Source: Acetobacteraceae bacterium (GTDB lineage Bacteria > Pseudomonadota > Alphaproteobacteria > Acetobacterales > Acetobacteraceae). From it: 64,000 nt of DNA. Shown here piece after piece: positions 1 to 64,000 of the stretch. The notes under the pieces were generated by a model. That model was not told the DNA's origin, did not search any database, and saw only the letters and a list, made by a program, of their open reading frames with translations. Location of the stretch: NCBI GenBank assembly GCA_947371015.1, contig CANBNK010000011.1, forward strand, positions 1 to 64,000, read 5' to 3'. Made by a program: the position numbers and the translations under genes. The stretch's first letter is position 1; each line of letters opens with the position of its first letter.

Positions 1-100
1 CTGCCCGTTTCCAATTGCAGCGTCGCCAAACTGCCCGCGGGCATGTGGCGCCCGGCGCGACGCGTGTTATAGACGCGCCATGGTGAACGACACGGCCCCC

Positions 101-988
101 ATGACCCGACGCGCGCTGCCTCCGCTGTTCCTGCTGCTCAGCCTGGCGCTGCTGCCGGGGTGCTCGACCCTGCGCAGCCTGAACCCCTGGGACGGAAACG
201 ACGCCGCCCTGGCCCAGGCCCGGGTGCCGCGCGACGGCGACCCGACCATCGACCGCACGCCGGAAGGCCTCTACGCCGCGGGCGTCGAAGCGCTGCAGGC
301 GCGCCGATTCCAGGCGGCGGTGGACCTGTTCGACCAGGTGGAACGCGACCACCCGTATTCGGCCTGGGCGACCAACGCCAAGATCATGACCGCGTATGGC
401 GAATATCAGCGCAACCGCTACACCGAAGCGGTCGGCGCGCTGGACCGCTTCATCCAGTTGCACCCGGCGCACCGCGACATCGCCTACGCCTACTACCTCC
501 GCGCGCTCTGCTACTATGAGCAGATCAGCGACGCCCAGCGCGACCAGCGCACCACCGAGCAGGCCATGGCGGCATTGCAGGACGTGGTGAATCGCTTCCC
601 CGAGTCGTCCTACGCCCGCGACGCCCGGCTGAAGATCGACCTGGGCCGCGACCACCTGGCCGGCAAGGAAATGAACGTCGGCCGCTTCTACGAACGTCAG
701 CGGCTGTACTCCGCCGCGATCGGCCGCTTCCGCCGCGTGGTCGAGGAATTCCAGACCACCAACCACGTGCCCGAGGCGCTGCACCGCCTGATCGAGATCT
801 ACCTGGCGCTGGGCCTGGATGAGGAGGCGAAGAAGACCGCTTCCGTGCTCGGCCACAACTTCCCGGGCAGCCCCTGGTACCAGGACAGCTACGCGCTGCT
901 GGTGGAAGGCGCGCCTGGGGCCGATTCCGGCCGCCCCGGCCTGATGCGCCGCAGCCTGCGCAGCATCGCGTCGCTGTCGCCCTTCTAG
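101..988 (+). CDS. bamD: Outer membrane protein assembly factor BamD
   Basis: BamD is the lipoprotein of the BAM complex that helps insert beta-barrel proteins into the outer membrane. The product has a lipoprotein signal peptide ending in a lipobox (LLPGC), then tetratricopeptide-type helices. It contains family-like segments such as YAAGVEAL, FDQVERDHPYSAWA and HRDIAYAYYLRALCYY. Length (295 aa) suits the family. I chose the ATG at 101 because it gives a short basic N-region (MTRRALPP) before the hydrophobic core; an in-frame ATG at 80 would add seven residues. recN follows 16 bases after the stop, so the two are probably co-transcribed, an order common in alphaproteobacteria. Confidence 0.93.
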   Translation: MTRRALPPLFLLLSLALLPGCSTLRSLNPWDGNDAALAQARVPRDGDPTIDRTPEGLYAAGVEALQARRFQAAVDLFDQVERDHPYSAWATNAKIMTAYGEYQRNRYTEAVGALDRFIQLHPAHRDIAYAYYLRALCYYEQISDAQRDQRTTEQAMAALQDVVNRFPESSYARDARLKIDLGRDHLAGKEMNVGRFYERQRLYSAAIGRFRRVVEEFQTTNHVPEALHRLIEIYLALGLDEEAKKTASVLGHNFPGSPWYQDSYALLVEGAPGADSGRPGLMRRSLRSIASLSPF

Positions 989-1004
989 GCACAGTGGGCG
1001 GCGC

Positions 1005-5676
<4,672 letters not shown>

Positions 5677-5679
<3 letters not shown>

Positions 5680-5739
5680 CGTCGCCTGAGCGACCGACTC
5701 ACGCCCTTCGGCGCAAGCGCCTCGGACGGTCAGGCGCTA
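5677..5739. terminator. Candidate bidirectional terminator between convergent genes
   Basis: The gap between the convergent hydrolase and tctC genes is an imperfect inverted repeat. The left arm begins with the hydrolase stop (TAGCG..CCTGAGCGACCG). The right arm ends with the complement of the tctC stop (CGGACGGTCAGGCGCTA). A shorter inner hairpin GGCGC-AA-GCGCC lies between them. The stem has a bulge and there is no T-tract, so termination is only a suggestion. Confidence 0.35.
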
Positions 5740-6672
5740 CTCGGGCCCGAACTCCCGCACCAGCACCGCCAGCCGCTCCCGCGTTTCTGCGAGATAGGCG
5801 GCGTAGTCGGCCGGGCCGCGGCCATGCGCCGTCACCCCCGCCGCCGCCAGCCGCGTCAACACCGCCGGCTCGCGCAGCGCCTCCAGCACCTGGGCGCCCA
5901 GGGTCTCGCGGTCCGCCTCCGGCCAGGTGCGCGCGGCGAAGATGCCCTGGCTGCCCTCGGCCTTGAAGGCGGGGAAGCCAGCCTCCGCGCTCGTCGGCAT
6001 GTCAGGCAGCGCCGGGCTGCGCGCCGGCCCCGGCGTGGTGATCGCCACCACCTGCCCGGCCGCCGCCAGTTCCAGCACCGCGCCCTGCGGCGCCAGCAGC
6101 ATGGCGATCCGCCCGGCGGTCAAATCCACCATCGCCGCCGCGCTGCTGCGATACGGCACTTTTACCAGGGTCACCCCAGCCTCCCGCTGCAAGGCGCGCA
6201 TGCCCAGCGCCGCCCCTCCCGGAGAGGTGTAGTAGCCCAGCTCCCCCGGCTTCTGCCGCGCCAGCGCCATCAACCCCGCCAGGTCGCGCACCCCCAGTTG
6301 CACCGCCGCCGCCAGCACCAGCGGGTTGGCCGAGGTTCCCGCCACCGGCACCAACTCCGCCACCAGGTCGAAGCCCGGCGGCGTCGTGGGCGGCACCGTC
6401 ACCAGGTCGCCAAAGCTGTACATCACCGCCTCGCCCGGCCTGGCCCGCAGCAGCGCATTGGCGGCGACGATCCCTTCGCCACCGGCGGCGTTCTCCACCA
6501 GCACCTGCTGGCCGCGCCGCTGGGTCAGCGCCTCCGCGATGACGCGGGCCGCCAGGTCCACGGTGGAGCCCGGCCCCAGCGAGACGATCATCCGCAATGG
6601 CCGGGGCTGCGCCCGCGCCGGCAGGGCGAGCAGGAGCGGGGCAGCCAACAGAGCACGGCGCGGCAGGCGCAT
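5737..6672 (-). CDS. Tripartite tricarboxylate transporter substrate-binding protein (TctC/Bug family)
   Basis: This is a periplasmic solute receptor of the TctC/Bug family, which binds small carboxylates. The signal peptide (MRLPRRALLAAPLLLALPARAQ) is followed by the family opening PLRMIVSLGPGSTVDLAARV. It also has the conserved VENAAGGEGIVAANALLRA, YRSSAAAMVDLTAGRI and DMPTSAEAGFPAF segments. I chose the ATG at 6672 because a strong Shine-Dalgarno (AAGGA) sits seven bases upstream. A GTG at 6687, overlapping the peptidase stop, is the alternative. No TctA or TctB membrane subunits are nearby. Co-transcription with the upstream peptidase hints at a peptide- or amino-acid-derived ligand, but this is weak inference. 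Confidence 0.92.
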   Translation of the reverse strand: MRLPRRALLAAPLLLALPARAQPRPLRMIVSLGPGSTVDLAARVIAEALTQRRGQQVLVENAAGGEGIVAANALLRARPGEAVMYSFGDLVTVPPTTPPGFDLVAELVPVAGTSANPLVLAAAVQLGVRDLAGLMALARQKPGELGYYTSPGGAALGMRALQREAGVTLVKVPYRSSAAAMVDLTAGRIAMLLAPQGAVLELAAAGQVVAITTPGPARSPALPDMPTSAEAGFPAFKAEGSQGIFAARTWPEADRETLGAQVLEALREPAVLTRLAAAGVTAHGRGPADYAAYLAETRERLAVLVREFGPE

Positions 6673-6683
6673 CGGGGCTTCCT

Positions 6684-8465
6684 TCACAGCGGCGCGCAGG
6701 CCTCAACCAGCCAGGCGGCGGTCGCAGCGTCGCAGAGCGGCGCCACCTCGGCCAGCACCCGCGCATGGTAGGAATCGACCCAGGCGCGCTGCCTTGCCCC
6801 CAACATGGGCAGGTCGATCAAGGCGCGGTCATAGGGCGCCAGGGTCAGCGTCTCGAACGCCAGGAACGGTTTTACCTGGTCCGCCAGCGCCGGCGCCTCC
6901 TGCACCAGCACCAGGTTTTCAATGCGAATGCCGTACTGCCCCGGCAGGTAGTAGCCAGGCTCGTCCGACAAAATCATCCCCGGCTGCAACGGCACTGGCT
7001 TGGCGGCGCGGGAAATACCGGCAGGCCCCTCATGCACCGACAAAAAGCTGCCGATGCCGTGGCCGGTGCCGTGGTCGTAGTCCAGCCCAACCTCCCACAG
7101 CGCCGCTCGCGCCAGCACATCGATATGCGGCCCCGCCACGCCCTTGGGGAAGCGCAGCGTCGCCAGCGCGATATGCCCCAGCAGCACCCGGGTAAACCGC
7201 TCCCGCAGGCCGTCCGGCGCTGGGCCAGGCCCGGTCCACAGCGTGCGGGTGATATCGGTGGTGCCATCGAGGTACTGCCCGCCACTGTCCAGCAGGAAGC
7301 ACTCGTCGGCGTTGATCCGCCGGTCGGTCTCCGGCGTCACCCGATAATGCACGATGGCGCCATGCTCGCCGGCACCGGATATCGCCGGGAAGCTCTCGCC
7401 GCGGAACAGCGGTTGCGCCGCCCGGCATTCCAGCAGCTTCGCCGCCGCCGAAAGCTCGGTCTGCCCGCCCTCCGGGGCCGCCGCGCTGAACCAGGCCAGG
7501 AAGGCCGCCATGGCAGCGCCATCCCGCCGATGCGCCGCCCGCGCGCCGTCCTGTTCCACCGGGTTCTTGCAGGCGCGCGGCAGGCGGCAAGGGTCCTCGC
7601 CGTCGCGCGGCTCGGCGCCGGCCTCGCGCAACGCCTGGACGAACCAGGCCGGCGTCGCCTCGGCATCCACCCGCACCCGCTGGCCTTCCAGCGCCGCCAG
7701 GGCGGCCGTCAGCTCGGCGCGCGGCCGCACCTGCACCTCGTTGCCCAGATGCGCCAGCGTCGCCGCCGGCACCTTCACCAGGTCCAGGAACAACTCAACC
7801 CGGGCGTCGTCGTGCAGCAGCGCGAAGGCCAGCGCCAGCGGCGTATTCTCCAGGTCGGCGCCGCGGATGTTCAGCAGCCAGGCGGCACTGTGCGGGTCCG
7901 CCAGCACCGCCGCGGCGTCGCCAGCATCGCGCAGCGCCTTGGCCGCCTCGGCCCGCTTCGCCGCCGCCGTCACCCCGGCATATTCCAGCGGATGCGCCAC
8001 CGCGGCAGCCAGCGGCGGCGCCGGCCGATCCGCCCACACCGCGTCCAGCGGGTTGGCGTCCAGCGGCACCATCTCCACGCCTTCGGGCGAAAGCCGGCGC
8101 AGCGCTGCCTCGCTATGCAGCCAGGGGTCGTAGCCCACGCGCTTGCCCGCGGCGTGCTGCTTCAGCCAGCCACCCGGCGGATTGTCGGTGATGTGCTGCT
8201 GCTGCCAGATCGCCGGGTCGCTCTGCTGCACCGCCTGGGTGGTGTAGCGGCCATCGGTGAACAGCGCCGCCCCAGGGAATGATGGTTCCGCGAGAACAAC
8301 CGCCAACCCGGCGCTGCCGGTAAAGCCGGTGAGCCAGGCCAGCCGCTCACCGCTCGCCGGCACATACTCCCCCAGGAACTCATCGGCGCGCGGCACCAGG
8401 AAGCCGTCCACCCCGGCCTCGGCCAGCCGCGCCCGCAGCGCGGAGATTCGCTGCGCCGGGGTCAT
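6684..8465 (-). CDS. Xaa-Pro aminopeptidase, M24 family
   Basis: This cytosolic metallopeptidase removes an N-terminal residue preceding proline. The 593-residue product is the long, three-domain form: two creatinase-like N-terminal domains, then the pita-bread catalytic domain. Metal ligands are visible in LLDSGGQYLDGTTDITRT (two Asp), HGTGHGIGSFLSVHEGP (His), DEPGYY (Glu) and GIRIENLVLV (Glu). The C-terminal extension after the catalytic domain is also typical of this form. It starts at 8465 (ATG) and is followed directly by a tctC gene on the same strand. The divergent DUF1127 gene begins about 180 bases away. Confidence 0.93.
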   Translation of the reverse strand: MTPAQRISALRARLAEAGVDGFLVPRADEFLGEYVPASGERLAWLTGFTGSAGLAVVLAEPSFPGAALFTDGRYTTQAVQQSDPAIWQQQHITDNPPGGWLKQHAAGKRVGYDPWLHSEAALRRLSPEGVEMVPLDANPLDAVWADRPAPPLAAAVAHPLEYAGVTAAAKRAEAAKALRDAGDAAAVLADPHSAAWLLNIRGADLENTPLALAFALLHDDARVELFLDLVKVPAATLAHLGNEVQVRPRAELTAALAALEGQRVRVDAEATPAWFVQALREAGAEPRDGEDPCRLPRACKNPVEQDGARAAHRRDGAAMAAFLAWFSAAAPEGGQTELSAAAKLLECRAAQPLFRGESFPAISGAGEHGAIVHYRVTPETDRRINADECFLLDSGGQYLDGTTDITRTLWTGPGPAPDGLRERFTRVLLGHIALATLRFPKGVAGPHIDVLARAALWEVGLDYDHGTGHGIGSFLSVHEGPAGISRAAKPVPLQPGMILSDEPGYYLPGQYGIRIENLVLVQEAPALADQVKPFLAFETLTLAPYDRALIDLPMLGARQRAWVDSYHARVLAEVAPLCDAATAAWLVEACAPL

Positions 8466-8642
8466 GCCAGACGTCCGCTTAGTTGCTCATTCATAATTGC
8501 ATCCATCCACAGAATTTCATGCACTGAACGCATGGCAAGCCTGCCACCTTCACGCATTGAACCGACCCTGAGAGAGCGTATCTCGCAGTTGCGAACTCCA
8601 CGACGGCCATTTCCGGCGCGTCGAACCCCAAGGATACCGACA

Positions 8643-8915
8643 ATGAGCGCCCGCATCACCAAGGCGGAAGTGGCTTTCATGTTCCCCACCGCGCGCAACG
8701 ACGCCGCGGACCGGAATGAAGCGCTGCGTCTGGCCGGGGCAAGCGCGCACCAGGCCGCCATCATGGCCGGCCTCCACCGCCTGGTTGCCCGCGTCGCCGC
8801 CTGGCCGGCCCGCGCTCGCGCCCGTGCCGAACTGTCCGCGATGGACAGCCGCGAGCTCCGCGACCTGGGCCTGACCCATGGCGACATCGACGCCGCCATC
8901 GACGGCGGCCGCTGA
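8643..8915 (+). CDS. DUF1127 domain-containing protein
   Basis: This 90-residue protein ends in an arginine-rich DUF1127 motif (RAELSAMDSRELRDLGLT, then HGDIDAAI). DUF1127 proteins are small alphaproteobacterial proteins; some have been linked to RNA turnover and phosphate or stress adaptation, but no role can be assigned here. I placed the start at 8643 because AAGGA lies about seven bases upstream and the protein then opens MSARITKAEVAFMF. An in-frame ATG at 8532 would add 37 residues without domain character. It is divergent from the peptidase. The 177-base gap is comparatively AT-rich near 8490-8520 and probably holds both promoters, though I cannot assign boxes. Confidence 0.85.
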   Translation: MSARITKAEVAFMFPTARNDAADRNEALRLAGASAHQAAIMAGLHRLVARVAAWPARARARAELSAMDSRELRDLGLTHGDIDAAIDGGR

Positions 8916-8990
8916 GCCTCCCGCCAAGCGCCGACCAACCTTCGGCGCGTCCCACGACCCTCTCCCGAACGCGTCCCGCGTGACGCGCAT

Positions 8991-9012
8991 GACGGTTACG
9001 GCGTGAACCGTC
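8991..9012 (+). other. Inverted repeat upstream of MFS gene
   Basis: Perfect seven-base arms (GACGGTT / AACCGTC) flank an eight-base spacer, 37 bases before the MFS start codon and about 75 bases after the DUF1127 stop. It could be an operator for the transporter gene or part of a terminator for the DUF1127 gene. There is no T-tract. Confidence 0.35.
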
Positions 9013-9048
9013 GTTGTCGCCGCGGGCTTGCCACGGTGTTATGGCGGC

Positions 9049-10236
9049 ATGAAAGCCGCCATCTGGGCCGTGGTCATCGCCGCAGCCGCCTCCATCAGCC
9101 TGGCCCTGGGCATCCGGCAGACCTTCGGGCTGTTCGTGCTGCCGCTGGCCACCGAACAGGGCATCGCCCCGGGCCTGCTCGGCGCCGCCATTGCGCTGCA
9201 TAATCTGGCCTGGGGCCTGGCCCAGCCGATGGGCGGCGCCCTGGGCGACCGCTACGGCGCCGGCCGGGTCATGGCGGTGGGCGGCTTCTGTCTCGCGCTG
9301 GGTCTCGGCCTGGTTGCCTTCGCCCCCGGCAGCGCCAGCGTGGTCATCGGCATCGGCATCCTCACCGGCATCGGCGTCGCCGGAGCCGGCACCGGCGCAG
9401 TGCTGGCGGCGGTCGGCCGCGCCGCACCGGTGGAACGCCGGGGCGAGCTCATCGGCCTGGCCAGCGCCGGCGGCTCGCTCGGGCAGGCGGCCATGGTGCC
9501 CTTCGCTGACCAGATGATCGGCACCTGGGGCGCCACGTCAGCCATGGCCGGGCTGGCGCTGGCGGCGCTGGCCGTGATCCCCATCGCCCGCACCGTGGAA
9601 TGGCGCCCCTCCGCCACGGCGGCCAAGGCAGCCGCCGGGCTGGCCGGGCTGCCCGCCCTGGCCCGCCGCGCCCTGGCGGACCGCGACTTTGCACTGCTGA
9701 CCGGCGGCTTCTTCGCCTGCGGGTTCCAGCTGGCCTTCCTGACCGTCCACCTGCCCAGCCACCTGACGCTGTGCGGCATGCCCGCCATGGGCGCCATGGC
9801 GCTGATGACGGTGGGGCTGTTCAACATCCCCGGCAGCTGGATTTGCGGCCGGGCCAGCGACTTCATCCGGCCGGAACTGGCGCTGGGCGCCATCTACCTG
9901 GTCCGCAGCATCGCCATCGCCGTGTTCGCCGCCACGGTGCCGAGCGAGCTCGGCACCATCATCTTCGCCGCCGTCATGGGCTTCGTCTGGCTCGGCACCA
10001 TTCCGCTGACCAATGCCGCCATCGCCCGCCGCTTCGGCATGACCGACCTGGGCGCGCTCTACGGCGTCTGCTTCCTCAGCCACCAGGTCGGCGGTTTCCT
10101 CGGTGCCGGCAGCGGCGCGCTGCTGATCCAGTACGCCGGCAACTATGACGCCTTCTGGCCGGTCATGGTCGTGGTCGGCATCAGCGCCACCGCGATGAAC
10201 TGGATGGCGCGCCCGCCGGCCCAGGCGATGGCGTGA
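9049..10236 (+). CDS. MFS transporter
   Basis: This 395-residue integral membrane protein of the major facilitator superfamily has about twelve hydrophobic segments. The first opens AAIWAVVIAAAASISLALGIRQ. A family-type loop follows helix 2 (GALGDRYGAGRVM), and a GAGTGAVLA stretch lies in the fourth or fifth helix. The overall pattern, with ALGIRQTFGLF near the start, resembles the YbfB/OFA-like carboxylate branch, but the substrate is unknown. The start is the ATG at 9049, since the TTG at 9028 has no ribosome-binding site. Its stop overlaps the next gene by four bases (GTGA). Confidence 0.88.
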   Translation: MKAAIWAVVIAAAASISLALGIRQTFGLFVLPLATEQGIAPGLLGAAIALHNLAWGLAQPMGGALGDRYGAGRVMAVGGFCLALGLGLVAFAPGSASVVIGIGILTGIGVAGAGTGAVLAAVGRAAPVERRGELIGLASAGGSLGQAAMVPFADQMIGTWGATSAMAGLALAALAVIPIARTVEWRPSATAAKAAAGLAGLPALARRALADRDFALLTGGFFACGFQLAFLTVHLPSHLTLCGMPAMGAMALMTVGLFNIPGSWICGRASDFIRPELALGAIYLVRSIAIAVFAATVPSELGTIIFAAVMGFVWLGTIPLTNAAIARRFGMTDLGALYGVCFLSHQVGGFLGAGSGALLIQYAGNYDAFWPVMVVVGISATAMNWMARPPAQAMA

Positions 10237-10775
10237 GCGGCCAGGTCCTCGCCGTCAGCCGGCACGGCCAGTACAGCTTCTCCAAGCCCAACGCCGCCAG
10301 CATCACCTTGCTGGCCGGGCTGGGCGTGGCGGGAGACGTCCATGCTGGCGAGACGGTAAAGCACCGCAGCCGGGTGGCGAAGGACCCCACGGTGGCCAAC
10401 CTGCGCCAGGTCCACCTGCTCCACGCCGAACTGTTCGACGAACTCGCCGCCCAGGGCTTCACTCTCACCCCCGGCGCCATCGGCGAGAATGTCACCACGC
10501 GCGGCCTGGACCTGCTGGCGCTGCCGCAGGGCACGCTGCTGCGGCTGGGCGCCGAGGCGCTGCTCCACGTCACCGGCCTGCGCAACCCCTGCCTGCAACT
10601 GGACCGCTTCGCCCCCGGGCTGATGGCCGCGACGCTGGACCGCACCTCCGATGGCAAGCTGGTGCGCAAGGCCGGCATCATGGCCGTGGTGCTGCACGGC
10701 GGTGAGGTACACCCCGGCGACGCCATTACCGTGACCCTGCCTGCCGGCCCGCCGCTGCCGCTGGAGCCGGTCTAG
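10233..10775 (+). CDS. MOSC domain-containing protein
   Basis: MOSC domains are beta-barrel modules related to the C-terminus of molybdenum cofactor sulfurase; stand-alone members such as YiiM handle N-hydroxylated or sulfur-containing substrates. The 180-residue protein shows the family pattern GLGVAGDVHAGETVKHRSR, LTPGAIGENVTTRGLDL and the conserved cysteine in GLRNPCLQLD. The GTG start lies inside the MFS stop codon, so the two are coupled. A link to the molybdenum hydroxylase at 25-29 kb is possible but not supported by position. Confidence 0.88.
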   Translation: MSGQVLAVSRHGQYSFSKPNAASITLLAGLGVAGDVHAGETVKHRSRVAKDPTVANLRQVHLLHAELFDELAAQGFTLTPGAIGENVTTRGLDLLALPQGTLLRLGAEALLHVTGLRNPCLQLDRFAPGLMAATLDRTSDGKLVRKAGIMAVVLHGGEVHPGDAITVTLPAGPPLPLEPV

Positions 10776-10829
10776 CCATCCACGCGCCCTGGTGCTTGCA
10801 TACCCCCAAGCATTCCAGGAGGAAGTCCG

Positions 10830-11717
10830 ATGGCATCGCGTCCCGCCCAATTGCGTGCCCTGCTGGCCTCCGGCCGCATGGTTGTCGCCCCCGGCGCCTA
10901 TGACTGCATTACCGGCCGGTTGATCGAGCAGGCCGGCTTCAACTGCATCTACATGACCGGCGCCGGCACCTCGGCGACGCTCGGCTTCCCCGACTACGGC
11001 CTGATCACACAAACAGAAATGACGGCCAATGCCGGCCGCATCGCCCGCGCCACGAAAATCCCGGTCATCGCGGATGCCGATACCGGCTACGGCAACGAGC
11101 TCAACGTCTTCCGCACCGTGCAGGAATACGAACGCGAGGGCGTCGCCGGCATCCATATCGAGGATCAGGTGACGCCGAAGCGCTGCGGCCACCTGGACGG
11201 CAAGGAGGTCATCTCCATCGAGGATTACGCGGCGAAAATCCGCGCCGCCGCCGATGCCCGCCAGAACCCGGACTTCCTGATCATCGCCCGCACCGATGCC
11301 CGCGCCGTCACCAGCTTCGACGACGCCATCGCCCGCGCCAATGCCGCCATCGAGGCCGGTGCCGACATGGCCTTCGTCGAGGCCATGCAGACCATGGCGG
11401 AGCTGGAAGCGGTGCCGAAGCTGGTGCGCGGGCCGTGCATGCTGAACATCGTCCATGGCGGCAAGACGCCGGAAGTGCCGTTGGAGGTGGCGGAGGCCGC
11501 CGGCTACAAGCTCACCATCCTGCCGGGCATGCTGCTGCGCACGATCATCGGCGCCTGCGACGCGGTGCTGGCTGGCATCCAGGCTGGCAAGGGCTATCCC
11601 TCCGGCGCGCACATGGGCAAGCCCGCGGAAATCTTCCACCGCATGGGCGCCGATGAATGGCTGCCGCGCCGCAACAAGTACCGCGATCCCCTGGAGAATA
11701 AGGCCGCGGCGGAGTAG
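10830..11717 (+). CDS. Isocitrate lyase/PEP mutase superfamily protein (carboxyvinyl-phosphonate or oxaloacetate type)
   Basis: This 295-residue TIM-barrel enzyme has the superfamily's active-site loop KRCGH (K117-H121, Cys119), the metal-binding stretch PVIADADTGYGN and IIARTDARAV. Members include methylisocitrate lyase, 2,3-dimethylmalate lyase, oxaloacetate decarboxylase and phosphonopyruvate hydrolase; KRCGH favours a C-C lyase. The opening MASRPAQLRALLASGRMVVAPGAYD is typical of the oxaloacetate decarboxylase / dimethylmalate-lyase branch. A clear AGGAGG precedes the ATG. The TauD-like gene follows after five bases, so it heads a four-gene operon whose other members are a dioxygenase, a TctC receptor and a flavin monooxygenase. 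Confidence 0.88.
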   Translation: MASRPAQLRALLASGRMVVAPGAYDCITGRLIEQAGFNCIYMTGAGTSATLGFPDYGLITQTEMTANAGRIARATKIPVIADADTGYGNELNVFRTVQEYEREGVAGIHIEDQVTPKRCGHLDGKEVISIEDYAAKIRAAADARQNPDFLIIARTDARAVTSFDDAIARANAAIEAGADMAFVEAMQTMAELEAVPKLVRGPCMLNIVHGGKTPEVPLEVAEAAGYKLTILPGMLLRTIIGACDAVLAGIQAGKGYPSGAHMGKPAEIFHRMGADEWLPRRNKYRDPLENKAAAE

Positions 11718-11722
11718 CCCCG

Positions 11723-12805
11723 GTGCGCCCGATCGGCGCCGGCACCCCGGCGGAATGGGACGCGGCCAGCCTTTCGGCCGACCAGGGCTGGCTGTTCCAA
11801 CTGGACGAGGCCGCCCGCGCCGACCTGCTGGCGGCGGTGAAGCGCGCCTACGACCCGGCCCGCACCCTGTTCAGCTACAGCCGCGAGGAATTCGACCTCG
11901 GCCGCGCCGAGGCGCCGATCCGCGCCGCGGTGCGCGAGACCTTCGACGGCCGCGGCATTTCCCTGCTGCGCGGCATGCCGCGGGACGAGCTTTCCGAACA
12001 GGAATTCGAGTTCCTGACCTGGGGCATCGGCCTGCACCTCGGCGTTGCCCGGCCGCAGAGCAAGGCCAGCCAGTACATCAGCCAGGTCCGCAACATCGGC
12101 ACCGACTACCGCAGCCCGACCGGGCGCGGCTATTCCAGCAATGCCGAGCTGGACTTCCATACCGACGGCGCCGACCTGATCGTGCTGACCTGCTACAATC
12201 AAGCGCGCGCCGGCGGCATGAGCATGTGCAGTTCGTCGCTGACCGCGCACAACATCCTGCTGCGCGAGGCACCGGCGCTGCTGGAGCTGCTCTACGGCGC
12301 CTTCAACTACAGCCGCCAGGCGGAACAGGCGCCTGGAGAGGCGCCGCACTTCACCTGCCCGATCTATGGCGTGGCCGAGGACCGGCTGTTCGGCCGCTGG
12401 GTCCGCAACCGGGTGGAGCAGGCGCAGAAGCTGCCCGACGTGCCACAGCTCAACGCCCGGCAGCGCGAGGCGCTGGACCTGCTGGACGCCGTGGTCCGCC
12501 GCCCCGCGCTGATGTACCCGTTCTTCCTGCAGCCAGGCGACATGCAACTGCTGCACAACCACACATCGCTGCACAGCCGCACCGAGTTCGAGGACCATGA
12601 CGAGCCGGAAAAGCGCCGCCTGCTGTACCGGCTGTGGCTGGCCCCGCCGAACAGCCGCCGCCTGCCGCCCGGCTGGGTGGAACCCTACAAATCCTGCGAA
12701 CCAGGCGCCGTGCGCGGCGGCATCCGCGGCCAGGACTGGAACGCCGAGAAGCAGGGCTACGAACGCCGCCAGGCCGCCGCGCTGGGCATGACATGGGCGG
12801 CCTGA
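11723..12805 (+). CDS. TauD/TfdA family dioxygenase
   Basis: This is an Fe(II)/2-oxoglutarate-dependent oxygenase of the TauD/TfdA superfamily, 360 residues. The HxD iron motif lies in DFHTDGADLIVL (about residues 144-155) and the distal His and Arg in LHNHTSLHSRTEFED and RRLLYRLWLAP. The family hydroxylates sulfonates, herbicides, betaines and similar compounds; the substrate here is unknown. The GTG start at 11723 has GGAG about seven bases upstream. The gene overlaps the following tctC by 13 bases, suggesting that the receptor may deliver the compound this enzyme oxidises. Confidence 0.9.
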   Translation: MRPIGAGTPAEWDAASLSADQGWLFQLDEAARADLLAAVKRAYDPARTLFSYSREEFDLGRAEAPIRAAVRETFDGRGISLLRGMPRDELSEQEFEFLTWGIGLHLGVARPQSKASQYISQVRNIGTDYRSPTGRGYSSNAELDFHTDGADLIVLTCYNQARAGGMSMCSSSLTAHNILLREAPALLELLYGAFNYSRQAEQAPGEAPHFTCPIYGVAEDRLFGRWVRNRVEQAQKLPDVPQLNARQREALDLLDAVVRRPALMYPFFLQPGDMQLLHNHTSLHSRTEFEDHDEPEKRRLLYRLWLAPPNSRRLPPGWVEPYKSCEPGAVRGGIRGQDWNAEKQGYERRQAAALGMTWAA

Positions 12806-13755
12806 GCCGCCGCACGCTGGCGGCGCTGCTGGCCAGCGCGGCCGCGGCCCAGGCGCAGGAAGCCTGGCCCAGCCGGCCCATCCGCATCATCGTGCCCTAC
12901 AGCCCCGGCGGCGGCACCGACCTGGTCACCCGCAGCCTGGCCGAGGCATCCCGCGCCGCGCTGGGCCAGCAGCTACTGGTGGAGAACCGCCCCGGCGGCA
13001 ACGGCGTGGTGGGCAGCGACGCCGTCGCCCGGGCGGAGCCGGATGGCTACCTGCTGCTGGTGGTCACCAGCGGCCATGTGCCGCTGCGCTACACCGTGCC
13101 CAACCTGCCCTTTCATCCCGTGCGGGACTTCACCCCGGTCGTGCTGCTCTCGCGCTTTCCGGTGGTGCTGGTGGCCAGCGCCACGGCGCCATTCCAGGAC
13201 GCGGCGGGCATGGTCGCCTATGCCCGCGCCAACCCGGGCCGGCTGAGCTACGGCACCACCACGGCGGCCAACAGCTTCGCCGGCCAGGACTTCGCCCGCC
13301 AGGCCGGGCTGGTGATGACGGAAGTGCCGTACCGGGGCGCCGGGCCGATGCTGCCGGACGTCATGGCCGGGCATCTCTCGCTGGCGTGGTCTAGCCCGGA
13401 ATCGGCCCGCGCGCAGATGGGCAGCGGCAGGTTGCGGATCGTTGGCATCGCCAATGCGGAGCCTTCGCCCCTGCTGCCCGGCGTGCCCAGCCTGGCGCAG
13501 GTGGCCGGGTTGGCGGAGTACGACCACCCCGGCTGGTACGGCATGTTCGCCCCGCCGGGCCTGCCGGCCGCCATCACCCAGCGCCTGGCCGCCGCCATCG
13601 CCGGCGCCGCGGCAGACCCGGCCATGCAGGCCCGGCTGCGGGAAATGGGTATGGATGGCGTGGTGGAACCGCCCGCCCGCTTTGCCGCGCTATTGGCGCG
13701 GGAGGACGCCAAATGGGCGCGCGCCGCCGCGCAGGGTCTGTTGCGCGGCGGCTGA
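12793..13755 (+). CDS. TctC/Bug family substrate-binding protein
   Basis: Periplasmic receptor of the tripartite tricarboxylate family, 320 residues. The signal peptide (MGGLSRRTLAALLASAAAAQAQ) looks twin-arginine-like only by chance (SRRTLAAL). It is followed by the canonical PSRPIRIIVPYSPGGGTD and VENRPGGNGVVGSDAV. Later segments include YRGAGPMLPDVMAGHLS and AQVAGLAEYDHPGWYGMFAP. It starts inside the preceding dioxygenase gene (13-base overlap). The downstream monooxygenase begins 38 bases after its stop. No TctA/TctB genes are close, so it must share a membrane complex encoded elsewhere or act in sensing. Confidence 0.93.
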   Translation: MGGLSRRTLAALLASAAAAQAQEAWPSRPIRIIVPYSPGGGTDLVTRSLAEASRAALGQQLLVENRPGGNGVVGSDAVARAEPDGYLLLVVTSGHVPLRYTVPNLPFHPVRDFTPVVLLSRFPVVLVASATAPFQDAAGMVAYARANPGRLSYGTTTAANSFAGQDFARQAGLVMTEVPYRGAGPMLPDVMAGHLSLAWSSPESARAQMGSGRLRIVGIANAEPSPLLPGVPSLAQVAGLAEYDHPGWYGMFAPPGLPAAITQRLAAAIAGAAADPAMQARLREMGMDGVVEPPARFAALLAREDAKWARAAAQGLLRGG

Positions 13756-13793
13756 AGCGCTACACTCCCGGCAAAATACAACGGGAGCGAAAC

Positions 13794-14864
13794 ATGGAAT
13801 TCGGTATCCTCGTCACCAGCCACCCGAACCCGGTGGAGGAGCCCTATCCGCACCAGGCGGTGCACGCCCGCACCACGGATGAGATCATCCGCGCGGAAGC
13901 GCTGGGCTACGACACCGCCTGGATCGCCGAGCACCACTTCAGCACCAACTACGGCATCATGCCGGACTGCTTCGCCTTCATGGCCTACCTGGCGGCGAAG
14001 ACCTCGCGCATCAACCTGGCCGCCGGCGTCATCACCCTGCCGCTATACGACCCGATCCGCGTGGTGGAGAACACCGCCTTCGTCGACGTGCTGTCCAACG
14101 GACGCGTGCGCCTGGGCATCGGCAGCGGCTACCGGCCCTATGAGTTCGAGGGGCTGGGCAAGGATTTCGACAGCCGCCGCGACATCGTCGAGGAATCCGT
14201 GCGGCTGATGTTTGAAGCCTTCCATCGCCGCCGCTGGACCCACAAGGGCAAGTACTACCAGGGCGTCGTCGAAGGCCAGTACGAGATGCTGCCGGTGCCG
14301 ATCCAACTGCCGCATCCGCCGCTGTACATGGCCGGCGGCACCGACCGTTCCATCGGCTATGCCGGGCGCAACGGCTTCGGCCTGATGCTGAGCACGCTGC
14401 CGGGCACCGAGACGCTGGCGGCGCAATGCGCGCTGTACCGCGCCGCGCTGGCCGAGGCCCCGGCGCCGCAGCGCCACAACCCCGCGGCCGGCAACATCGA
14501 CATCGCCCGCATGGTCTATGTGGCAGAAACCGACGCCCAGGCCCGCGCCGATACCGAGGAACACATCCTGCGCCACATCCTGCATTTCGGCGGCAGCGGC
14601 ACCAGCGGCTACCTCGGCAGCGTTTCCGAAAAGGGCAATGCCGTCACCTATGACGACCTGCTGAACACCACGCTGCTGCATGGCAGCGCCGAGACGGTCA
14701 CCGCCAAGCTGCGCGCGCTGCAGGCCCGCACCGGCATGACCAGCCTGCTGCTGCATTACCCGCCCTACTACGGGCACGAGAAGACCATGAACAGCCTGCG
14801 GCTGTTCGCCGAGCGCGTCATGCCCGCGTTCCGGCCGCCAGCGCAGCGCGCCGCGGCCGAATAG
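13794..14864 (+). CDS. LLM class flavin-dependent oxidoreductase
   Basis: A luciferase-like (bacterial luciferase alpha-type) monooxygenase of 356 residues using FMNH2 or F420. Recognisable segments are MEFGILVTSHPN, the AEHHFSTNYG loop, INLAAGVITLPLYDPIRVVE, GRVRLGIGSGYRPYEFEGLG and PLYMAGGTDRSIGYAGRNGFG. These fit the alkanal/alkanesulfonate monooxygenase superfamily. Start ATG 13794 is preceded by GGGAGCG. It ends the operon of lyase-superfamily protein, TauD-like dioxygenase and TctC. Two oxygenases plus a receptor suggest stepwise oxidation of an imported organic acid; the compound is not identifiable. Confidence 0.9.
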   Translation: MEFGILVTSHPNPVEEPYPHQAVHARTTDEIIRAEALGYDTAWIAEHHFSTNYGIMPDCFAFMAYLAAKTSRINLAAGVITLPLYDPIRVVENTAFVDVLSNGRVRLGIGSGYRPYEFEGLGKDFDSRRDIVEESVRLMFEAFHRRRWTHKGKYYQGVVEGQYEMLPVPIQLPHPPLYMAGGTDRSIGYAGRNGFGLMLSTLPGTETLAAQCALYRAALAEAPAPQRHNPAAGNIDIARMVYVAETDAQARADTEEHILRHILHFGGSGTSGYLGSVSEKGNAVTYDDLLNTTLLHGSAETVTAKLRALQARTGMTSLLLHYPPYYGHEKTMNSLRLFAERVMPAFRPPAQRAAAE

Positions 14865-14869
14865 GCGCC

Positions 14870-15826
14870 TCAGCCCAGGCTGATGCCGGCGGCGCGGATC
14901 ACCTGCTCCACCGGCCCGCGCAGCTTTTCCAGGAAGGCAGAAAAGCCTTCCGGCGTGCTGCCGGACATGATCGCGCCGGCGGCGTCCATCCGCTGGCGCA
15001 CGCCGGCATCGCGGCAGGCCTCCGCATTGGCGGCGGCCAGCTTGCGGCAGATCTCCATCGGCACGCCCTTCGCCGCGAACAGCCCGTTCCAGTCGTTCAT
15101 GTCGAAGCCCGGTGCGACGGTCTCGCTGATGGTCGGCACATCCGGCAGCGTCGGCACCCGCTGGCTGCTGGTGACAGCCAATATCCGCGCCCGCCCCGCC
15201 TGCACCGGCGGCCGGATGGAGTTGGTGGTGATCAGCACGCTATCGATGACGCCGGCGGCGATGTCGCGCGCCGCATCGGCACCACCACGATACGGCGTGT
15301 GCAGCCAGCGCACGCCAACGCGCCGGCCGAATTCCTCGCCGGCCAGGTGCGCCATGCCGGCGGCGGGCGGCGTGCCCCAGCTGACCTTGTTCGGGTTGGC
15401 GCGCATGTACGCGACGAACTCGTGGATGTCCTTGGCCGCGAAGTCGTGCTTCACCGCGATGACCTGCGGAAAGTCGCAGATCTGGCTGACCGGGATGAAG
15501 TCTTGCCGGTAGTCGAACGGCGGCGGATGCATCAGCACCGGATTGGTCAGCTGGTTCGCCGCATCCACCAGGAAGGTGTAGCCGTCGCGCGGCGACTGCA
15601 TGATGGCGCTTTGCGCCACCACTGCATTGCCGCCGGTGCGGTTCTCGATGACGACGGACTGGCCCAGGATCTCCTGGATCTTCTGCCCCACCGCCCGCGC
15701 CGCAGTATCCGCGGCACCTCCGGCGGCGAAGGCGACGACGAAGCGGATGGTCCGGCTTGGCCAGGCCTCCTGCGCCAGGGCGGGGGCCGCCAGCGTGGAG
15801 GCAAGCAACGCGCGACGACCCAGCAT
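14870..15826 (-). CDS. TctC/Bug family substrate-binding protein
   Basis: Periplasmic receptor, 318 residues, with signal peptide MLGRRALLASTLAAPALAQ and family segments PSRTIRFVVAFAAGGAADTA, VIENRTGGNAVVAQSAIMQ, YRGGADAARDIAAGVIDSV and GFDMNDWNGLFAAKG. It is the last gene of the minus-strand leu-like operon, starting only four bases after the leuB-like stop, with GAAGGGG as ribosome-binding site. Its place in the operon suggests uptake of a malate-like or isopropylmalate-like acid, which is inference from context. It is convergent with the luciferase-like gene, with a five-base gap. Confidence 0.93.
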   Translation of the reverse strand: MLGRRALLASTLAAPALAQEAWPSRTIRFVVAFAAGGAADTAARAVGQKIQEILGQSVVIENRTGGNAVVAQSAIMQSPRDGYTFLVDAANQLTNPVLMHPPPFDYRQDFIPVSQICDFPQVIAVKHDFAAKDIHEFVAYMRANPNKVSWGTPPAAGMAHLAGEEFGRRVGVRWLHTPYRGGADAARDIAAGVIDSVLITTNSIRPPVQAGRARILAVTSSQRVPTLPDVPTISETVAPGFDMNDWNGLFAAKGVPMEICRKLAAANAEACRDAGVRQRMDAAGAIMSGSTPEGFSAFLEKLRGPVEQVIRAAGISLG

Positions 15827-15830
15827 GGCG

Positions 15831-16913
15831 CTACCCCTTCAACTTCGTGATGGCGCGGGCGACGGCATCGCCCATCGCCTCGGTGCCCAGCTTGGTCGCC
15901 CCCGCTTCCATGATGTCGCCGGTGCGATAGCCCTCGGCCAGCACCTGGCGCACCGCGCGCTCCACCAGCTGCGCTTCCGCTTCCATGCCGCCGGAATGCC
16001 GCAGCATCATCGCGGTGGACAGGATGCTCGCCAGCGGATTGGCCATGTCCTTGCCGGTGATGTCCGGCGCCGAGCCATGCACCGGCTCATACAGCCCGCG
16101 ACCACCCTCACCCAGCGAGGCCGAAGGCAGCATGCCGATGGAGCCCGTCAGCATCGCCGCGGCGTCTGACAGAATATCGCCGAAGATATTGCCGGTGACG
16201 ATCACGTCGAAGTCGCGCGGGCGGCGAATAAGGTGCATCGCCATCGCGTCAACATACTCGTGCTTCAGCTCCACATCCGGGTAGTCGCGGGAGACCTCGA
16301 TGGCCACTTCGCGCCAAAGCTGGCTGGTCTCCAGCACATTGGCCTTGTCCACGCTGCACAGCTTGCGGCGGCGCGTGCGCGCGGCCTTGAAGCCGGCATG
16401 CAGCACCCGGCGGATTTCCCCCTCGGTGTAGCGCATGGTGTTGATGCCGACACGCTGGCCATCGGCATCGCGGCTGACGCCGCGCGGCGTGCCGAAATAA
16501 ATGTCGCCGGTCAGCTCGCGCAGCACCACCAGGTCCACGCCCTCGATCGCCTCGCGCTTCAGCGTCGAAGCCCCGATGAGTTCCGGGAAGGCAAAGCACG
16601 GCCGGAAATTGGCGTAGAGGTCCAGGTGCTTGCGCAGCCGCAGCAGCCCATGGCCGCCGCGCGATTCCGCCGGGCGCAGGTCGCTCTCATAGGTACCTGC
16701 GGCACCGAACAGGATCGCATCCGCCTTGCCCGCCATGTCCAGTGTCGCCGCCGGCAGCGGGTCGCCGAACTTGTCGTAGGCGGCGTCGCCGATCAGCGCC
16801 TCCGCCATCTCGAATTGCGGGCCGCTATTGGCGGAGACGGCGCGCAGCGCCTTGACCGATTGCGCGGTGACTTCCGGCCCGATGCCGTCGCCACCGAGAA
16901 CTGCAATTTTCAT
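15831..16913 (-). CDS. leuB: 3-Isopropylmalate dehydrogenase family protein (LeuB-like)
   Basis: This family oxidatively decarboxylates 3-isopropylmalate with NAD+. The 360-residue product has the family N-terminus [20 protein letters not shown], the substrate-loop pattern [18 protein letters not shown], and [13 protein letters not shown]. It also has the Mg/substrate region [20 protein letters not shown] and [20 protein letters not shown]. Where classical LeuB reads GAVGGPKW, this protein reads GAAGTYESD, so it may be a paralog acting on another 3-alkylmalate. An excellent GGAGG lies upstream of the ATG. It lies downstream of leuD- and leuC-like genes and immediately upstream of tctC. Confidence 0.85.
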
Positions 16914-16983
16914 GGTGTCGCCTCCGGCGACGCCGATTGATTCAGCTCTCCGCGCCCTGCGGCGCTCCGACCATCAAGCGGCA

Positions 16984-17586
16984 TCAACGCACGTTCTCCC
17001 TACCGAAGCGGCGCTCGAAGGCCGCGATTTCTTCTTCGTAGCTCTGCGTCAGGCCGATCTCGTCCAGCCCCTCCAGCAGGCAATGCTTGGCGAAGGGATC
17101 GACCTCAAAGGAATGCACGCTGCCATCCGGCGCCGTCACCGTCTGCGCCGGCAAATCCACCTGGATGCGCGCGCCCGGGTCGGCCTCGATCTGCGCCAGG
17201 ATGCTCTCGACCACATCCGCCGGCAGCATCACCGGCAGCAGCCCGTTCTTCATGCCGTTGTTACGAAAAATATCGCCGAAGCTCGGCGCGATCGCCACGC
17301 GGAAACCGGCATCGAACAGCGCCCACACCGCGCTTTCGCGTGAGGAACCGCAGGCGAAGTTCTTCCCCGCCACCACGATGCGCGCGTTACGCCAGGCCTC
17401 GCGGTTCAGCGCGAAGTCCGGGTTCTGCTCGCCATCCGGCAGGCGGCGGGCGTCGTGGAACAGGAACTCGGTATGGTCCACCTCGCGCGGGCGGCTCAGG
17501 AAGCGCGCCGGGATGATCTGGTCGGTGTCGATGTTTGGCCGCGGCAGTGGCACCGCCACCGCGTCCATGGTCCGGAACGCTTCCAT
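16984..17586 (-). CDS. leuD: 3-Isopropylmalate dehydratase small subunit (LeuD)
   Basis: LeuD is the swivel-domain subunit that pairs with LeuC to isomerise 2- and 3-isopropylmalate. The product (200 aa) has the canonical opening FRTMDAVAVPLPRPNIDTDQ, the substrate-binding motif GKNFACGSSRESAVWAL and APSFGDIFRNNGMKNGLLP. Length is normal. The ATG at 17586 overlaps the leuC stop as TGATG, the same junction used between leuC and the gene upstream of it; a GTG at 17589 is also possible. A 70-base gap separates it from leuB. Confidence 0.93.
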   Translation of the reverse strand: MEAFRTMDAVAVPLPRPNIDTDQIIPARFLSRPREVDHTEFLFHDARRLPDGEQNPDFALNREAWRNARIVVAGKNFACGSSRESAVWALFDAGFRVAIAPSFGDIFRNNGMKNGLLPVMLPADVVESILAQIEADPGARIQVDLPAQTVTAPDGSVHSFEVDPFAKHCLLEGLDEIGLTQSYEEEIAAFERRFGRENVR

Positions 17587-18998
17587 CACGCTTCTCCAGC
17601 CAGCAGCCGCCGCACATCGGTGAACCTGCCCGTGATCGCAGCCGCCGCCGCCATCGCCGGGCTCAGCAGATGCGTCCGCGCCCCCGGCCCCTGGCGGCCC
17701 ATGAAGTTGCGGTTGCTGGTGCTCGCCACCCGCTCGCCAGGCTGGGCGATATCACCATTGGTGCCCAGGCACATCGAACAACCAGGTTCGCGCCACTCGA
17801 AGCCGGCGGCGCGGAACACGTCATGCAGCCCCTCGGCCTCGGCCTGGCGCTTGACGCCCTCGCTGCCCGGCACCACCCAGGCACGCACGCTGCCGGCTAC
17901 CTTGCGGCCCTTCGCCACGGCGGCGGCGGCGCGCATATCCTCAATGCGGCTGTTCGTGCAGCTGCCGATGAACACGCGGTCCACCGCCACCTCGCTCAGC
18001 GGCGTCCCTGCCTGCAGTCCCATGTACACCAGCATCCGCGCCATCTGCTCACGCCGCTCGGCATCCACGGCACTGCTCGGGTCCGGAATACGGCCATCGA
18101 TCGGCAGCGCATCCTCCGGCGAGTTGCCCCAGGTCACCATCGGCTGAATCGCACTACCGTCCAGTGCCACCTCGGCGTCGAACACGGCGTCATCGGCGGA
18201 AGGCAGCGCGCGCCAACGGTCCAGCGCCGCGTCCCATGCCGCGCCCTTCGGCGCATAGGGCCGGCCGGCGATGTACTGGAAGGTGGTATTATCCGGCGCC
18301 ACCATGCCGGCGCGGCCACCGCCCTCGATGCTCATGTTGCACAGCGTCAGCCGGCCTTCCATGGAAAGCCCGCGGATGGCGCTGCCGGTGTACTCCAGCA
18401 CATGCCCGGTACCACCGGCGGCACCGATCTTCGCTATGATGGCGAGGATCACATCCTTGCCCGTCACCTGATCACTGAGCGTGCCATCCACGCGGATGCG
18501 CATGGTCTTCGGCTTGCGCTGCCACAGCGTCTGCGTCGCCAGCACATGCGCCACTTCCGTGCTGCCAATGCCAAATGCCAGCGCGCCCACCGCGCCATGC
18601 GTGCTGGTGTGGCTGTCGCCGCAAACAAGCAGAATGCCCGGCTGCGACAAGCCCTGCTCAGGCCCCATCACATGCACAATACCCTGCCCCTCGGTGCCCA
18701 GGCCGAACTGCTTGATGCCGTATTCCCGCGTGTTGCGGTCCAGCTTCTCCACCATCTCGCGGTGGCGCTCATCCTCAATCTCCTCCACCTTGCGCGAGCT
18801 GGTGGAGACGTAGTGATCAGGCGTGGCGAAAATCCGCTCCGGCGCACGCGGCTTCAGCCCGCGGTTGCGCAGGAAGTCGAAGGCCGTCGCCCCGCCGTCA
18901 TGCAGCAGATGGGTATCCACATACAGCAGCGTCTGGCCGTCATCACGGTCCAGCACGCGATGCTTCTGCCAGATCTTCTCGAACATGGTCTCGGACAT
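17586..18998 (-). CDS. leuC: 3-Isopropylmalate dehydratase large subunit family (LeuC)
   Basis: This aconitase-superfamily subunit holds the [4Fe-4S] cluster. The 470-residue protein has the three cluster cysteines C347 (SCTNSR), C407 and C410 (CSMC), at the positions usual for LeuC, and the segments CGDSHTSTHGAVGALAFGIG and MSIEGGGRAGMVAPDNTTF. One deviation stands out: near residue 30 the usual HEVTSPQAF substrate region is replaced by HDGGATAFDFL, suggesting altered substrate preference. The start overlaps the stop of the upstream amidohydrolase by one base (TGATG). With LeuD it should form a heterodimeric hydro-lyase. Confidence 0.9.
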   Translation of the reverse strand: MSETMFEKIWQKHRVLDRDDGQTLLYVDTHLLHDGGATAFDFLRNRGLKPRAPERIFATPDHYVSTSSRKVEEIEDERHREMVEKLDRNTREYGIKQFGLGTEGQGIVHVMGPEQGLSQPGILLVCGDSHTSTHGAVGALAFGIGSTEVAHVLATQTLWQRKPKTMRIRVDGTLSDQVTGKDVILAIIAKIGAAGGTGHVLEYTGSAIRGLSMEGRLTLCNMSIEGGGRAGMVAPDNTTFQYIAGRPYAPKGAAWDAALDRWRALPSADDAVFDAEVALDGSAIQPMVTWGNSPEDALPIDGRIPDPSSAVDAERREQMARMLVYMGLQAGTPLSEVAVDRVFIGSCTNSRIEDMRAAAAVAKGRKVAGSVRAWVVPGSEGVKRQAEAEGLHDVFRAAGFEWREPGCSMCLGTNGDIAQPGERVASTSNRNFMGRQGPGARTHLLSPAMAAAAAITGRFTDVRRLLAGEA

Positions 18999-20698
18999 CA
19001 CGCAGCTCCGCGCAGCAGCTTGCCGGGAAGTGCCCCGGTGGCAACGCCGTCCCTGTAGGTGACGACGCCGGTCTTGATGGTCGCAACATAGCCATCGGCG
19101 CGCTGCATCAGCCGCTTGCCGCCGGCGGGCAGGTCCGCCACCACATCCGGGCGACGCAGCCGCAGCTTGTCGAAGTCGATCAGGTTCACGTCGGCCAGCT
19201 TGCCCGGCGCCAGCACGCCACGGTCGGTGAAGCCGGCCGCCGCCGCCGTGTCGCTGGTCAGCCGCCGCACCAGCTCCTCCAGCGCAAAGCCGCGCCCGCG
19301 GCCCCAATGCGCCAGCAGAAAGCTGGGGAAGCTGCCATCGCTGATGAAGCCGACATGCGCGCCGCCATCGCTCAACCCCATGATGGTGTTGGGGTGGCGC
19401 AGGCATTCCTCGCTGGGGTTCAACGTGTAGTCGGCATAGTTGGTCAGCGCGGTGAAGATGAAGCTGTTGCCGGCATCCTCCAGAAGCATGTCGTAGGCCA
19501 CCTCCGGCGCCGTCCGCCCCTCGCGCGCGGCAATCGCCTCGATGCTCTGCTCCTGCGGCGGCGTGTAGTTCGGCGGGTCCTGGAACAGGAACATCCGCGC
19601 ATAGCCGATGCGCTGGATCAGCGGGAACACGCTGTTCTTCACCGGGTCCTCGCTCAGGATGCGCGCCCGCACCGCGGGGTCGCGCATCGCCGCCACGCGC
19701 TCCGCCAGCGGCAGATGCGCGATGGCCCGATAGGACGCACAGCCGCTGAACGGGTTCTGCGTCCCCCGCAGCCCCAGCAGAATCCCAATCGGCCGCGGCG
19801 GAAATACCGGCCGAATACTTTTACCGGCTGCCGCCGCACCATCGCTCAGCGCCAGCAGTTCCTTCCACACTTCGGTCCGGTCATGCCGCGCGGTCATCGA
19901 GAACACGATCGGCCGCCCGCTCGCGTCATGGATGCGCTGCATCATCGCGAACTCGCCGGCGGGGTCCGGCTGCAACCAGTCGGAGACGATCTCCATGAAG
20001 CCGCGACCCGCATCGCTGACGCCCTGCGCCAGGCCGGTCAACTCGGCTTCCAGCGCGCGCAGCGTCGGCGTGTAGTCGCCCGCCAGCGTCTTGTGCGAAA
20101 TCGTCCGACTGGTCGAAACGCCAAACGCTCCGGCCCTCACCGCCTCCGACGTAATCGCCCGCATCGCCGCGATATCGGCCTGGTTCGCCGGCTCCAGCGC
20201 CAGCGCGCGTTCGCCCATCACGAAGACCCGCACCGCCGCATGCGGCAGCAGCGCGCCGAGATCAATGTCGCGTGGCCGCCGCTCCAGCGCGGTCAGGAAC
20301 TCCGGAAAGCTCTGCCACTGCCAGTCCAGCCCCTCATGCAGGCAGGCGCCGGGGATATCCTCCACCCCCTCCATCAGCTCCACCAGCTTGCTACGGTCCG
20401 CTGGTTTGCACGGCGCGAAGCCAACGCCGCAATTGCCCATCACGCCCGTGGTCACGCCGTGCCAGGCGGAGGGCGCCATGTGGTCATCCCACAATGCCTG
20501 CGCGTCGTAATGCGTGTGGATATCGACGAAGCCAGGCGTCACCAGCAGGCCCTTGGCGTCGATCTCCTCGACGCCGCGCCCGCTGACCTGGCCGACGGCG
20601 ACGATCCGGCCGCCGGCAATCGCCACGTCAGCCTCGCGCGCCGCGCTGCCGGTACCGTCCATCACGGTACCCCCGCGGATAATCAGATCGGCCTGCAT
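18998..20698 (-). CDS. N-acyl-D-amino-acid deacylase family amidohydrolase
   Basis: This 566-residue amidohydrolase resembles D-aminoacylases and dihydroorotase-type enzymes. It opens with MQADLIIRGGTVMDGTGSAA and contains the metal motif GFVDIHTHYDAQALWDD. The characteristic cysteine lies in GVMGNCGVGFAPC. Near the C-terminus are GGAHVGFISDGSFP and LAPGKLADVNLIDFDKL. Members hydrolyse N-acyl-D-amino acids or related amides. I chose the ATG at 20698, preceded by GGAAGGAA; an upstream in-frame extension to 20857 passes through a palindrome and has no coding character. Its stop overlaps the leuC start, so it heads the leu-like operon. Confidence 0.88.
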   Translation of the reverse strand: MQADLIIRGGTVMDGTGSAAREADVAIAGGRIVAVGQVSGRGVEEIDAKGLLVTPGFVDIHTHYDAQALWDDHMAPSAWHGVTTGVMGNCGVGFAPCKPADRSKLVELMEGVEDIPGACLHEGLDWQWQSFPEFLTALERRPRDIDLGALLPHAAVRVFVMGERALALEPANQADIAAMRAITSEAVRAGAFGVSTSRTISHKTLAGDYTPTLRALEAELTGLAQGVSDAGRGFMEIVSDWLQPDPAGEFAMMQRIHDASGRPIVFSMTARHDRTEVWKELLALSDGAAAAGKSIRPVFPPRPIGILLGLRGTQNPFSGCASYRAIAHLPLAERVAAMRDPAVRARILSEDPVKNSVFPLIQRIGYARMFLFQDPPNYTPPQEQSIEAIAAREGRTAPEVAYDMLLEDAGNSFIFTALTNYADYTLNPSEECLRHPNTIMGLSDGGAHVGFISDGSFPSFLLAHWGRGRGFALEELVRRLTSDTAAAAGFTDRGVLAPGKLADVNLIDFDKLRLRRPDVVADLPAGGKRLMQRADGYVATIKTGVVTYRDGVATGALPGKLLRGAA

Positions 20699-20731
20699 CG
20701 AACCGTTCCTTCCCTCAATTTCCCGCAGTCT

Positions 20732-20771
20732 AGGGTCTGTCAGACGCTCACGGAAGCGTCTGACAGACCCT
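20732..20771. repeat. Perfect 17-base-arm palindrome between divergent operons
   Basis: The arms AGGGTCTGTCAGACGCT (20732-20748) and their exact complement (20755-20771) flank a six-base loop. The element lies in the 212-base space between the divergent amidohydrolase/leu operon and the UbiD operon, 34 bases upstream of the amidohydrolase start. There is no T-tract on either side, and a terminator between divergent genes would be odd. An operator serving both operons, or a dispersed extragenic palindrome, are the main possibilities. Confidence 0.8.
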
Positions 20772-20910
20772 GGCTGCTCTTTGCGCGCCTGATTCACGCC
20801 GTCGGCGATTCCGCCGGCGACGATCAGACGCCAGGCCCGCCGCGCCCGCTGGCTCAATCCGGCCCGGCGTGTAGGATGGCCCCCAAGGGAAACGGAACAA
20901 GGAAGCGGCC

Positions 20911-22302
20911 ATGGCGCCGATCACCACGCTGCGCGACTGGCTGGACCGGCTGGCGGCCACCGACCGCCTGGCGGTGGCCCGCCCCGGCGCCAGCCTGGTG
21001 CACGAGATCGCCGCCATCGCCAACCGGCTGGACGGCCGCAAGGCCAGCCTGTTCCCGCAACCCAACGGCCCCATGGGCGGCCACCCCATCCCCGTCGTCT
21101 CCGGCCTCACCAGCGACCGCGGCTGGATGGCCGAGGCCATGGGCGTCACGCCCGCTGGGCTGCTCGGCCGCTTCCAGCACGCCGCCGCCAACCCCTTGCC
21201 CTGCCACGAAGTCGGCAACGCCCCGGCCCAGCAGGTGGTCCACCGCAGCGGCATCGACCTGACCAAGCTGCTGCCGATACCCACGCACAACGAACTCGAC
21301 AGCGGCGCCTATATCAGTGCCGGCCTCTGCCTCAGCCGCAATCCGCAGAACGGCATCCAGAACGTCGCCATCCATCGCCTGCAGGTGAACGGCCCGGACC
21401 GCCTGGGCGTGCTGATCCTGCCGCGCCACACCATGAGCTACCTGCAGATGGCCGAGGAAATGGGCGAGGACCTCGAAGTCGCCATCGTCATCGGCGTCGA
21501 TCCCATCACGCTGCTGGCCAGCCAGGCCATCGCGCCGCTGGATGCCGATGAACTGGAGATCGCCGGCGCCCTGCACGGCGCGCCGATGCCGGTGGTGAAA
21601 TGCCTGACCAACGATGTCCGCGTGCCGTCGCACGCCGAAATCGTCATCGAAGGCCGCGTGCTGCGCGAAGCCCGCGAGGAAGAAGGCCCGTTCGGCGAGT
21701 TCCCGCAATACTACGGCGAACGCGCCAAGCGCCATGTCATCCAGGTGGACTGCGTCACCACCCGCAGCAACCCGATCTTCCACACCATCGTCGGCGGCGG
21801 GCTGGAGCACCTGTTGCTCGGCGGCATCCCGCGCGAGGCCTCGATGCTCTCGCACCTGAAGCGCAGTTTTCCGAACGTGCTGGACGTCCATCTCGGCCGC
21901 GGCGGCGTCATGCGTTACCACCTGGCGGTGCAGATAAAAAAGCGCAGTGAGGGCGAGGCGAAGAACATCATGATGGGCGCCTTCGCCGGCCACTACGACA
22001 TCAAGCAGGTGGTGGTGGTGGATGAGGACGTGGACATCCACGACCCCGCCGAGGTGGAATGGGCCATCGCCACGCGCTTCCAGGCCGACCGCGACCTGCT
22101 CATTATCGCCAACAGCCAGGGCTCGCGCCTGGACCCTTCCGCCGAGGACGGGCTTGGCGCCAAGATGGGCCTGGATGCGACCAAGCCGCTCACCGCGCCG
22201 CCGCTGAAGTTCAAGCGCATCGCGGTGCCCGGCCAGGCCGAGATCAGGTTGCAGGACGTGCTGGAGACCGGGGACGCTACGCAATGGCGCAACCGGATTT
22301 GA
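20911..22302 (+). CDS. UbiD family decarboxylase (HmfF-like candidate)
   Basis: UbiD enzymes reversibly decarboxylate aromatic or unsaturated acids using prenylated FMN. The 463-residue product has the expected Arg (R156 in NVAIHRLQV) and the Glu pair E258/E263 in EEEGPFGEFPQYY, which form the family's catalytic Arg-Glu-Glu set. It is shorter than the ~490-residue ubiquinone enzyme. The operon that follows encodes a full furoyl-CoA-type pathway, so 2,5-furandicarboxylate decarboxylase is the best guess. No UbiX-type prenyltransferase is in the window, so prFMN must be supplied from elsewhere. A good ribosome-binding site (GGAAG) precedes the ATG. Confidence 0.9.
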   Translation: MAPITTLRDWLDRLAATDRLAVARPGASLVHEIAAIANRLDGRKASLFPQPNGPMGGHPIPVVSGLTSDRGWMAEAMGVTPAGLLGRFQHAAANPLPCHEVGNAPAQQVVHRSGIDLTKLLPIPTHNELDSGAYISAGLCLSRNPQNGIQNVAIHRLQVNGPDRLGVLILPRHTMSYLQMAEEMGEDLEVAIVIGVDPITLLASQAIAPLDADELEIAGALHGAPMPVVKCLTNDVRVPSHAEIVIEGRVLREAREEEGPFGEFPQYYGERAKRHVIQVDCVTTRSNPIFHTIVGGGLEHLLLGGIPREASMLSHLKRSFPNVLDVHLGRGGVMRYHLAVQIKKRSEGEAKNIMMGAFAGHYDIKQVVVVDEDVDIHDPAEVEWAIATRFQADRDLLIIANSQGSRLDPSAEDGLGAKMGLDATKPLTAPPLKFKRIAVPGQAEIRLQDVLETGDATQWRNRI

Positions 22303-22316
22303 GGGGAGAAGACGCG

Positions 22317-23561
22317 ATGAGCCAAACACAAAATAAGCCCGCCGGCTGGGGCCAGGGCGGCCTGACCGGTCGGGCGGCCGAACTGCGCCGCCGCTTCCCC
22401 ACCTTCCGCGAGTTGCAGGAACACGCGGAAACCCGCACGCCCAGCTTCGCCTACTGGTTCGCCGCCGGCGGCGCCGGCGACGGCGCACCCAACCACAGCC
22501 ACAACCGCGAAGCGATGGACGCGGTTCGCATCGTGCCGCGCTACGGCGTGGACGTCTCCCAGGTCAACACCACGGCGACGCTGTTCGGCCGCAGCTATGC
22601 GCTACCGGTCGGCGTGGCGCCCATGGGCAATATCGGCATGATCTGGCCGGAGATGGACGCCATCCTCGCCGCTGCGGCGCAGAAGGCGCGCATCCCCTAC
22701 GTTTCCTCCACTGTCGCCAATGTCGGCATGGAGCGGCTCGCGTCCCTGGCGCCGGATGTGTTCTGGTTCCAACTCTACGGCGTGCCGCGCGACAACCACG
22801 CCATCTCCTTCGACCTGGTACGCCGTGCCCAGGCTGTCGGCGCGCATGGCCTGATGCTGACGCTGGACGTGCCGGCGCGGCAGAAGCGCGTGCACGACAT
22901 CCGCAACGGCCTGGTGGTGCCGTTCAAGTTCCGCCCCGACGTGATCCTGGAGATCATGCGCCACCCGCGCTGGGCACTGCGCAGCCTGCGCCACGGTCAG
23001 CCGCGCTTCCCCAACCTGGCGAAGTATGTCGGCGGCAATCCGGGCGCGCAGGAGATCGCCGCCTTCGTGCAGCAGAACATGAACAGCGGCCTGACCTGGG
23101 AGGTGATCGCAAAGATCCGCGACATCTGGCAGGGCCCGCTGGTGGTCAAGGGCATCCAGCACCCCGAGGACGCCGAACTGGCGGTGCAACTCGGCTGCGA
23201 TGGCGTGCTGGTCTCCAACCATGGCGGCCGCCAATTCGATGCCGCGCCGGCCAGCATCGACACGTTGCCGGCCATCGCCGCGCAGCTTGCCGGCCGCGCC
23301 ACGGTGATGCTGGACAGCAGCGTCCGCAGCGGGTTGGACGTCACCCGCGCGCTGGCTGCCGGCGCGGATTTCTGCTTCTCCGGCCGCGCCTTCCTCTGGG
23401 CCGTGGCAGCGCTGGGGGAGGAAGGTGGCGACCACCAGACCGCGGCCTTCCTGGAAGAAGTACGCGGCACCTTCGCCCAATCCGGCGTGCGCAGCGTGGA
23501 GGAGGCTCAGCGCGCCACCATCCTGCACCCCAACGCCATCTGGCTGCAGCAGGGCAACTGA
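22317..23561 (+). CDS. FMN-dependent alpha-hydroxy-acid oxidizing protein
   Basis: This 414-residue TIM-barrel flavoprotein belongs to the glycolate oxidase / lactate / mandelate dehydrogenase family. It has PVGVAPMGNIGMIWPEMD, MLTLDVPARQKRVHDIRNG, the FMN-binding lysine in LVVKGIQHPEDAELAV, and the catalytic His302 in SNHGGRQFDAAPASID. The phosphate-binding DSSVRSGLDVTRALAAGADF follows. GGGGAGAAG precedes the ATG at 22317, 14 bases after the UbiD stop. In this operon it may oxidise a hydroxy-acid precursor of the acid that is later activated with CoA; that role is inferred. Confidence 0.9.
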   Translation: MSQTQNKPAGWGQGGLTGRAAELRRRFPTFRELQEHAETRTPSFAYWFAAGGAGDGAPNHSHNREAMDAVRIVPRYGVDVSQVNTTATLFGRSYALPVGVAPMGNIGMIWPEMDAILAAAAQKARIPYVSSTVANVGMERLASLAPDVFWFQLYGVPRDNHAISFDLVRRAQAVGAHGLMLTLDVPARQKRVHDIRNGLVVPFKFRPDVILEIMRHPRWALRSLRHGQPRFPNLAKYVGGNPGAQEIAAFVQQNMNSGLTWEVIAKIRDIWQGPLVVKGIQHPEDAELAVQLGCDGVLVSNHGGRQFDAAPASIDTLPAIAAQLAGRATVMLDSSVRSGLDVTRALAAGADFCFSGRAFLWAVAALGEEGGDHQTAAFLEEVRGTFAQSGVRSVEEAQRATILHPNAIWLQQGN

Positions 23562-23562
23562 C

Positions 23563-24201
23563 ATGGCCTGGGAACTCCGCCTGCTGGAAGACACCATGGC
23601 CGCCGGTGCCGCGCTGACGCTGCCGGCGCCGGATGTGTACAACCGCATCTGCTACGTCGTGCATGGCAGCGTCAGCGTGGGCGGCGAAATCTACGCCGAC
23701 GACAGCGCCTGGCACGGCAAGGGCGCCGCGACGCTGACCGCCGGTCCGCACGGCGCCGCGCTCTGGCGGTTCGAGCTGGTGCATGACGGCCGCGCGGTGA
23801 TCGCCTGCGAAGGCCGCACGCTGTTGAAGCTGAGCACGCCGGTCATGCTTGCGCCCGAGCTGCTGATGCGCTGCGACAGCGTTGCCTTCCCGGCCGGCGG
23901 CTGCGCCTTCCTGCACACCCACCAAGGCCCCGGCATCCGCTGCCTGATCGACGGCGGCATCCGCATCGACACCGATGGCCACAGCACCAGCTATGCCCCC
24001 GGCGCCGCCTGGTTCGAAGGCGGGCCGGAGCCGGTCTTCGCCCAGGCGGCCGACCGCCCCAGCCGCTTCATTCGCGTCATGGCGCTGCCGGCCGCGCTGC
24101 TCGGCACATCCTCCATCAGCTACGTCCGCGACGAAGACCGCAGCAAGCCGAAAAGCCAGAGCTACAAGGGGTTCGTCGATGTGCCCATCACGCTTGACTG
24201 A
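23563..24201 (+). CDS. Cupin-fold protein of unknown function
   Basis: A 212-residue protein starting one base after the preceding stop. A C-terminal double-stranded beta-helix signature is visible: FPAGGCAFLHTHQGPGIRCL supplies His residues, then DGGIRIDTDGHSTSYAPGAA and WFEGGPEPVFAQ. An N-terminal half (VVHGSVSVGGEIYADDSAWH) looks like a second, degenerate cupin. No catalytic assignment is possible; cupins in such operons may be dioxygenases, isomerases or binding proteins. The C-terminal YKGFVDVPITLD contains no further motif. The following tctC start lies 23 bases inside this gene. Confidence 0.75.
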   Translation: MAWELRLLEDTMAAGAALTLPAPDVYNRICYVVHGSVSVGGEIYADDSAWHGKGAATLTAGPHGAALWRFELVHDGRAVIACEGRTLLKLSTPVMLAPELLMRCDSVAFPAGGCAFLHTHQGPGIRCLIDGGIRIDTDGHSTSYAPGAAWFEGGPEPVFAQAADRPSRFIRVMALPAALLGTSSISYVRDEDRSKPKSQSYKGFVDVPITLD

Positions 24202-25186
24202 ACTACCCGCCACCGCGCCGGTCGCGCTCAGCCGCCGCGCCGCGCTGGCGCTGCCCTTCTTCGCCACCACCGCGCGGGCGCAGGCGGCATGGCCGGACCG
24301 CCCGGTGCGCTTCGTTGTGCCCTTTCCGCCCGGCAGCATCAGCGACGCCGTCGCCCGCATCCTGGCCGACCGGCTCGGCCCCACACTCGGCCAGCGCGTG
24401 GTGGTGGAAAACCGTGGCGGCGCGGCTGGCAATATCGGCGCGGCCTATGTCGCGCGAGAAGCGGCCGATGGCTACACCTTCGTCATCGCCTCCAGCGGCA
24501 CGCATGGCAGCAACCCGCCACTGTACCGCAATGTCGGCTATGACCCGGTGCGCGATTTCGCCCCGGTCATCGGCATGATCCGCGTGCCTAACGTGCTGGT
24601 GGTGCGCAACGCGCTGCCGGTGCGCTCCGTCGCCGAGTTCATCGCGCAAGCCAAAGCGCAAGACGGCAAGCTGACCTACGGCTCCATCGGCAATGGCAGC
24701 AGCCAGCATCTCGCCGGCACACAGTTCGAGCAACTCGCCAGCGTGAAGCTGACCCACGTGCCCTACCGCGCCGTGCCGCCGCTGCTGCTGGACATGCAGA
24801 GCGACCGGCTGGACGCCAGCTTCCAACTCGTCCCCAACGTGGTCGAGCAGGTGAAGGCCGGGCAGATCCGCGCGCTGGCCGTCACCGTCAACCACCGCGT
24901 GCCGGCGCTGGCGGAAGTGCCGACCATGGCCGAGGCTGGGCTGCGCGGCTACGAGACCGCCGGCTGGTTCGGCCTGCTCGGCCCCGCCGGCACGCCGGCG
25001 CCGATCATCCAGCGCCTGCACCAGGCCAGCGCCGCCATCCTCAACGCGCCGGAGATGCGCGCCCGGCTGGAAGCCCTGGGCACCGAGCCGATGCCGCTCG
25101 GCCCCGAGGAGTTCGCCAGCTTCATCGCCGCCGAATTGCCGCGCTGGGCCGAGATCGTCCGCCGCAGTGGCGCCACGGTGGACTAA
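24179..25186 (+). CDS. TctC/Bug family substrate-binding protein
   Basis: Periplasmic receptor of about 335 residues. Its N-terminus (VALSRRAALALPFFATTARAQ) is a signal peptide, followed by PDRPVRFVVPFPPGSISDAV, VVENRGGAAGNIGAAYVARE and YRAVPPLLLDMQSDRL. The ATG at 24179 gives a long N-region, and a TTG at 24194 is an alternative. It overlaps the cupin gene by 23 bases and shares one base with the next gene (TAATG). Within this operon it most plausibly captures the aromatic or furan acid destined for the molybdenum enzyme, though that is inference. Confidence 0.92.
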   Translation: MCPSRLTELPATAPVALSRRAALALPFFATTARAQAAWPDRPVRFVVPFPPGSISDAVARILADRLGPTLGQRVVVENRGGAAGNIGAAYVAREAADGYTFVIASSGTHGSNPPLYRNVGYDPVRDFAPVIGMIRVPNVLVVRNALPVRSVAEFIAQAKAQDGKLTYGSIGNGSSQHLAGTQFEQLASVKLTHVPYRAVPPLLLDMQSDRLDASFQLVPNVVEQVKAGQIRALAVTVNHRVPALAEVPTMAEAGLRGYETAGWFGLLGPAGTPAPIIQRLHQASAAILNAPEMRARLEALGTEPMPLGPEEFASFIAAELPRWAEIVRRSGATVD

Positions 25187-28116
25187 TGGATTCCCCGGGC
25201 GACAAATGGGTCGGCCAGTCGCTGCCGCGCTTTGAAGATGCAGCGCTGCTGACAGGCCGCGGCCGCTACTTCGACGACTGCGGCGCACCACCGGGCACGC
25301 TGCACGCCGCCATCCTGCGCAGCCCGCACGGCCATGCCCTGATCGAAGCGATCGACACCGCCGCCGCCCGCGCTTTGCCCGGCGTCGCCGCGGTACTGAC
25401 CGGCGAGGACATCCGCACCAGCACCACCAGCCTGGTCGTCGGCGTCAAGGCGCCGATGGAATGCTGGCCCATCGCGGTGGAGCGCGTGCGTTACGTCGGC
25501 GAACCCGTCGTGCTCGTCGTCGCCACCGACCGCTACGTCGCGGAAGACGCGCTGGACCTCATCGAGGTTCGCTACACCCCGCTCCCCGCCGTCACCGACC
25601 CCGTCGTCGCACTCACGCCCGAAGCGCCGGTGCTGCATGACGGCCTGAAGGGCAACCTGGCCAGCGAACGCCGCTTCCGCTACGGCGACCCCGAAGCCGC
25701 CTTCGCATCCGCCGCGCATCGCATCGCCATCGATGTCACCTATCCGCGCAGCGCCTGCACGCCCATCGAATGCTATGGCGTCCTGGCTGACTACGACCCG
25801 GGCGAGGACAGCTACGACGTCTTCGCCAACTTCCAGGGCCCGTTCAGCATCCACGCCGTCATCGCCCGTGCGCTCCGCGTGCCCGGCAATCGGCTGCGGC
25901 TGCGCACCCCGCCGGACAGCGGCGGCAGCTTCGGCGTCAAGCAGGGCGTCTTCCCCTACATCGTGCTGATGGCCGCCGCCGCCCGCGCCTGCGGCCGCCC
26001 GGTGAAATGGGTGGAGGACCGGCTGGAGCACCTGGCCGCCTCCTCCGTCGCCACCAACCGCGTCACGCGCCTGGAAGCCGCCGTCACCGCGGATGGCATC
26101 ATCACCGCGCTGGACTGGGACCAGTTGGAGGATTGCGGCGCGCACCTCCGCGCGCCGGAACCAGCCACCCTGTACCGCATGCACGGCAACATGACCGGTG
26201 CCTACGCCGTCCGCAATGTCGCCATCCGCAACCGCGTGGTGCTGACCAACAAGGCGCCCACCGGCCTCAACCGCGGCTTCGGTGGCCCACAGGTCTACTT
26301 CGCGCTGGAACGCCTGGTGCAGCGCATAGCCTTGACGCTGGGCCTGGACCCGCTCGACGTCATCCGCCGCAACCTGGTGCCCACTTCCGCCATGCCCTAC
26401 CGCACCGCGTCGGGCGCGCTGCTGGACAGCGGCGACTACGCCACGGCCATGGAGACCGCGCTGCGCGAGGGCCGCCACGACGAACTGCTCCGCCGCCGCG
26501 ACGCCGCCCGCGCGGAAGGCCGTCCCTACGGCATCGGCTACACCGCGGTGGTCGAACCCAGCGTCTCCAACATGGGCTACATCACCGCCGTCCTCACGCC
26601 GGCCGAACGCAAGCGCGCCGGCCCGAAGAACGGCGCCCAGGCCACCGCCACCATCCAGTGCGACGCGGTCGGCAGCGTCTCCGTCCATGTCGCCAGCGTG
26701 CCGCAGGGCCAGGGCCACCGTACCGTGCTGGCGCAGGTCGTCGCCGACGAACTCGGCCTGCGCCCGCAGGACATCCGCGTGGTCACCGACATCGACACCG
26801 CGAAGGACGCCTGGAGCATCGCCAGCGGCAATTATGCGAGTCGCTTCGCCCCTGCCGTCGCCGGTGTCGCCCGCATCGCCGCGCAGCAGCTGCGCACGCG
26901 CCTCCAGCGCATCGCCGCGCCGCTGCTGAACGTGCCGCCGGATGACGTGGTGCTGGCCCACGGCAAGCTGCACGCGCGCGGCAACGCGGACAACGCACTG
27001 CCTTTCGCCCGCGTCGCCAGCAGCCCGCACTGGGCGCCCGGCACCCTGCCCGCCGAGGACAGCGCGCCGCTGCGCGAAACCGCCTGGTGGACGCCACCCG
27101 AACTCACCGCGCCCACCGAAGCCGATGAGGTCAACTCCTCGCTCTGCCACGGCTTCATCTTCGATTTCTGCGGTGTCGAGGTGGACCGCGTCACCGGCCA
27201 GGTGCGCGTGGACAGGTACGTCACCATGCACGACTGCGGCACGGTGCTGCACCCCGGCATGGTCGCCGGCCAGGTCACCGGCGGCTTCGCCCACGCCCTC
27301 GGCGCCGCGCTGTATGAAGCGCACAGCTACGCGCCGGATGGCAGCTTCCAGACCGGCACCTTCGCCGACTACCTGGTGCCCACCGTGATGGAAGTGCCGG
27401 CACCGCTGATCCTGCACCACGAATCGCCCTCGCCCTTCACCCCCCTCGGCGCCAAGGGCGTCGGCGAGGGCAACTGCATGTCCACACCCGTCTGCATCGC
27501 CAATGCGGTGGCTGACGCGCTCGGCCTGCACGACGTATCACTGCCGCTGCTGCCCGCCACGCTAGCGCGCCATCTCCACGGCGCCGAACCTGGCGCGCCC
27601 GCCGTGGCACCGCCGCAAGGCGAACGCACGCTGCGCGGCGAAGGCGAAGCGCGCGTCGCCGCCCCGCGCGAGAAGGTCTGGGCCATGCTGCTCGACCCCG
27701 AGGCGCTGATGGCCATCATCCCCGGCGCGCATGCCATCCAGCGCACCTCCCCCACCGCATACCGCGCCGAGGTCACGCTCGGCATCGGGCCGGTCAAGGG
27801 CCGCTACCGCGTCACGCTCTCGCTCGCCGACCTGGACGAACCCAGCGCGCTCACGCTCTCCGGCAGCGCAGCCGGCGCGCTCGGTTTCGGCCAGGGCCGC
27901 GGCCAGGTCACGCTGCGGGAAGCCGATGGCAGCACCGTCATCGCCTACCACTACGAAGCGGCCGTCGGCGGCAAGGTCGCGAGCATCGCCGGCCGGCTGC
28001 TGGATGGCGCAACGCGCGTCATCATCGGCCAGTTCTTCGCCGCCCTAGCCCGCCAGGCGGCACCACGCCAGCCATGGTGGCAGCGCCTGCTGCACCGCCT
28101 GGGCCTGCACGCATGA
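25186..28116 (+). CDS. Molybdenum hydroxylase large subunit fused to CoxG/SRPBCC domain (2-furoyl-CoA dehydrogenase candidate)
   Basis: The first ~790 residues are a xanthine-dehydrogenase-family molybdopterin subunit. They open WVGQSLPRFEDAALLTGRGR and contain GGSFGVKQGVFPYIV and NRGFGGPQVYFALERLV. The catalytic Glu761 lies in KGVGEGN. From about residue 811 the chain continues into a second domain (GEARVAAPREKVWAMLLDPE, IIPGAHAIQ) like CoxG, the SRPBCC protein linked to CO dehydrogenase maturation. Fusing the two gives 976 residues against ~770-800 for the usual subunit. FAD and iron-sulfur subunits follow with overlapping starts, so the trio forms a heterotrimeric hydroxylase. The CoA ligase downstream points to an acyl-CoA substrate. 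Confidence 0.92.
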   Translation: MDSPGDKWVGQSLPRFEDAALLTGRGRYFDDCGAPPGTLHAAILRSPHGHALIEAIDTAAARALPGVAAVLTGEDIRTSTTSLVVGVKAPMECWPIAVERVRYVGEPVVLVVATDRYVAEDALDLIEVRYTPLPAVTDPVVALTPEAPVLHDGLKGNLASERRFRYGDPEAAFASAAHRIAIDVTYPRSACTPIECYGVLADYDPGEDSYDVFANFQGPFSIHAVIARALRVPGNRLRLRTPPDSGGSFGVKQGVFPYIVLMAAAARACGRPVKWVEDRLEHLAASSVATNRVTRLEAAVTADGIITALDWDQLEDCGAHLRAPEPATLYRMHGNMTGAYAVRNVAIRNRVVLTNKAPTGLNRGFGGPQVYFALERLVQRIALTLGLDPLDVIRRNLVPTSAMPYRTASGALLDSGDYATAMETALREGRHDELLRRRDAARAEGRPYGIGYTAVVEPSVSNMGYITAVLTPAERKRAGPKNGAQATATIQCDAVGSVSVHVASVPQGQGHRTVLAQVVADELGLRPQDIRVVTDIDTAKDAWSIASGNYASRFAPAVAGVARIAAQQLRTRLQRIAAPLLNVPPDDVVLAHGKLHARGNADNALPFARVASSPHWAPGTLPAEDSAPLRETAWWTPPELTAPTEADEVNSSLCHGFIFDFCGVEVDRVTGQVRVDRYVTMHDCGTVLHPGMVAGQVTGGFAHALGAALYEAHSYAPDGSFQTGTFADYLVPTVMEVPAPLILHHESPSPFTPLGAKGVGEGNCMSTPVCIANAVADALGLHDVSLPLLPATLARHLHGAEPGAPAVAPPQGERTLRGEGEARVAAPREKVWAMLLDPEALMAIIPGAHAIQRTSPTAYRAEVTLGIGPVKGRYRVTLSLADLDEPSALTLSGSAAGALGFGQGRGQVTLREADGSTVIAYHYEAAVGGKVASIAGRLLDGATRVIIGQFFAALARQAAPRQPWWQRLLHRLGLHA

Positions 28117-28928
28117 AGCCGCCGAAATTCGACTACGTCAGCGCCGAAACCCTGGACGAAGCGCTGGCCACGCTGCGCGCCGAGGGCGAGGGCGCCCGCA
28201 TCATCGCCGGCGGCCAGTCGCTGCTGCCCATGCTGAACATGCGCCTGGCGCGGCCCGCCGTGCTGGTGGACATCATGCGCATCGCCGCGCTGGCGGAAAC
28301 CACGAAGCAGAACGGCACACTGCGCATCGGCGCCGGCGTGCGCCAGGCCACGCTGCAGGCGCACCCCAACCTGCATCCACTGCTGGCCGCTGCGCTGCCC
28401 TGGGTCGGCCACGCGCAAACCCGCAGCCGCGGCACGCTCTGCGGCAGCGTCGCCCATGCCGACCCCAGCGCGGAAATCCCGTTGGTGCTGCTGGCGCTGC
28501 AAGGCGACATCCTGCTGCGTTCCGCCCGTCGCACCCGCCGCGTTGCCGCCGCGGATTTCTTCATCGGCATGATGCAGACCGCGCGGCAGGAGGACGAACT
28601 GATCGAGGCCATCTGCCTGCCGCAACCGCGCCCCGGCGAAGGTTACGCCTTCCGCGAAGTTGGCCGCCGCCATGGCGACTTCGCCATCGTCGCCTGCGCC
28701 GCCGTCGCGCACGAAGCCGGCGTGCGCCTGGCCATCGGTGGCGTCGCCGACCACCCCGCCGCGCGCGACTTGCCTGCCGATAGCGCGCACTGGCCGGAGG
28801 CGCTGGACGCCTTTGCCCACGCCCTGCCCGCACGCGACGACTTGCACGCCACCGCCGAGTACCGCCGCCAACTGGTCCGCAAGCTCGGCCACCAGGTGAT
28901 GCAGGAGGCCGCCGCATGCCGCGCCTGA
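28113..28928 (+). CDS. FAD-binding (medium) subunit of molybdenum hydroxylase
   Basis: CoxM-type subunit, 271 residues, passing electrons between the iron-sulfur centres and the acceptor. FAD-binding segments are visible: IIAGGQSLLPMLNMRLARP and the second motif TRSRGTLCGSVAHADPSAEI. The C-terminal VGRRHGDFAIVACAAVA is also typical. The N-terminal PPKFDYVSAETLDEALATL fits the family start. Its ATG overlaps the large-subunit stop (ATGA), and the small subunit begins inside its last codons. Length is slightly short (usual ~280-290). Confidence 0.94.
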   Translation: MKPPKFDYVSAETLDEALATLRAEGEGARIIAGGQSLLPMLNMRLARPAVLVDIMRIAALAETTKQNGTLRIGAGVRQATLQAHPNLHPLLAAALPWVGHAQTRSRGTLCGSVAHADPSAEIPLVLLALQGDILLRSARRTRRVAAADFFIGMMQTARQEDELIEAICLPQPRPGEGYAFREVGRRHGDFAIVACAAVAHEAGVRLAIGGVADHPAARDLPADSAHWPEALDAFAHALPARDDLHATAEYRRQLVRKLGHQVMQEAAACRA

Positions 28929-29422
28929 GCGCCGCGCAACGCCACACCATCCGCTTCACCCTGAACGGCCAGCCGGTGCAGGGTGAAGCCGAGCCGCGCC
29001 TGCTGCTGACGGATTTCCTGCGCCATGTGCTGGGTGCCACCGGCACGCATGTCGGTTGCGAACACGGCGTCTGCGGCGCCTGCACGGTGCAGATCGATGG
29101 CTCGCCCGCGCGCGCCTGCCTGACGCTGGCGGTGCAGGTGGAAGGCTCCGACATCCGCACCGTCGAAGCCCTGGCACCGGCACCAGGTCGCCTGTCCATT
29201 TTGCAGGAAGCCTTCCGCCGCCACCACGCGCTGCAATGCGGCTTCTGCACTGCGGGCATCCTGATGTCGCTCGACGCCTTCCTCCGCGCCCAACCGGATG
29301 CCGACGAGGCTGCGCTGCGCGACCTGCTCTCCGGCCACCTCTGCCGCTGCACCGGCTACGCGCCGATTATCGCCGCGGCGTTGGATGCCGCGGCACGCCT
29401 GCGGGAGACCGCCCATGCTTGA
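28916..29422 (+). CDS. [2Fe-2S] small subunit of molybdenum hydroxylase
   Basis: CoxS-type subunit, 168 residues, with two [2Fe-2S] clusters. The plant-ferredoxin-like cluster uses Cys48, Cys53, Cys56 and Cys68 (GCEHGVCGACTVQ). The C-terminal four-helix cluster uses Cys108, Cys111, Cys143 and Cys145 (CGFCTAGILMS and LCRCTGYAPI). It starts 13 bases before the FAD-subunit stop and overlaps the acyl-CoA synthetase start by eight bases. With the other two subunits it makes a hydroxylase of the CO-dehydrogenase / 4-hydroxybenzoyl-CoA reductase / furoyl-CoA dehydrogenase type. Confidence 0.96.
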   Translation: MPRLSAAQRHTIRFTLNGQPVQGEAEPRLLLTDFLRHVLGATGTHVGCEHGVCGACTVQIDGSPARACLTLAVQVEGSDIRTVEALAPAPGRLSILQEAFRRHHALQCGFCTAGILMSLDAFLRAQPDADEAALRDLLSGHLCRCTGYAPIIAAALDAAARLRETAHA

Positions 29423-30932
29423 CCTCGGCACCAGCTTCCTCGCCAGCGTCGAACGCACACCGCGTGCGCTGGCCATCGTCGATGGCGACCTCCGCCTCAG
29501 CTACGCCGAATGGTATCCTCGCGTTTCCGCCGTCGTCGCCGGGCTGCATCGGCTTGGCCTGCAACGCGGCGACCACCTGCTGACCGTGCTGCAGAATCGC
29601 TGGCAGGCGGCGACGCTGCACTGGGCCTGCCAGTTCGCCGGCATCATCATCACGCCGCTCAACTGGCGCGCCAAGGCAGACGAGATCGACTACGCCATCG
29701 CCGATGCCGAGGCGCGCGCTGTGGTATTCGAAGCCGTCTCCGCCGAGGCCACGCGCGCCACCCGCGCCATCCCGCGCATCACGCTGGACGAGGCACTCCC
29801 CGAGGAAACCAGCTTCGCCACTCTCCTCGCAGCCGCCGCCCCGCCCGCGCAGCCGCAGGCCAACGCGGAAGACTGGTCGGTGATGCTCTACACCTCCGGC
29901 ACCACCTCCCGCCCCAAGGGCGTGCCGCGCCGCCACCGCGCCGAACGCGCCGCCGCCATCGCGCATGTCGCGCAGAACCTTTACGGCGCGGATGAATGCA
30001 CGCTGGGCGTCATGCCGCTCTACCACACCATGGGCGTGCGCAGCCTGCTGGCCATGGCCTGCATCGGCGGCGCCTTCATCTGCCAGCCGCGCTTCGACGT
30101 CGCTGAAGCCCTGCGCCTGATCGAACAGGAACGCATCACCAACCTCTACCTCGTCCCCACGCTGTACCACGACGTGCTGCACCACCCCGCCTTCGCCAGC
30201 ACCGATGTCTCCAGCGTGCGCAAACTCGGCTTCGCCGGCGCCAGCATGACGGACGGGTTGCTGCGCGACCTCACCGCCGCCTTCCGCCCGGACCTCTTCG
30301 TCAACCACTACGGCAGCAGCGAGATCTACACCTTCACGGTGGACCAGAACGCCCCGCTGAAACCCGGCAGCGCCGGCCGCGCCGGCCTCAACCAACGCAT
30401 CCGCGTCGTGCACCTCGGCACGTCAACGCCAGCCGAACCTGGCCAGGAAGGTGAGATCATCGCCTCTCTGGCCGGCGACGAAAGCTTCGAGGGCTATTGG
30501 CGCCGCCCCGAAGCCGACGCGAAGTCGCTGCGCGACGGCTGGTACCACACCGGCGACACCGGCTTCTTCGACAGCGATGGCGACCTCTTCGTCACGGGAC
30601 GCGTGGACGACATGATCATCACCGGCGGCGAGAACGTCTCCCCGGTCGAAATCGAATCCTGCCTGTCGCTGCATCCCGCGGTCGCCGAAGTCGCCGTCGT
30701 CGGCCTGCCGGATGAGCGCTGGGGCAAGGTCGTCGCCGCCTTCATCGCCCGCCGCGCAGCCTGCACGCAAGCCGAGCTGGACGCGCATTGCCGGGCCGCC
30801 GGCCTGGCCAATTTCAAGCGCCCGCGGCGCTATGTCTTCGTGGCCGAAGTGCCGCGGTCGCCAGTAGGGAAACTGCTGCGCCGCAAGCTGGTGGAAGGCG
30901 ACTATCGCCCCGCCGAACAGGAGAGTGAGTGA
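29415..30932 (+). CDS. Acyl-CoA synthetase, AMP-forming (2-furoyl-CoA synthetase candidate)
   Basis: This enzyme activates a carboxylic acid to its CoA thioester through an acyl-adenylate. The 505-residue protein has the P-loop-like motif YTSGTTSRPKGVPR, the A5-type motif NHYGSSEIYTF and YHTGDTGFF. The hinge GRVDDMIITGGENVSPVEIE and the catalytic lysine region RSPVGKLLRRKL complete the set. In this operon the likely substrate is the heteroaromatic acid left by the UbiD enzyme, hence furoate. Benzoate- or cyclohexanecarboxylate-like acids remain possible. The ATG at 29415 lies inside the small-subunit gene. Confidence 0.92.
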   Translation: MLDLGTSFLASVERTPRALAIVDGDLRLSYAEWYPRVSAVVAGLHRLGLQRGDHLLTVLQNRWQAATLHWACQFAGIIITPLNWRAKADEIDYAIADAEARAVVFEAVSAEATRATRAIPRITLDEALPEETSFATLLAAAAPPAQPQANAEDWSVMLYTSGTTSRPKGVPRRHRAERAAAIAHVAQNLYGADECTLGVMPLYHTMGVRSLLAMACIGGAFICQPRFDVAEALRLIEQERITNLYLVPTLYHDVLHHPAFASTDVSSVRKLGFAGASMTDGLLRDLTAAFRPDLFVNHYGSSEIYTFTVDQNAPLKPGSAGRAGLNQRIRVVHLGTSTPAEPGQEGEIIASLAGDESFEGYWRRPEADAKSLRDGWYHTGDTGFFDSDGDLFVTGRVDDMIITGGENVSPVEIESCLSLHPAVAEVAVVGLPDERWGKVVAAFIARRAACTQAELDAHCRAAGLANFKRPRRYVFVAEVPRSPVGKLLRRKLVEGDYRPAEQESE

Positions 30933-31708
30933 TGAGCGCCTTCGACAAGCTGGACGGTTTCCGCGTGGAGGTGGCCGGCCCGCGCGCCGACATCATCCTG
31001 CATCGCCCGCCGCTGAACGTCATCCACATGCCGCAGCGCGACCAACTGCGAAAAGTGTTCGAGGCACTGGACGAGGATGACAGCGTCCGCGTCATCGTCC
31101 TGCGGGCGGAAGGCGAGCACTTCTCCTCCGGCGGCTACATCATGGGGTTCCTGGAAAGCACGCCGGAAGTCGTCTCCAAGCTGGCCTGGAACATGGCCGC
31201 GCCGGCGCGCTGCTCCAAGCCGGTCATCGCCGCAAATCGCGGTTATACGTTCGGCGTCGGCTTCGAGATCAGCCTCGCCTGCGACTTCCGCCTGTGTTCG
31301 GAAACCACGCAATACGCGTTGCCGGAACAGCAGCTCGGCCAAATCCCCGGCTCCGGCGGCTCCGCCCGCCTGCAGAAAATCGTCGGCATCACCCGCACCA
31401 AGGACATCGTGATGCGCAGCCGTCGCATCGCGGCGAAGCAGGCGCTGGACTGGGGCATCGCTACCGATGTCGTGCCCGACGACCAGCTGGAAACCGCCAC
31501 CGATGCGCTGGTGAAGGAGCTCCTCCGCTTCGCCCCGCTCGCCCAGCGCACTGCCAAAAAACTGCTGAACGACACCGAGGACGCTTCGCTGTCGATCTCG
31601 ATCGAACTCGAAGGCCACGCCTATTCGCGGCTGCGGTCGTCGGAAGACTTCGCCGAGGGCGTCAAGGCGTTCCACGAAAAGCGCAAGCCAAACTGGCAAG
31701 GGCGCTGA
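30932..31708 (+). CDS. Enoyl-CoA hydratase/isomerase family protein (2-oxoglutaroyl-CoA hydrolase candidate)
   Basis: A crotonase-fold enzyme of 258 residues. Visible are the oxyanion-hole region LRAEGEHFSSGGYIMGF, the second half AANRGYTFGVGFEISLACDF, and PEQQLGQIPGSGGSARLQ with a Glu where hydratases keep their catalytic acid. In the Hmf route a crotonase-family protein opens the hydroxylated furan ring and hydrolyses 2-oxoglutaroyl-CoA, and this gene sits exactly where that step would be expected, last after the synthetase. Start and preceding stop share one base (TGATG). The 3' end overlaps the convergent TIGR02444 gene by 47 bases. Confidence 0.88.
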   Translation: MSAFDKLDGFRVEVAGPRADIILHRPPLNVIHMPQRDQLRKVFEALDEDDSVRVIVLRAEGEHFSSGGYIMGFLESTPEVVSKLAWNMAAPARCSKPVIAANRGYTFGVGFEISLACDFRLCSETTQYALPEQQLGQIPGSGGSARLQKIVGITRTKDIVMRSRRIAAKQALDWGIATDVVPDDQLETATDALVKELLRFAPLAQRTAKKLLNDTEDASLSISIELEGHAYSRLRSSEDFAEGVKAFHEKRKPNWQGR

Positions 31709-32105
31709 ACTCCGGCGCTTCGCCCAGCAGCGCCAGGTTGTCGTCGGCGTGGCGGCCTGGTGCCGCGCCCGCCGCCGGCCAGCGCGCCACGGCCCACGCG
31801 TAAAGCATCGCCTGCTGACGCTGCTCGGCCGCCAATTCCTGCGCTGCCACATCGGCGCGCAGGGCGTCATCGCGGCCCTTCAGCCAGCGCCGCACCGCGC
31901 GCAAGGGCTGCACCACTTCGCGGCGCCAGTCGCACACCAACGCCTCCACCTCGGCCAGCGCGCCAGCATCCAGCGCCTCCCCCAGCCAACAGCAGAACAG
32001 CGCCAAGTTCACGTCCACACCGTGCGCGTCCTGCAACGCCAAACAGGTCGGCATCACGCCCGGCCGCGCATAGAACGCGACCGAGAAATCCCAAAACGCG
32101 TTCAC
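31662..32105 (-). CDS. TIGR02444 family protein
   Basis: The 147-residue product begins VNAFWDFSVAFYARPGVMPT and continues CLALQDAHGVDVNLALFCCW, the hallmark of the small TIGR02444/DUF2390 family of unknown function. The GTG start at 32105 overlaps the upstream stop as GTGA. The rest is alpha-helical and Ala/Arg-rich (VEALVCDWRREVVQPLRAVR). It has no membrane segment. Its 3' end runs 47 bases into the convergent enoyl-CoA hydratase gene, so the end may be less constrained. Confidence 0.75.
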   Translation of the reverse strand: MNAFWDFSVAFYARPGVMPTCLALQDAHGVDVNLALFCCWLGEALDAGALAEVEALVCDWRREVVQPLRAVRRWLKGRDDALRADVAAQELAAEQRQQAMLYAWAVARWPAAGAAPGRHADDNLALLGEAPEFSALASLACAFRGTP

Positions 32106-32536
32106 TCGACAAACACCGCCCGCGCCGCCGGGTACCACTCAATCCGCGCACGCTTCAGCGATGCTTCCAGGTCGTCGCGCGGCATCCGCGCGTAGTCTAC
32201 CAGCAGCTTCAGGTACAACCCGACGAAGATCGGTCCATGCCCGTCACTGCGTTCCTCCGCCGTGCTGCTCATGCAATGCGCCAACTCATGCAGCAGCACC
32301 CAGGTTGCCAACTGATCCGGCGCCTCAATCGCCAGGCGCGTCGCCCGCGCCACCGTGCGCCTGGCCTTCTTGGTCAGCGGTCGCACTAGGGGCGCCCAAC
32401 TCAGCCCCTCCTGCACCCACACATGGTCCACCAGCCCCTGCAACCGCGCATAGGGCACCAGCGAGAGGTCGCGCGGCGCCACCTCGCGGTCCTCCCAGGC
32501 ATAGACCTTCCGCCGCTGCGGATCAGGCATGCTCAT
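32102..32536 (-). CDS. Small HExxH zinc-metalloprotein (SprT-like)
   Basis: A 144-residue protein with the zinc-protease motif HELAH in WVLLHELAHCMSSTAEERSD. It is followed by a likely third ligand in HGPIFVGLYLKLLVDY. The spacing suggests a minimal SprT-like or Wss1-like metalloprotein, but homology is not certain and peptidase activity is untested. It starts with ATG at 32536, overlapping the DUF2786 stop (ATGA), and its stop overlaps the TIGR02444 start. A longer in-frame extension upstream lies opposite the DUF2786 reading frame and is not coding. Confidence 0.75.
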   Translation of the reverse strand: MSMPDPQRRKVYAWEDREVAPRDLSLVPYARLQGLVDHVWVQEGLSWAPLVRPLTKKARRTVARATRLAIEAPDQLATWVLLHELAHCMSSTAEERSDGHGPIFVGLYLKLLVDYARMPRDDLEASLKRARIEWYPAARAVFVE

Positions 32537-33273
32537 CGGCGCCCGCGCGGCAGCGTGCCACCCCCAGCGCCGCCTGCCACCGGCCGGTTCAGCCCCACGC
32601 GCCCACCCGCCGCCGCGCCGTGGCCGAAGGCGCCGCGGTCGCGCACCGTAACGCTGGAATAGACGTTGCGCAGGTTCACCCCCAACTCCCGAAACTTCTC
32701 GCCGATGATCTGCTGCTTCACCAGCACCAGCGCCGTCCCGGTGGAAGTCGCCTGCTGCCCGGCCTCGCTGGCCTCGCGCTCCCGCGCCATCTCGTCCAGC
32801 CGCTTGCCCACCCGGTCGGCAAAGCCATACCTGAAGCTGCGCAGCACCGCCTGGGCCGGCTGGGTCCGCCGCGCGTAGTCCGGCCCGGCGCGGTAGCGCA
32901 TCTCCTCGGTCTCCAGCGCCCGCCCAACCACAGCCAGCAGGTACTCCGCCATCTGCACGTCCGGCTCCAGGCCGAACAGCACGAAGTCCTGCTTGCCATC
33001 GGTCCAACCGCGGCATTCGCACAACCGCAGCAGCGCCGGGTACAGCCAGCGCAGCGCCTGGCGCGCCGGCCCAAGCACGGGGATGCGCCGCTGCACGCAG
33101 GCTTCCTCGCGCAGCTCCACCTCGCCCATGGTCAGGCCATAGACGGCCAGCAACTCCCCCACCTTGGCGGCGGCGGCCATCGCCTCGGCCTCCGAGCAGC
33201 CGCGGTCGACGGTCTTGGCGGCAAGGGCGCGGATGCGCGCCTTCACCTTGGCGAGTTCGCTGGTCTGGTCCAT
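32533..33273 (-). CDS. DUF2786 domain-containing protein
   Basis: This 246-residue protein begins with DUF2786: KVKARIRALAAKTVDRGCSE and AEAMAAAAKVGELLAVYGLT. The middle and C-terminal part (FRYGFADRVGKRLDEMAR, ALVLVKQQIIGEKF, GVNLRN) is usual for the longer members, and the tail is Gly/Arg-rich. The function is unknown. DUF2786 proteins are often phage- or plasmid-borne and occur next to HExxH proteins, as here. Start ATG 33273; the next + strand gene diverges after about 67 bases. The three-gene unit DUF2786-HExxH-TIGR02444 is held together by four-base overlaps. Confidence 0.83.
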   Translation of the reverse strand: MDQTSELAKVKARIRALAAKTVDRGCSEAEAMAAAAKVGELLAVYGLTMGEVELREEACVQRRIPVLGPARQALRWLYPALLRLCECRGWTDGKQDFVLFGLEPDVQMAEYLLAVVGRALETEEMRYRAGPDYARRTQPAQAVLRSFRYGFADRVGKRLDEMAREREASEAGQQATSTGTALVLVKQQIIGEKFRELGVNLRNVYSSVTVRDRGAFGHGAAAGGRVGLNRPVAGGAGGGTLPRGRR

Positions 33274-33340
33274 GTATCCCGACAATAGCGGCGCCAACCC
33301 GAACAGGGCTAGGCTGCGCGAACAAATGGGCGGAGCGGGC

Positions 33341-35269
33341 ATGGAAGGCATTATCCCCATGGCAGGGCGTGACGCGGCGGCGACCCTGCCCGCCGTCGTA
33401 TCGGCCGCCCGCTTCCACCGCTTCGGCGGCCCCGACGTGCTGGTGCTGGAAGACCTGCCCCTGGCCCCGCCCGCCGCCGGGGAGGCCCTGGTTGCCGTCC
33501 ACGCCGCCTCGATCAACCCGTCCGACGCCAAGAACGTCGCCGGCCGCATGCGCCAGACCACCCCGCCCCGCACCCCCGGCCGCGACTTCGCCGGCACCGT
33601 CCTCGCCGGCCCGGCCGAATGGCTGGGCGCCGAGGTCTGGGGCACCGGCGGCGACCTGGGCTTCACGCGGGATGGCAGCCACGCCCAGCTGCTGGGCCTG
33701 CCCGTCGCCGCCCTGGCCCGCAAGCCAACCAACCTAAGCTTCGCCCAGGCCGGCTCGGTCGGCGTCAACTATGTCACCGCCGCGCTGGGCCTGGACTACG
33801 CCGCGCTGCAACCTGGCGAGACCGTCCTCGTCCTCGGCGCCAGTGGCGGTGTCGGCGGCGCCGCCTGCGCCATCGCCCGGCAACGCGGCGCCACCGTCAT
33901 CGCCGCCCAGCGCGGCCGCCCTGCGCCGGACCAGACAGCCGCGCAAACCGCGCACCGCTTCATCGACCTCAACGTCATCTCCCCCGGTGAGGCGATCCAG
34001 GCCCTCACCGGCAATCGCGGCGTGGACGTGGTTTTCGATTGTGTCGGCAACATCCCGCTGACCTCCAGCGCCATGGGCGTGCTGGCCATGCGCGGCCGCG
34101 TCGTCGTCATCGCCGGCACGCCGGGCGAAAAGCTCGGCCTGGAACTCATCCCCTTCTACCGCAAGGAAGCCCGGCTGATTGGCGTGGACAGCCTGAAGCG
34201 CGGCGCCGCCGAATGCGCCACCTTGCTGGAAGCGCTGCGCCCCGGCTTCGAGTCCGGCGCCTTCCCCGCCCCAACCATCGCCCACAGCTTCCCGCTGGAG
34301 CAGGCGCGCCAGGCCTACACCCTGGTGAACCGCGGCACCCGCGGCCGCGTCATCCTCACGCCAAACCCCATCCGCGGGCCTTCGCCAGACCCCATCCGCA
34401 TCGCAGGAGCCCCCGCCATGCCCGACACCCACGTCACCTACACCGACGCCAACCTGACCGAAGCCGTGCTGGCCCGCATCCAGCCGGACGTGAACCCGCG
34501 CACGAAGGAGATCATGACCGCGTTGCTGAAGCACGCGCACGCCTTCGTCCGCGACGTCAAGCTGACCCCGGCCGAATGGGATGCCGGCATCAAGTACCTC
34601 TCGGCCATGGGCCCCTTCGTCACCGACAAGCGCAATGAGTGGATCCTGCTCTCCGACGTTACCGGCGTGACCATGCTGGTGGACGCCATCACCCATGCCA
34701 GCAGCGAAGGCGTCACCGAAACCACCGTCCTCGGCCCGTTCCACCGCGAAAACCCACCGGTGCTGGGCAATGGCGACAACATCGCCCCCGGCCTGGTCGG
34801 TGAGATGCTGGAAGTCCGCGTCGTCATCGCCGACGCCGCCGGCAAGCCGATCCAGGGCGCCCAGGTGGATGTCTGGCACGCCGACAAGGATGGCGGCTAC
34901 GACAGCCAGATCGGCGACGGCAACACCCACATGATGCGCGGCCGCTTCGTGACGGGTGCGGATGGCGTGGTCCACTTCTGGACCGTGAACCCCAGCTGCT
35001 ACCCGGTCCCACATGACGGCCCGGCCGGCCAGGTCCTCGCCGCCATGGGCCGCGGCCCGATGCGCCCCGCGCATGTCCACTTCTGGATCAAGGCGCCTGG
35101 CTACCGCGACCTGATCACCCACATCTTCGCCGATGGCGACAAGTACCTGTACGAGGACGCGGTCTTCGGCGTGAAGGCCAGCCTGGTGGTGAACTTCGAA
35201 GCGAAGCGGAAGGCCGGCACCAGCGACCACCTGGAGCTGGAGTACGAGTTCCGCATCCCGAAGGCCTGA
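33341..35269 (+). CDS. MDR quinone-oxidoreductase-like protein in frame with intradiol ring-cleavage dioxygenase
   Basis: One uninterrupted frame of 642 residues holds two enzymes. Residues 1-345 are a medium-chain reductase: FHRFGGPDVLVLEDLPLAPP, the NADPH motif GASGGVGGAACAIA at about 166, and VVFDCVGNIPLTSSAM. Residues 360-642, beginning MPDTHVTYTDANLTEAVLAR, are an intradiol dioxygenase with iron ligands Tyr520, Tyr554, His578 and His580 (RPAHVHF). This spacing is close to hydroxyquinol/catechol 1,2-dioxygenases. The linker (about 346-359) is Pro-rich with no stop. A ribosome-binding site precedes Met360, so the dioxygenase may also be made alone. The start ATG 33341 has GGAG nearby. Confidence 0.88.
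   Translation: MEGIIPMAGRDAAATLPAVVSAARFHRFGGPDVLVLEDLPLAPPAAGEALVAVHAASINPSDAKNVAGRMRQTTPPRTPGRDFAGTVLAGPAEWLGAEVWGTGGDLGFTRDGSHAQLLGLPVAALARKPTNLSFAQAGSVGVNYVTAALGLDYAALQPGETVLVLGASGGVGGAACAIARQRGATVIAAQRGRPAPDQTAAQTAHRFIDLNVISPGEAIQALTGNRGVDVVFDCVGNIPLTSSAMGVLAMRGRVVVIAGTPGEKLGLELIPFYRKEARLIGVDSLKRGAAECATLLEALRPGFESGAFPAPTIAHSFPLEQARQAYTLVNRGTRGRVILTPNPIRGPSPDPIRIAGAPAMPDTHVTYTDANLTEAVLARIQPDVNPRTKEIMTALLKHAHAFVRDVKLTPAEWDAGIKYLSAMGPFVTDKRNEWILLSDVTGVTMLVDAITHASSEGVTETTVLGPFHRENPPVLGNGDNIAPGLVGEMLEVRVVIADAAGKPIQGAQVDVWHADKDGGYDSQIGDGNTHMMRGRFVTGADGVVHFWTVNPSCYPVPHDGPAGQVLAAMGRGPMRPAHVHFWIKAPGYRDLITHIFADGDKYLYEDAVFGVKASLVVNFEAKRKAGTSDHLELEYEFRIPKA
34405..34409 (+). promoter_or_regulatory. 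Internal Shine-Dalgarno for a separate dioxygenase start
   Basis: AGGAG lies eight bases before an in-frame ATG at 34418, inside the long MDR-dioxygenase frame. It would allow independent translation of the 283-residue intradiol dioxygenase. This makes two readings possible: a recently lost stop codon between two genes, or a fusion with an additional internal product. Confidence 0.6.
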
Positions 35270-35271
35270 GC

Positions 35272-36249
35272 ATGCCGGCCGCCCCCTCCCGCCGCATGCT
35301 GCTGGCCGCCCTGGCGGCGCCCGCGGTGGCCCGCGCGCAGCCGGCCTGGCCCACCCAGTCCATCTCGCTGGTCATCCCCTTCGCCCCCGGCGGCCCGACC
35401 GACGCGGTCGCCCGCCTGATGGCCGAGTCGCTGGGCCGCGACCTCGGCCAGAACGTGGTGGTGGAGAACGCCGCCGGCGGCGGCGGCACCATCGGCGCGC
35501 TGCGCGTGGCCCAGGCCCGGCCGGACGGCCACACCCTGCTGCTGCACAATATCGGCATGGCCACCGCGCCGGCGCTGTATCGCCGGCTGCCTTACGACCC
35601 CGTGGCGGATTTTGAGTGCATCGGCCTGATCACCCCGGTGCCCATGGTCTGGGTCGCCCGACCAGACTTCCCGGCGCGGGAATTCGCTGGCGCCATCGCC
35701 CATATCCGCCGGCACCGCGAAGGCGTGAACCTGGCCCATGCCGGCCTCGGCTCCGGCTCGCAGCTCTGCGGCACGCTGCTGCAGGCCCAGCTTCACGCGC
35801 CGATGACCGCCATCGTGTTCCGCGGCACCGGCCCGATCTACCCGGAGCTGCTGGCCAACCGGGTGGACCTGGTCTGCGACCAGACCACCGGCGCCATCCC
35901 GCAGATCGCCGGCGGCAAGGTCCACGCCCTGGCCGTCGCCTCGGCCCAGCGGCTGCCGCAGCTGCCTGATGTCCCCACCGCCGCCGAGGCCGGGCTGCCG
36001 GGCTTCGAGGTCACCATCTGGCACGGCCTCTACGCGCCAAAGGGCACACCGCCGGCCATCATCGCCCGCGCCAACCAGGCCCTGCGCGCCAGCCTGGCGG
36101 ACCCGCGGGTGGTCCGCCGGCTGGGCGAACTCGGCGCCAGCCCGGAGCCGATGGAGCGGGTGACGCCCGCCGCCCACCGCGCCTACCTGGTCAGCGAGAT
36201 CGCCCGCTGGCGCCCGCTGCTGCAAGCCGCCGGCGAATACGCGGACTGA
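35272..36249 (+). CDS. TctC/Bug family substrate-binding protein
   Basis: Periplasmic receptor, 325 residues: signal peptide MPAAPSRRMLLAALAAPAVA, then PTQSISLVIPFAPGGPTDAV, VVENAAGGGGTIGALRVAQ, FRGTGPIYPELLANRVDLV and PTAAEAGLPGFEVTIWHG. It starts two bases after the dioxygenase stop, so the ring-cleavage module carries its own receptor. A dihydroxy- or trihydroxy-aromatic acid or related compound is a reasonable ligand guess, but the sequence does not show it. Confidence 0.92.
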   Translation: MPAAPSRRMLLAALAAPAVARAQPAWPTQSISLVIPFAPGGPTDAVARLMAESLGRDLGQNVVVENAAGGGGTIGALRVAQARPDGHTLLLHNIGMATAPALYRRLPYDPVADFECIGLITPVPMVWVARPDFPAREFAGAIAHIRRHREGVNLAHAGLGSGSQLCGTLLQAQLHAPMTAIVFRGTGPIYPELLANRVDLVCDQTTGAIPQIAGGKVHALAVASAQRLPQLPDVPTAAEAGLPGFEVTIWHGLYAPKGTPPAIIARANQALRASLADPRVVRRLGELGASPEPMERVTPAAHRAYLVSEIARWRPLLQAAGEYAD

Positions 36250-36348
36250 CCTGCGCGGGCGGCTAGCGCCACCCGCCCCTCAGCCGCACGCAACCCCTGG
36301 TGGTTTTGTTCCGCCCGCTGCTAGTCTGTTGCGGGAACGGGGCAAGAC

Positions 36349-37356
36349 ATGCGCAATCCCGGCGGCCAGAAGGGTCACCACCACGCCAGCGAGGCCAGCC
36401 TGGCCTTCCTCGACCAGGCTGAACTCGAACTGCGCTCGGCGCTCGGCATCTCCCGCCCCTCCGCGTCGTCTTCGACGTCGGACGCCGCGATGCGTGCATC
36501 GTCGGCCTCCGCGTCGCTTGCGACGTCGGACGCCGCGTCGTCTTCGACGTCGGCAGCCGCGCCACCGTCGCCCACGCCTGCCATGCCAGCCGCCGGGCTA
36601 TCTGCGGCGTTGCCAGCCGCCCAGCCGTCGCGCGCCACGCCCGCGCTGCCACTGTTGCCGCCCGAGCCAGCGGAAGCCGCCCCCCCTCCCGGCTATCTCG
36701 GCCACCGCGCCCGCATGCGAGAAAAACTGCTCAAGGCCGGCCCGGACGCGCTGCTGGACCACGAGATGCTGGAGATGGTCCTGTTCCTCGCCCTGCCGCG
36801 GCGAGACACCAAGCCCATCGCCAAGGCGCTGCTCGCCCGCTGCGGCAGCTTCGCCAACGCCATCGCCGCCCCGGTGGAGGAACTGCGCCGGATCGAGGGC
36901 CTGGGCGATGCCGGCCTGGCCGCGCTGAAGCTGGTGCAGGGCGCCGCGCTGCGCCTCCAGGCCGCCGAGGTGCTGGACAAGCCGCTGCTGAACAACTGGG
37001 ACCGCCTGCTGGCCTATCTCAACGCCAGCCTGGCGCGCGAACGGATCGAGCAGTTCCACGTCCTCTACCTGGACAGCAAGAACCGCCTGATCGCCGACGA
37101 GGCCCAGGCCCGCGGCACCGTCAACCACACGCCGGTCTATCCGCGGGAGATCGTCAAGCGCGCGCTGGAACTGCACGCCACGGCGCTGATCCTGGTGCAC
37201 AACCACCCAAGCGGCGACCCGACGCCAAGCCGCGCCGATATCGAGATGACCACGGCCATAAAGCAGGCCGCCGCGGTACTGGAGATCGTGCTGCACGACC
37301 ACCTGATCGTCGGCAATGGGCGCCATCTGTCGCTGCGGCGCGAAGGCCTGTTGTAG
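36349..37356 (+). CDS. radC: RadC family JAB/JAMM-domain protein with extended N-terminus
   Basis: RadC-family proteins carry a JAMM metalloprotease-like domain and, despite the name, have no proven repair role. The 335-residue product has helix-hairpin-helix-like sequence (RIEGLGDAGLAALKLVQ) and the JAMM ligands His284, His286 and Asp297 in HNHPSGDPTPSRAD. The family core begins at GYLGHRARMREKL, about residue 114. Before it lies an unusual Ser/Ala/Thr/Pro-rich stretch of roughly 110 residues, part of it encoded by short DNA repeats. The start ATG 36349 follows GGGAACGGGG. Confidence 0.9.
   Translation: MRNPGGQKGHHHASEASLAFLDQAELELRSALGISRPSASSSTSDAAMRASSASASLATSDAASSSTSAAAPPSPTPAMPAAGLSAALPAAQPSRATPALPLLPPEPAEAAPPPGYLGHRARMREKLLKAGPDALLDHEMLEMVLFLALPRRDTKPIAKALLARCGSFANAIAAPVEELRRIEGLGDAGLAALKLVQGAALRLQAAEVLDKPLLNNWDRLLAYLNASLARERIEQFHVLYLDSKNRLIADEAQARGTVNHTPVYPREIVKRALELHATALILVHNHPSGDPTPSRADIEMTTAIKQAAAVLEIVLHDHLIVGNGRHLSLRREGLL
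36463..36562 (+). repeat. Short imperfect direct repeats inside radC N-terminal region
   Basis: The core CGACGTCGG recurs three times in about 90 bases, each followed by a GCCGCG-type sequence. A longer unit, CGTCGTCTTCGACGTCGG, occurs twice. The repeats are translated as Ser/Ala/Thr-rich sequence (SSSTSDAA, LATSDAAS, SSSTSAAA). This suggests expansion by replication slippage rather than a conserved domain. Confidence 0.75.
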
Positions 37357-37410
37357 CCGGCGCGCCGGATTGGATTGACCGCAACCATTCCGCGCCGGCA
37401 CCTTGCGGTC

Positions 37411-38352
37411 ATGCACATGACCCGGCTTGCCCTGCTGCTCGCTTCCGCCGCGCTGGCCGGCCATGCCCTGGCCCAGGGCCTGCCCGGCAAGCCACCGCCG
37501 ATCGGCGCGACGCCGCCGCAAACCCCGACGGAACCGACGCCGCCGCAACAGGCCGCCAAGCCACCGGCGCTGGGCGCCCCCGGCGCGCCGCCAGCCCCCG
37601 GCCAGGCCGCCCGCCCCGGCAGCAAGCCCCCCGCCCTGCCGCCGGCAGGCCCTGCGCCGGGCGGCAGCGCCAGCGCCAAGCCGGCGCCGCTGCCACCGGG
37701 CTCCGGCACCGCCATGCCGCGCCAGGTCAGTTCCGGCACCGGCTTCGTCATCGGCCAGGGCCGGCTGATGACCAACAACCACGTGGTCCGCGACTGCACG
37801 GAAATGCGCGCCCGCATCGCCACGGGCGCCGAACTGCCGGCCCGCGTGCTGGCCACCGATGCCAACCGCGACCTGGCCCTGCTGGCGGTGGAAGGCGATG
37901 CCGGGCCGATCCTGCGTTTCCGCAGCGGTGGCGAATTGCGCCGCGGTGAGGGCGTGGTGACCTATGGCTTCCCACTCGCCGGCCTGCTCTCGGCCGGGCC
38001 GACCCTGACCACCGGCGACGTCTCCGCCCTGACCGGCCTGCGCGACGACCCCCGCAGCTACCAGATCAGCGCGCCGGTGCAGCCCGGCAATTCCGGCGGC
38101 CCGCTGCTGGACCTCGGCGGCCACATCGTCGGCGTCGTGGTCAGCAAGCTGAATGCCCAGCGCATCGCCCAGGCCACCGGGGACATCCCGCAGAACGTCA
38201 ACTTCGCGGTCAAGGGCACCGAGGCGCTGACCTTCCTGCGCGAGCAGGGCTTCCGGCCGGAACTGGCGGAAACCCGAGGCACGCTGCTCTCGGCGGCCGA
38301 GGTGGGCGAGATCGCCCACCTCTCCACCGTGTTCCTGCGCTGCCTGAGGTAA
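37411..38352 (+). CDS. Secreted trypsin-like serine protease
   Basis: The 313-residue product has a signal peptide (MTRLALLLASAALAGHALAQ) and then a long proline/alanine-rich linker (about residues 25-95). The S1-type protease domain follows. The catalytic triad is visible: His124 (NNHVV), Asp154 (NRDLALL) and Ser228 (QPGNSGGPLLDL). It resembles Do/HtrA proteases but has no clear PDZ domain after the protease domain. It is probably periplasmic and may act in envelope protein quality control. The ATG at 37411 is used; a TTG at 37375 is less likely. Confidence 0.88.
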   Translation: MHMTRLALLLASAALAGHALAQGLPGKPPPIGATPPQTPTEPTPPQQAAKPPALGAPGAPPAPGQAARPGSKPPALPPAGPAPGGSASAKPAPLPPGSGTAMPRQVSSGTGFVIGQGRLMTNNHVVRDCTEMRARIATGAELPARVLATDANRDLALLAVEGDAGPILRFRSGGELRRGEGVVTYGFPLAGLLSAGPTLTTGDVSALTGLRDDPRSYQISAPVQPGNSGGPLLDLGGHIVGVVVSKLNAQRIAQATGDIPQNVNFAVKGTEALTFLREQGFRPELAETRGTLLSAAEVGEIAHLSTVFLRCLR

Positions 38353-38358
38353 TACCAA

Positions 38359-38383
38359 CGGCACGGGGCTTTGCCCGGTGCCG
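38359..38383 (+). terminator. Stem-loop after protease gene
   Basis: Seven bases after the protease stop, arms CGGCACGGGGC and GCCCGGTGCCG pair over eleven positions with one mismatch around a three-base loop. A second palindrome, GGCGCC-GAAT-GGCGCC, follows directly. There is no T-tract, so this may be a Rho-dependent or weak terminator. The rest of the gap to 38549 contains one further hairpin (GGTTTCAGC/GCTGAAGCC at about 38452-38474) and no gene. Confidence 0.5.
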
Positions 38384-38549
38384 AGGCGCCGAATGGCGCC
38401 CGCGGGTCGCGCCCTTCGGCGCGCGGAACCGCGAAGCCAAGCAAACCCGGGGTTTCAGCGTCATGCTGAAGCCGTACGTTCCGCCCGGCGACTGAGGGTA
38501 ACAAGAAGCTCCTGCCAGCGGTCAAGGAACTCGGCCGCTGGTATCAGCC

Positions 38550-39155
38550 TCAGCGCGCCTGCAACGCTGCAACGATCGCGCTGGCGAAGGCCGGCGCATC
38601 CGCCAGGTGCGACGCCACCTTGGGCATGGTGACGCGCAGCCGCACCAGGTTGCCGCCCACGGCCCCGGCGCAGACCAGGCCCTCCACGGGCTGGCGGCCG
38701 AAGCTGCCCTCCAGCGCGGCGCAGGTCAGCGCGGTCCGGCCGGCCACCGCCAACGGAAAGCGCCGGGTCTCGCGCAGGTTGCGGGCGCGGTCGTGGCCCT
38801 GCACGGCGTCGTTCAACTCGGCCTGGAAGGCGGCTGTTGCCGCCGGAGAGGTCGGTCCATCGGGCAGGTCCGCGCCAACCGGCGCCAGCTTGACCACGGC
38901 CGCCGCGCGCTGCCGGGTGGCCACGGTGGCATAGGTCACTTCATGGCCCACCGCCGGCGGCCGCGCCGGTAGGATCTGGCCACGGCGGAAGGTCGCCGCC
39001 TCGGCCGGCAGGCGCGATACCGCGTCCTGCACACTCAGCCTGGGGGCCGGGGGCGTTGCCGCGGCGGTGGTCGCCGCGGTCTCGCCATCCGGCAGCTCAC
39101 AGGCCGCCAGTACCACCAGCAGCGCCAAGGGGGCGCTGCGCCATGCTTTCGCCAT
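38550..39155 (-). CDS. Putative lipoprotein of unknown function
   Basis: A 201-residue protein with a lipoprotein signal peptide (MAKAWRSAPLALLVVLAACE, Cys in the LAAC lipobox), then a Thr/Ala-rich spacer. A compact domain follows with the segments VSRLPAEAATFRRGQILP and FPLAVAGRTALTCAALEGSF. I do not recognise a family. It starts two bases after the stop of the upstream TerC gene, so it is probably co-expressed with that membrane protein. The location would be a membrane-anchored periplasmic protein. Confidence 0.75.
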   Translation of the reverse strand: MAKAWRSAPLALLVVLAACELPDGETAATTAAATPPAPRLSVQDAVSRLPAEAATFRRGQILPARPPAVGHEVTYATVATRQRAAAVVKLAPVGADLPDGPTSPAATAAFQAELNDAVQGHDRARNLRETRRFPLAVAGRTALTCAALEGSFGRQPVEGLVCAGAVGGNLVRLRVTMPKVASHLADAPAFASAIVAALQAR

Positions 39156-39157
39156 GC

Positions 39158-39856
39158 CTAGCCGCCGAAACGCGGCGTCGCCGGGGCCTGCACCACCAGC
39201 GCCGGCACCTGCTGCAGCGCCGCATGGCCATTGCCATACTTGGCCCAGAGGTGGGTGCTGTCCTCATAGACCATCTTCGCGCCGATCCAGACGATCAGGG
39301 CGACGCCGATATAGGCCAGCACCGGGAACTTCTCGAGCAGCTTGGAGATCAGCGTCGCCGCCACGCCCATCAGCAGGATCGAGATGATCAGGCCGATGAT
39401 CAGCATGTTCATGTTGCCCGCCGCCGCGCCGGCCACCGCCAGCACGTTGTCGAGGCTCATGGACACGTCGGCGACCACGATCTGCCACAGCGCCTGCGCC
39501 ATGGTCTTCTCCTCGGCGTGGTGCGTCGGGTCGTGGGCGTCGGCGTCCTTCTGCCGCAGTTCCTTGTAGAAGCCATAGGCGATCCACAGCAGCAGCAGCC
39601 CGCCGATCAGCATCAGGCCCGGGATGGTCAGCAGGTACACCGCGGCCAGGCTGAGCACGATGCGCAGCACCACCGCCAGCACCATGCCGAACATGATGGC
39701 CTTGCTGCGCTTGTCGGGCGGCAGGCCGGCGGCGGCCAGCGCGATCAGCACGGCGTTGTCGCCGGAGAGGATGATGTTCACGCCCAGGATCGTGGCGAGC
39801 GTCGCCCAATCGAAGTTCTGCATGATCGAGTCGAGGCTTAGGGCGGACAGGTCCAT
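39158..39856 (-). CDS. TerC family integral membrane protein (YjbE/YkoY type)
   Basis: A 232-residue protein with about seven hydrophobic segments and two copies of the TerC acidic motif in membrane helices: GVNIILSGDNAVLIALAAAG and VADVSMSLDNVLAVAGAAA. TerC proteins have been implicated in metal (manganese) export and in tellurium resistance; this member's ion is not known. The hydrophilic loop DADAHDPTHHAEEK is rich in Asp and His, fitting metal handling. It is the second of two tandem TerC genes, followed immediately by a lipoprotein gene. Confidence 0.92.
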   Translation of the reverse strand: MDLSALSLDSIMQNFDWATLATILGVNIILSGDNAVLIALAAAGLPPDKRSKAIMFGMVLAVVLRIVLSLAAVYLLTIPGLMLIGGLLLLWIAYGFYKELRQKDADAHDPTHHAEEKTMAQALWQIVVADVSMSLDNVLAVAGAAAGNMNMLIIGLIISILLMGVAATLISKLLEKFPVLAYIGVALIVWIGAKMVYEDSTHLWAKYGNGHAALQQVPALVVQAPATPRFGG

Positions 39857-39940
39857 GCGGGCGCTCCGGGCGAGTTGGGACGTTTCTGGGCGTGGGGCCG
39901 GGATTCGGCCCGCGCGACCCTATTGGACCGTCCCGCCCCT

Positions 39941-39970
39941 GTGAAGCGTGAACCGTATGTCACGCTTCAC
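39941..39970. other. Perfect 11-base-arm hairpin between two terC genes
   Basis: Arms GTGAAGCGTGA (39941-39951) and TCACGCTTCAC (39960-39970) are exact complements around an eight-base loop. On the minus strand it lies 22 bases after the stop of the first terC gene and about 85 bases before the second. It may end the first transcript or bind a regulator of the second. I looked for a manganese (yybP-ykoY) riboswitch and saw no convincing match. Confidence 0.65.
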
Positions 39971-39992
39971 TGTCCCGTCTGGCGCCCTCGTG

Positions 39993-40754
39993 TCACCCCA
40001 CGCGACGAAGTGGTAAGGTTACCGCCCGCGCAACCCAGGCGAGTGCACCCACCTGGCCGACCGTCGCCGCCGCCCAGATCCAGGGCGGGAACAAGGCCGG
40101 CTGCGCCAGGTAGCCCAGCGGCAGCAGCAGCCAGCCGTAGGAGCCAGGCACCTTATCGGCCACCTCATGCGTACCCTCCCAGACCATGTCGCCGGCGACG
40201 TACAGAATCATCGCCAGGCCCAGCCAGCCAATCCAGCGGTGCCGTTCCAGCAACCCGGCGATCAGGTTCGCCGCCACGCCCATCAGCAGCACCGAAATGG
40301 CCAGGCCGATGACCATCACCTCGACATGGTCCTTGGCCACGCCGGCCACCGCCAGCACGTTGTCCAGGCTCATGGAGACGTCGGCCGCCAGGATGGTCAG
40401 CACCGCCTGGCCCAGCGTCTTCGGCGCGGCGGTCGCTGCCGTGCCGTGATCGGCGGTACCGGAGCGGCGCAACTCGGCGAACATCTTCCAGCACACCCAC
40501 AGCAGCAGAAGGCCGCCGGCCAGGGTCACGCCGACAATCGCCAGCAACTGCGTGGTAACGGCGGCAAAGCCAATCCGCATGACCGTGGCGGCACCGATTC
40601 CCCACAGGATCGCCTGGCGCCGCTGGGCCGGCGGCAACCCTGCCGCGGCCATGCCGACGATGATGGCGTTGTCGCCGGCCAGGACGACATCGATGAACAA
40701 GACCTGGGCCAGTGGGATCAACCAATCCGGGACCAGCAAGTCCGGCATCAGCAT
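39993..40754 (-). CDS. TerC family integral membrane protein (second copy)
   Basis: A 253-residue paralog of the next gene, with the same acidic intramembrane motifs (DVVLAGDNAIIVGMAAAG and AADVSMSLDNVLAVAGVA). It has seven or so hydrophobic helices, and a C-terminal extension (WLLLPLGYLAQPALFPPWI) adds a further membrane segment. The internal loop is shorter and lacks the His/Asp-rich stretch of its neighbour. Together the two may make different complexes or export different ions. The start at 40754 has GAGGAG upstream; the divergent purB begins about 170 bases away. Confidence 0.9.
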   Translation of the reverse strand: MLMPDLLVPDWLIPLAQVLFIDVVLAGDNAIIVGMAAAGLPPAQRRQAILWGIGAATVMRIGFAAVTTQLLAIVGVTLAGGLLLLWVCWKMFAELRRSGTADHGTAATAAPKTLGQAVLTILAADVSMSLDNVLAVAGVAKDHVEVMVIGLAISVLLMGVAANLIAGLLERHRWIGWLGLAMILYVAGDMVWEGTHEVADKVPGSYGWLLLPLGYLAQPALFPPWIWAAATVGQVGALAWVARAVTLPLRRVG

Positions 40755-40927
40755 GAACAGCGCGCTCCTCTAAGGGCATGAGCTCGCAACATGACCATGA
40801 AGTAATGATTTGGCAAGGGGCACCGTGGCGCTTTCCGCATGGCCGCGCTTGCCATTCCCCCGCGCCGGGGCCACACCGCCGGCTTCCGCGCCACATCTCT
40901 CCGCGCCCCCTCCGCATGAGGCCCGCC

Positions 40928-42259
40928 ATGGTCCCCCGCTATTCCCGCCCCGTGATGGCTTCGATCTGGTCGCCCGAGGAACGCTACCGCATCTGGTTCG
41001 AGATCGAGGCCCTGGCCGCCGAAGCCATGGCCGCCATCGGCACCATCCCGGCCGAGGCCGCCCAGGTCATCCGCGCCAAGGGCACACCTCGTGCTGCCGC
41101 CATCGGCGCCGAGGCGGTCGAGCGCATCGACGAGATCGAGCGCGTCACCCGCCACGACGTCATCGCCTTCCTGACCTACATGCAGGAAGGCATCGGGCCG
41201 GAAGCCCGCTTCATGCACCAGGGGATGACCAGTTCGGACGTGCTGGACACTGCGCTGGCAGTGCAGATGACCCGCGCCGCGGACCTGCTGATCGCCGACC
41301 TGGACGCGCTGCTGGCGGCGCTGAAGGCCCGCGCGCTGGAGCATAAGCATACGCCGACCATCGGCCGCAGCCACGCCATCCACGCCGAGCCGACCACCTT
41401 CGGCCTGAAGCTGGCCGGCCACTACGCCGAGTTCGTCCGCAACCGCGCCCGCCTGGTCGCCGCCCGGGCGGAGATCGCCACCTGCGCCATCTCTGGCCCG
41501 GTCGGCACCTTTGCCAGTGTCCACCCCAGCGTGGAGGCCTTCGTCGCCGGCAAGCTGGGCCTGTCCGTGGAACCCGTCTCCACCCAGGTCATCCCGCGCG
41601 ACCGCCACGCCGCCTTCTTCACGGCGCTCGCCATCGTGGCCAGCAGCATCGAGCGCCTGGCCACCGAAGTCCGCCATCTGCAGCGCAGCGAAGTGCGCGA
41701 GGCCGAGGAGTTCTTCCACGCGGGCCAGAAGGGTTCTTCCAGCATGCCGCACAAGCGGAACCCGGTGCTGTCGGAGAACCTGACCGGCCTGGCCCGCCTG
41801 GTGCGCGGCTACGTCACCCCGGCGCTGGAGAACGTCACCCTCTGGCATGAGCGCGACATCAGCCATTCCAGCGTCGAACGCGTCATCGGGCCGGACGCCA
41901 CCATCGCGCTGGACTTCGCGCTGTCGCGCCTGACCGGCATGATCGAGAAGCTGGTGGTCTACCCGGTGCGCATGCAGCAGAACCTGGAATCGCTGGGCGG
42001 CGTGGTCCACTCCCAAAAAGTGCTGCTGGCGCTGACCCAGGCCGGCATCAGCCGCGAAGCCGCCTATGCCGCGGTGCAGGAAGCCGCCATGACCACCTGG
42101 CGCGCGCTCGGCACCCCGGAAGTCCGCAGCTTCCGCGACAACCTGCTGCTGAACGCCGAGGTCGCCAGCCACTTCGACGCCGCCAAGCTGGACAAGGTGA
42201 TGGACCCGACCCGCGACTTCGCCCAGGTGGACACCATCTTCCAGCGCGTCTTCGGCTGA
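40928..42259 (+). CDS. purB: Adenylosuccinate lyase
   Basis: PurB acts twice in purine synthesis, releasing fumarate from SAICAR and from adenylosuccinate. The 443-residue protein starts MVPRYSRPVMASIWSPEERY, typical of the family, and contains EVIDVYYQH-independent lyase signatures: TSSDVLDTALAVQM, GRSHAIHAEPTTFGLKLA and the fumarase-superfamily loop GSSSMPHKRNPVLSEN. I preferred the ATG at 40928 because TGAGG sits just upstream; 40916 is in frame too. The purC-L genes follow about 1.2 kb downstream after two unrelated genes. Confidence 0.96.
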   Translation: MVPRYSRPVMASIWSPEERYRIWFEIEALAAEAMAAIGTIPAEAAQVIRAKGTPRAAAIGAEAVERIDEIERVTRHDVIAFLTYMQEGIGPEARFMHQGMTSSDVLDTALAVQMTRAADLLIADLDALLAALKARALEHKHTPTIGRSHAIHAEPTTFGLKLAGHYAEFVRNRARLVAARAEIATCAISGPVGTFASVHPSVEAFVAGKLGLSVEPVSTQVIPRDRHAAFFTALAIVASSIERLATEVRHLQRSEVREAEEFFHAGQKGSSSMPHKRNPVLSENLTGLARLVRGYVTPALENVTLWHERDISHSSVERVIGPDATIALDFALSRLTGMIEKLVVYPVRMQQNLESLGGVVHSQKVLLALTQAGISREAAYAAVQEAAMTTWRALGTPEVRSFRDNLLLNAEVASHFDAAKLDKVMDPTRDFAQVDTIFQRVFG

Positions 42260-42280
42260 AGCGGCACCACCGCTTCAGCC
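42254..42280 (+). terminator. Hairpin overlapping the purB stop codon
   Basis: Perfect 11-base arms (GGCTGAAGCGG / CCGCTTCAGCC) flank a five-base loop; the purB TGA lies in the left arm. There is no T-tract downstream. It probably stabilises or ends the purB transcript. Confidence 0.6.
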
Positions 42281-42400
42281 CCATCAGGCGCCAAGGCTCC
42301 GCCGCGGAAAACTGCCTCGACCGCCTGGATTTTGCCATCGAGGCAACCCATCCTGCGCATCCGCCGGGCCTGCACACGGCCCGGCAAGGAGGAGGCCATC

Positions 42401-42646
42401 ATGCAATCGCTCAGGATCGTTCTGGCCGCGACCGCCATGGCGCTGCCGCTGCTGGCCCTGGCACCAGCCGAGGCGCAGGCCCAGTATTATGGCAAGGGCG
42501 GCTACTACGCCCCGCCCCCGCCGCCACCGCCGCCCTACTACTACCGGCCACCGCCGCCGCCGCTGCCCTACTACTACCGCCCGGCGCCCCCGCCGCCGCC
42601 CTACTGGTACCGGCCGCACCACCACCACTGGGGCCGGCGCTGGTAG
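42401..42646 (+). CDS. Small secreted Pro/Tyr/His-rich protein
   Basis: An 81-residue protein with a clear signal peptide (MQSLRIVLAATAMALPLLAL then APAEAQA) and a mature part made almost wholly of proline, tyrosine and a few arginines (APPPPPPPPYYYRPPPPP, LPYYYRPAPPPPPYWYRP). The tail is HHHHWGRRW. Strong ribosome-binding site AAGGAGGAGG. Such low-complexity envelope proteins are common in Acetobacteraceae, and the His cluster could bind metal. No defined function. Confidence 0.75.
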   Translation: MQSLRIVLAATAMALPLLALAPAEAQAQYYGKGGYYAPPPPPPPPYYYRPPPPPLPYYYRPAPPPPPYWYRPHHHHWGRRW

Positions 42647-42664
42647 CCGCCGGGACCCCTCGCC

Positions 42665-43408
42665 TTGTGTACCGTCGTCGTCCTGCGCCAACCGGGCGCC
42701 ACCTGGCCGTTGCTGCTTGCCGCCAATCGCGACGAGAAGCAGGACCGCGCCTGGGATGCCCCCGCCGCCCATTGGCCTGACCACCCCGGCGTCATCGCCG
42801 GGCGGGACCGCCTGGCCGGCGGCACGTGGATGGCGCTCAACCAGCAGGGCGTGGTCTGCGCCATCCTGAACCGCGTCGGCACGCTGGGGCCCGCCAGCGA
42901 CAAACGCAGCCGCGGCGACCTGCCCCTGCTGGCCACCCGCCACCCCAGCGCCGCCGCCGCGGCCGCCGCCATCGCCGCGCTGCCCGCCGGCGCGTGGCGC
43001 GGCTTCAACATGGTGCTGGCCGATGCGCGGGACGCCTGGTTCATCCGCGGGCTGGGCCAGGGCCGGCCGGAGCTGGTGCCGCTGCCACCCGGCATCAGCA
43101 TGGTGACGGCGCATGACCCCAACGACGTGAGCAGCCCGCGCACCGCCCGCCACCTGCCACGCTTCCAGGCCGCCGCGCCGCCGGCGCCGGACCGCGACGA
43201 CTGGGCCGCCTGGCAAGCCCTGCTGGGCGACGACAGCGTGGCGGAATCCCGCGCCGATACCCTCTGCGTGCCCCCGGTCGGCGGCTTCGCCACGGTCTCC
43301 GCCAGCCTGGTCGGCCTGGCCGCGGATGGCCGCCGCTGCTGGCGCTTTGCCCACGGGCCGCCCAACCGCACGGCCTTCGCCCCCCTGGATCTCCCCTTGG
43401 CCCTGTAG
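42665..43408 (+). CDS. NRDE family protein (TANGO2-like)
   Basis: A 247-residue protein opening MCTVVVLRQPGATWPLLLAA followed by NRDE, the signature of the NRDE/TANGO2 family (Ntn-hydrolase-like fold). The conserved Cys2 would be the N-terminal nucleophile after Met removal. Function in bacteria is not established; family proteins have been linked to haem or lipid handling in eukaryotes. The start codon is TTG at 42665, supported by the conserved Met-Cys-Thr start. It lies between purB and purC. Confidence 0.88.
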   Translation: MCTVVVLRQPGATWPLLLAANRDEKQDRAWDAPAAHWPDHPGVIAGRDRLAGGTWMALNQQGVVCAILNRVGTLGPASDKRSRGDLPLLATRHPSAAAAAAAIAALPAGAWRGFNMVLADARDAWFIRGLGQGRPELVPLPPGISMVTAHDPNDVSSPRTARHLPRFQAAAPPAPDRDDWAAWQALLGDDSVAESRADTLCVPPVGGFATVSASLVGLAADGRRCWRFAHGPPNRTAFAPLDLPLAL

Positions 43409-43540
43409 CCTGCTGCATTGCTGCCGGCCGCCCCCGGCATGGCGGCGCGGGCGCCTGCTTGCTATATGCCGCTGATTCGGGTGGCCCCGGCCGCCCGCGC
43501 GCCCCTGCGCAACCCATGCGCAACCCAAGGAATGCAGCCC

Positions 43541-44299
43541 ATGGCGCGACGCCGTCAGCTCTACGAAGGCAAAGCCAAAATCCTGTTCGAGGGCCCCGAG
43601 CCAGGCACTCTCGTCCAGTATTTCAAGGACGACGCCACCAGCGCCGAGAAGAAGGGCACCATCACCGGCAAGGGCGTGCTGAACAACCGCATCAGCGAAT
43701 ACCTGATGACCCGGTTGATGGAGATCGGTGTTCCCACCCACTTCATCCGCCGGCTGAACATGCGCGAACAACTGATCCGCGAAGTGGAGATTATCCCGCT
43801 GGCGGTAGTGGTGCGCAATGTCGCCGCCGGCAGCTTCTCCACCCGGCTTGGCATTGCCGAGGGCACGCGCCTGCCGCGCAGCATCATCGAATACTACTAC
43901 AAGAACGAGGCCCTGCAGGACCCCATGGTCTGCGAGGAACACATCACCGCCTTCGGCTGGGCGGCGACCCAGGACCTCGACGATATCGTCGCGCTGACGC
44001 TGCGGATCAATGATTTCCTGACCGGCCTGCTGCTGGGCGCCGGCATCGTGCTGGTCGATTTCAAGATCGAGTTCGGCCGGCTGTTCGAGAACGAGGAAAT
44101 GCGCATCGTCCTGGCCGATGAGATCAGCCCGGACAATTGCCGCCTGTGGGACGCCAAGACCGGCGAGAAGATGGACAAGGACCGCTTCCGCCGCGACCTC
44201 GGCAAGGTCGAGGAAGGCTACCAGGAAGTGGCCCGCCGCCTCGGCATCCTGCCGGAAGCCGGCATCCGCGACATGAAGGGCCCGGAGTCGATCCAATGA
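43541..44299 (+). CDS. purC: Phosphoribosylaminoimidazole-succinocarboxamide synthase
   Basis: PurC (SAICAR synthetase) joins CAIR with aspartate using ATP. The 252-residue protein begins [20 protein letters not shown] and has [20 protein letters not shown], the [18 protein letters not shown] segment and [15 protein letters not shown]-type SAICAR motifs ([15 protein letters not shown]). The start ATG 43541 has AAGGA nine bases upstream; an ATG at 43532 is too close to that site. It opens the purC-purS-x-purQ-purL unit. Confidence 0.97.
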
Positions 44300-44363
44300 C
44301 CCGCTCCGATGGCGGGAAGACGGACCCCAGGCTGCGTAGCGTAAGCGTGAATCGGAGAGGCAA

Positions 44364-44603
44364 ATGAAGGCGTATGTGACGGTGATGCCGAAGAACGGCG
44401 TCCTCGACCCCCAGGGCAAGGCCATCGGCCACGCGCTGACCGGCCACGGCTTCGCCGGCATCGGCGAGGTTCGCGTCGGCAAGCTGATCGAGCTGGAACT
44501 GGCCGAGACCGACCCGGCCAAGGCCCAGGCCGCCGCCGAGGACATGGCCCGCAAGCTGCTGGCCAACATGGTCATCGAAAGCTTCAAGGTCGAGGTGCGC
44601 TGA
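44364..44603 (+). CDS. purS: Phosphoribosylformylglycinamidine synthase subunit PurS
   Basis: PurS is the small subunit bridging PurL and PurQ in the three-part FGAM synthase. The 79-residue product (MKAYVTVMPKNGVLDPQGKA, MARKLLANMVIESFKVEV) matches the family in length and pattern. GGAGAGG precedes the ATG. A small membrane-protein gene follows after one base, an unusual insertion before purQ. Confidence 0.95.
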   Translation: MKAYVTVMPKNGVLDPQGKAIGHALTGHGFAGIGEVRVGKLIELELAETDPAKAQAAAEDMARKLLANMVIESFKVEVR

Positions 44604-44604
44604 C

Positions 44605-44850
44605 ATGCTGCGCCTCTCGCTCTTCTTCATGGTCGGGCTGACCATCGCGTTCAGCATCGGCCTGCGCTGGCGGGAGGAAAAAGTCGCGGCCACCGGCCTG
44701 AAGCAGCGCCAGCCCCGGCGCGGCTGGCTGGCAGCGCAGAAGCACAAGATCAACCGCTGGATCACCGCAGCCGCGCTGGCGGCGGTGGCGACGCTGCTAT
44801 TTTTTGGCGGCATCAATTGGTTGCGGATATGGCAGGGAACATCACCATGA
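44605..44850 (+). CDS. Small membrane protein between purS and purQ
   Basis: An 81-residue protein with one hydrophobic segment at each end ([19 protein letters not shown]; about residues 53-70, [19 protein letters not shown]) and a basic middle ([19 protein letters not shown]). It starts one base after the purS stop, and its stop overlaps the purQ start (ATGA), so it is translationally coupled in the operon. I do not recognise the family. A link to FGAM synthase is suggested only by position. Confidence 0.72.
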
Positions 44851-45545
44851 AGGCCGGCATCATCCTCTTCCCCGGCACCAACCGGGAACGCGACATGGGG
44901 CTCGCCCTGGCCCGCGTCACCGGCGCCAAGCCCGCCATCATCTGGCACGGCGAGAGCGAGTTGCCCGCCGGCACCGACCTGGTGGTGCTGCCCGGCGGCT
45001 TCTCCTACGGCGATTATCTCCGTTGCGGCGCCATGGCCGCGCAGTCGCCGATCATGCGCGCCGTCGCGGCGTTCGCCGCGCGCGGCGGCCATGTGCTGGG
45101 CGTCTGCAACGGCTTCCAGATCCTCATCGAGGCCGGGCTGCTGCCGGGCGCGCTGCTGAAGAACGCCTCGCTGCGCTTCCTCAGCATGGATTGCCACCTG
45201 AAGGTGGAACGCACCGACACGCCCTATACCAGCCACTTCCAGCCCGGCGCGGTGTTCCGCAGCACCATGGCCCATGGCGACGGCAACTATTTTGCCAGTC
45301 CGGAGACGCTCGATACGCTTGAGGGCGAAGGCCGTGTCGTGCTGCGCTACTGCACGCCCGAAGGCGCCGTCACGCCCGACGCCAACCGCAACGGCTCAAG
45401 CAGAAGCATCGCCGGCATCGTCTCGGAAAACCGCCGCATCCTCGGCCTGATGCCGCACCCAGAAAACCAGGTAGACCCGCTCATCGACGGCACCGACGGC
45501 CTGCCGATGTTCGAAAGCATTTCTGCCTGTTTCGCCACGGCTTGA
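44847..45545 (+). CDS. purQ: Phosphoribosylformylglycinamidine synthase subunit PurQ
   Basis: PurQ is the class-I glutaminase that feeds ammonia to PurL. The 232-residue protein has the nucleophile Cys87 (GVCNGFQIL), the His204/Glu206 pair (MPHPEN) and [18 protein letters not shown]. Length is normal for the three-subunit form. It starts within the stop of the small membrane protein. purL follows after eight bases. Confidence 0.97.
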
Positions 45546-45553
45546 GAGAACCC

Positions 45554-47752
<2,199 letters not shown>

Positions 47753-47755
47753 CCC

Positions 47756-47986
47756 ATGGCCATGCAGCAAGCTGATATCGAAGCCTTGATCAAGGCAGCG
47801 ATGCCCGACGCGCAGGTGACCATCACCGCCCTGGTGGATGATGGCGACCACTATTCCGCGACCGTCGTCTCCGAAGTTTTCCGCGGCAAGTCCCGCGTGC
47901 AGCAGCACCAGCTGGTCTATGCCTCGCTGCGCGGCCGCATGGGGGGCGAATTGCACGCCCTCGCCCTGCAAACCTCAGCCCCTTAA
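47756..47986 (+). CDS. BolA family protein
   Basis: A 76-residue BolA/IbaG-like protein: MQQADIEALIKAAMPDAQVT, then the reductase-like fold with VVSEVFRGKSRVQQHQLVYA and MGGELHALALQT. The conserved His near the C-terminus (LHAL) is the residue that, in this family, ligands an iron-sulfur cluster shared with monothiol glutaredoxin. That partner is the next gene, supporting a role in Fe-S trafficking or iron sensing. It starts four bases after purL. Confidence 0.93.
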   Translation: MAMQQADIEALIKAAMPDAQVTITALVDDGDHYSATVVSEVFRGKSRVQQHQLVYASLRGRMGGELHALALQTSAP

Positions 47987-47998
47987 GGAGCCACACCC

Positions 47999-48331
47999 AT
48001 GACCAACCCGGTGTTCGAGCGCATCGAAGGCGAGATCAACGCCAACCCCGTCGTGCTGTACATGAAGGGCACGCCGGTCTTCCCGCAGTGCGGCTTCTCC
48101 GCCCGCGTGGTGCAGATCCTGTCCGCCGTGGGCGTGCCCTTCAAGGGCGTGAACGTGCTGGAAGACGGCGAAATCCGCGAGGGCATCAAGGCCTACGCCA
48201 ACTGGCCGACCATTCCGCAGCTCTACGTCAAGGGCGAGTTCGTCGGCGGCTGCGACATCATCATGGAGATGTTCCAGGCCGGTGAGCTGCAGGAGCTGAT
48301 GAAGGAAAAGGGCGTGCCGGTTTCGGCCTGA
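47999..48331 (+). CDS. grxD: Grx4 family monothiol glutaredoxin
   Basis: The 110-residue protein carries the CGFS active site (Cys31) in FPQCGFSARVVQIL and the glutathione-binding region NWPTIPQLYVKGEFVGGCDI. These proteins transfer [2Fe-2S] clusters and partner with BolA. The Shine-Dalgarno AAGGAG overlaps the bolA stop, eight bases before the ATG. An intrinsic terminator lies right after the stop. Confidence 0.96.
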   Translation: MTNPVFERIEGEINANPVVLYMKGTPVFPQCGFSARVVQILSAVGVPFKGVNVLEDGEIREGIKAYANWPTIPQLYVKGEFVGGCDIIMEMFQAGELQELMKEKGVPVSA

Positions 48332-48334
48332 TCC

Positions 48335-48370
48335 AAACGGCCTTCGGGCCGTTCGCCTCAGGCCGTTTTT
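48335..48370 (+). terminator. Intrinsic terminator after grxD
   Basis: AACGGCC-TTCG-GGCCGTT forms a stable UUCG-capped hairpin four bases after the stop. The left arm can pair alternatively with a downstream GGCCGTTTTT (48361-48370), giving the classic stem plus T-tract. It closes the pur-bolA-grxD unit. Confidence 0.85.
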
Positions 48371-48535
48371 GCCCTCAGACGCCGGGCGGCCGCATCCGCG
48401 GCCTTGGCTTACGCCGCACTGGCGGCGGGCGCCGTTCGGCGCCTCGGCGCGAGGCTGGGCCTCACGCCGCCTGAGCCCGGTTTTGCCAAGGGCGCTCCTG
48501 CCGGGCAGACTATGCCCCGGCAGGAGAGTCCACCC

Positions 48536-49522
48536 ATGACCAGCATCGAACACCGCGCACTCGGCACCGGCGGCCTCAAGGTCTCCGCCATCGGCCTCGG
48601 CTGCATGTCGCTCTCGGGCGTCTATGGCGAAGCCGATGACACCGCCTCCGAGGCGCTGATCCGCGACGCCATCGGCCTCGGCGTCACCCACTTTGATAGC
48701 TCCGACATGTATGGCTGGGGCCACAACGAAGGTGTCGTCGGCCGCGCCCTGAAGGGCCTGCGAGACAAGATCATCCTCGTCACCAAGTTCGGCCAAACGC
48801 AGAACCCCGGCGGCCCGAACGGCGTCAACGGCAAGCCCGACTACGTGCAGCAAGCCTGCGAGGCCAGCCTGAAGCGCCTCGGCGTCGAGGTCATCGACGT
48901 CTATTACCAGCACCGCGTGGACCCCTCCGTCCCCATCGAGGACACCGTCGGCGCCATGCAGAAGCTGGTGGAGCAGGGAAAAGTCCGCTTCCTCGGTCTG
49001 TCGGAAGCCTCGCCGGCCACCATCCGCCGCGCCGCCGCCGTGGCACCCATCGCCTGCGTACAAACAGAGTATTCGCTGCTCTACCGCCAGGAAGCCGAGG
49101 AGACGCTGGCCACCACGCGTGAACTCGGCATCGGCTACGTCGCCTATTCCCCGCTCGGCCGTGGCTTCCTCACCGGCGTCATCCAGGAATTCGCCCAGGT
49201 GGATGGTCGCCGCGCCGCCCACCCGCGCTTCCAGGAAGCCAACTTCGCGCACAACCGGGTGCTGGCCGCCAAGGTGGAAGCGATCGCCGCCGAGAAGGGC
49301 TGCACCCCGTCCCAGCTGGTGCTCGCCTGGCTGCTGGCGCAGGGGCCCGATATCGTCGCCATCCCCGGCACCCGCTACCTGCCGCGGCTCAAGGAAAACC
49401 TGGGCGCGCTGGCGGTGACGCTCTCGGCCGAGGATGTCGCGCGCATCAGCGCCGCGGTGCCGCCTGGTTCCGCCGCCGGCACCCGTTACCCCGCCGGCGG
49501 CATGAAGGCGGTCTTCGTCTGA
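48536..49522 (+). CDS. Aldo/keto reductase
   Basis: A 328-residue NADPH-dependent oxidoreductase of the aldo/keto reductase superfamily. The catalytic tetrad is seen in THFDSSDMYGWGHNE (Asp, Tyr), LVTKFGQ (Lys) and DVYYQHRVDPSVP (His). The C-terminal cofactor site is IPGTRYLPRLKENLGAL. It resembles the AKR13/YajO-like group that uses small aldehydes or ketones; the substrate is unknown. Start ATG 48536, preceded by CAGGAGAG. Confidence 0.93.
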   Translation: MTSIEHRALGTGGLKVSAIGLGCMSLSGVYGEADDTASEALIRDAIGLGVTHFDSSDMYGWGHNEGVVGRALKGLRDKIILVTKFGQTQNPGGPNGVNGKPDYVQQACEASLKRLGVEVIDVYYQHRVDPSVPIEDTVGAMQKLVEQGKVRFLGLSEASPATIRRAAAVAPIACVQTEYSLLYRQEAEETLATTRELGIGYVAYSPLGRGFLTGVIQEFAQVDGRRAAHPRFQEANFAHNRVLAAKVEAIAAEKGCTPSQLVLAWLLAQGPDIVAIPGTRYLPRLKENLGALAVTLSAEDVARISAAVPPGSAAGTRYPAGGMKAVFV

Positions 49523-49636
49523 CCGCCTGAGCCGCCGCCCCGACGGCAACGCGCGCGGTCTCCGCGCACCCAGATGTGCACGCCCCACGCAAGGGCGTGA
49601 GAGGCTTTCCCCGGCGCGGCGTGGCATGCCCCTCGC

Positions 49637-50596
49637 ATGCTCGTCGCGCCCCTGATCTCCGTGTTGATGCCCGCCTGGAATGTCGCGCCCTTTGTCGGCG
49701 CGGCCATCGCCAGCGTGCTGTGCCAGACCCTGCCGAACCTTGAACTGCTGGTGGTGGATGACGGCTCCACCGACGCCACCGCCGGCATCGTCGCCGCCCA
49801 GCCTGACTACCGCGTCCGCTTGCTGCGCCAGGCCAATGCCGGGGTTTCCGCCGCCCGCAACCTGGCGCTGGCCGAGGCCCGCGGCCAGGCCGTGCTGTTC
49901 CTGGATGCCGACGACATGCTGGCCCCCGACGCGCTGGCACGCCTGGCCAAGGCGCTGTGGCGCCATCCGCAGGCCGTCGCCGCCGCCGGCCCCTACGCCT
50001 TCGTGCCCGAAGCCGCCGCCCTGGCGGACCCGGTGCCGCTGGCGCGCCGCCTGCGCTTCGCCGCCGGAGATGTGCTGGAACGCCTGCTCGTAGAAAACCT
50101 GTTCGCCAATGGCGGCCACCTGCTGCTGCGCCGAGACGCCGCCCGCGCCGCCGGTGGCTTCCTGGCGGGCATGCGCTATGGCGAGGACTGGGAATACTGG
50201 GTGCGCCTGTGCCTGCAAGGCCCGCTGGCGGTGGCCGATGGCGCCGACCCGGTACTGCTGGTGCGGCAGCGCCGCGGCAGCGCCTATCATCGCCTGGCGA
50301 CGGACCCGCGCGCCTTCCTGCCGGCCATGCAGGCCATCTTCGGCAATCCGGCCCTGGTGGCGCGCCTGGGCACCGAGCGGCTGGCTGCGCTGCGCCGCCG
50401 CGCCGAGGCTGAGAATGAATGGATCATCGGCCGCGAGCTGCTGCGCCACGGCCAGCGCCAGGCCGGGCTGGCCCGGCTGCACGCCAGCCTGCGCGCCGCG
50501 CCCAGCCCCAAGCGTGCGGTGCTTATGGCCGCCGCCCACGCCGCGCCGCTGCTGCCGGCCAGCCTGCAGGGCCCCTTCGGCCGCTACGCCACCTGA
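49637..50596 (+). CDS. Glycosyltransferase family 2 protein
   Basis: A 319-residue GT-A fold enzyme: ISVLMPAWNVAPFVGAAIAS, LELLVVDDGSTDATAGIVA, the substrate region RQANAGVSAARNLALAEA, and the DxD motif in VLFLDADDMLAP. It adds a sugar from a nucleotide donor, probably to a cell-surface polymer; acceptor and sugar cannot be inferred. The stop codon lies inside the first unit of a 33-base tandem repeat that continues downstream, so the extreme C-terminus (RYAT) is encoded by repeat sequence. Confidence 0.92.
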   Translation: MLVAPLISVLMPAWNVAPFVGAAIASVLCQTLPNLELLVVDDGSTDATAGIVAAQPDYRVRLLRQANAGVSAARNLALAEARGQAVLFLDADDMLAPDALARLAKALWRHPQAVAAAGPYAFVPEAAALADPVPLARRLRFAAGDVLERLLVENLFANGGHLLLRRDAARAAGGFLAGMRYGEDWEYWVRLCLQGPLAVADGADPVLLVRQRRGSAYHRLATDPRAFLPAMQAIFGNPALVARLGTERLAALRRRAEAENEWIIGRELLRHGQRQAGLARLHASLRAAPSPKRAVLMAAAHAAPLLPASLQGPFGRYAT

Positions 50597-50662
50597 GCAG
50601 GCGCGGGCACGGCCCGCGACGCCACCTGAGCCTGCGCGGGCACAACCCGCGACGCCACCTGA
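50587..50662 (+). repeat. 33-base tandem repeat overlapping the glycosyltransferase stop
   Basis: Two units start CGCCACCTGA at 50587 and 50620, and a truncated third starts at 50653. Each full unit contains a GCGGG..CCCGC-type hairpin (GCGGGCACGGCCCGC, GCGGGCACAACCCGC). The first unit supplies the stop codon of the glycosyltransferase. The unit has grown by duplication and probably acts as a multi-hairpin transcript end. Confidence 0.85.
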
Positions 50663-50672
50663 AACGCAAAAC

Positions 50673-50691
50673 GCCGGGCACAAGGCCCGGC
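50673..50691 (+). terminator. Hairpin following the tandem repeat
   Basis: GCCGGGC and GCCCGGC form a perfect seven-base stem with a five-base loop, the third hairpin in a row after the glycosyltransferase gene. No T-tract. The remainder to 50847 shows further short palindromes and no gene. Confidence 0.5.
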
Positions 50692-50847
50692 GCCACGGCA
50701 GCGCGGCAGCGCTGCAACCACCTCTGCGGAAACGCGAAGGCCACCGCAGCTGACCCAGGCAGCCCGCCTGCGGGCTGAGAGCGCGAATGCGCGACGTGCC
50801 CTTATGGGCACGCAAGCCAAGCCGGCGGATGCCGGCGCCTGAGGGCG

Positions 50848-50874
50848 AAAAATACAGCCGCTTTAGCGGCTGTA
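50848..50874 (-). terminator. Intrinsic terminator overlapping the rpsD stop codon
   Basis: On the minus strand, arms TACAGCCGC and GCGGCTGTA flank the loop TAAA, and a run of five T follows. The rpsD stop codon TAA is in the loop, and the last codons (Tyr-Ser-Arg) form the left arm. It is a textbook Rho-independent terminator with an unusual overlap into the coding sequence. Confidence 0.9.
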
Positions 50875-51480
50875 GAATTCCACCACCAGGTTCGGTTCCA
50901 TCTGCACCGGGTACGGCACATCGCTCAGCTTCGGGCTGCGCAGGAAGCGGCCGCGCATCGCGCGGTGATCCACCTCGATGTATTCCGGCACGTCGCGCTC
51001 GCCGCTCTGCGAGGCGTCCAGCACCGCGGTCAGCTGCTTCGACTTTTCCTTGACCTCGATCAGGTCGGTGTCCTTGACCATGTAGGACGGAATGTTCAGC
51101 CGGCGGCCGTTGATCAGCACGTGACCGTGGTTGACGAACTGGCGGGCGGCGAACGGCGTCACCGCCAGCTTCATCCGGTAGATCACGCAATCCAGCCGGC
51201 GCTCCAGCAGGTTGATGAGGTTCTCCGAGGTATCGCCCTTCAGGCGCACCGCTTCCTCATAATACTTGCGGAACTGCTTCTCGCCGATGTTGCCGTAGTA
51301 GCCCTTCAGCTTCTGCTTCGCCATCAGCTGGATGCCGAAGTCGGTCGGCTTCTGCTTGCGGCGCTGGCCGTGCTGGCCGGGCCCGTACTCGCGCTTGCTG
51401 ATGGGCGACTTGGCGCGGCCCCACAGGTTGACGCCGAGGCGGCGGTTGATCTTGTACTTCGACTCAAGGCGCTTGGTCAT
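50863..51480 (-). CDS. rpsD: 30S ribosomal protein S4
   Basis: S4 is a primary 16S rRNA-binding protein of the small subunit. The 205-residue product begins [20 protein letters not shown] and has the S4 RNA-binding domain ([40 protein letters not shown]). The C-terminus is [11 protein letters not shown], standard for the family. Start ATG 51480 has GGGAG upstream. It is a single-gene unit here, not part of the S13-S11-alpha operon, as is usual in alphaproteobacteria. The 200-base leader contains a CCCCC/GGGGG hairpin near 51563-51580 that might be regulatory. Confidence 0.98.
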
Positions 51481-51692
51481 GCGCGGCACTCCCACCTGTT
51501 GCGGCGGGCCTTCTGAGCGTAGGGTCCGGTTGGACCCTGTGTTGTCCCGGTAGTCCCTTGCACCCCCCGAATTGGGGGCACCAGGGCGGGCGCTGACCCC
51601 GAAGGCCAGTCCACGTTCCCAGGAAGAGGCGGGGCTATAGGCGCCCTGCCCCGGCCTTGTCAAACCACGGCATCCCCGCGTAAGCCGCTACC

Positions 51693-51896
51693 ATGGCCAT
51701 CACGCGCGAAGAGATCCTGGTCCTGGGCCTGAAGGCCGGCACCATCGGCAGCCTGGTCGGCGGCCTGATGCTCGGCATCGGCCTGGGCCTGGTGGTGAAC
51801 AATGTCCATGCCGGCTGGGTGCTGGTGCTGCCCGCCGCACCGGTCGCCGGCCTGCTCGGCTATTGGCTGGCCAAGCGCCTGGTCCGCAAGATCTAG
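51693..51896 (+). CDS. Small two-helix membrane protein
   Basis: A 67-residue hydrophobic protein (MAITREEILVLGLKAGTIGS start, LVGGLMLGIGLGLVV and VLVLPAAPVAGLLGYWLA helices, basic end KRLVRKI). No family recognised. It diverges from rpsD, with about 210 bases between the starts. Confidence 0.7.
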   Translation: MAITREEILVLGLKAGTIGSLVGGLMLGIGLGLVVNNVHAGWVLVLPAAPVAGLLGYWLAKRLVRKI

Positions 51897-51914
51897 CACC
51901 TGCCCGCGGCCTGC

Positions 51915-51934
51915 GTCCCGTCCCGTCCCGTCCC
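51915..51934 (+). repeat. Four tandem GTCCC units
   Basis: The pentamer GTCCC occurs four times in a row, 18 bases after the small membrane protein stop. The flanks GCGTCC and GGACGC can pair across it. The rest of the gap to 52151 is GC-rich and holds no gene I can see. Confidence 0.85.
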
Positions 51935-52151
51935 GGACGCAGCCCAGCAGGCCGGGCTGAACAAGCTCTGCCGGCCGGGTTGCGCGGGCCGCAGGACATC
52001 GGACCCAGCCCACAACCCCGCCCCCCGCTGCGGCGCGCGCAGCCCCCCCAAACGCCCCCTCCGGCCGCCGCCCTCCCGCCACCGTAGCAGTGGACGCGCG
52101 CCGCCTGCCCGCCCTACCCTGCCCTCAAAACACTGCCAGGGAGGCACTGCC

Positions 52152-53126
52152 ATGACCCTCACCCGCCGTCTCGCGCTGGGCGCCGGCGCCGCGCTGCTCG
52201 CTGCCCCCGCGCGCGCGCAAGGCCAAATCCAGCCGTGGCCCAGCCGCCCGGTGCGGCTGATGGTCGGCTTCACCGCCGGCAGTTCCACCGATGTCACCGC
52301 CCGCCTGTTCGCCCAGAAGCTGACGGAGCTGTGGGGCCAGCCGGTGGTGGTGGACAACCTGCCCGGCAATGGCGGCGCCCTGGCGGTGGACCGCGTGGCC
52401 AAGACGGCGCCGGATGGCCACACCTTCATGTGGGCCGGCAATGGCGCCGTCACCATCGTGCCCACCTTGCAGCGCGTCGGCTTCGACCCGCTGCGGGACC
52501 TGGTCAGCATGGGCGCCATGCTGTCCATGCCCACGGTGATCCTGGCCAACAAGGACCAGCCCTTCGCCACCCTGGGGGAGCTGATCGCGCATGCCAAGGC
52601 GAACCCCGGCAAGCTCAGCTACGGCACCCCCGGCGCCGGCACGCCGCAGCACATCGCCGGTGAGATGCTGTGCCGCCAGGCCGGCATCCACATGGAACAC
52701 ATCCCCTATCGCGGCGCCAACCTGACGGATGTACTGAGCGGCGTGGTCCCGGTGGGGCTGCAGAATGCCGGCGCCGCCATGCCCCTGGTGCGGGATGGCG
52801 CGCTGCGCTGCCTCGGCCTCACCTCGCGCCAGCGTTCCGCCAATGCGCCGGAAATCCCGACGGTCGCCGAACAGGGCTTCCCGGGCTTCGAGGCGATCTC
52901 CTGGTTCGGCCTGATGGCCCCCGCCGGCACCGATCCCGCCATCGTCGCCAAGGTCAACGCCGATGCGCGGCGCGTGCTGGCCGAGGCCGATACCCGCGCC
53001 CGCATCGCCCAACTGGGCCTGGACCCCGTCGGCAACTCGCCGGCCGAGATGCATGCCGCCATCGCCGCCGAGATCCCGAAATGGGCCAAGGTGATGGCCG
53101 AGGCCGGCATGCTGCCGGCACGGTAA
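52152..53126 (+). CDS. TctC/Bug family substrate-binding protein
   Basis: Periplasmic receptor, 324 residues: signal peptide (MTLTRRLALGAGAALLAAPA), PSRPVRLMVGFTAGSSTDVT, VVDNLPGNGGALAVDRVAKT, YRGANLTDVLSGVVPVGLQN and GFPGFEAISWFGLMAPAG. The ATG is preceded by AGGGAGG. It stands alone between a small membrane protein and an EF-hand gene, with no enzyme to hint at the ligand. Confidence 0.93.
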   Translation: MTLTRRLALGAGAALLAAPARAQGQIQPWPSRPVRLMVGFTAGSSTDVTARLFAQKLTELWGQPVVVDNLPGNGGALAVDRVAKTAPDGHTFMWAGNGAVTIVPTLQRVGFDPLRDLVSMGAMLSMPTVILANKDQPFATLGELIAHAKANPGKLSYGTPGAGTPQHIAGEMLCRQAGIHMEHIPYRGANLTDVLSGVVPVGLQNAGAAMPLVRDGALRCLGLTSRQRSANAPEIPTVAEQGFPGFEAISWFGLMAPAGTDPAIVAKVNADARRVLAEADTRARIAQLGLDPVGNSPAEMHAAIAAEIPKWAKVMAEAGMLPAR

Positions 53127-53195
53127 GCGGCTGGCACGCTGAACCGCTGGCACGCGGGTTGCCCAGGTAGCCGCACGGCAACCGAGGCAACCCCG

Positions 53196-53642
53196 ATGAC
53201 CAGCATCCTCAGCAGCATCAGCTCCGGCCTGGATATCCAGGCCATGCGCCAGCAATTCCAGCAGCAGGCGTTCGACCGGCTGGGTGGCGCCGGCGGCACG
53301 GTCAACCTACAGCAATGGCAACAGGCGCTGCAGAACCTGCCGGGCGTGGTCAAGGCCGGCAGCACGGCGGCAAGTTCTGCCGGGGTTACCGGCACCGGCA
53401 CCGCCAGCGCCATCGACGCCGCGTTCAAGAGCATCGACGCCAATGGCGACGGCCAGCTCAGCGCCGGCGAGTTCAGCACCGCGATGGACAAGATGCTGGA
53501 CCGCGCCCGCCAACGCCCCAAGCACGGCACCGGCGACAGCGCGCTGGACGCGCAGCTGCTGGGCCAGCAGCAGGCCAGCGGCGGTGTGCAGGCGCCGGAC
53601 TTCCTGCGCCGCATGCTGCTGAGCTACAGCGCCAACGCCTGA
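53196..53642 (+). CDS. EF-hand domain-containing protein
   Basis: A 148-residue protein with one canonical EF-hand loop at residues 81-92 (DANGDGQLSAGE; ligands D81, N83, D85, Q87, E92) and a possible degenerate partner near residue 30. It has no signal peptide. The N-terminal MTSILSSISSGLDIQAMRQQ and the Ser/Thr/Gly linker give no family clue. It probably binds calcium as a sensor or buffer. Confidence 0.8.
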   Translation: MTSILSSISSGLDIQAMRQQFQQQAFDRLGGAGGTVNLQQWQQALQNLPGVVKAGSTAASSAGVTGTGTASAIDAAFKSIDANGDGQLSAGEFSTAMDKMLDRARQRPKHGTGDSALDAQLLGQQQASGGVQAPDFLRRMLLSYSANA

Positions 53643-53707
53643 ACCACCCCGGCTTGGCGACCCGGGCGCGCCAGCGCAGACTGCGCGCAACCAAGCAGGG
53701 GAACGGC

Positions 53708-54589
53708 ATGTCCGGGCAGAAGAGCGTCGTCGTCACCGGGGGCAGCGGCAAGGCCGGCCGCGCCGCGATCAAGGAGTTGCTGGCGCACGGCTACACCGTG
53801 ATGAACGTGGACCGCGAGGCCCCGCGCGACCCGCTCTGCCACTTCCTGAAGGCGGACCTGAACGACCTGTCCCAGGCGATCGACTGCCTGCGCAAGGCCG
53901 CCGGCATCGTGGACCGCCGGCGCGACCCGCTGGGCACGCCCTTCGCCGTCATCCACATGGCCGGTATTCCCGCGCCCGGCCTGGCGCCGGATGCGGTGAC
54001 CTTCCAGAACAACCTGATGACCACCTACAACGTGTTCTCGGCCGCCACGATGGTCGGGCTGGAACGCGTGGTCTGGGCCAGCAGCGAGACCACCTACGGC
54101 CTGCCGCTGACCCGCAGCCCGCCGCTCTTCGCCCCCGTCACCGAGGACCACCCCCTGGTGCCGGAAAGCGGTTACGCACTCGCAAAAACGCTGTGCGAAC
54201 GCATGGCCGAGGAGATGCACCGCTGGAACCCCGGCACCCGCTTCGCCGCCTTCCGCATCTCCAACATCCTGGAGGAAGCCGACTACGCGCTGATCCCCGG
54301 CTTCCAGGCCGACCCGGCGATCCGCGCCTGGAACATGTGGAGCTGGGTGGACAGCCGCGATGTCGGCCAGGCCTGCCGCCTGGCGCTGGAAGCCGACATC
54401 CCCGGCGCCGAGGCCTTCACCATCGCCGCCGCCGACACACTGATGCACCGCAGCAGCCGGGACCTGATGGCCGAGACCTACCCCGGCGTGCAACTGCGCG
54501 CGAACCTGGGCGAACACGAGACGCTGCTCAGTATCGAGAAGGCGCAGCACGTGCTGGGCTACTCGCCGCGCCATACCTGGCGTACATAG
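53708..54589 (+). CDS. NAD-dependent epimerase/dehydratase family protein
   Basis: A 293-residue extended short-chain dehydrogenase: Rossmann motif VVVTGGSGKAGRAAIKELLA, a Ser in ASSETTYGLP, and the catalytic YxxxK in SGYALAKTLCERMAEEM. These proteins use NAD(P) on nucleotide-sugars, lactones or steroids. The downstream segments (PGFQADPAIRAWNMWSWVDS, DVGQACRLALEADIPGAEAF) resemble the uronate-dehydrogenase-like group, but the substrate is uncertain. Start ATG 53708 with AGGGGAACG upstream. The tRNA-Leu gene begins 10 bases after its stop. Confidence 0.88.
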   Translation: MSGQKSVVVTGGSGKAGRAAIKELLAHGYTVMNVDREAPRDPLCHFLKADLNDLSQAIDCLRKAAGIVDRRRDPLGTPFAVIHMAGIPAPGLAPDAVTFQNNLMTTYNVFSAATMVGLERVVWASSETTYGLPLTRSPPLFAPVTEDHPLVPESGYALAKTLCERMAEEMHRWNPGTRFAAFRISNILEEADYALIPGFQADPAIRAWNMWSWVDSRDVGQACRLALEADIPGAEAFTIAAADTLMHRSSRDLMAETYPGVQLRANLGEHETLLSIEKAQHVLGYSPRHTWRT

Positions 54590-54599
54590 GCGGGGCCTG

Positions 54600-54682
54600 G
54601 CCCACCTGGCGGAATGGTAGACGCAGCGGACTTAAAATCCGTCGCCCGCAAGGGAGTGGGGGTTCAAGTCCCCCGGTGGGCA
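54600..54682 (+). tRNA. tRNA-Leu (anticodon UAA)
   Basis: The acceptor stem GCCCACC (54600-54606) pairs with GGTGGGC (54675-54681), followed by discriminator A. The anticodon arm GCGGA-CTTAAAA-TCCGT has anticodon TAA, reading UUA/UUG. A variable arm of the long, class-II type (GCCCGCAAGGGAGT region) and a T-arm GGGGGTTCAAGTCCCCC are present. The CCA end is not encoded. It overlaps the 3' end of a minus-strand gene by 19 bases. Confidence 0.97.
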
Positions 54683-55611
54683 GTTTTCGGCCAGCGCGCC
54701 GCCACCAGCGGCAGCACCTGTTCCAGCAGCAGCCTGGTCTGCGCCAGCGGCACCTCATCGCCCTGGCCGACCGGCCGCAGCACGAACTTCGTCACCCCCG
54801 CCGCGACATAGGCCTCGATCCTTGCGAAGATCGCCGCCGCATCCCCCACCACGAAGCCGCGCCCGGCATCCCGCCCGGTGCGCTTGGCATAGGCCGCCAT
54901 CGCCGCCGCCGGCTCCGGGTCGCTCGGCTGCCCGAGCCAGAAGTTGAACCCCGCGCCGTAGTGGTCCTCGTCGATCACGCGCCCCGCCTCGGCGGCGGCG
55001 GCACGAATGGCGGCCAGGATCGGCCCCACCTCATCCGGCGTCTCCGCCCCGGCCTGCCAGCCGGTGCCCCAACGCGCGGTGCGCCGTATCGCGGCCTCCG
55101 AAGCCCCGCCGATCCACACCGGGAAATCCTGCTGCACCGGCTTCGGCGCAATGCTGGCGCGGCTCAGCTGGAAGTGCCGGCCGGCGAAATCGACGCTGTC
55201 CTCCCGCCACAGCCGGGTGATGACCTCCAGCGCCTCATCCGTCACCGCGCCGCGCGTCTTGGTGCTGATGTTCAGCGCCGCCCATTCCGGCGCCTGCGGG
55301 CTGCCGATACCGAACGCCGGCAGCAGCCGCCCCTCGCTCAGCACGTCGATGGTGGCGCATTGCTTGGCCACCAGCACCGGGTCGCGCAGCGCCAGGCTGA
55401 CCACGTTCATGCCGAACTTCAGTTTTCGCGTGCGCCCGGCCAGCGCCGCCAGCATGGTCATGCATTCAAGGATCGGCACGCGGCTGACCAGCCGGTCGGT
55501 CTGCCACAGGCTGTCGGCGCCGCCCTGCTCGCACAGGTCAACCCAGCGCCAGAATCCCTGCGCCGTGGCGAAGGGATATTCTGCGAGTCCCAGGCCCAAT
55601 GCGACCTTCAT
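54664..55611 (-). CDS. LLM class flavin-dependent oxidoreductase
   Basis: Luciferase-like monooxygenase, 315 residues: MKVALGLGLAEYPFATAQGF, GMNVVSLALRDPVLVAKQCA, IDVLSEGRLLPAFGIGSPQ and FPVWIGGASEAAIRRTARWG. It is the last gene of a minus-strand operon and overlaps the preceding family member by four bases (ATGA). Its 3' end, encoding the last residues (AHRGT), lies in the tRNA-Leu gene on the other strand; the stop is in the T-arm. Confidence 0.9.
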   Translation of the reverse strand: MKVALGLGLAEYPFATAQGFWRWVDLCEQGGADSLWQTDRLVSRVPILECMTMLAALAGRTRKLKFGMNVVSLALRDPVLVAKQCATIDVLSEGRLLPAFGIGSPQAPEWAALNISTKTRGAVTDEALEVITRLWREDSVDFAGRHFQLSRASIAPKPVQQDFPVWIGGASEAAIRRTARWGTGWQAGAETPDEVGPILAAIRAAAAEAGRVIDEDHYGAGFNFWLGQPSDPEPAAAMAAYAKRTGRDAGRGFVVGDAAAIFARIEAYVAAGVTKFVLRPVGQGDEVPLAQTRLLLEQVLPLVAARWPKTAHRGT

Positions 55612-56450
55612 GCGTGCACCAGCGGCGCCAACTCATCCAGCCGGCGCAGAATGCCATCGCGGTCCAAATCTGGCACTTCGAGAAGCACGCGGTCGATGCC
55701 CGCCGCCGCATAGGTCGCCAGCGCCTTGGCGTCCGGCGGTGCCCGAAACACCGTCGTGCTCAGCGTTGCCGGGTCGCGCCCGGCCTTCTCGGCATAGGCG
55801 CGCAGCCGCGCCACCGCGGCGGCCGGGTCAAACCCCGCCCCGGCGCGCGGAAACCAGCCATCGCAGAACTCCACCACGCGCTTCAGCGTGTGGTCGGTCT
55901 CGCCGCCCAGCACCACCGGCACATGGCGCAGCGGCTTCGGGTGCATCCAGACGCGGTCGAGGTGGACGAACTCGCCATGGAACGTCGCCTCCTCCTCGGT
56001 CCACAACGCGCGCATCGCCAGCATGCGTTCCCGCAGCAGCTTGAACCGCGTGTCGTAGCGGGCGCCGTGGTTTTCCATCTCCTCCACGTTCCAGCCACCG
56101 CCGATGCCGAACATGAAGCGCGAGCCCGAAAGCCGCTCCAGACTCGCCACCGACTTCGCGGTCACGATGGGGTCGCGTTGTGGCACCAGGCACACACCCG
56201 TGCCCAGCAGCAGCGTCTTGGTCGCGGCGGCGGCAAAGGCCAACGCCACGAAGGGATCGTAGGTGTGCGAATACCGCTTCGGCAGCGCGCCGCCGCCCGG
56301 AAACGGCGTCTGTCGCGCGGCCGGGATATGCGTGTGCTCACACACGAACAGGCTGTCGAAGCCGCGCGCTTCCAGCGCCGCGCCCAGCTCGCCGGGGTCG
56401 ATGCCGTATGCGGTCGGGAAGTAGAAGACGCCGGTCTTCATCGTCGTCAC
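55608..56450 (-). CDS. LLM class F420-type oxidoreductase
   Basis: A second luciferase-like enzyme, 280 residues: MKTGVFYFPTAYGIDPGELG, FVCEHTHIPAARQTPFPGGG, LGTGVCLVPQRDPIVTAKSV and GIGGGWNVEEMENHGARYDT. This is typical of the F420-dependent TIGR03619 group, whose members can use FMN instead. The GTG at 56450 overlaps the SDR stop, and an ATG at 56441 is the alternative start. It forms an operon with an SDR, another LLM enzyme and a TctC receptor. Confidence 0.9.
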   Translation of the reverse strand: MTTMKTGVFYFPTAYGIDPGELGAALEARGFDSLFVCEHTHIPAARQTPFPGGGALPKRYSHTYDPFVALAFAAAATKTLLLGTGVCLVPQRDPIVTAKSVASLERLSGSRFMFGIGGGWNVEEMENHGARYDTRFKLLRERMLAMRALWTEEEATFHGEFVHLDRVWMHPKPLRHVPVVLGGETDHTLKRVVEFCDGWFPRAGAGFDPAAAVARLRAYAEKAGRDPATLSTTVFRAPPDAKALATYAAAGIDRVLLEVPDLDRDGILRRLDELAPLVHA

Positions 56451-57205
56451 AGCCCCAGCCGGGCGCGAAACGCGTCGTCGCGCATCGACGCGTCGGTGCC
56501 CACCAGGTCATCCGCCGCCGCCCCACACAGGTACATCAACCCGCTCACCGCATGCGCCACCGGCAGCAGGTCGCCGCGCGGGATCTTGCTGATGACGTTC
56601 ATGCCGGAAGCGCGGATCTTCACCTGCATCTCGGTGTCTATGGTCCCCGGCGAGAACCCGAACACCCGCACGCCCCGGCCCTTGGTTTCCAGCTCAATCG
56701 CCCGGGTGAACATCCACAGCCCCGCCTTGCCGGAGCAATAGGCGCTCCACCCCTCCAGCGGCCGATACGCCGCGCCCGAGGACACATTCACGATGGTGCC
56801 GCCACCGCCCGCCAGCATGCCCGGCAGCGCCGCACGCACCGCGTTGTACGGCCCCACCAGGTTGATCTGGATGTTGCGCGCCCAGGCAGCCGGGTCCGAT
56901 GCCGCAATCTCGGCGATCGGCTCGATCACGCCCGCGTTGTTGACCAGAATATCCAGGCTGCCGAAGCGCGCCTTCACCTCGGCCACTAGTTTCTCGGTGC
57001 CGGCATAGTCCGAAACATCCGCCGCCAGACCCACCGCCTTGCCGCCGGCCGCGACGATCTCGGCCGCCACGGCCGCCACGGCAGCGCCATCGCGCGCCAC
57101 CAGCACCACCGCGGCGCCAGCGGCGGCCAGCGCCCGGGCCACGCCCTCGCCCAGGCCACGGCTCGCGCCGGTCACCAGCGCCACTTTTCCCTGCATCGCG
57201 GCCAT
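56447..57205 (-). CDS. SDR family NAD(P)-dependent oxidoreductase
   Basis: Classical short-chain dehydrogenase, 252 residues: cofactor motif VALVTGASRGLGEGVARALA, ILVNNAGV, catalytic Ser in NVSSGAAYRPLEGW and YxxxK in YCSGKAG. GGGAG lies nine bases before the ATG at 57205; an ATG at 57196 and a GTG at 57214 are in frame. It sits between the tctC receptor and two luciferase-like enzymes, consistent with a peripheral oxidation pathway of unknown substrate. Confidence 0.93.
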   Translation of the reverse strand: MAAMQGKVALVTGASRGLGEGVARALAAAGAAVVLVARDGAAVAAVAAEIVAAGGKAVGLAADVSDYAGTEKLVAEVKARFGSLDILVNNAGVIEPIAEIAASDPAAWARNIQINLVGPYNAVRAALPGMLAGGGGTIVNVSSGAAYRPLEGWSAYCSGKAGLWMFTRAIELETKGRGVRVFGFSPGTIDTEMQVKIRASGMNVISKIPRGDLLPVAHAVSGLMYLCGAAADDLVGTDASMRDDAFRARLGL

Positions 57206-57274
57206 GGCCGTCACTCCCTCGCTCTTCTGGCGATGACCCTAGCGCGAAACCTGGCGCCGGTCAGCCAGCCCCCC

Positions 57275-58249
57275 CTATCCGGCGTTGGGCGCCAGCAACC
57301 CATGCCGCCGCAGCGTGGCCTTTTCGATCTCATGCTGCCGCCGGCTATTGGCATCATATTCGGCGGTCGGCGCGTACAGCATCGGCATGTTGAAGCGCGC
57401 CATCACCTCGCGCGTCGCCGGGTCGAACAGCGCTTCCTTCAGCGCATCGTGCAGCCGCGCCACCACGGCCGGGTCCATGCCGCGCGGCCCGGCCAGGCCG
57501 TAGGGGCTCTCGATCACCATATCCAGCCCGACCTCCTTCAGCGTCGGCGCATCGGGGAAGCGCGGCATCCGCGCCCCCGCCCATACCGTCAGCAGGCGGA
57601 ACTGCCCATCCTGCACCAGCTGCGCCCAGCCGCTGGCATCCGCCACCGCGTCGATCTGCTTGCTCAGCAGCCCGGTATAAAGCTCCCCGCCGCCGCGATA
57701 CGGCACATGGGTCAGTTCCATGCCCGTGGCCTTGGCGATGTCCAGCATCACCATGTGCTGCACCGAAACCGGCCCCAGCGTGCCATAGGTCACCACGCCC
57801 GGGTTCGCCTTCGCATGCGCGACGAACTCGGCGAAGCTCCGCCACGGGCTGTCCGCCCGCACCACGATCCCGTGCGAGGACCCGCTCAGCTGGATGATGT
57901 AGGTGAAGTCCGTGAGCGGATCATAGGTCGGCCGCTCCACCGACAGCGCGGCGCGGAACACCCCGGTGTGGATCTGCGCCAGCGTATAGCCATCCGGCCG
58001 CACATCCTTCAGCGCGGCAGCGCCGAGCGAGCCACTGGCCCCCGCGCGGTTCTCCGGCACCACCAGCTGCCCCAGCCGCTTGCTGGCCTGGTCCGACAGG
58101 GTGCGGAAGAACACATCGGCCGAAGCCCCGGGCGGCCAGGGGATCAGCAGCCGGATCGGCTTTTCCGGGTAGCGACCTTGCGCCAGGGCCGGCGTCGCCA
58201 ACAAGGCGCTGGCCAGCACGGCACGGCGGGTTGGGGCGGTGTCGTGCAT
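57275..58249 (-). CDS. TctC/Bug family substrate-binding protein
   Basis: Periplasmic receptor, 324 residues: signal peptide (MHDTAPTRRAVLASALLATP), PEKPIRLLIPWPPGASADVF, VVPENRAGASGSLGAAALKD, YRGGGELYTGLLSKQIDAVA and LKEVGLDMVIESPYGLAGP. It is the first gene of the minus-strand operon with the SDR and the two luciferase-like enzymes (69-base gap). The divergent flavin monooxygenase starts 131 bases away. Confidence 0.93.
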   Translation of the reverse strand: MHDTAPTRRAVLASALLATPALAQGRYPEKPIRLLIPWPPGASADVFFRTLSDQASKRLGQLVVPENRAGASGSLGAAALKDVRPDGYTLAQIHTGVFRAALSVERPTYDPLTDFTYIIQLSGSSHGIVVRADSPWRSFAEFVAHAKANPGVVTYGTLGPVSVQHMVMLDIAKATGMELTHVPYRGGGELYTGLLSKQIDAVADASGWAQLVQDGQFRLLTVWAGARMPRFPDAPTLKEVGLDMVIESPYGLAGPRGMDPAVVARLHDALKEALFDPATREVMARFNMPMLYAPTAEYDANSRRQHEIEKATLRRHGLLAPNAG

Positions 58250-58380
58250 GCGGCGGCCTTTCGTGAACAACCCGTCATGCTCCGCACCCACCCCGCCGCA
58301 AGTCAAGCGGCAACCGCCCGCGATTGACCCCGCCGCTGCATCGGCTAAGGCTGCCGGCAAGAGATCGGGAGCAGACGCAG

Positions 58381-60135
58381 ATGGACGGCGACACACAGGG
58401 CCTGGCGACACAGCACGCGGCCACCACCTGGCTGAATGCCTTCGAGGCTGCCCTTGCCGCGGGCGACGCCGCCGCCGCCGCCGCACTATTCGCCGAGGAT
58501 GCGCATTGGCGCGACGTGCTGGCCTTCGGCTGGGACATCGCCACCGTCTCCGGCCCCGCCGCCATCCAGGTCCGCCTGGCCGCCACGCTGCCGCGCACCC
58601 GCCCGCACGCGCTGCACCTGCCCGCCGACCGCACTGCGCCCCGCCGCGTCAAGCGCGCCGGCCAGGAAGCGCTGGAAGTCATCTTCGAATTCACCACCGC
58701 CATCGGCCCGGTCAACGCCGTGGCCCGCCTGGTACCGGACGCCACCGGCACGCTGCGCGCCTGGACCCTGCTGACCAAGCTGGACGGCCTGGCCGACCAC
58801 CCCGAACGCGCCAGCAAGCAGCACGCCAGCGAGGCCGACTATTCCCGCGATTTTGGGGGAGACAACTGGCTGGACAAGCGCATCAAGGCCCGCAGCTACG
58901 CCGACCACGACCCCGCCGTCATCATCGTCGGCGGCGGCCAGGCCGGCCTGTCCATCGCCGCCCGGCTGATGGCCTTCGGCGTGGACGCGCTGATCGTGGA
59001 CCGCGAGCAGCGCATCGGCGACAATTGGCGCCGGCGCTATCACGCGCTGACGCTGCACAACGAGGTGCACGTTAACCACCTGCCCTACATGCCGTTCCCG
59101 CCGACCTGGCCGGTCTTCATCCCCAAGGACAAGCTGGCCAACTGGTTCGAAGCCTATGTCGATGCGCTGGACCTGAACTTCTGGACCGGCACCGAACTCT
59201 CCGCCGGCAGCTACGACGAAGCCGCGCAGCACTGGACCGTCACGCTGACCCGCACCGACGGCACCACGCGCACGATGAAGCCGCGCCACCTGATCTTCGC
59301 CACCGGCGTCTCCTCCATCCCCATCATGCCCAAGCTGCCGGGGTTGGAGGACTTCGCCGGCACCGTGCAGCACTCCGGCGCTTATACTGAAGGCGGCGAC
59401 TGGAAGGGCAAGCGCGCCCTGGTACTGGGCACCGGCAACAGCGGCCACGACGTGGCGCAGGACCTCTGCGCCAGCGGCGCCCAGGTCAGCATGATCCAGC
59501 GCAGCCCCACCTATGTGGTCGGCATCCGCGAGGCCCAGGCGGTCTATACGCTCTACACCGAGGGCCTGCCGATGGAGGATTGCGACCTGCTCGCCACCTC
59601 CTTCCCCTACCCGGTGCTGCGCCAGGCCTACCAGCTCTCCACCGCGCATTCGGCCGCCGTGGACAAGCCGCTGCTGGATGGGCTGCGCGCCCGCGGCTTC
59701 CGCCTGACCCTGGGCGAGGACGATACCGGCTTCCAGATGATGTATCTGCGCCGCGGCGGCGGCTACTACTTCAACGTCGGCGCCTCGGACATGATCGTCG
59801 ATGGCCGCGTCGGCCTGGTGCAGTGGGACAGCATCGAACGCTTCGTGCCCGAAGGCGCCCGGCTGAAGGATGGCAGCATCGTGCCGGCCGAGCTGCTGGT
59901 GCTCGCCACCGGCTACAAGAACCAGCAGGAGACCGTCCGCGCCGCCCTGGGTGATACGGTGGCGGACCGCCTCGGCACCGTCTGGGGGTTCGATACCGGC
60001 GGCGAGCTGCGCAACATGTGGCGGCCGACGCCGCAGCCGGGGCTGTGGTTCACCGCCGGCAGCCTGGCGCAGTGCCGCATCTACTCCAAGGTGCTGGCCT
60101 TGCAGATCAAGGCGCGGGAAGTGGGGCTGGTCTAG
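58381..60135 (+). CDS. Flavin-containing monooxygenase with N-terminal NTF2-like domain
   Basis: A 584-residue protein. Residues 1-150 (MDGDTQGLATQHAATTWLNA, FAEDAHWRDVLAFGWDIAT) resemble an NTF2/SnoaL-like fold. The FAD Rossmann motif is VGGGQAGLSIAARL at about 183, and the second NADPH motif LGTGNSGHDVAQDL lies at about 350. In between is the segment FATGVSSIPIMPKLPG. This two-domain form is found in proteobacterial FMO/YUCCA-type enzymes that oxidise amines, sulfides or ketones. The start at 58381 follows AGATCGGGAGC. It is flanked by two divergent or convergent tctC genes. Confidence 0.9.
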   Translation: MDGDTQGLATQHAATTWLNAFEAALAAGDAAAAAALFAEDAHWRDVLAFGWDIATVSGPAAIQVRLAATLPRTRPHALHLPADRTAPRRVKRAGQEALEVIFEFTTAIGPVNAVARLVPDATGTLRAWTLLTKLDGLADHPERASKQHASEADYSRDFGGDNWLDKRIKARSYADHDPAVIIVGGGQAGLSIAARLMAFGVDALIVDREQRIGDNWRRRYHALTLHNEVHVNHLPYMPFPPTWPVFIPKDKLANWFEAYVDALDLNFWTGTELSAGSYDEAAQHWTVTLTRTDGTTRTMKPRHLIFATGVSSIPIMPKLPGLEDFAGTVQHSGAYTEGGDWKGKRALVLGTGNSGHDVAQDLCASGAQVSMIQRSPTYVVGIREAQAVYTLYTEGLPMEDCDLLATSFPYPVLRQAYQLSTAHSAAVDKPLLDGLRARGFRLTLGEDDTGFQMMYLRRGGGYYFNVGASDMIVDGRVGLVQWDSIERFVPEGARLKDGSIVPAELLVLATGYKNQQETVRAALGDTVADRLGTVWGFDTGGELRNMWRPTPQPGLWFTAGSLAQCRIYSKVLALQIKAREVGLV

Positions 60136-60143
60136 CCCCGCCC

Positions 60144-60174
60144 GCGCCGCTCGCCCCGCGCCCCTGGGCGGCGC
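60144..60174. terminator. Stem-loop between convergent genes
   Basis: GCGCCGC and GCGGCGC form a seven-base stem around a 17-base loop in the 40-base gap between the monooxygenase and the convergent tctC. No T-tract. Confidence 0.35.
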
Positions 60175-60175
60175 G

Positions 60176-61159
60176 CTACTCCGGCTTGGCGCCGGAAATC
60201 CGCACCATCTCGGCCCAGGCCGGCGTCTCCGCCTTCAGCCGCGCCTTGGCCTGCTCCGGCGTGGAACCGGTCAGCCGCGCGCCGATCTCAATCGCGCGGC
60301 GCTGCAAGGCCGGGTCGGCCCAGGCGGCCCGCACCTCCCGCGAAATCAGGTGCTGGATCTCGGCCGGCATCGCCGCCGGCCCGGCCCACAAATGCCAGGG
60401 CGAGACGTTGAAGTTGTCCATCCCCGCCTCGGCCATGGTCGGGATGTTCGGCAGCGTCGGCCAGCGCGCCGGCATGGTGATCGCCAGGCCGCGGATGCTG
60501 CCATCGGCGATCACGCCGCCATAGCTGGCCAGGTTGTCCACCGCCACCTGGATATCGCCGGACAGGATCGCCGGAATGGTCTGCGCCGCACCGCGGAACG
60601 GCACATGCGTGCCCGAAATGCCGTTCCGCCCCAGCAGATACGCCCCCGACAGATGGATGGTGGAGCCCACGCCGGAGGACCCATAGCTGATCCCGCCCGG
60701 CCGCAGCTTGGCCCAGGCGATGAACTCCGCCAGCGTCTTCGCCGGGCAATGCTGCGGCGAGACGGCGACGACATTCGGCAGGTCCCACATCGCCGAAATC
60801 CAGGCGAAGTCGTTTTCCGGGTCGAACGGCAGCCGGGTGAACAGCATCGGGTTGATGACGACATTGTGCATGCTGACGGTGCCGATGGTGTAGCCATCCG
60901 GCGTGGCCCGCGCGATCGCCTCGGCGCCGATATTGCCTGACGCGCCGCTGCGCGTCTCCACGATGAAGTTCTGGCCGAAGCGCTGCGTCATCTTCTCCGC
61001 CGCCAGCCGCGTCATCACGTCCAGGCTGCCGCCGGGCGGAAAGCCGACGATGACCTTTACGGGTCGGTTCGGCCAGGGCGCCTGCGCCAGGGCAGGCATG
61101 GCCAAGGGGGCGGCGAGCAGGGCGGGGGTGGCGGCAAGCAGGCGGCGGCGCGCAATCAT
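60176..61159 (-). CDS. TctC/Bug family substrate-binding protein
   Basis: Periplasmic receptor, 327 residues: signal peptide (MIARRRLLAATPALLAAPLA), PNRPVKVIVGFPPGGSLDVM, VETRSGASGNIGAEAIARAT, FRGAAQTIPAILSGDIQVAV and MAEAGMDNFNVSPWHLWAG. It is monocistronic as far as the window shows, convergent with the monooxygenase. A GAGAGAA element precedes the ATG. Confidence 0.93.
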   Translation of the reverse strand: MIARRRLLAATPALLAAPLAMPALAQAPWPNRPVKVIVGFPPGGSLDVMTRLAAEKMTQRFGQNFIVETRSGASGNIGAEAIARATPDGYTIGTVSMHNVVINPMLFTRLPFDPENDFAWISAMWDLPNVVAVSPQHCPAKTLAEFIAWAKLRPGGISYGSSGVGSTIHLSGAYLLGRNGISGTHVPFRGAAQTIPAILSGDIQVAVDNLASYGGVIADGSIRGLAITMPARWPTLPNIPTMAEAGMDNFNVSPWHLWAGPAAMPAEIQHLISREVRAAWADPALQRRAIEIGARLTGSTPEQAKARLKAETPAWAEMVRISGAKPE

Positions 61160-61237
61160 CGGCGTTCTCTCCCAAGGGGTCTGCGCCCCGTGCCACCGAG
61201 CCTAGCAGCCCCATCGCGCCCAGGCCTAGCATCCCGT

Positions 61238-62038
61238 ATGCTCGACAACACGCCGCAAAAAGCCTCCCCCAGCTATCGCCTGGCCACCGAGGACCCCGAC
61301 CTCCTGCTGCGCGACGAAATGCGCCCGCAGCGTTTCGCCCTGGAATTCGCCAAGGCGGACTACGCGCTGCGCGACTGGGGCGTGCGCTCCACCGTCGTGG
61401 TCTTCGGCAGCGCCCGCATCCCGGCGCCGGAGGACGCTGCTGCCGCGCCGCCCGCGCTGCGCGCCCTGGCGCCCTGGTACGAAGCCGCACGCGCCTTCGC
61501 CCGCCTGGTCTCCGAACGCGGCGGCGCGCTGGCCCCCGATGGCAAGCTGCGGGACAACGTCATCGCCACCGGCGGCGGCCCCGGCATCATGGCCGCGGCC
61601 AATCGCGGCGCGGCGGAGGCCGGCGCCCCCAGCATCGGCTTCAACATCACCCTGCCGCATGAACAGGACCCCAACCCCTGGTCCACCCCGGCGCTGACCT
61701 TCCGCTTCCACTACTTCGCCCTCCGCAAGATGCACCTGGCCATGCGGGCCAATGCGCTGGCGGTCTTCCCCGGCGGCTTCGGCACCTTCGATGAGATGTT
61801 CGAGATCCTCACCCTGCTGCAAACCGGCAAGGCGCCGCCGGTGGCCGTGGTGCTGTTCGGCCGCGACTACTGGCAGGAGGTCCTCAACCTGCCCGCCCTG
61901 GTGCGCCACGGCATGATCTCGGAAGCCGACCTGGCGCTGTTCCGCCTGGTGGACACGCCGGAGGAAGCCTGGTCCTGGCTCACCACCCATGGCCTGAAGG
62001 CGCATTGCCCGGACCCGATGGCGGGCGGGGAGGACTGA
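61238..62038 (+). CDS. LOG family protein (TIGR00730-type)
   Basis: A 266-residue Rossmann-fold protein with the LOG motif PGGFGTFDEMFEILTLLQ (about residues 178-195). It also has VVFGSARIPAPEDAAAAPP near the N-terminus and VIATGGGPGIMAAANRGAAE. Members cleave nucleoside 5'-monophosphates (cytokinin riboside phosphoribohydrolase) or pyrimidine nucleotides. Start ATG 61238 is placed where the family-like sequence begins; an upstream GTG is in frame. Confidence 0.9.
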   Translation: MLDNTPQKASPSYRLATEDPDLLLRDEMRPQRFALEFAKADYALRDWGVRSTVVVFGSARIPAPEDAAAAPPALRALAPWYEAARAFARLVSERGGALAPDGKLRDNVIATGGGPGIMAAANRGAAEAGAPSIGFNITLPHEQDPNPWSTPALTFRFHYFALRKMHLAMRANALAVFPGGFGTFDEMFEILTLLQTGKAPPVAVVLFGRDYWQEVLNLPALVRHGMISEADLALFRLVDTPEEAWSWLTTHGLKAHCPDPMAGGED

Positions 62039-62233
62039 AGGGCCCCCAGCCGGCGCCGCGCGCACGCTATCGCTATCGCCGACGGCACCCACCCGGGAAC
62101 CGCCCCTTTGCGAGCACGTTCATCCTGGCAACCGCCGCTTCCCCCAAGCGGCGGCCTGGCAGGCGGTGGCGCGGCAACAGTCCCACCCGCGCCGCCGCCG
62201 GCCCCCCTTTTCCCAGCGCAAAGGCTTTCCCCG

Positions 62234-62647
62234 ATGTCCATGGGCACCCCCGCCACCGGCAGCCCCGCCGCCACCACCGACGAGACCGCGCGCCTGATCG
62301 CGGCCGAGAAGGTCAACGGCACCTCGGTGTACAACCGCCAGGGCGAACACCTCGGCAGCATCGAGGACGTCATGCTGGACAAGGTCTCCGGCAAGGTGGC
62401 CTACGCGGTGCTGGGCTTCGGCGGCTTCCTAGGCATCGGCGAGCGGTACCACCCGCTGCCCTGGTCCGTGCTGGCCTATGACACCCGGCTCGGCGGCTAT
62501 GTGGTTGACCTCGACCGCGCCCGGCTGGAGGGCGCCCCTACCTTCGCTGCCAACGAGGATGTGGATTGGAACGACCGCAAATGGGGCCAGCGGGTGAACG
62601 ACTACTACGGCACCACCCCCTGGTGGGCCGCAGCCCCCGCCGCCTGA
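62234..62647 (+). CDS. PRC-barrel domain-containing protein
   Basis: A 137-residue protein with a PRC-barrel: LIAAEKVNGTSVYNRQGEHL, GSIEDVMLDKVSGKVAYAVL, GFGGFLGIGERYHPLPWSVL. The family is found in photosynthetic reaction-centre H and in ribosome-maturation proteins; the stand-alone form has no settled role. The ATG at 62234 precedes MSMGTPATG; an ATG at 62240 is in frame. The tail is Trp-rich (GTTPWWAAAPAA). Confidence 0.85.
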   Translation: MSMGTPATGSPAATTDETARLIAAEKVNGTSVYNRQGEHLGSIEDVMLDKVSGKVAYAVLGFGGFLGIGERYHPLPWSVLAYDTRLGGYVVDLDRARLEGAPTFAANEDVDWNDRKWGQRVNDYYGTTPWWAAAPAA

Positions 62648-62791
62648 AGACGGCACCAGCACGCCGGGTACACACTGCCGGGCCGGACCCAAGCGGGCGC
62701 GCGGCTCGCGCCCCGCACAACCCGGCGCCTTGACCCCAGCCCGCGGCCAGCCGAGGTTTGCCCCCCTTCCACAAGCCAGGGGCAACCGCAC

Positions 62792-63532
62792 ATGGCCATC
62801 CGCATCGGCATCGCCGGCATCGCCGGCCGCATGGGCCAGCTTCTCGCCGAGGAAGCCACCGCCGCCGGCGCCATCCTCTCCGGCGGCCTGCAGCGCGGCG
62901 ACGACCCGGCCGCGCTGTTCGCCGCCAGCGATGTCGTCATCGACTTCACCCATGCCAGCGCCGCCGCACCTCACGCCGCCGCCGCCGCCGCTGCCGGCAA
63001 GCCCTTCGTGCTAGGCTCCTCCGGGCTGAACGCCGAACAGGAAGCCGCCGTGGCCGCAGCCGCCGGGCATAGCGCCATCTGCTACGCCGCCAACTTCGCG
63101 CCCGGCGTGAACCTGTTCCTCGCCCTGGCCGAACGTATGGCCGCGGCCCTGCCGCCCGAGGCCTACGACGCCGAAATAGTAGAAATGCACCACCGCCAGA
63201 AGGTCGATGCCCCCTCCGGCACCGCCGTCGCGCTCGGTCGCGCCGTCGCCCGCGGCCGCGGCACCACCCTGGAGGCCTGCGGCATCGAAAGCGGGCGAGA
63301 CGGCCACACCGGCGCCCGCCAGACCGGCGCCATCGGCTTCGCCGCGCTGCGCGGCGGCCAGGTGGTCGGCGAACACACCTTGCTGTTCGCTGCCGGCAGC
63401 GAACACATCAGCCTGACCCATCGCAGCTTCGACCGCCGGGTCTATGCCACCGGCGCGGTCCGCGCCGCGCTGTGGCTGCAGGGCCGCCCGCCGGGGCTGT
63501 ATGACATGAAGCACGTGCTGGGCATGAAGTAG
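62792..63532 (+). CDS. dapB: 4-Hydroxy-tetrahydrodipicolinate reductase
   Basis: DapB makes tetrahydrodipicolinate in lysine and diaminopimelate synthesis. The 246-residue product has the cofactor motif IGIAGIAGRMGQLLAEEATA and the active-site signature EMHHRQKVDAPSGTAVALG, and ends HVLGMK as many alphaproteobacterial members do. GGGG upstream of the ATG. It is followed by a convergent-free gap and the WcbI-like gene. Confidence 0.97.
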   Translation: MAIRIGIAGIAGRMGQLLAEEATAAGAILSGGLQRGDDPAALFAASDVVIDFTHASAAAPHAAAAAAAGKPFVLGSSGLNAEQEAAVAAAAGHSAICYAANFAPGVNLFLALAERMAAALPPEAYDAEIVEMHHRQKVDAPSGTAVALGRAVARGRGTTLEACGIESGRDGHTGARQTGAIGFAALRGGQVVGEHTLLFAAGSEHISLTHRSFDRRVYATGAVRAALWLQGRPPGLYDMKHVLGMK

Positions 63533-63590
63533 GCCCGGGGCTATATCTGAACCAGCGGCCGAGCCTCCTCGCCGCCCGGAACCGCCTCCC

Positions 63591-64000
63591 ATGCCCCGGC
63601 GCCTGCTGGTCACCTCGAATTGCCAAACCGGCGGCATCGCCGCGGCCCTGCGCGCCTGTTTCCCGGAAGATGAGGTCACCGCGCAGCCATTCTCGCCACC
63701 GGACGACATCGCTGCCCAGGCCCGGTTGGCCGAGGCCCTGGCCCAGGCCGACGCATGGATCGCGCCGCTGAAGACCATACCCTGGCTGCGGGAGGCGCCC
63801 TTCACGGCGCATATGGCGGGCAAGACGGTGGTCCAGCTTCCCCTGCTGAACTTCGCCGCCTTCCATCCAGACCTTGCTTACGTCCTGGACCTGCGCAGCG
63901 GCAGCTGGCTCAAGCCAGACTACCAGTCCCGCTTGGTGGTCCGCGCCTGGCAGCTTGGCGTCCAACGATCCATGGTGCCGCTGCTGTTCACCGGCAAGGT
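63591..64000 (+). CDS. WcbI-like polysaccharide biosynthesis protein (partial)
   Basis: Truncated by the window end. The visible 136 residues begin MPRRLLVTSNCQTGGIAAAL, with the NCQ motif near the start and a NFAAFHPDLAYVLDL segment. Both are features of the WcbI family of putative acetyltransferases in capsule and exopolysaccharide loci. The remainder lies outside the window. No ribosome-binding site is obvious; the start is the first ATG of the frame. Confidence 0.7.
   Translation, partial: MPRRLLVTSNCQTGGIAAALRACFPEDEVTAQPFSPPDDIAAQARLAEALAQADAWIAPLKTIPWLREAPFTAHMAGKTVVQLPLLNFAAFHPDLAYVLDLRSGSWLKPDYQSRLVVRAWQLGVQRSMVPLLFTGK

Follow-up and report, generated by a model that had tools for sequence, protein, structure and literature searches.

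A single open reading frame in the 64,000-nucleotide stretch of Acetobacteraceae DNA analysed here (the window) encodes an MDR reductase followed by an intradiol dioxygenase, and comparison with related genomes makes it likely that two adjacent operon genes were fused by loss of a stop codon and have since been maintained as one bifunctional catabolic gene. Stop loss is indicated as the origin because outgroups keep two genes with a stop codon between them; the fusion is read as maintained, and not as an error, because, in five genomes, the two halves have stayed in frame while the linker between them changed length repeatedly. A preliminary description of this DNA had offered as alternatives a true two-enzyme protein and two genes that had lost the stop between them, and these observations lend support to each. 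The retained AGGAG and ATG of the dioxygenase fit a third possibility that had only been hinted at there, namely that both products would come from the one gene.

An open frame joining a reductase to a dioxygenase

As previously stated, the reductase frame runs into the dioxygenase without a stop: positions 33341-35269 form one frame of 642 codons, from an ATG to a terminal TGA, with no internal stop codon. The other features first described were recovered as well. The linker (NPIRGPSPDPIRIAGAPA, amino acids 342-359) is Pro-rich, with 5 Pro among 18 residues; AGGAG (34405-34409) lies eight bases before the dioxygenase ATG (34418); the nucleotide motif of the reductase is GASGGVGG (AxxGxxG) at residues 166-173; and Tyr520, Tyr554, His578 and His580 are present under these numbers. 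Pfam domains were assigned at residues 46-339 (ADH_N, ADH_zinc_N and ADH_zinc_N_2), 385-457 (Dioxygenase_N) and 487-639 (Dioxygenase_C), and the calculated masses are 67.6 kDa for the fusion, 30.9 kDa for the dioxygenase and 35.4 kDa for residues 1-345. A scan for sigma-70 promoters and terminators around the fused gene found none. The AlphaFold model of the fusion has a mean pLDDT of 63.7, with values below 50 at residues 343-372 (the linker region), and was judged too weak for claims about an interface or from fold searches. Because the window has a G+C content of 70.1% and is rich in spurious ORFs (for example, one of 588 aa on the opposite strand), the open 54-nt linker is by itself little evidence; it is the comparative evidence, not the open frame, that places the fusion beyond chance.

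Table 1. Positions of the fused gene, its parts and the following gene in the window
Feature	Position	Strand	Remarks
Fused ORF, MDR reductase + linker + intradiol dioxygenase	33341..35269	+	642 aa, 67.6 kDa; in-frame homologues in 4 more genomes
GGAG, likely Shine-Dalgarno of the fused gene (ATG at 33341)	33332..33335	+	anti-SD duplex -6.2 kcal/mol
MDR (zeta-crystallin/QOR-like) reductase domain, aa 1-341	33341..34363	+	AxxGxxG nucleotide motif at aa 166-173
Interdomain linker NPIRGPSPDPIRIAGAPA, aa 342-359	34364..34417	+	10-42 aa among relatives, frame always kept
Partial 24-nt duplication, ACCCCATCCGC at 34365-34375 and 34389-34399	34365..34399	+	same period as the L037/L039 arrays
Internal Shine-Dalgarno AGGAG	34405..34409	+	8 nt ahead of dioxygenase ATG 34418
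Hydroxyquinol 1,2-dioxygenase-like domain from own ATG (Met360)	34418..35269	+	ligands Tyr520, Tyr554, His578, His580
TctC-type (Bug) solute-binding protein gene	35272..36249	+	2 nt past the fused gene; outgroup operons also have a following TctC gene

Enzyme families and genomic context

The reductase half, with its ADH_N and ADH_zinc_N domains and AxxGxxG motif, belongs to the MDR superfamily, and its closest families are the PIG3/quinone oxidoreductases. As it scores 127 bits against the 296.8-bit cut-off of the PIG3 model TIGR02824, and lies below every listed NCBIfam curated cut-off, we file it only as an MDR protein, QOR-like. The dioxygenase half belongs to its family by both domains, Dioxygenase_N (94 bits; cut-off 27) and Dioxygenase_C (124.5 bits; cut-off 27.3), and its four iron ligands, two Tyr and two His, align with Tyr and His of 1TMX. 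Its closest solved relatives are hydroxyquinol 1,2-dioxygenases (1TMX, E 2.8e-73; 8R2X; PnpC, 3N9T); the five best chains, all hydroxyquinol-type, PnpC or unnamed intradiol enzymes, rank above every catechol enzyme, and the scores are far under the cut-offs of the catechol and chlorocatechol models. By sequence, the dioxygenase half is nearer to hydroxyquinol than to catechol enzymes. The reductase half has a dN/dS of about 0.21-0.26 within the genus and the dioxygenase half one of 0.07-0.16, values indicating that both domains are under purifying selection; on account of the former we regard the reductase half as a working protein.

In outgroups the two genes stand in an operon of the order MDR - dioxygenase - YCII (in most) - BKACE - SDR - TctC, with a divergent LacI regulator. 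The fused genus lacks the BKACE neighbour, and only the TctC gene (35272) still follows, as a probable operon partner of the fused gene. BKACEs take the acetyl portion from a beta-keto acid and transfer it to acetyl-CoA (PMC6365646). NCBIfam has a 3-oxoadipate-specific BKACE, and the BKACE of the outgroup operon, at 154 bits against a cut-off of 350, is therefore unassigned to that model. A search of the window's genome for a BKACE of the operon type found only a different BKACE type.

From these families we infer a coherent route, in which hydroxyquinol would be converted to maleylacetate by the dioxygenase, to 3-oxoadipate by the MDR protein acting as an ene-reductase, and to succinyl-CoA and acetoacetate by BKACE. 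The dioxygenase would thus act on a hydroxyquinol-like ring and open it, giving a maleylacetate-like product whose C=C bond the reductase, as one option, would reduce, standing in for the usual iron-dependent maleylacetate reductase. A quinone-reductase role ahead of ring opening is nearly as likely as the maleylacetate route: the reductase would then convert hydroxybenzoquinone to hydroxyquinol before the dioxygenase acts. We give this order of events serious, if somewhat lesser, weight; it agrees with the nearest families being quinone oxidoreductases, but MDR family names do not determine substrate. Returning to the maleylacetate route, a search of this genome for an iron-type maleylacetate reductase gave three Fe-ADH-related matches, one of which (L073) is weakly similar to maleylacetate reductases and could supply that activity from elsewhere in the genome. 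L073 2370-3530 (contig C37 of G000, the window's genome) encodes this iron-containing dehydrogenase, beside what is by eye a Rieske-type oxygenase pair.

Upstream of the fused gene, with minus-strand genes between, the plus strand of the window at 20911-31705 carries genes for a UbiD decarboxylase, an FMN-dependent dehydrogenase, a TctC-type protein, a Mo-hydroxylase with FAD and 2Fe-2S subunits, a CoA ligase and an enoyl-CoA hydratase, which likely form an aromatic or heteroaromatic catabolic operon. Within it, the large subunit of the Mo-hydroxylase is joined to a CoxG domain (25186-28116). Elsewhere in the window, two adjoining minus-strand genes (39158-40754) encode similar membrane proteins, TerC-like by eye, with a repeated SGDNA/AGDNA motif.

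Fused, separate and reductase-less loci

Relatives were compared by tblastn of both halves, and three locus states were seen. The fused state, with no stop at the junction, was found in five of the six genomes of the window's genus in the collection (G000, G001, G003, G004 and G005), which come from separate assemblies (MAGs where named); the copy in G001 is truncated by the contig end. In the separate state, found at 14 loci (L044-L055, L057 and L013) of Falsiroseomonas, Roseomonas, other Acetobacteraceae and the genus of G010, the reductase stop is followed by 12-31 nt, a Shine-Dalgarno sequence and the dioxygenase. The comparison of this junction among related genomes, which the preliminary description had proposed, therefore gives five fused genomes in the genus and 14 stop-separated pairs in the outgroups. 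The third state, a dioxygenase without the reductase, was found in G002 (L040), Rhodovarius (L041, L042) and Siccirubricoccus (L043). At the last locus (Siccirubricoccus sp. G192, L043 4911-5001) the ATG of the dioxygenase overlaps a stop codon, that of an upstream frame whose end, GRVVLTMSTSEETP, is like the reductase end; no reductase was found there despite this frame, which is possibly a reductase remnant. More distant MDR relatives (about 50% identity) occur without a neighbouring dioxygenase. Among the strong matches listed (E <= 1e-70 or better) in 299 family, 385 class and 398 phylum genomes, no fusion was found outside the genus, to which the fusion is confined as far as sampled.

The ancestral order would accordingly have been that of the separate loci: reductase, stop, 12-31 nt, Shine-Dalgarno, dioxygenase. 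In the genus the stop is lost and the spacer has turned into an in-frame linker of variable length, with the Shine-Dalgarno and ATG of the dioxygenase persisting.

G002 bears on the order of these events. It keeps the 5' region and start of the reductase (ACGGGCATGGCA..ATGGTTCAG, as in L056), but the remnant frame is 33 codons long to a TGA, and the dioxygenase ATG lies 26 nt further on, out of frame. Judged from this structure, the reductase was deleted in place, and the dioxygenase of G002 evidently starts at its own ATG. The TGA found at the former junction may be the ancestral stop or one that arose later. In trees from concatenated purL, purB, the dioxygenase and one neighbouring gene, a topology in which G002 branches before all fused genomes was rejected by the AU test (p 0.0009 for DNA, 0.0085 for protein), with 0.066 in the protein SH test; single-gene trees of the dioxygenase did not resolve the position of G002. 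Because the trees reject G002 as the first branch, two histories are left: a fusion ancestral to the genus, after which G002 reverted to the internal start, or two separate losses of the stop.

The probable internal start of the dioxygenase

The AGGAG and the dioxygenase ATG are kept in all six genomes of the genus. The predicted duplex of this internal Shine-Dalgarno has -6.6 kcal/mol in the window, a value equalled or bettered at 4.4% of random positions; in four genomes the duplex is about as strong as the one at the first start of the fused gene, and in the fifth it is stronger. As proof of an internal start, Shine-Dalgarno strength was rejected because four of the five fused genomes have a stronger SD-like sequence at a second in-frame ATG, 96 nt further downstream. 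The conserved run at the junction, 13 identical codons, is the third longest in the gene and not significant (permutation P 0.36), so that conservation alone does not establish selection on the internal start. A weak hairpin over the internal Shine-Dalgarno and ATG is predicted in four fused genomes (z -0.4 to -2.8); in the window, GCAUCGCAGGAGCCCCCGCCAUGC (34398-34421) could pair the internal start codon, with z -1.4 for the local stretch. This hairpin was set aside: it is weak, being identical in the four genomes it offers no covariation, and it is absent in G001 and G002.

That only the fused protein is made, the AGGAG and ATG being a functionless relic of the ancestral dioxygenase start, seems to us rather unlikely. 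Such a relic would explain why the duplex is weaker than many of those of the outgroup dioxygenases (-8 to -11.7), why a weak hairpin masks the site in four genomes and why the conserved run is not significant alone. However, both elements have been kept in every genome amid a rebuilt linker, and G002, which is nested among fused lineages, evidently depends on that very ATG. We therefore favour a retained internal start that is probably usable and from which, plausibly, a dioxygenase-only product of ~31 kDa is made from the same mRNA as the ~68-kDa fusion. Ribosomes starting at 33341 would produce the latter, an NAD(P)H-dependent quinone/enone-type reductase flexibly linked to a hydroxyquinol-type intradiol dioxygenase; the former would come from a fraction of ribosomes that start at 34418.

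Linker changes and maintenance of the joined frame

The linkers measure 18 (G000), 10 (G001), 40 (G003), 42 (G004) and 13 (G005) residues, all in frame and free of stops, and thus differ only by multiples of three nucleotides. Those of G003 (L037) and G004 (L039) carry 3.6-copy arrays of two different 24-nt units. That the linker derives from a dispersed repeat was rejected, as the linker 14-mer CGCGGGCCTTCGCC occurs in this genome only once, at the junction. Two other tandem repeats were noticed in the window: a 24/48-nt repeat (36458-36561), which lies in the N-terminal, Ser/Ala-rich part of a RadC-like gene and shares the 24-nt period of the linker arrays but differs in sequence, and a 33-nt repeat of 3.5 copies (42502-42615; CTACTACTACCGGCCACCGCCG...).

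The junction is in frame in 5/5 fused genomes of the genus versus 4/14 outgroup pairs (Fisher P 0.011, a value that is indicative only, since it ignores the relatedness of the rows and since slippage by 24 nt is itself a multiple of three). The outgroup spacers occupy all three relative frames (4, 3 and 7 of the 14). At L044, where the two genes are separate and in different frames, the dioxygenase frame nevertheless stays open for 357 codons upstream. In the genus the joined frame has outlasted several rebuildings of the linker, and the fusion is read as maintained. It is improbable, in our judgement, that the two enzymes are separate in practice, the joined frame being a neutral accident or the fusion being cut in its linker after translation. 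Stop-free spacers are indeed common at high G+C, and the linker is Pro/Ala/Ser-rich, variable and of low confidence in the structural model, but neutrality would lead one to expect drift of the frame, and five linkers of differing length have all stayed in frame, unlike the outgroup spacers; cleavage, for its part, is compatible with the sequence. A sequencing or assembly error that erased the stop codon in this genome is refuted for practical purposes by the open junctions, with different linker sequences, in four relatives.

Taken together, these comparisons argue for stop loss followed by maintenance of the fused gene. More speculatively, one gene might yield, at a fixed ratio, both a free dioxygenase from the internal start and a tethered reductase-dioxygenase through which an unstable intermediate of ring cleavage is channelled, with the MDR protein replacing the iron-dependent maleylacetate reductase and the minisatellite linker altering the spacing of the domains; we regard this fuller scheme as doubtful. 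The related genomes present the stages before, during and after: separate genes, fusions with varied linkers, and secondary loss of one half. This small system makes it possible to test both the benefit of tethering consecutive catabolic enzymes and whether a fused bacterial gene still makes its old second protein from an internal start, and the reductase half is a candidate MDR-type replacement for maleylacetate reductase.

Comparison with known systems

The enzyme families are ordinary and common, and the fused architecture is apparently undescribed, as no description of a reductase-dioxygenase fusion was found in the open literature searched. The reductase half shares the ADH_N and ADH_zinc_N layout and the AxxGxxG motif with PIG3/zeta-crystallin-type NAD(P)H quinone oxidoreductases (PDB 1YB5), from which it differs in scoring below their curated cut-off and in being joined to a dioxygenase. 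The likeness of the other half to hydroxyquinol 1,2-dioxygenase (1TMX), 6-chlorohydroxyquinol dioxygenase (8R2X) and PnpC (3N9T) is near full-length and includes Dioxygenase_N and the two-Tyr, two-His ligands; those enzymes, however, are stand-alone proteins, whereas here the dioxygenase is the C-terminal half of a fusion and its substrate is predicted. The unfused MDR and dioxygenase pair of the Falsiroseomonas/Roseomonas type resembles the fusion in gene order, mostly at 60-67% identity, and differs in its stop codon and 12-31-nt spacer and in an operon that adds YCII (in most), BKACE and SDR, absent beside the fusion. Finally, bacterial genes are known in which an in-frame internal start gives a short product besides the full-length one. 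The fused gene is like them in having a second Shine-Dalgarno and ATG within a longer ORF, in the same frame; it differs in that its internal start once served a separate enzyme gene, and its short form is putative.
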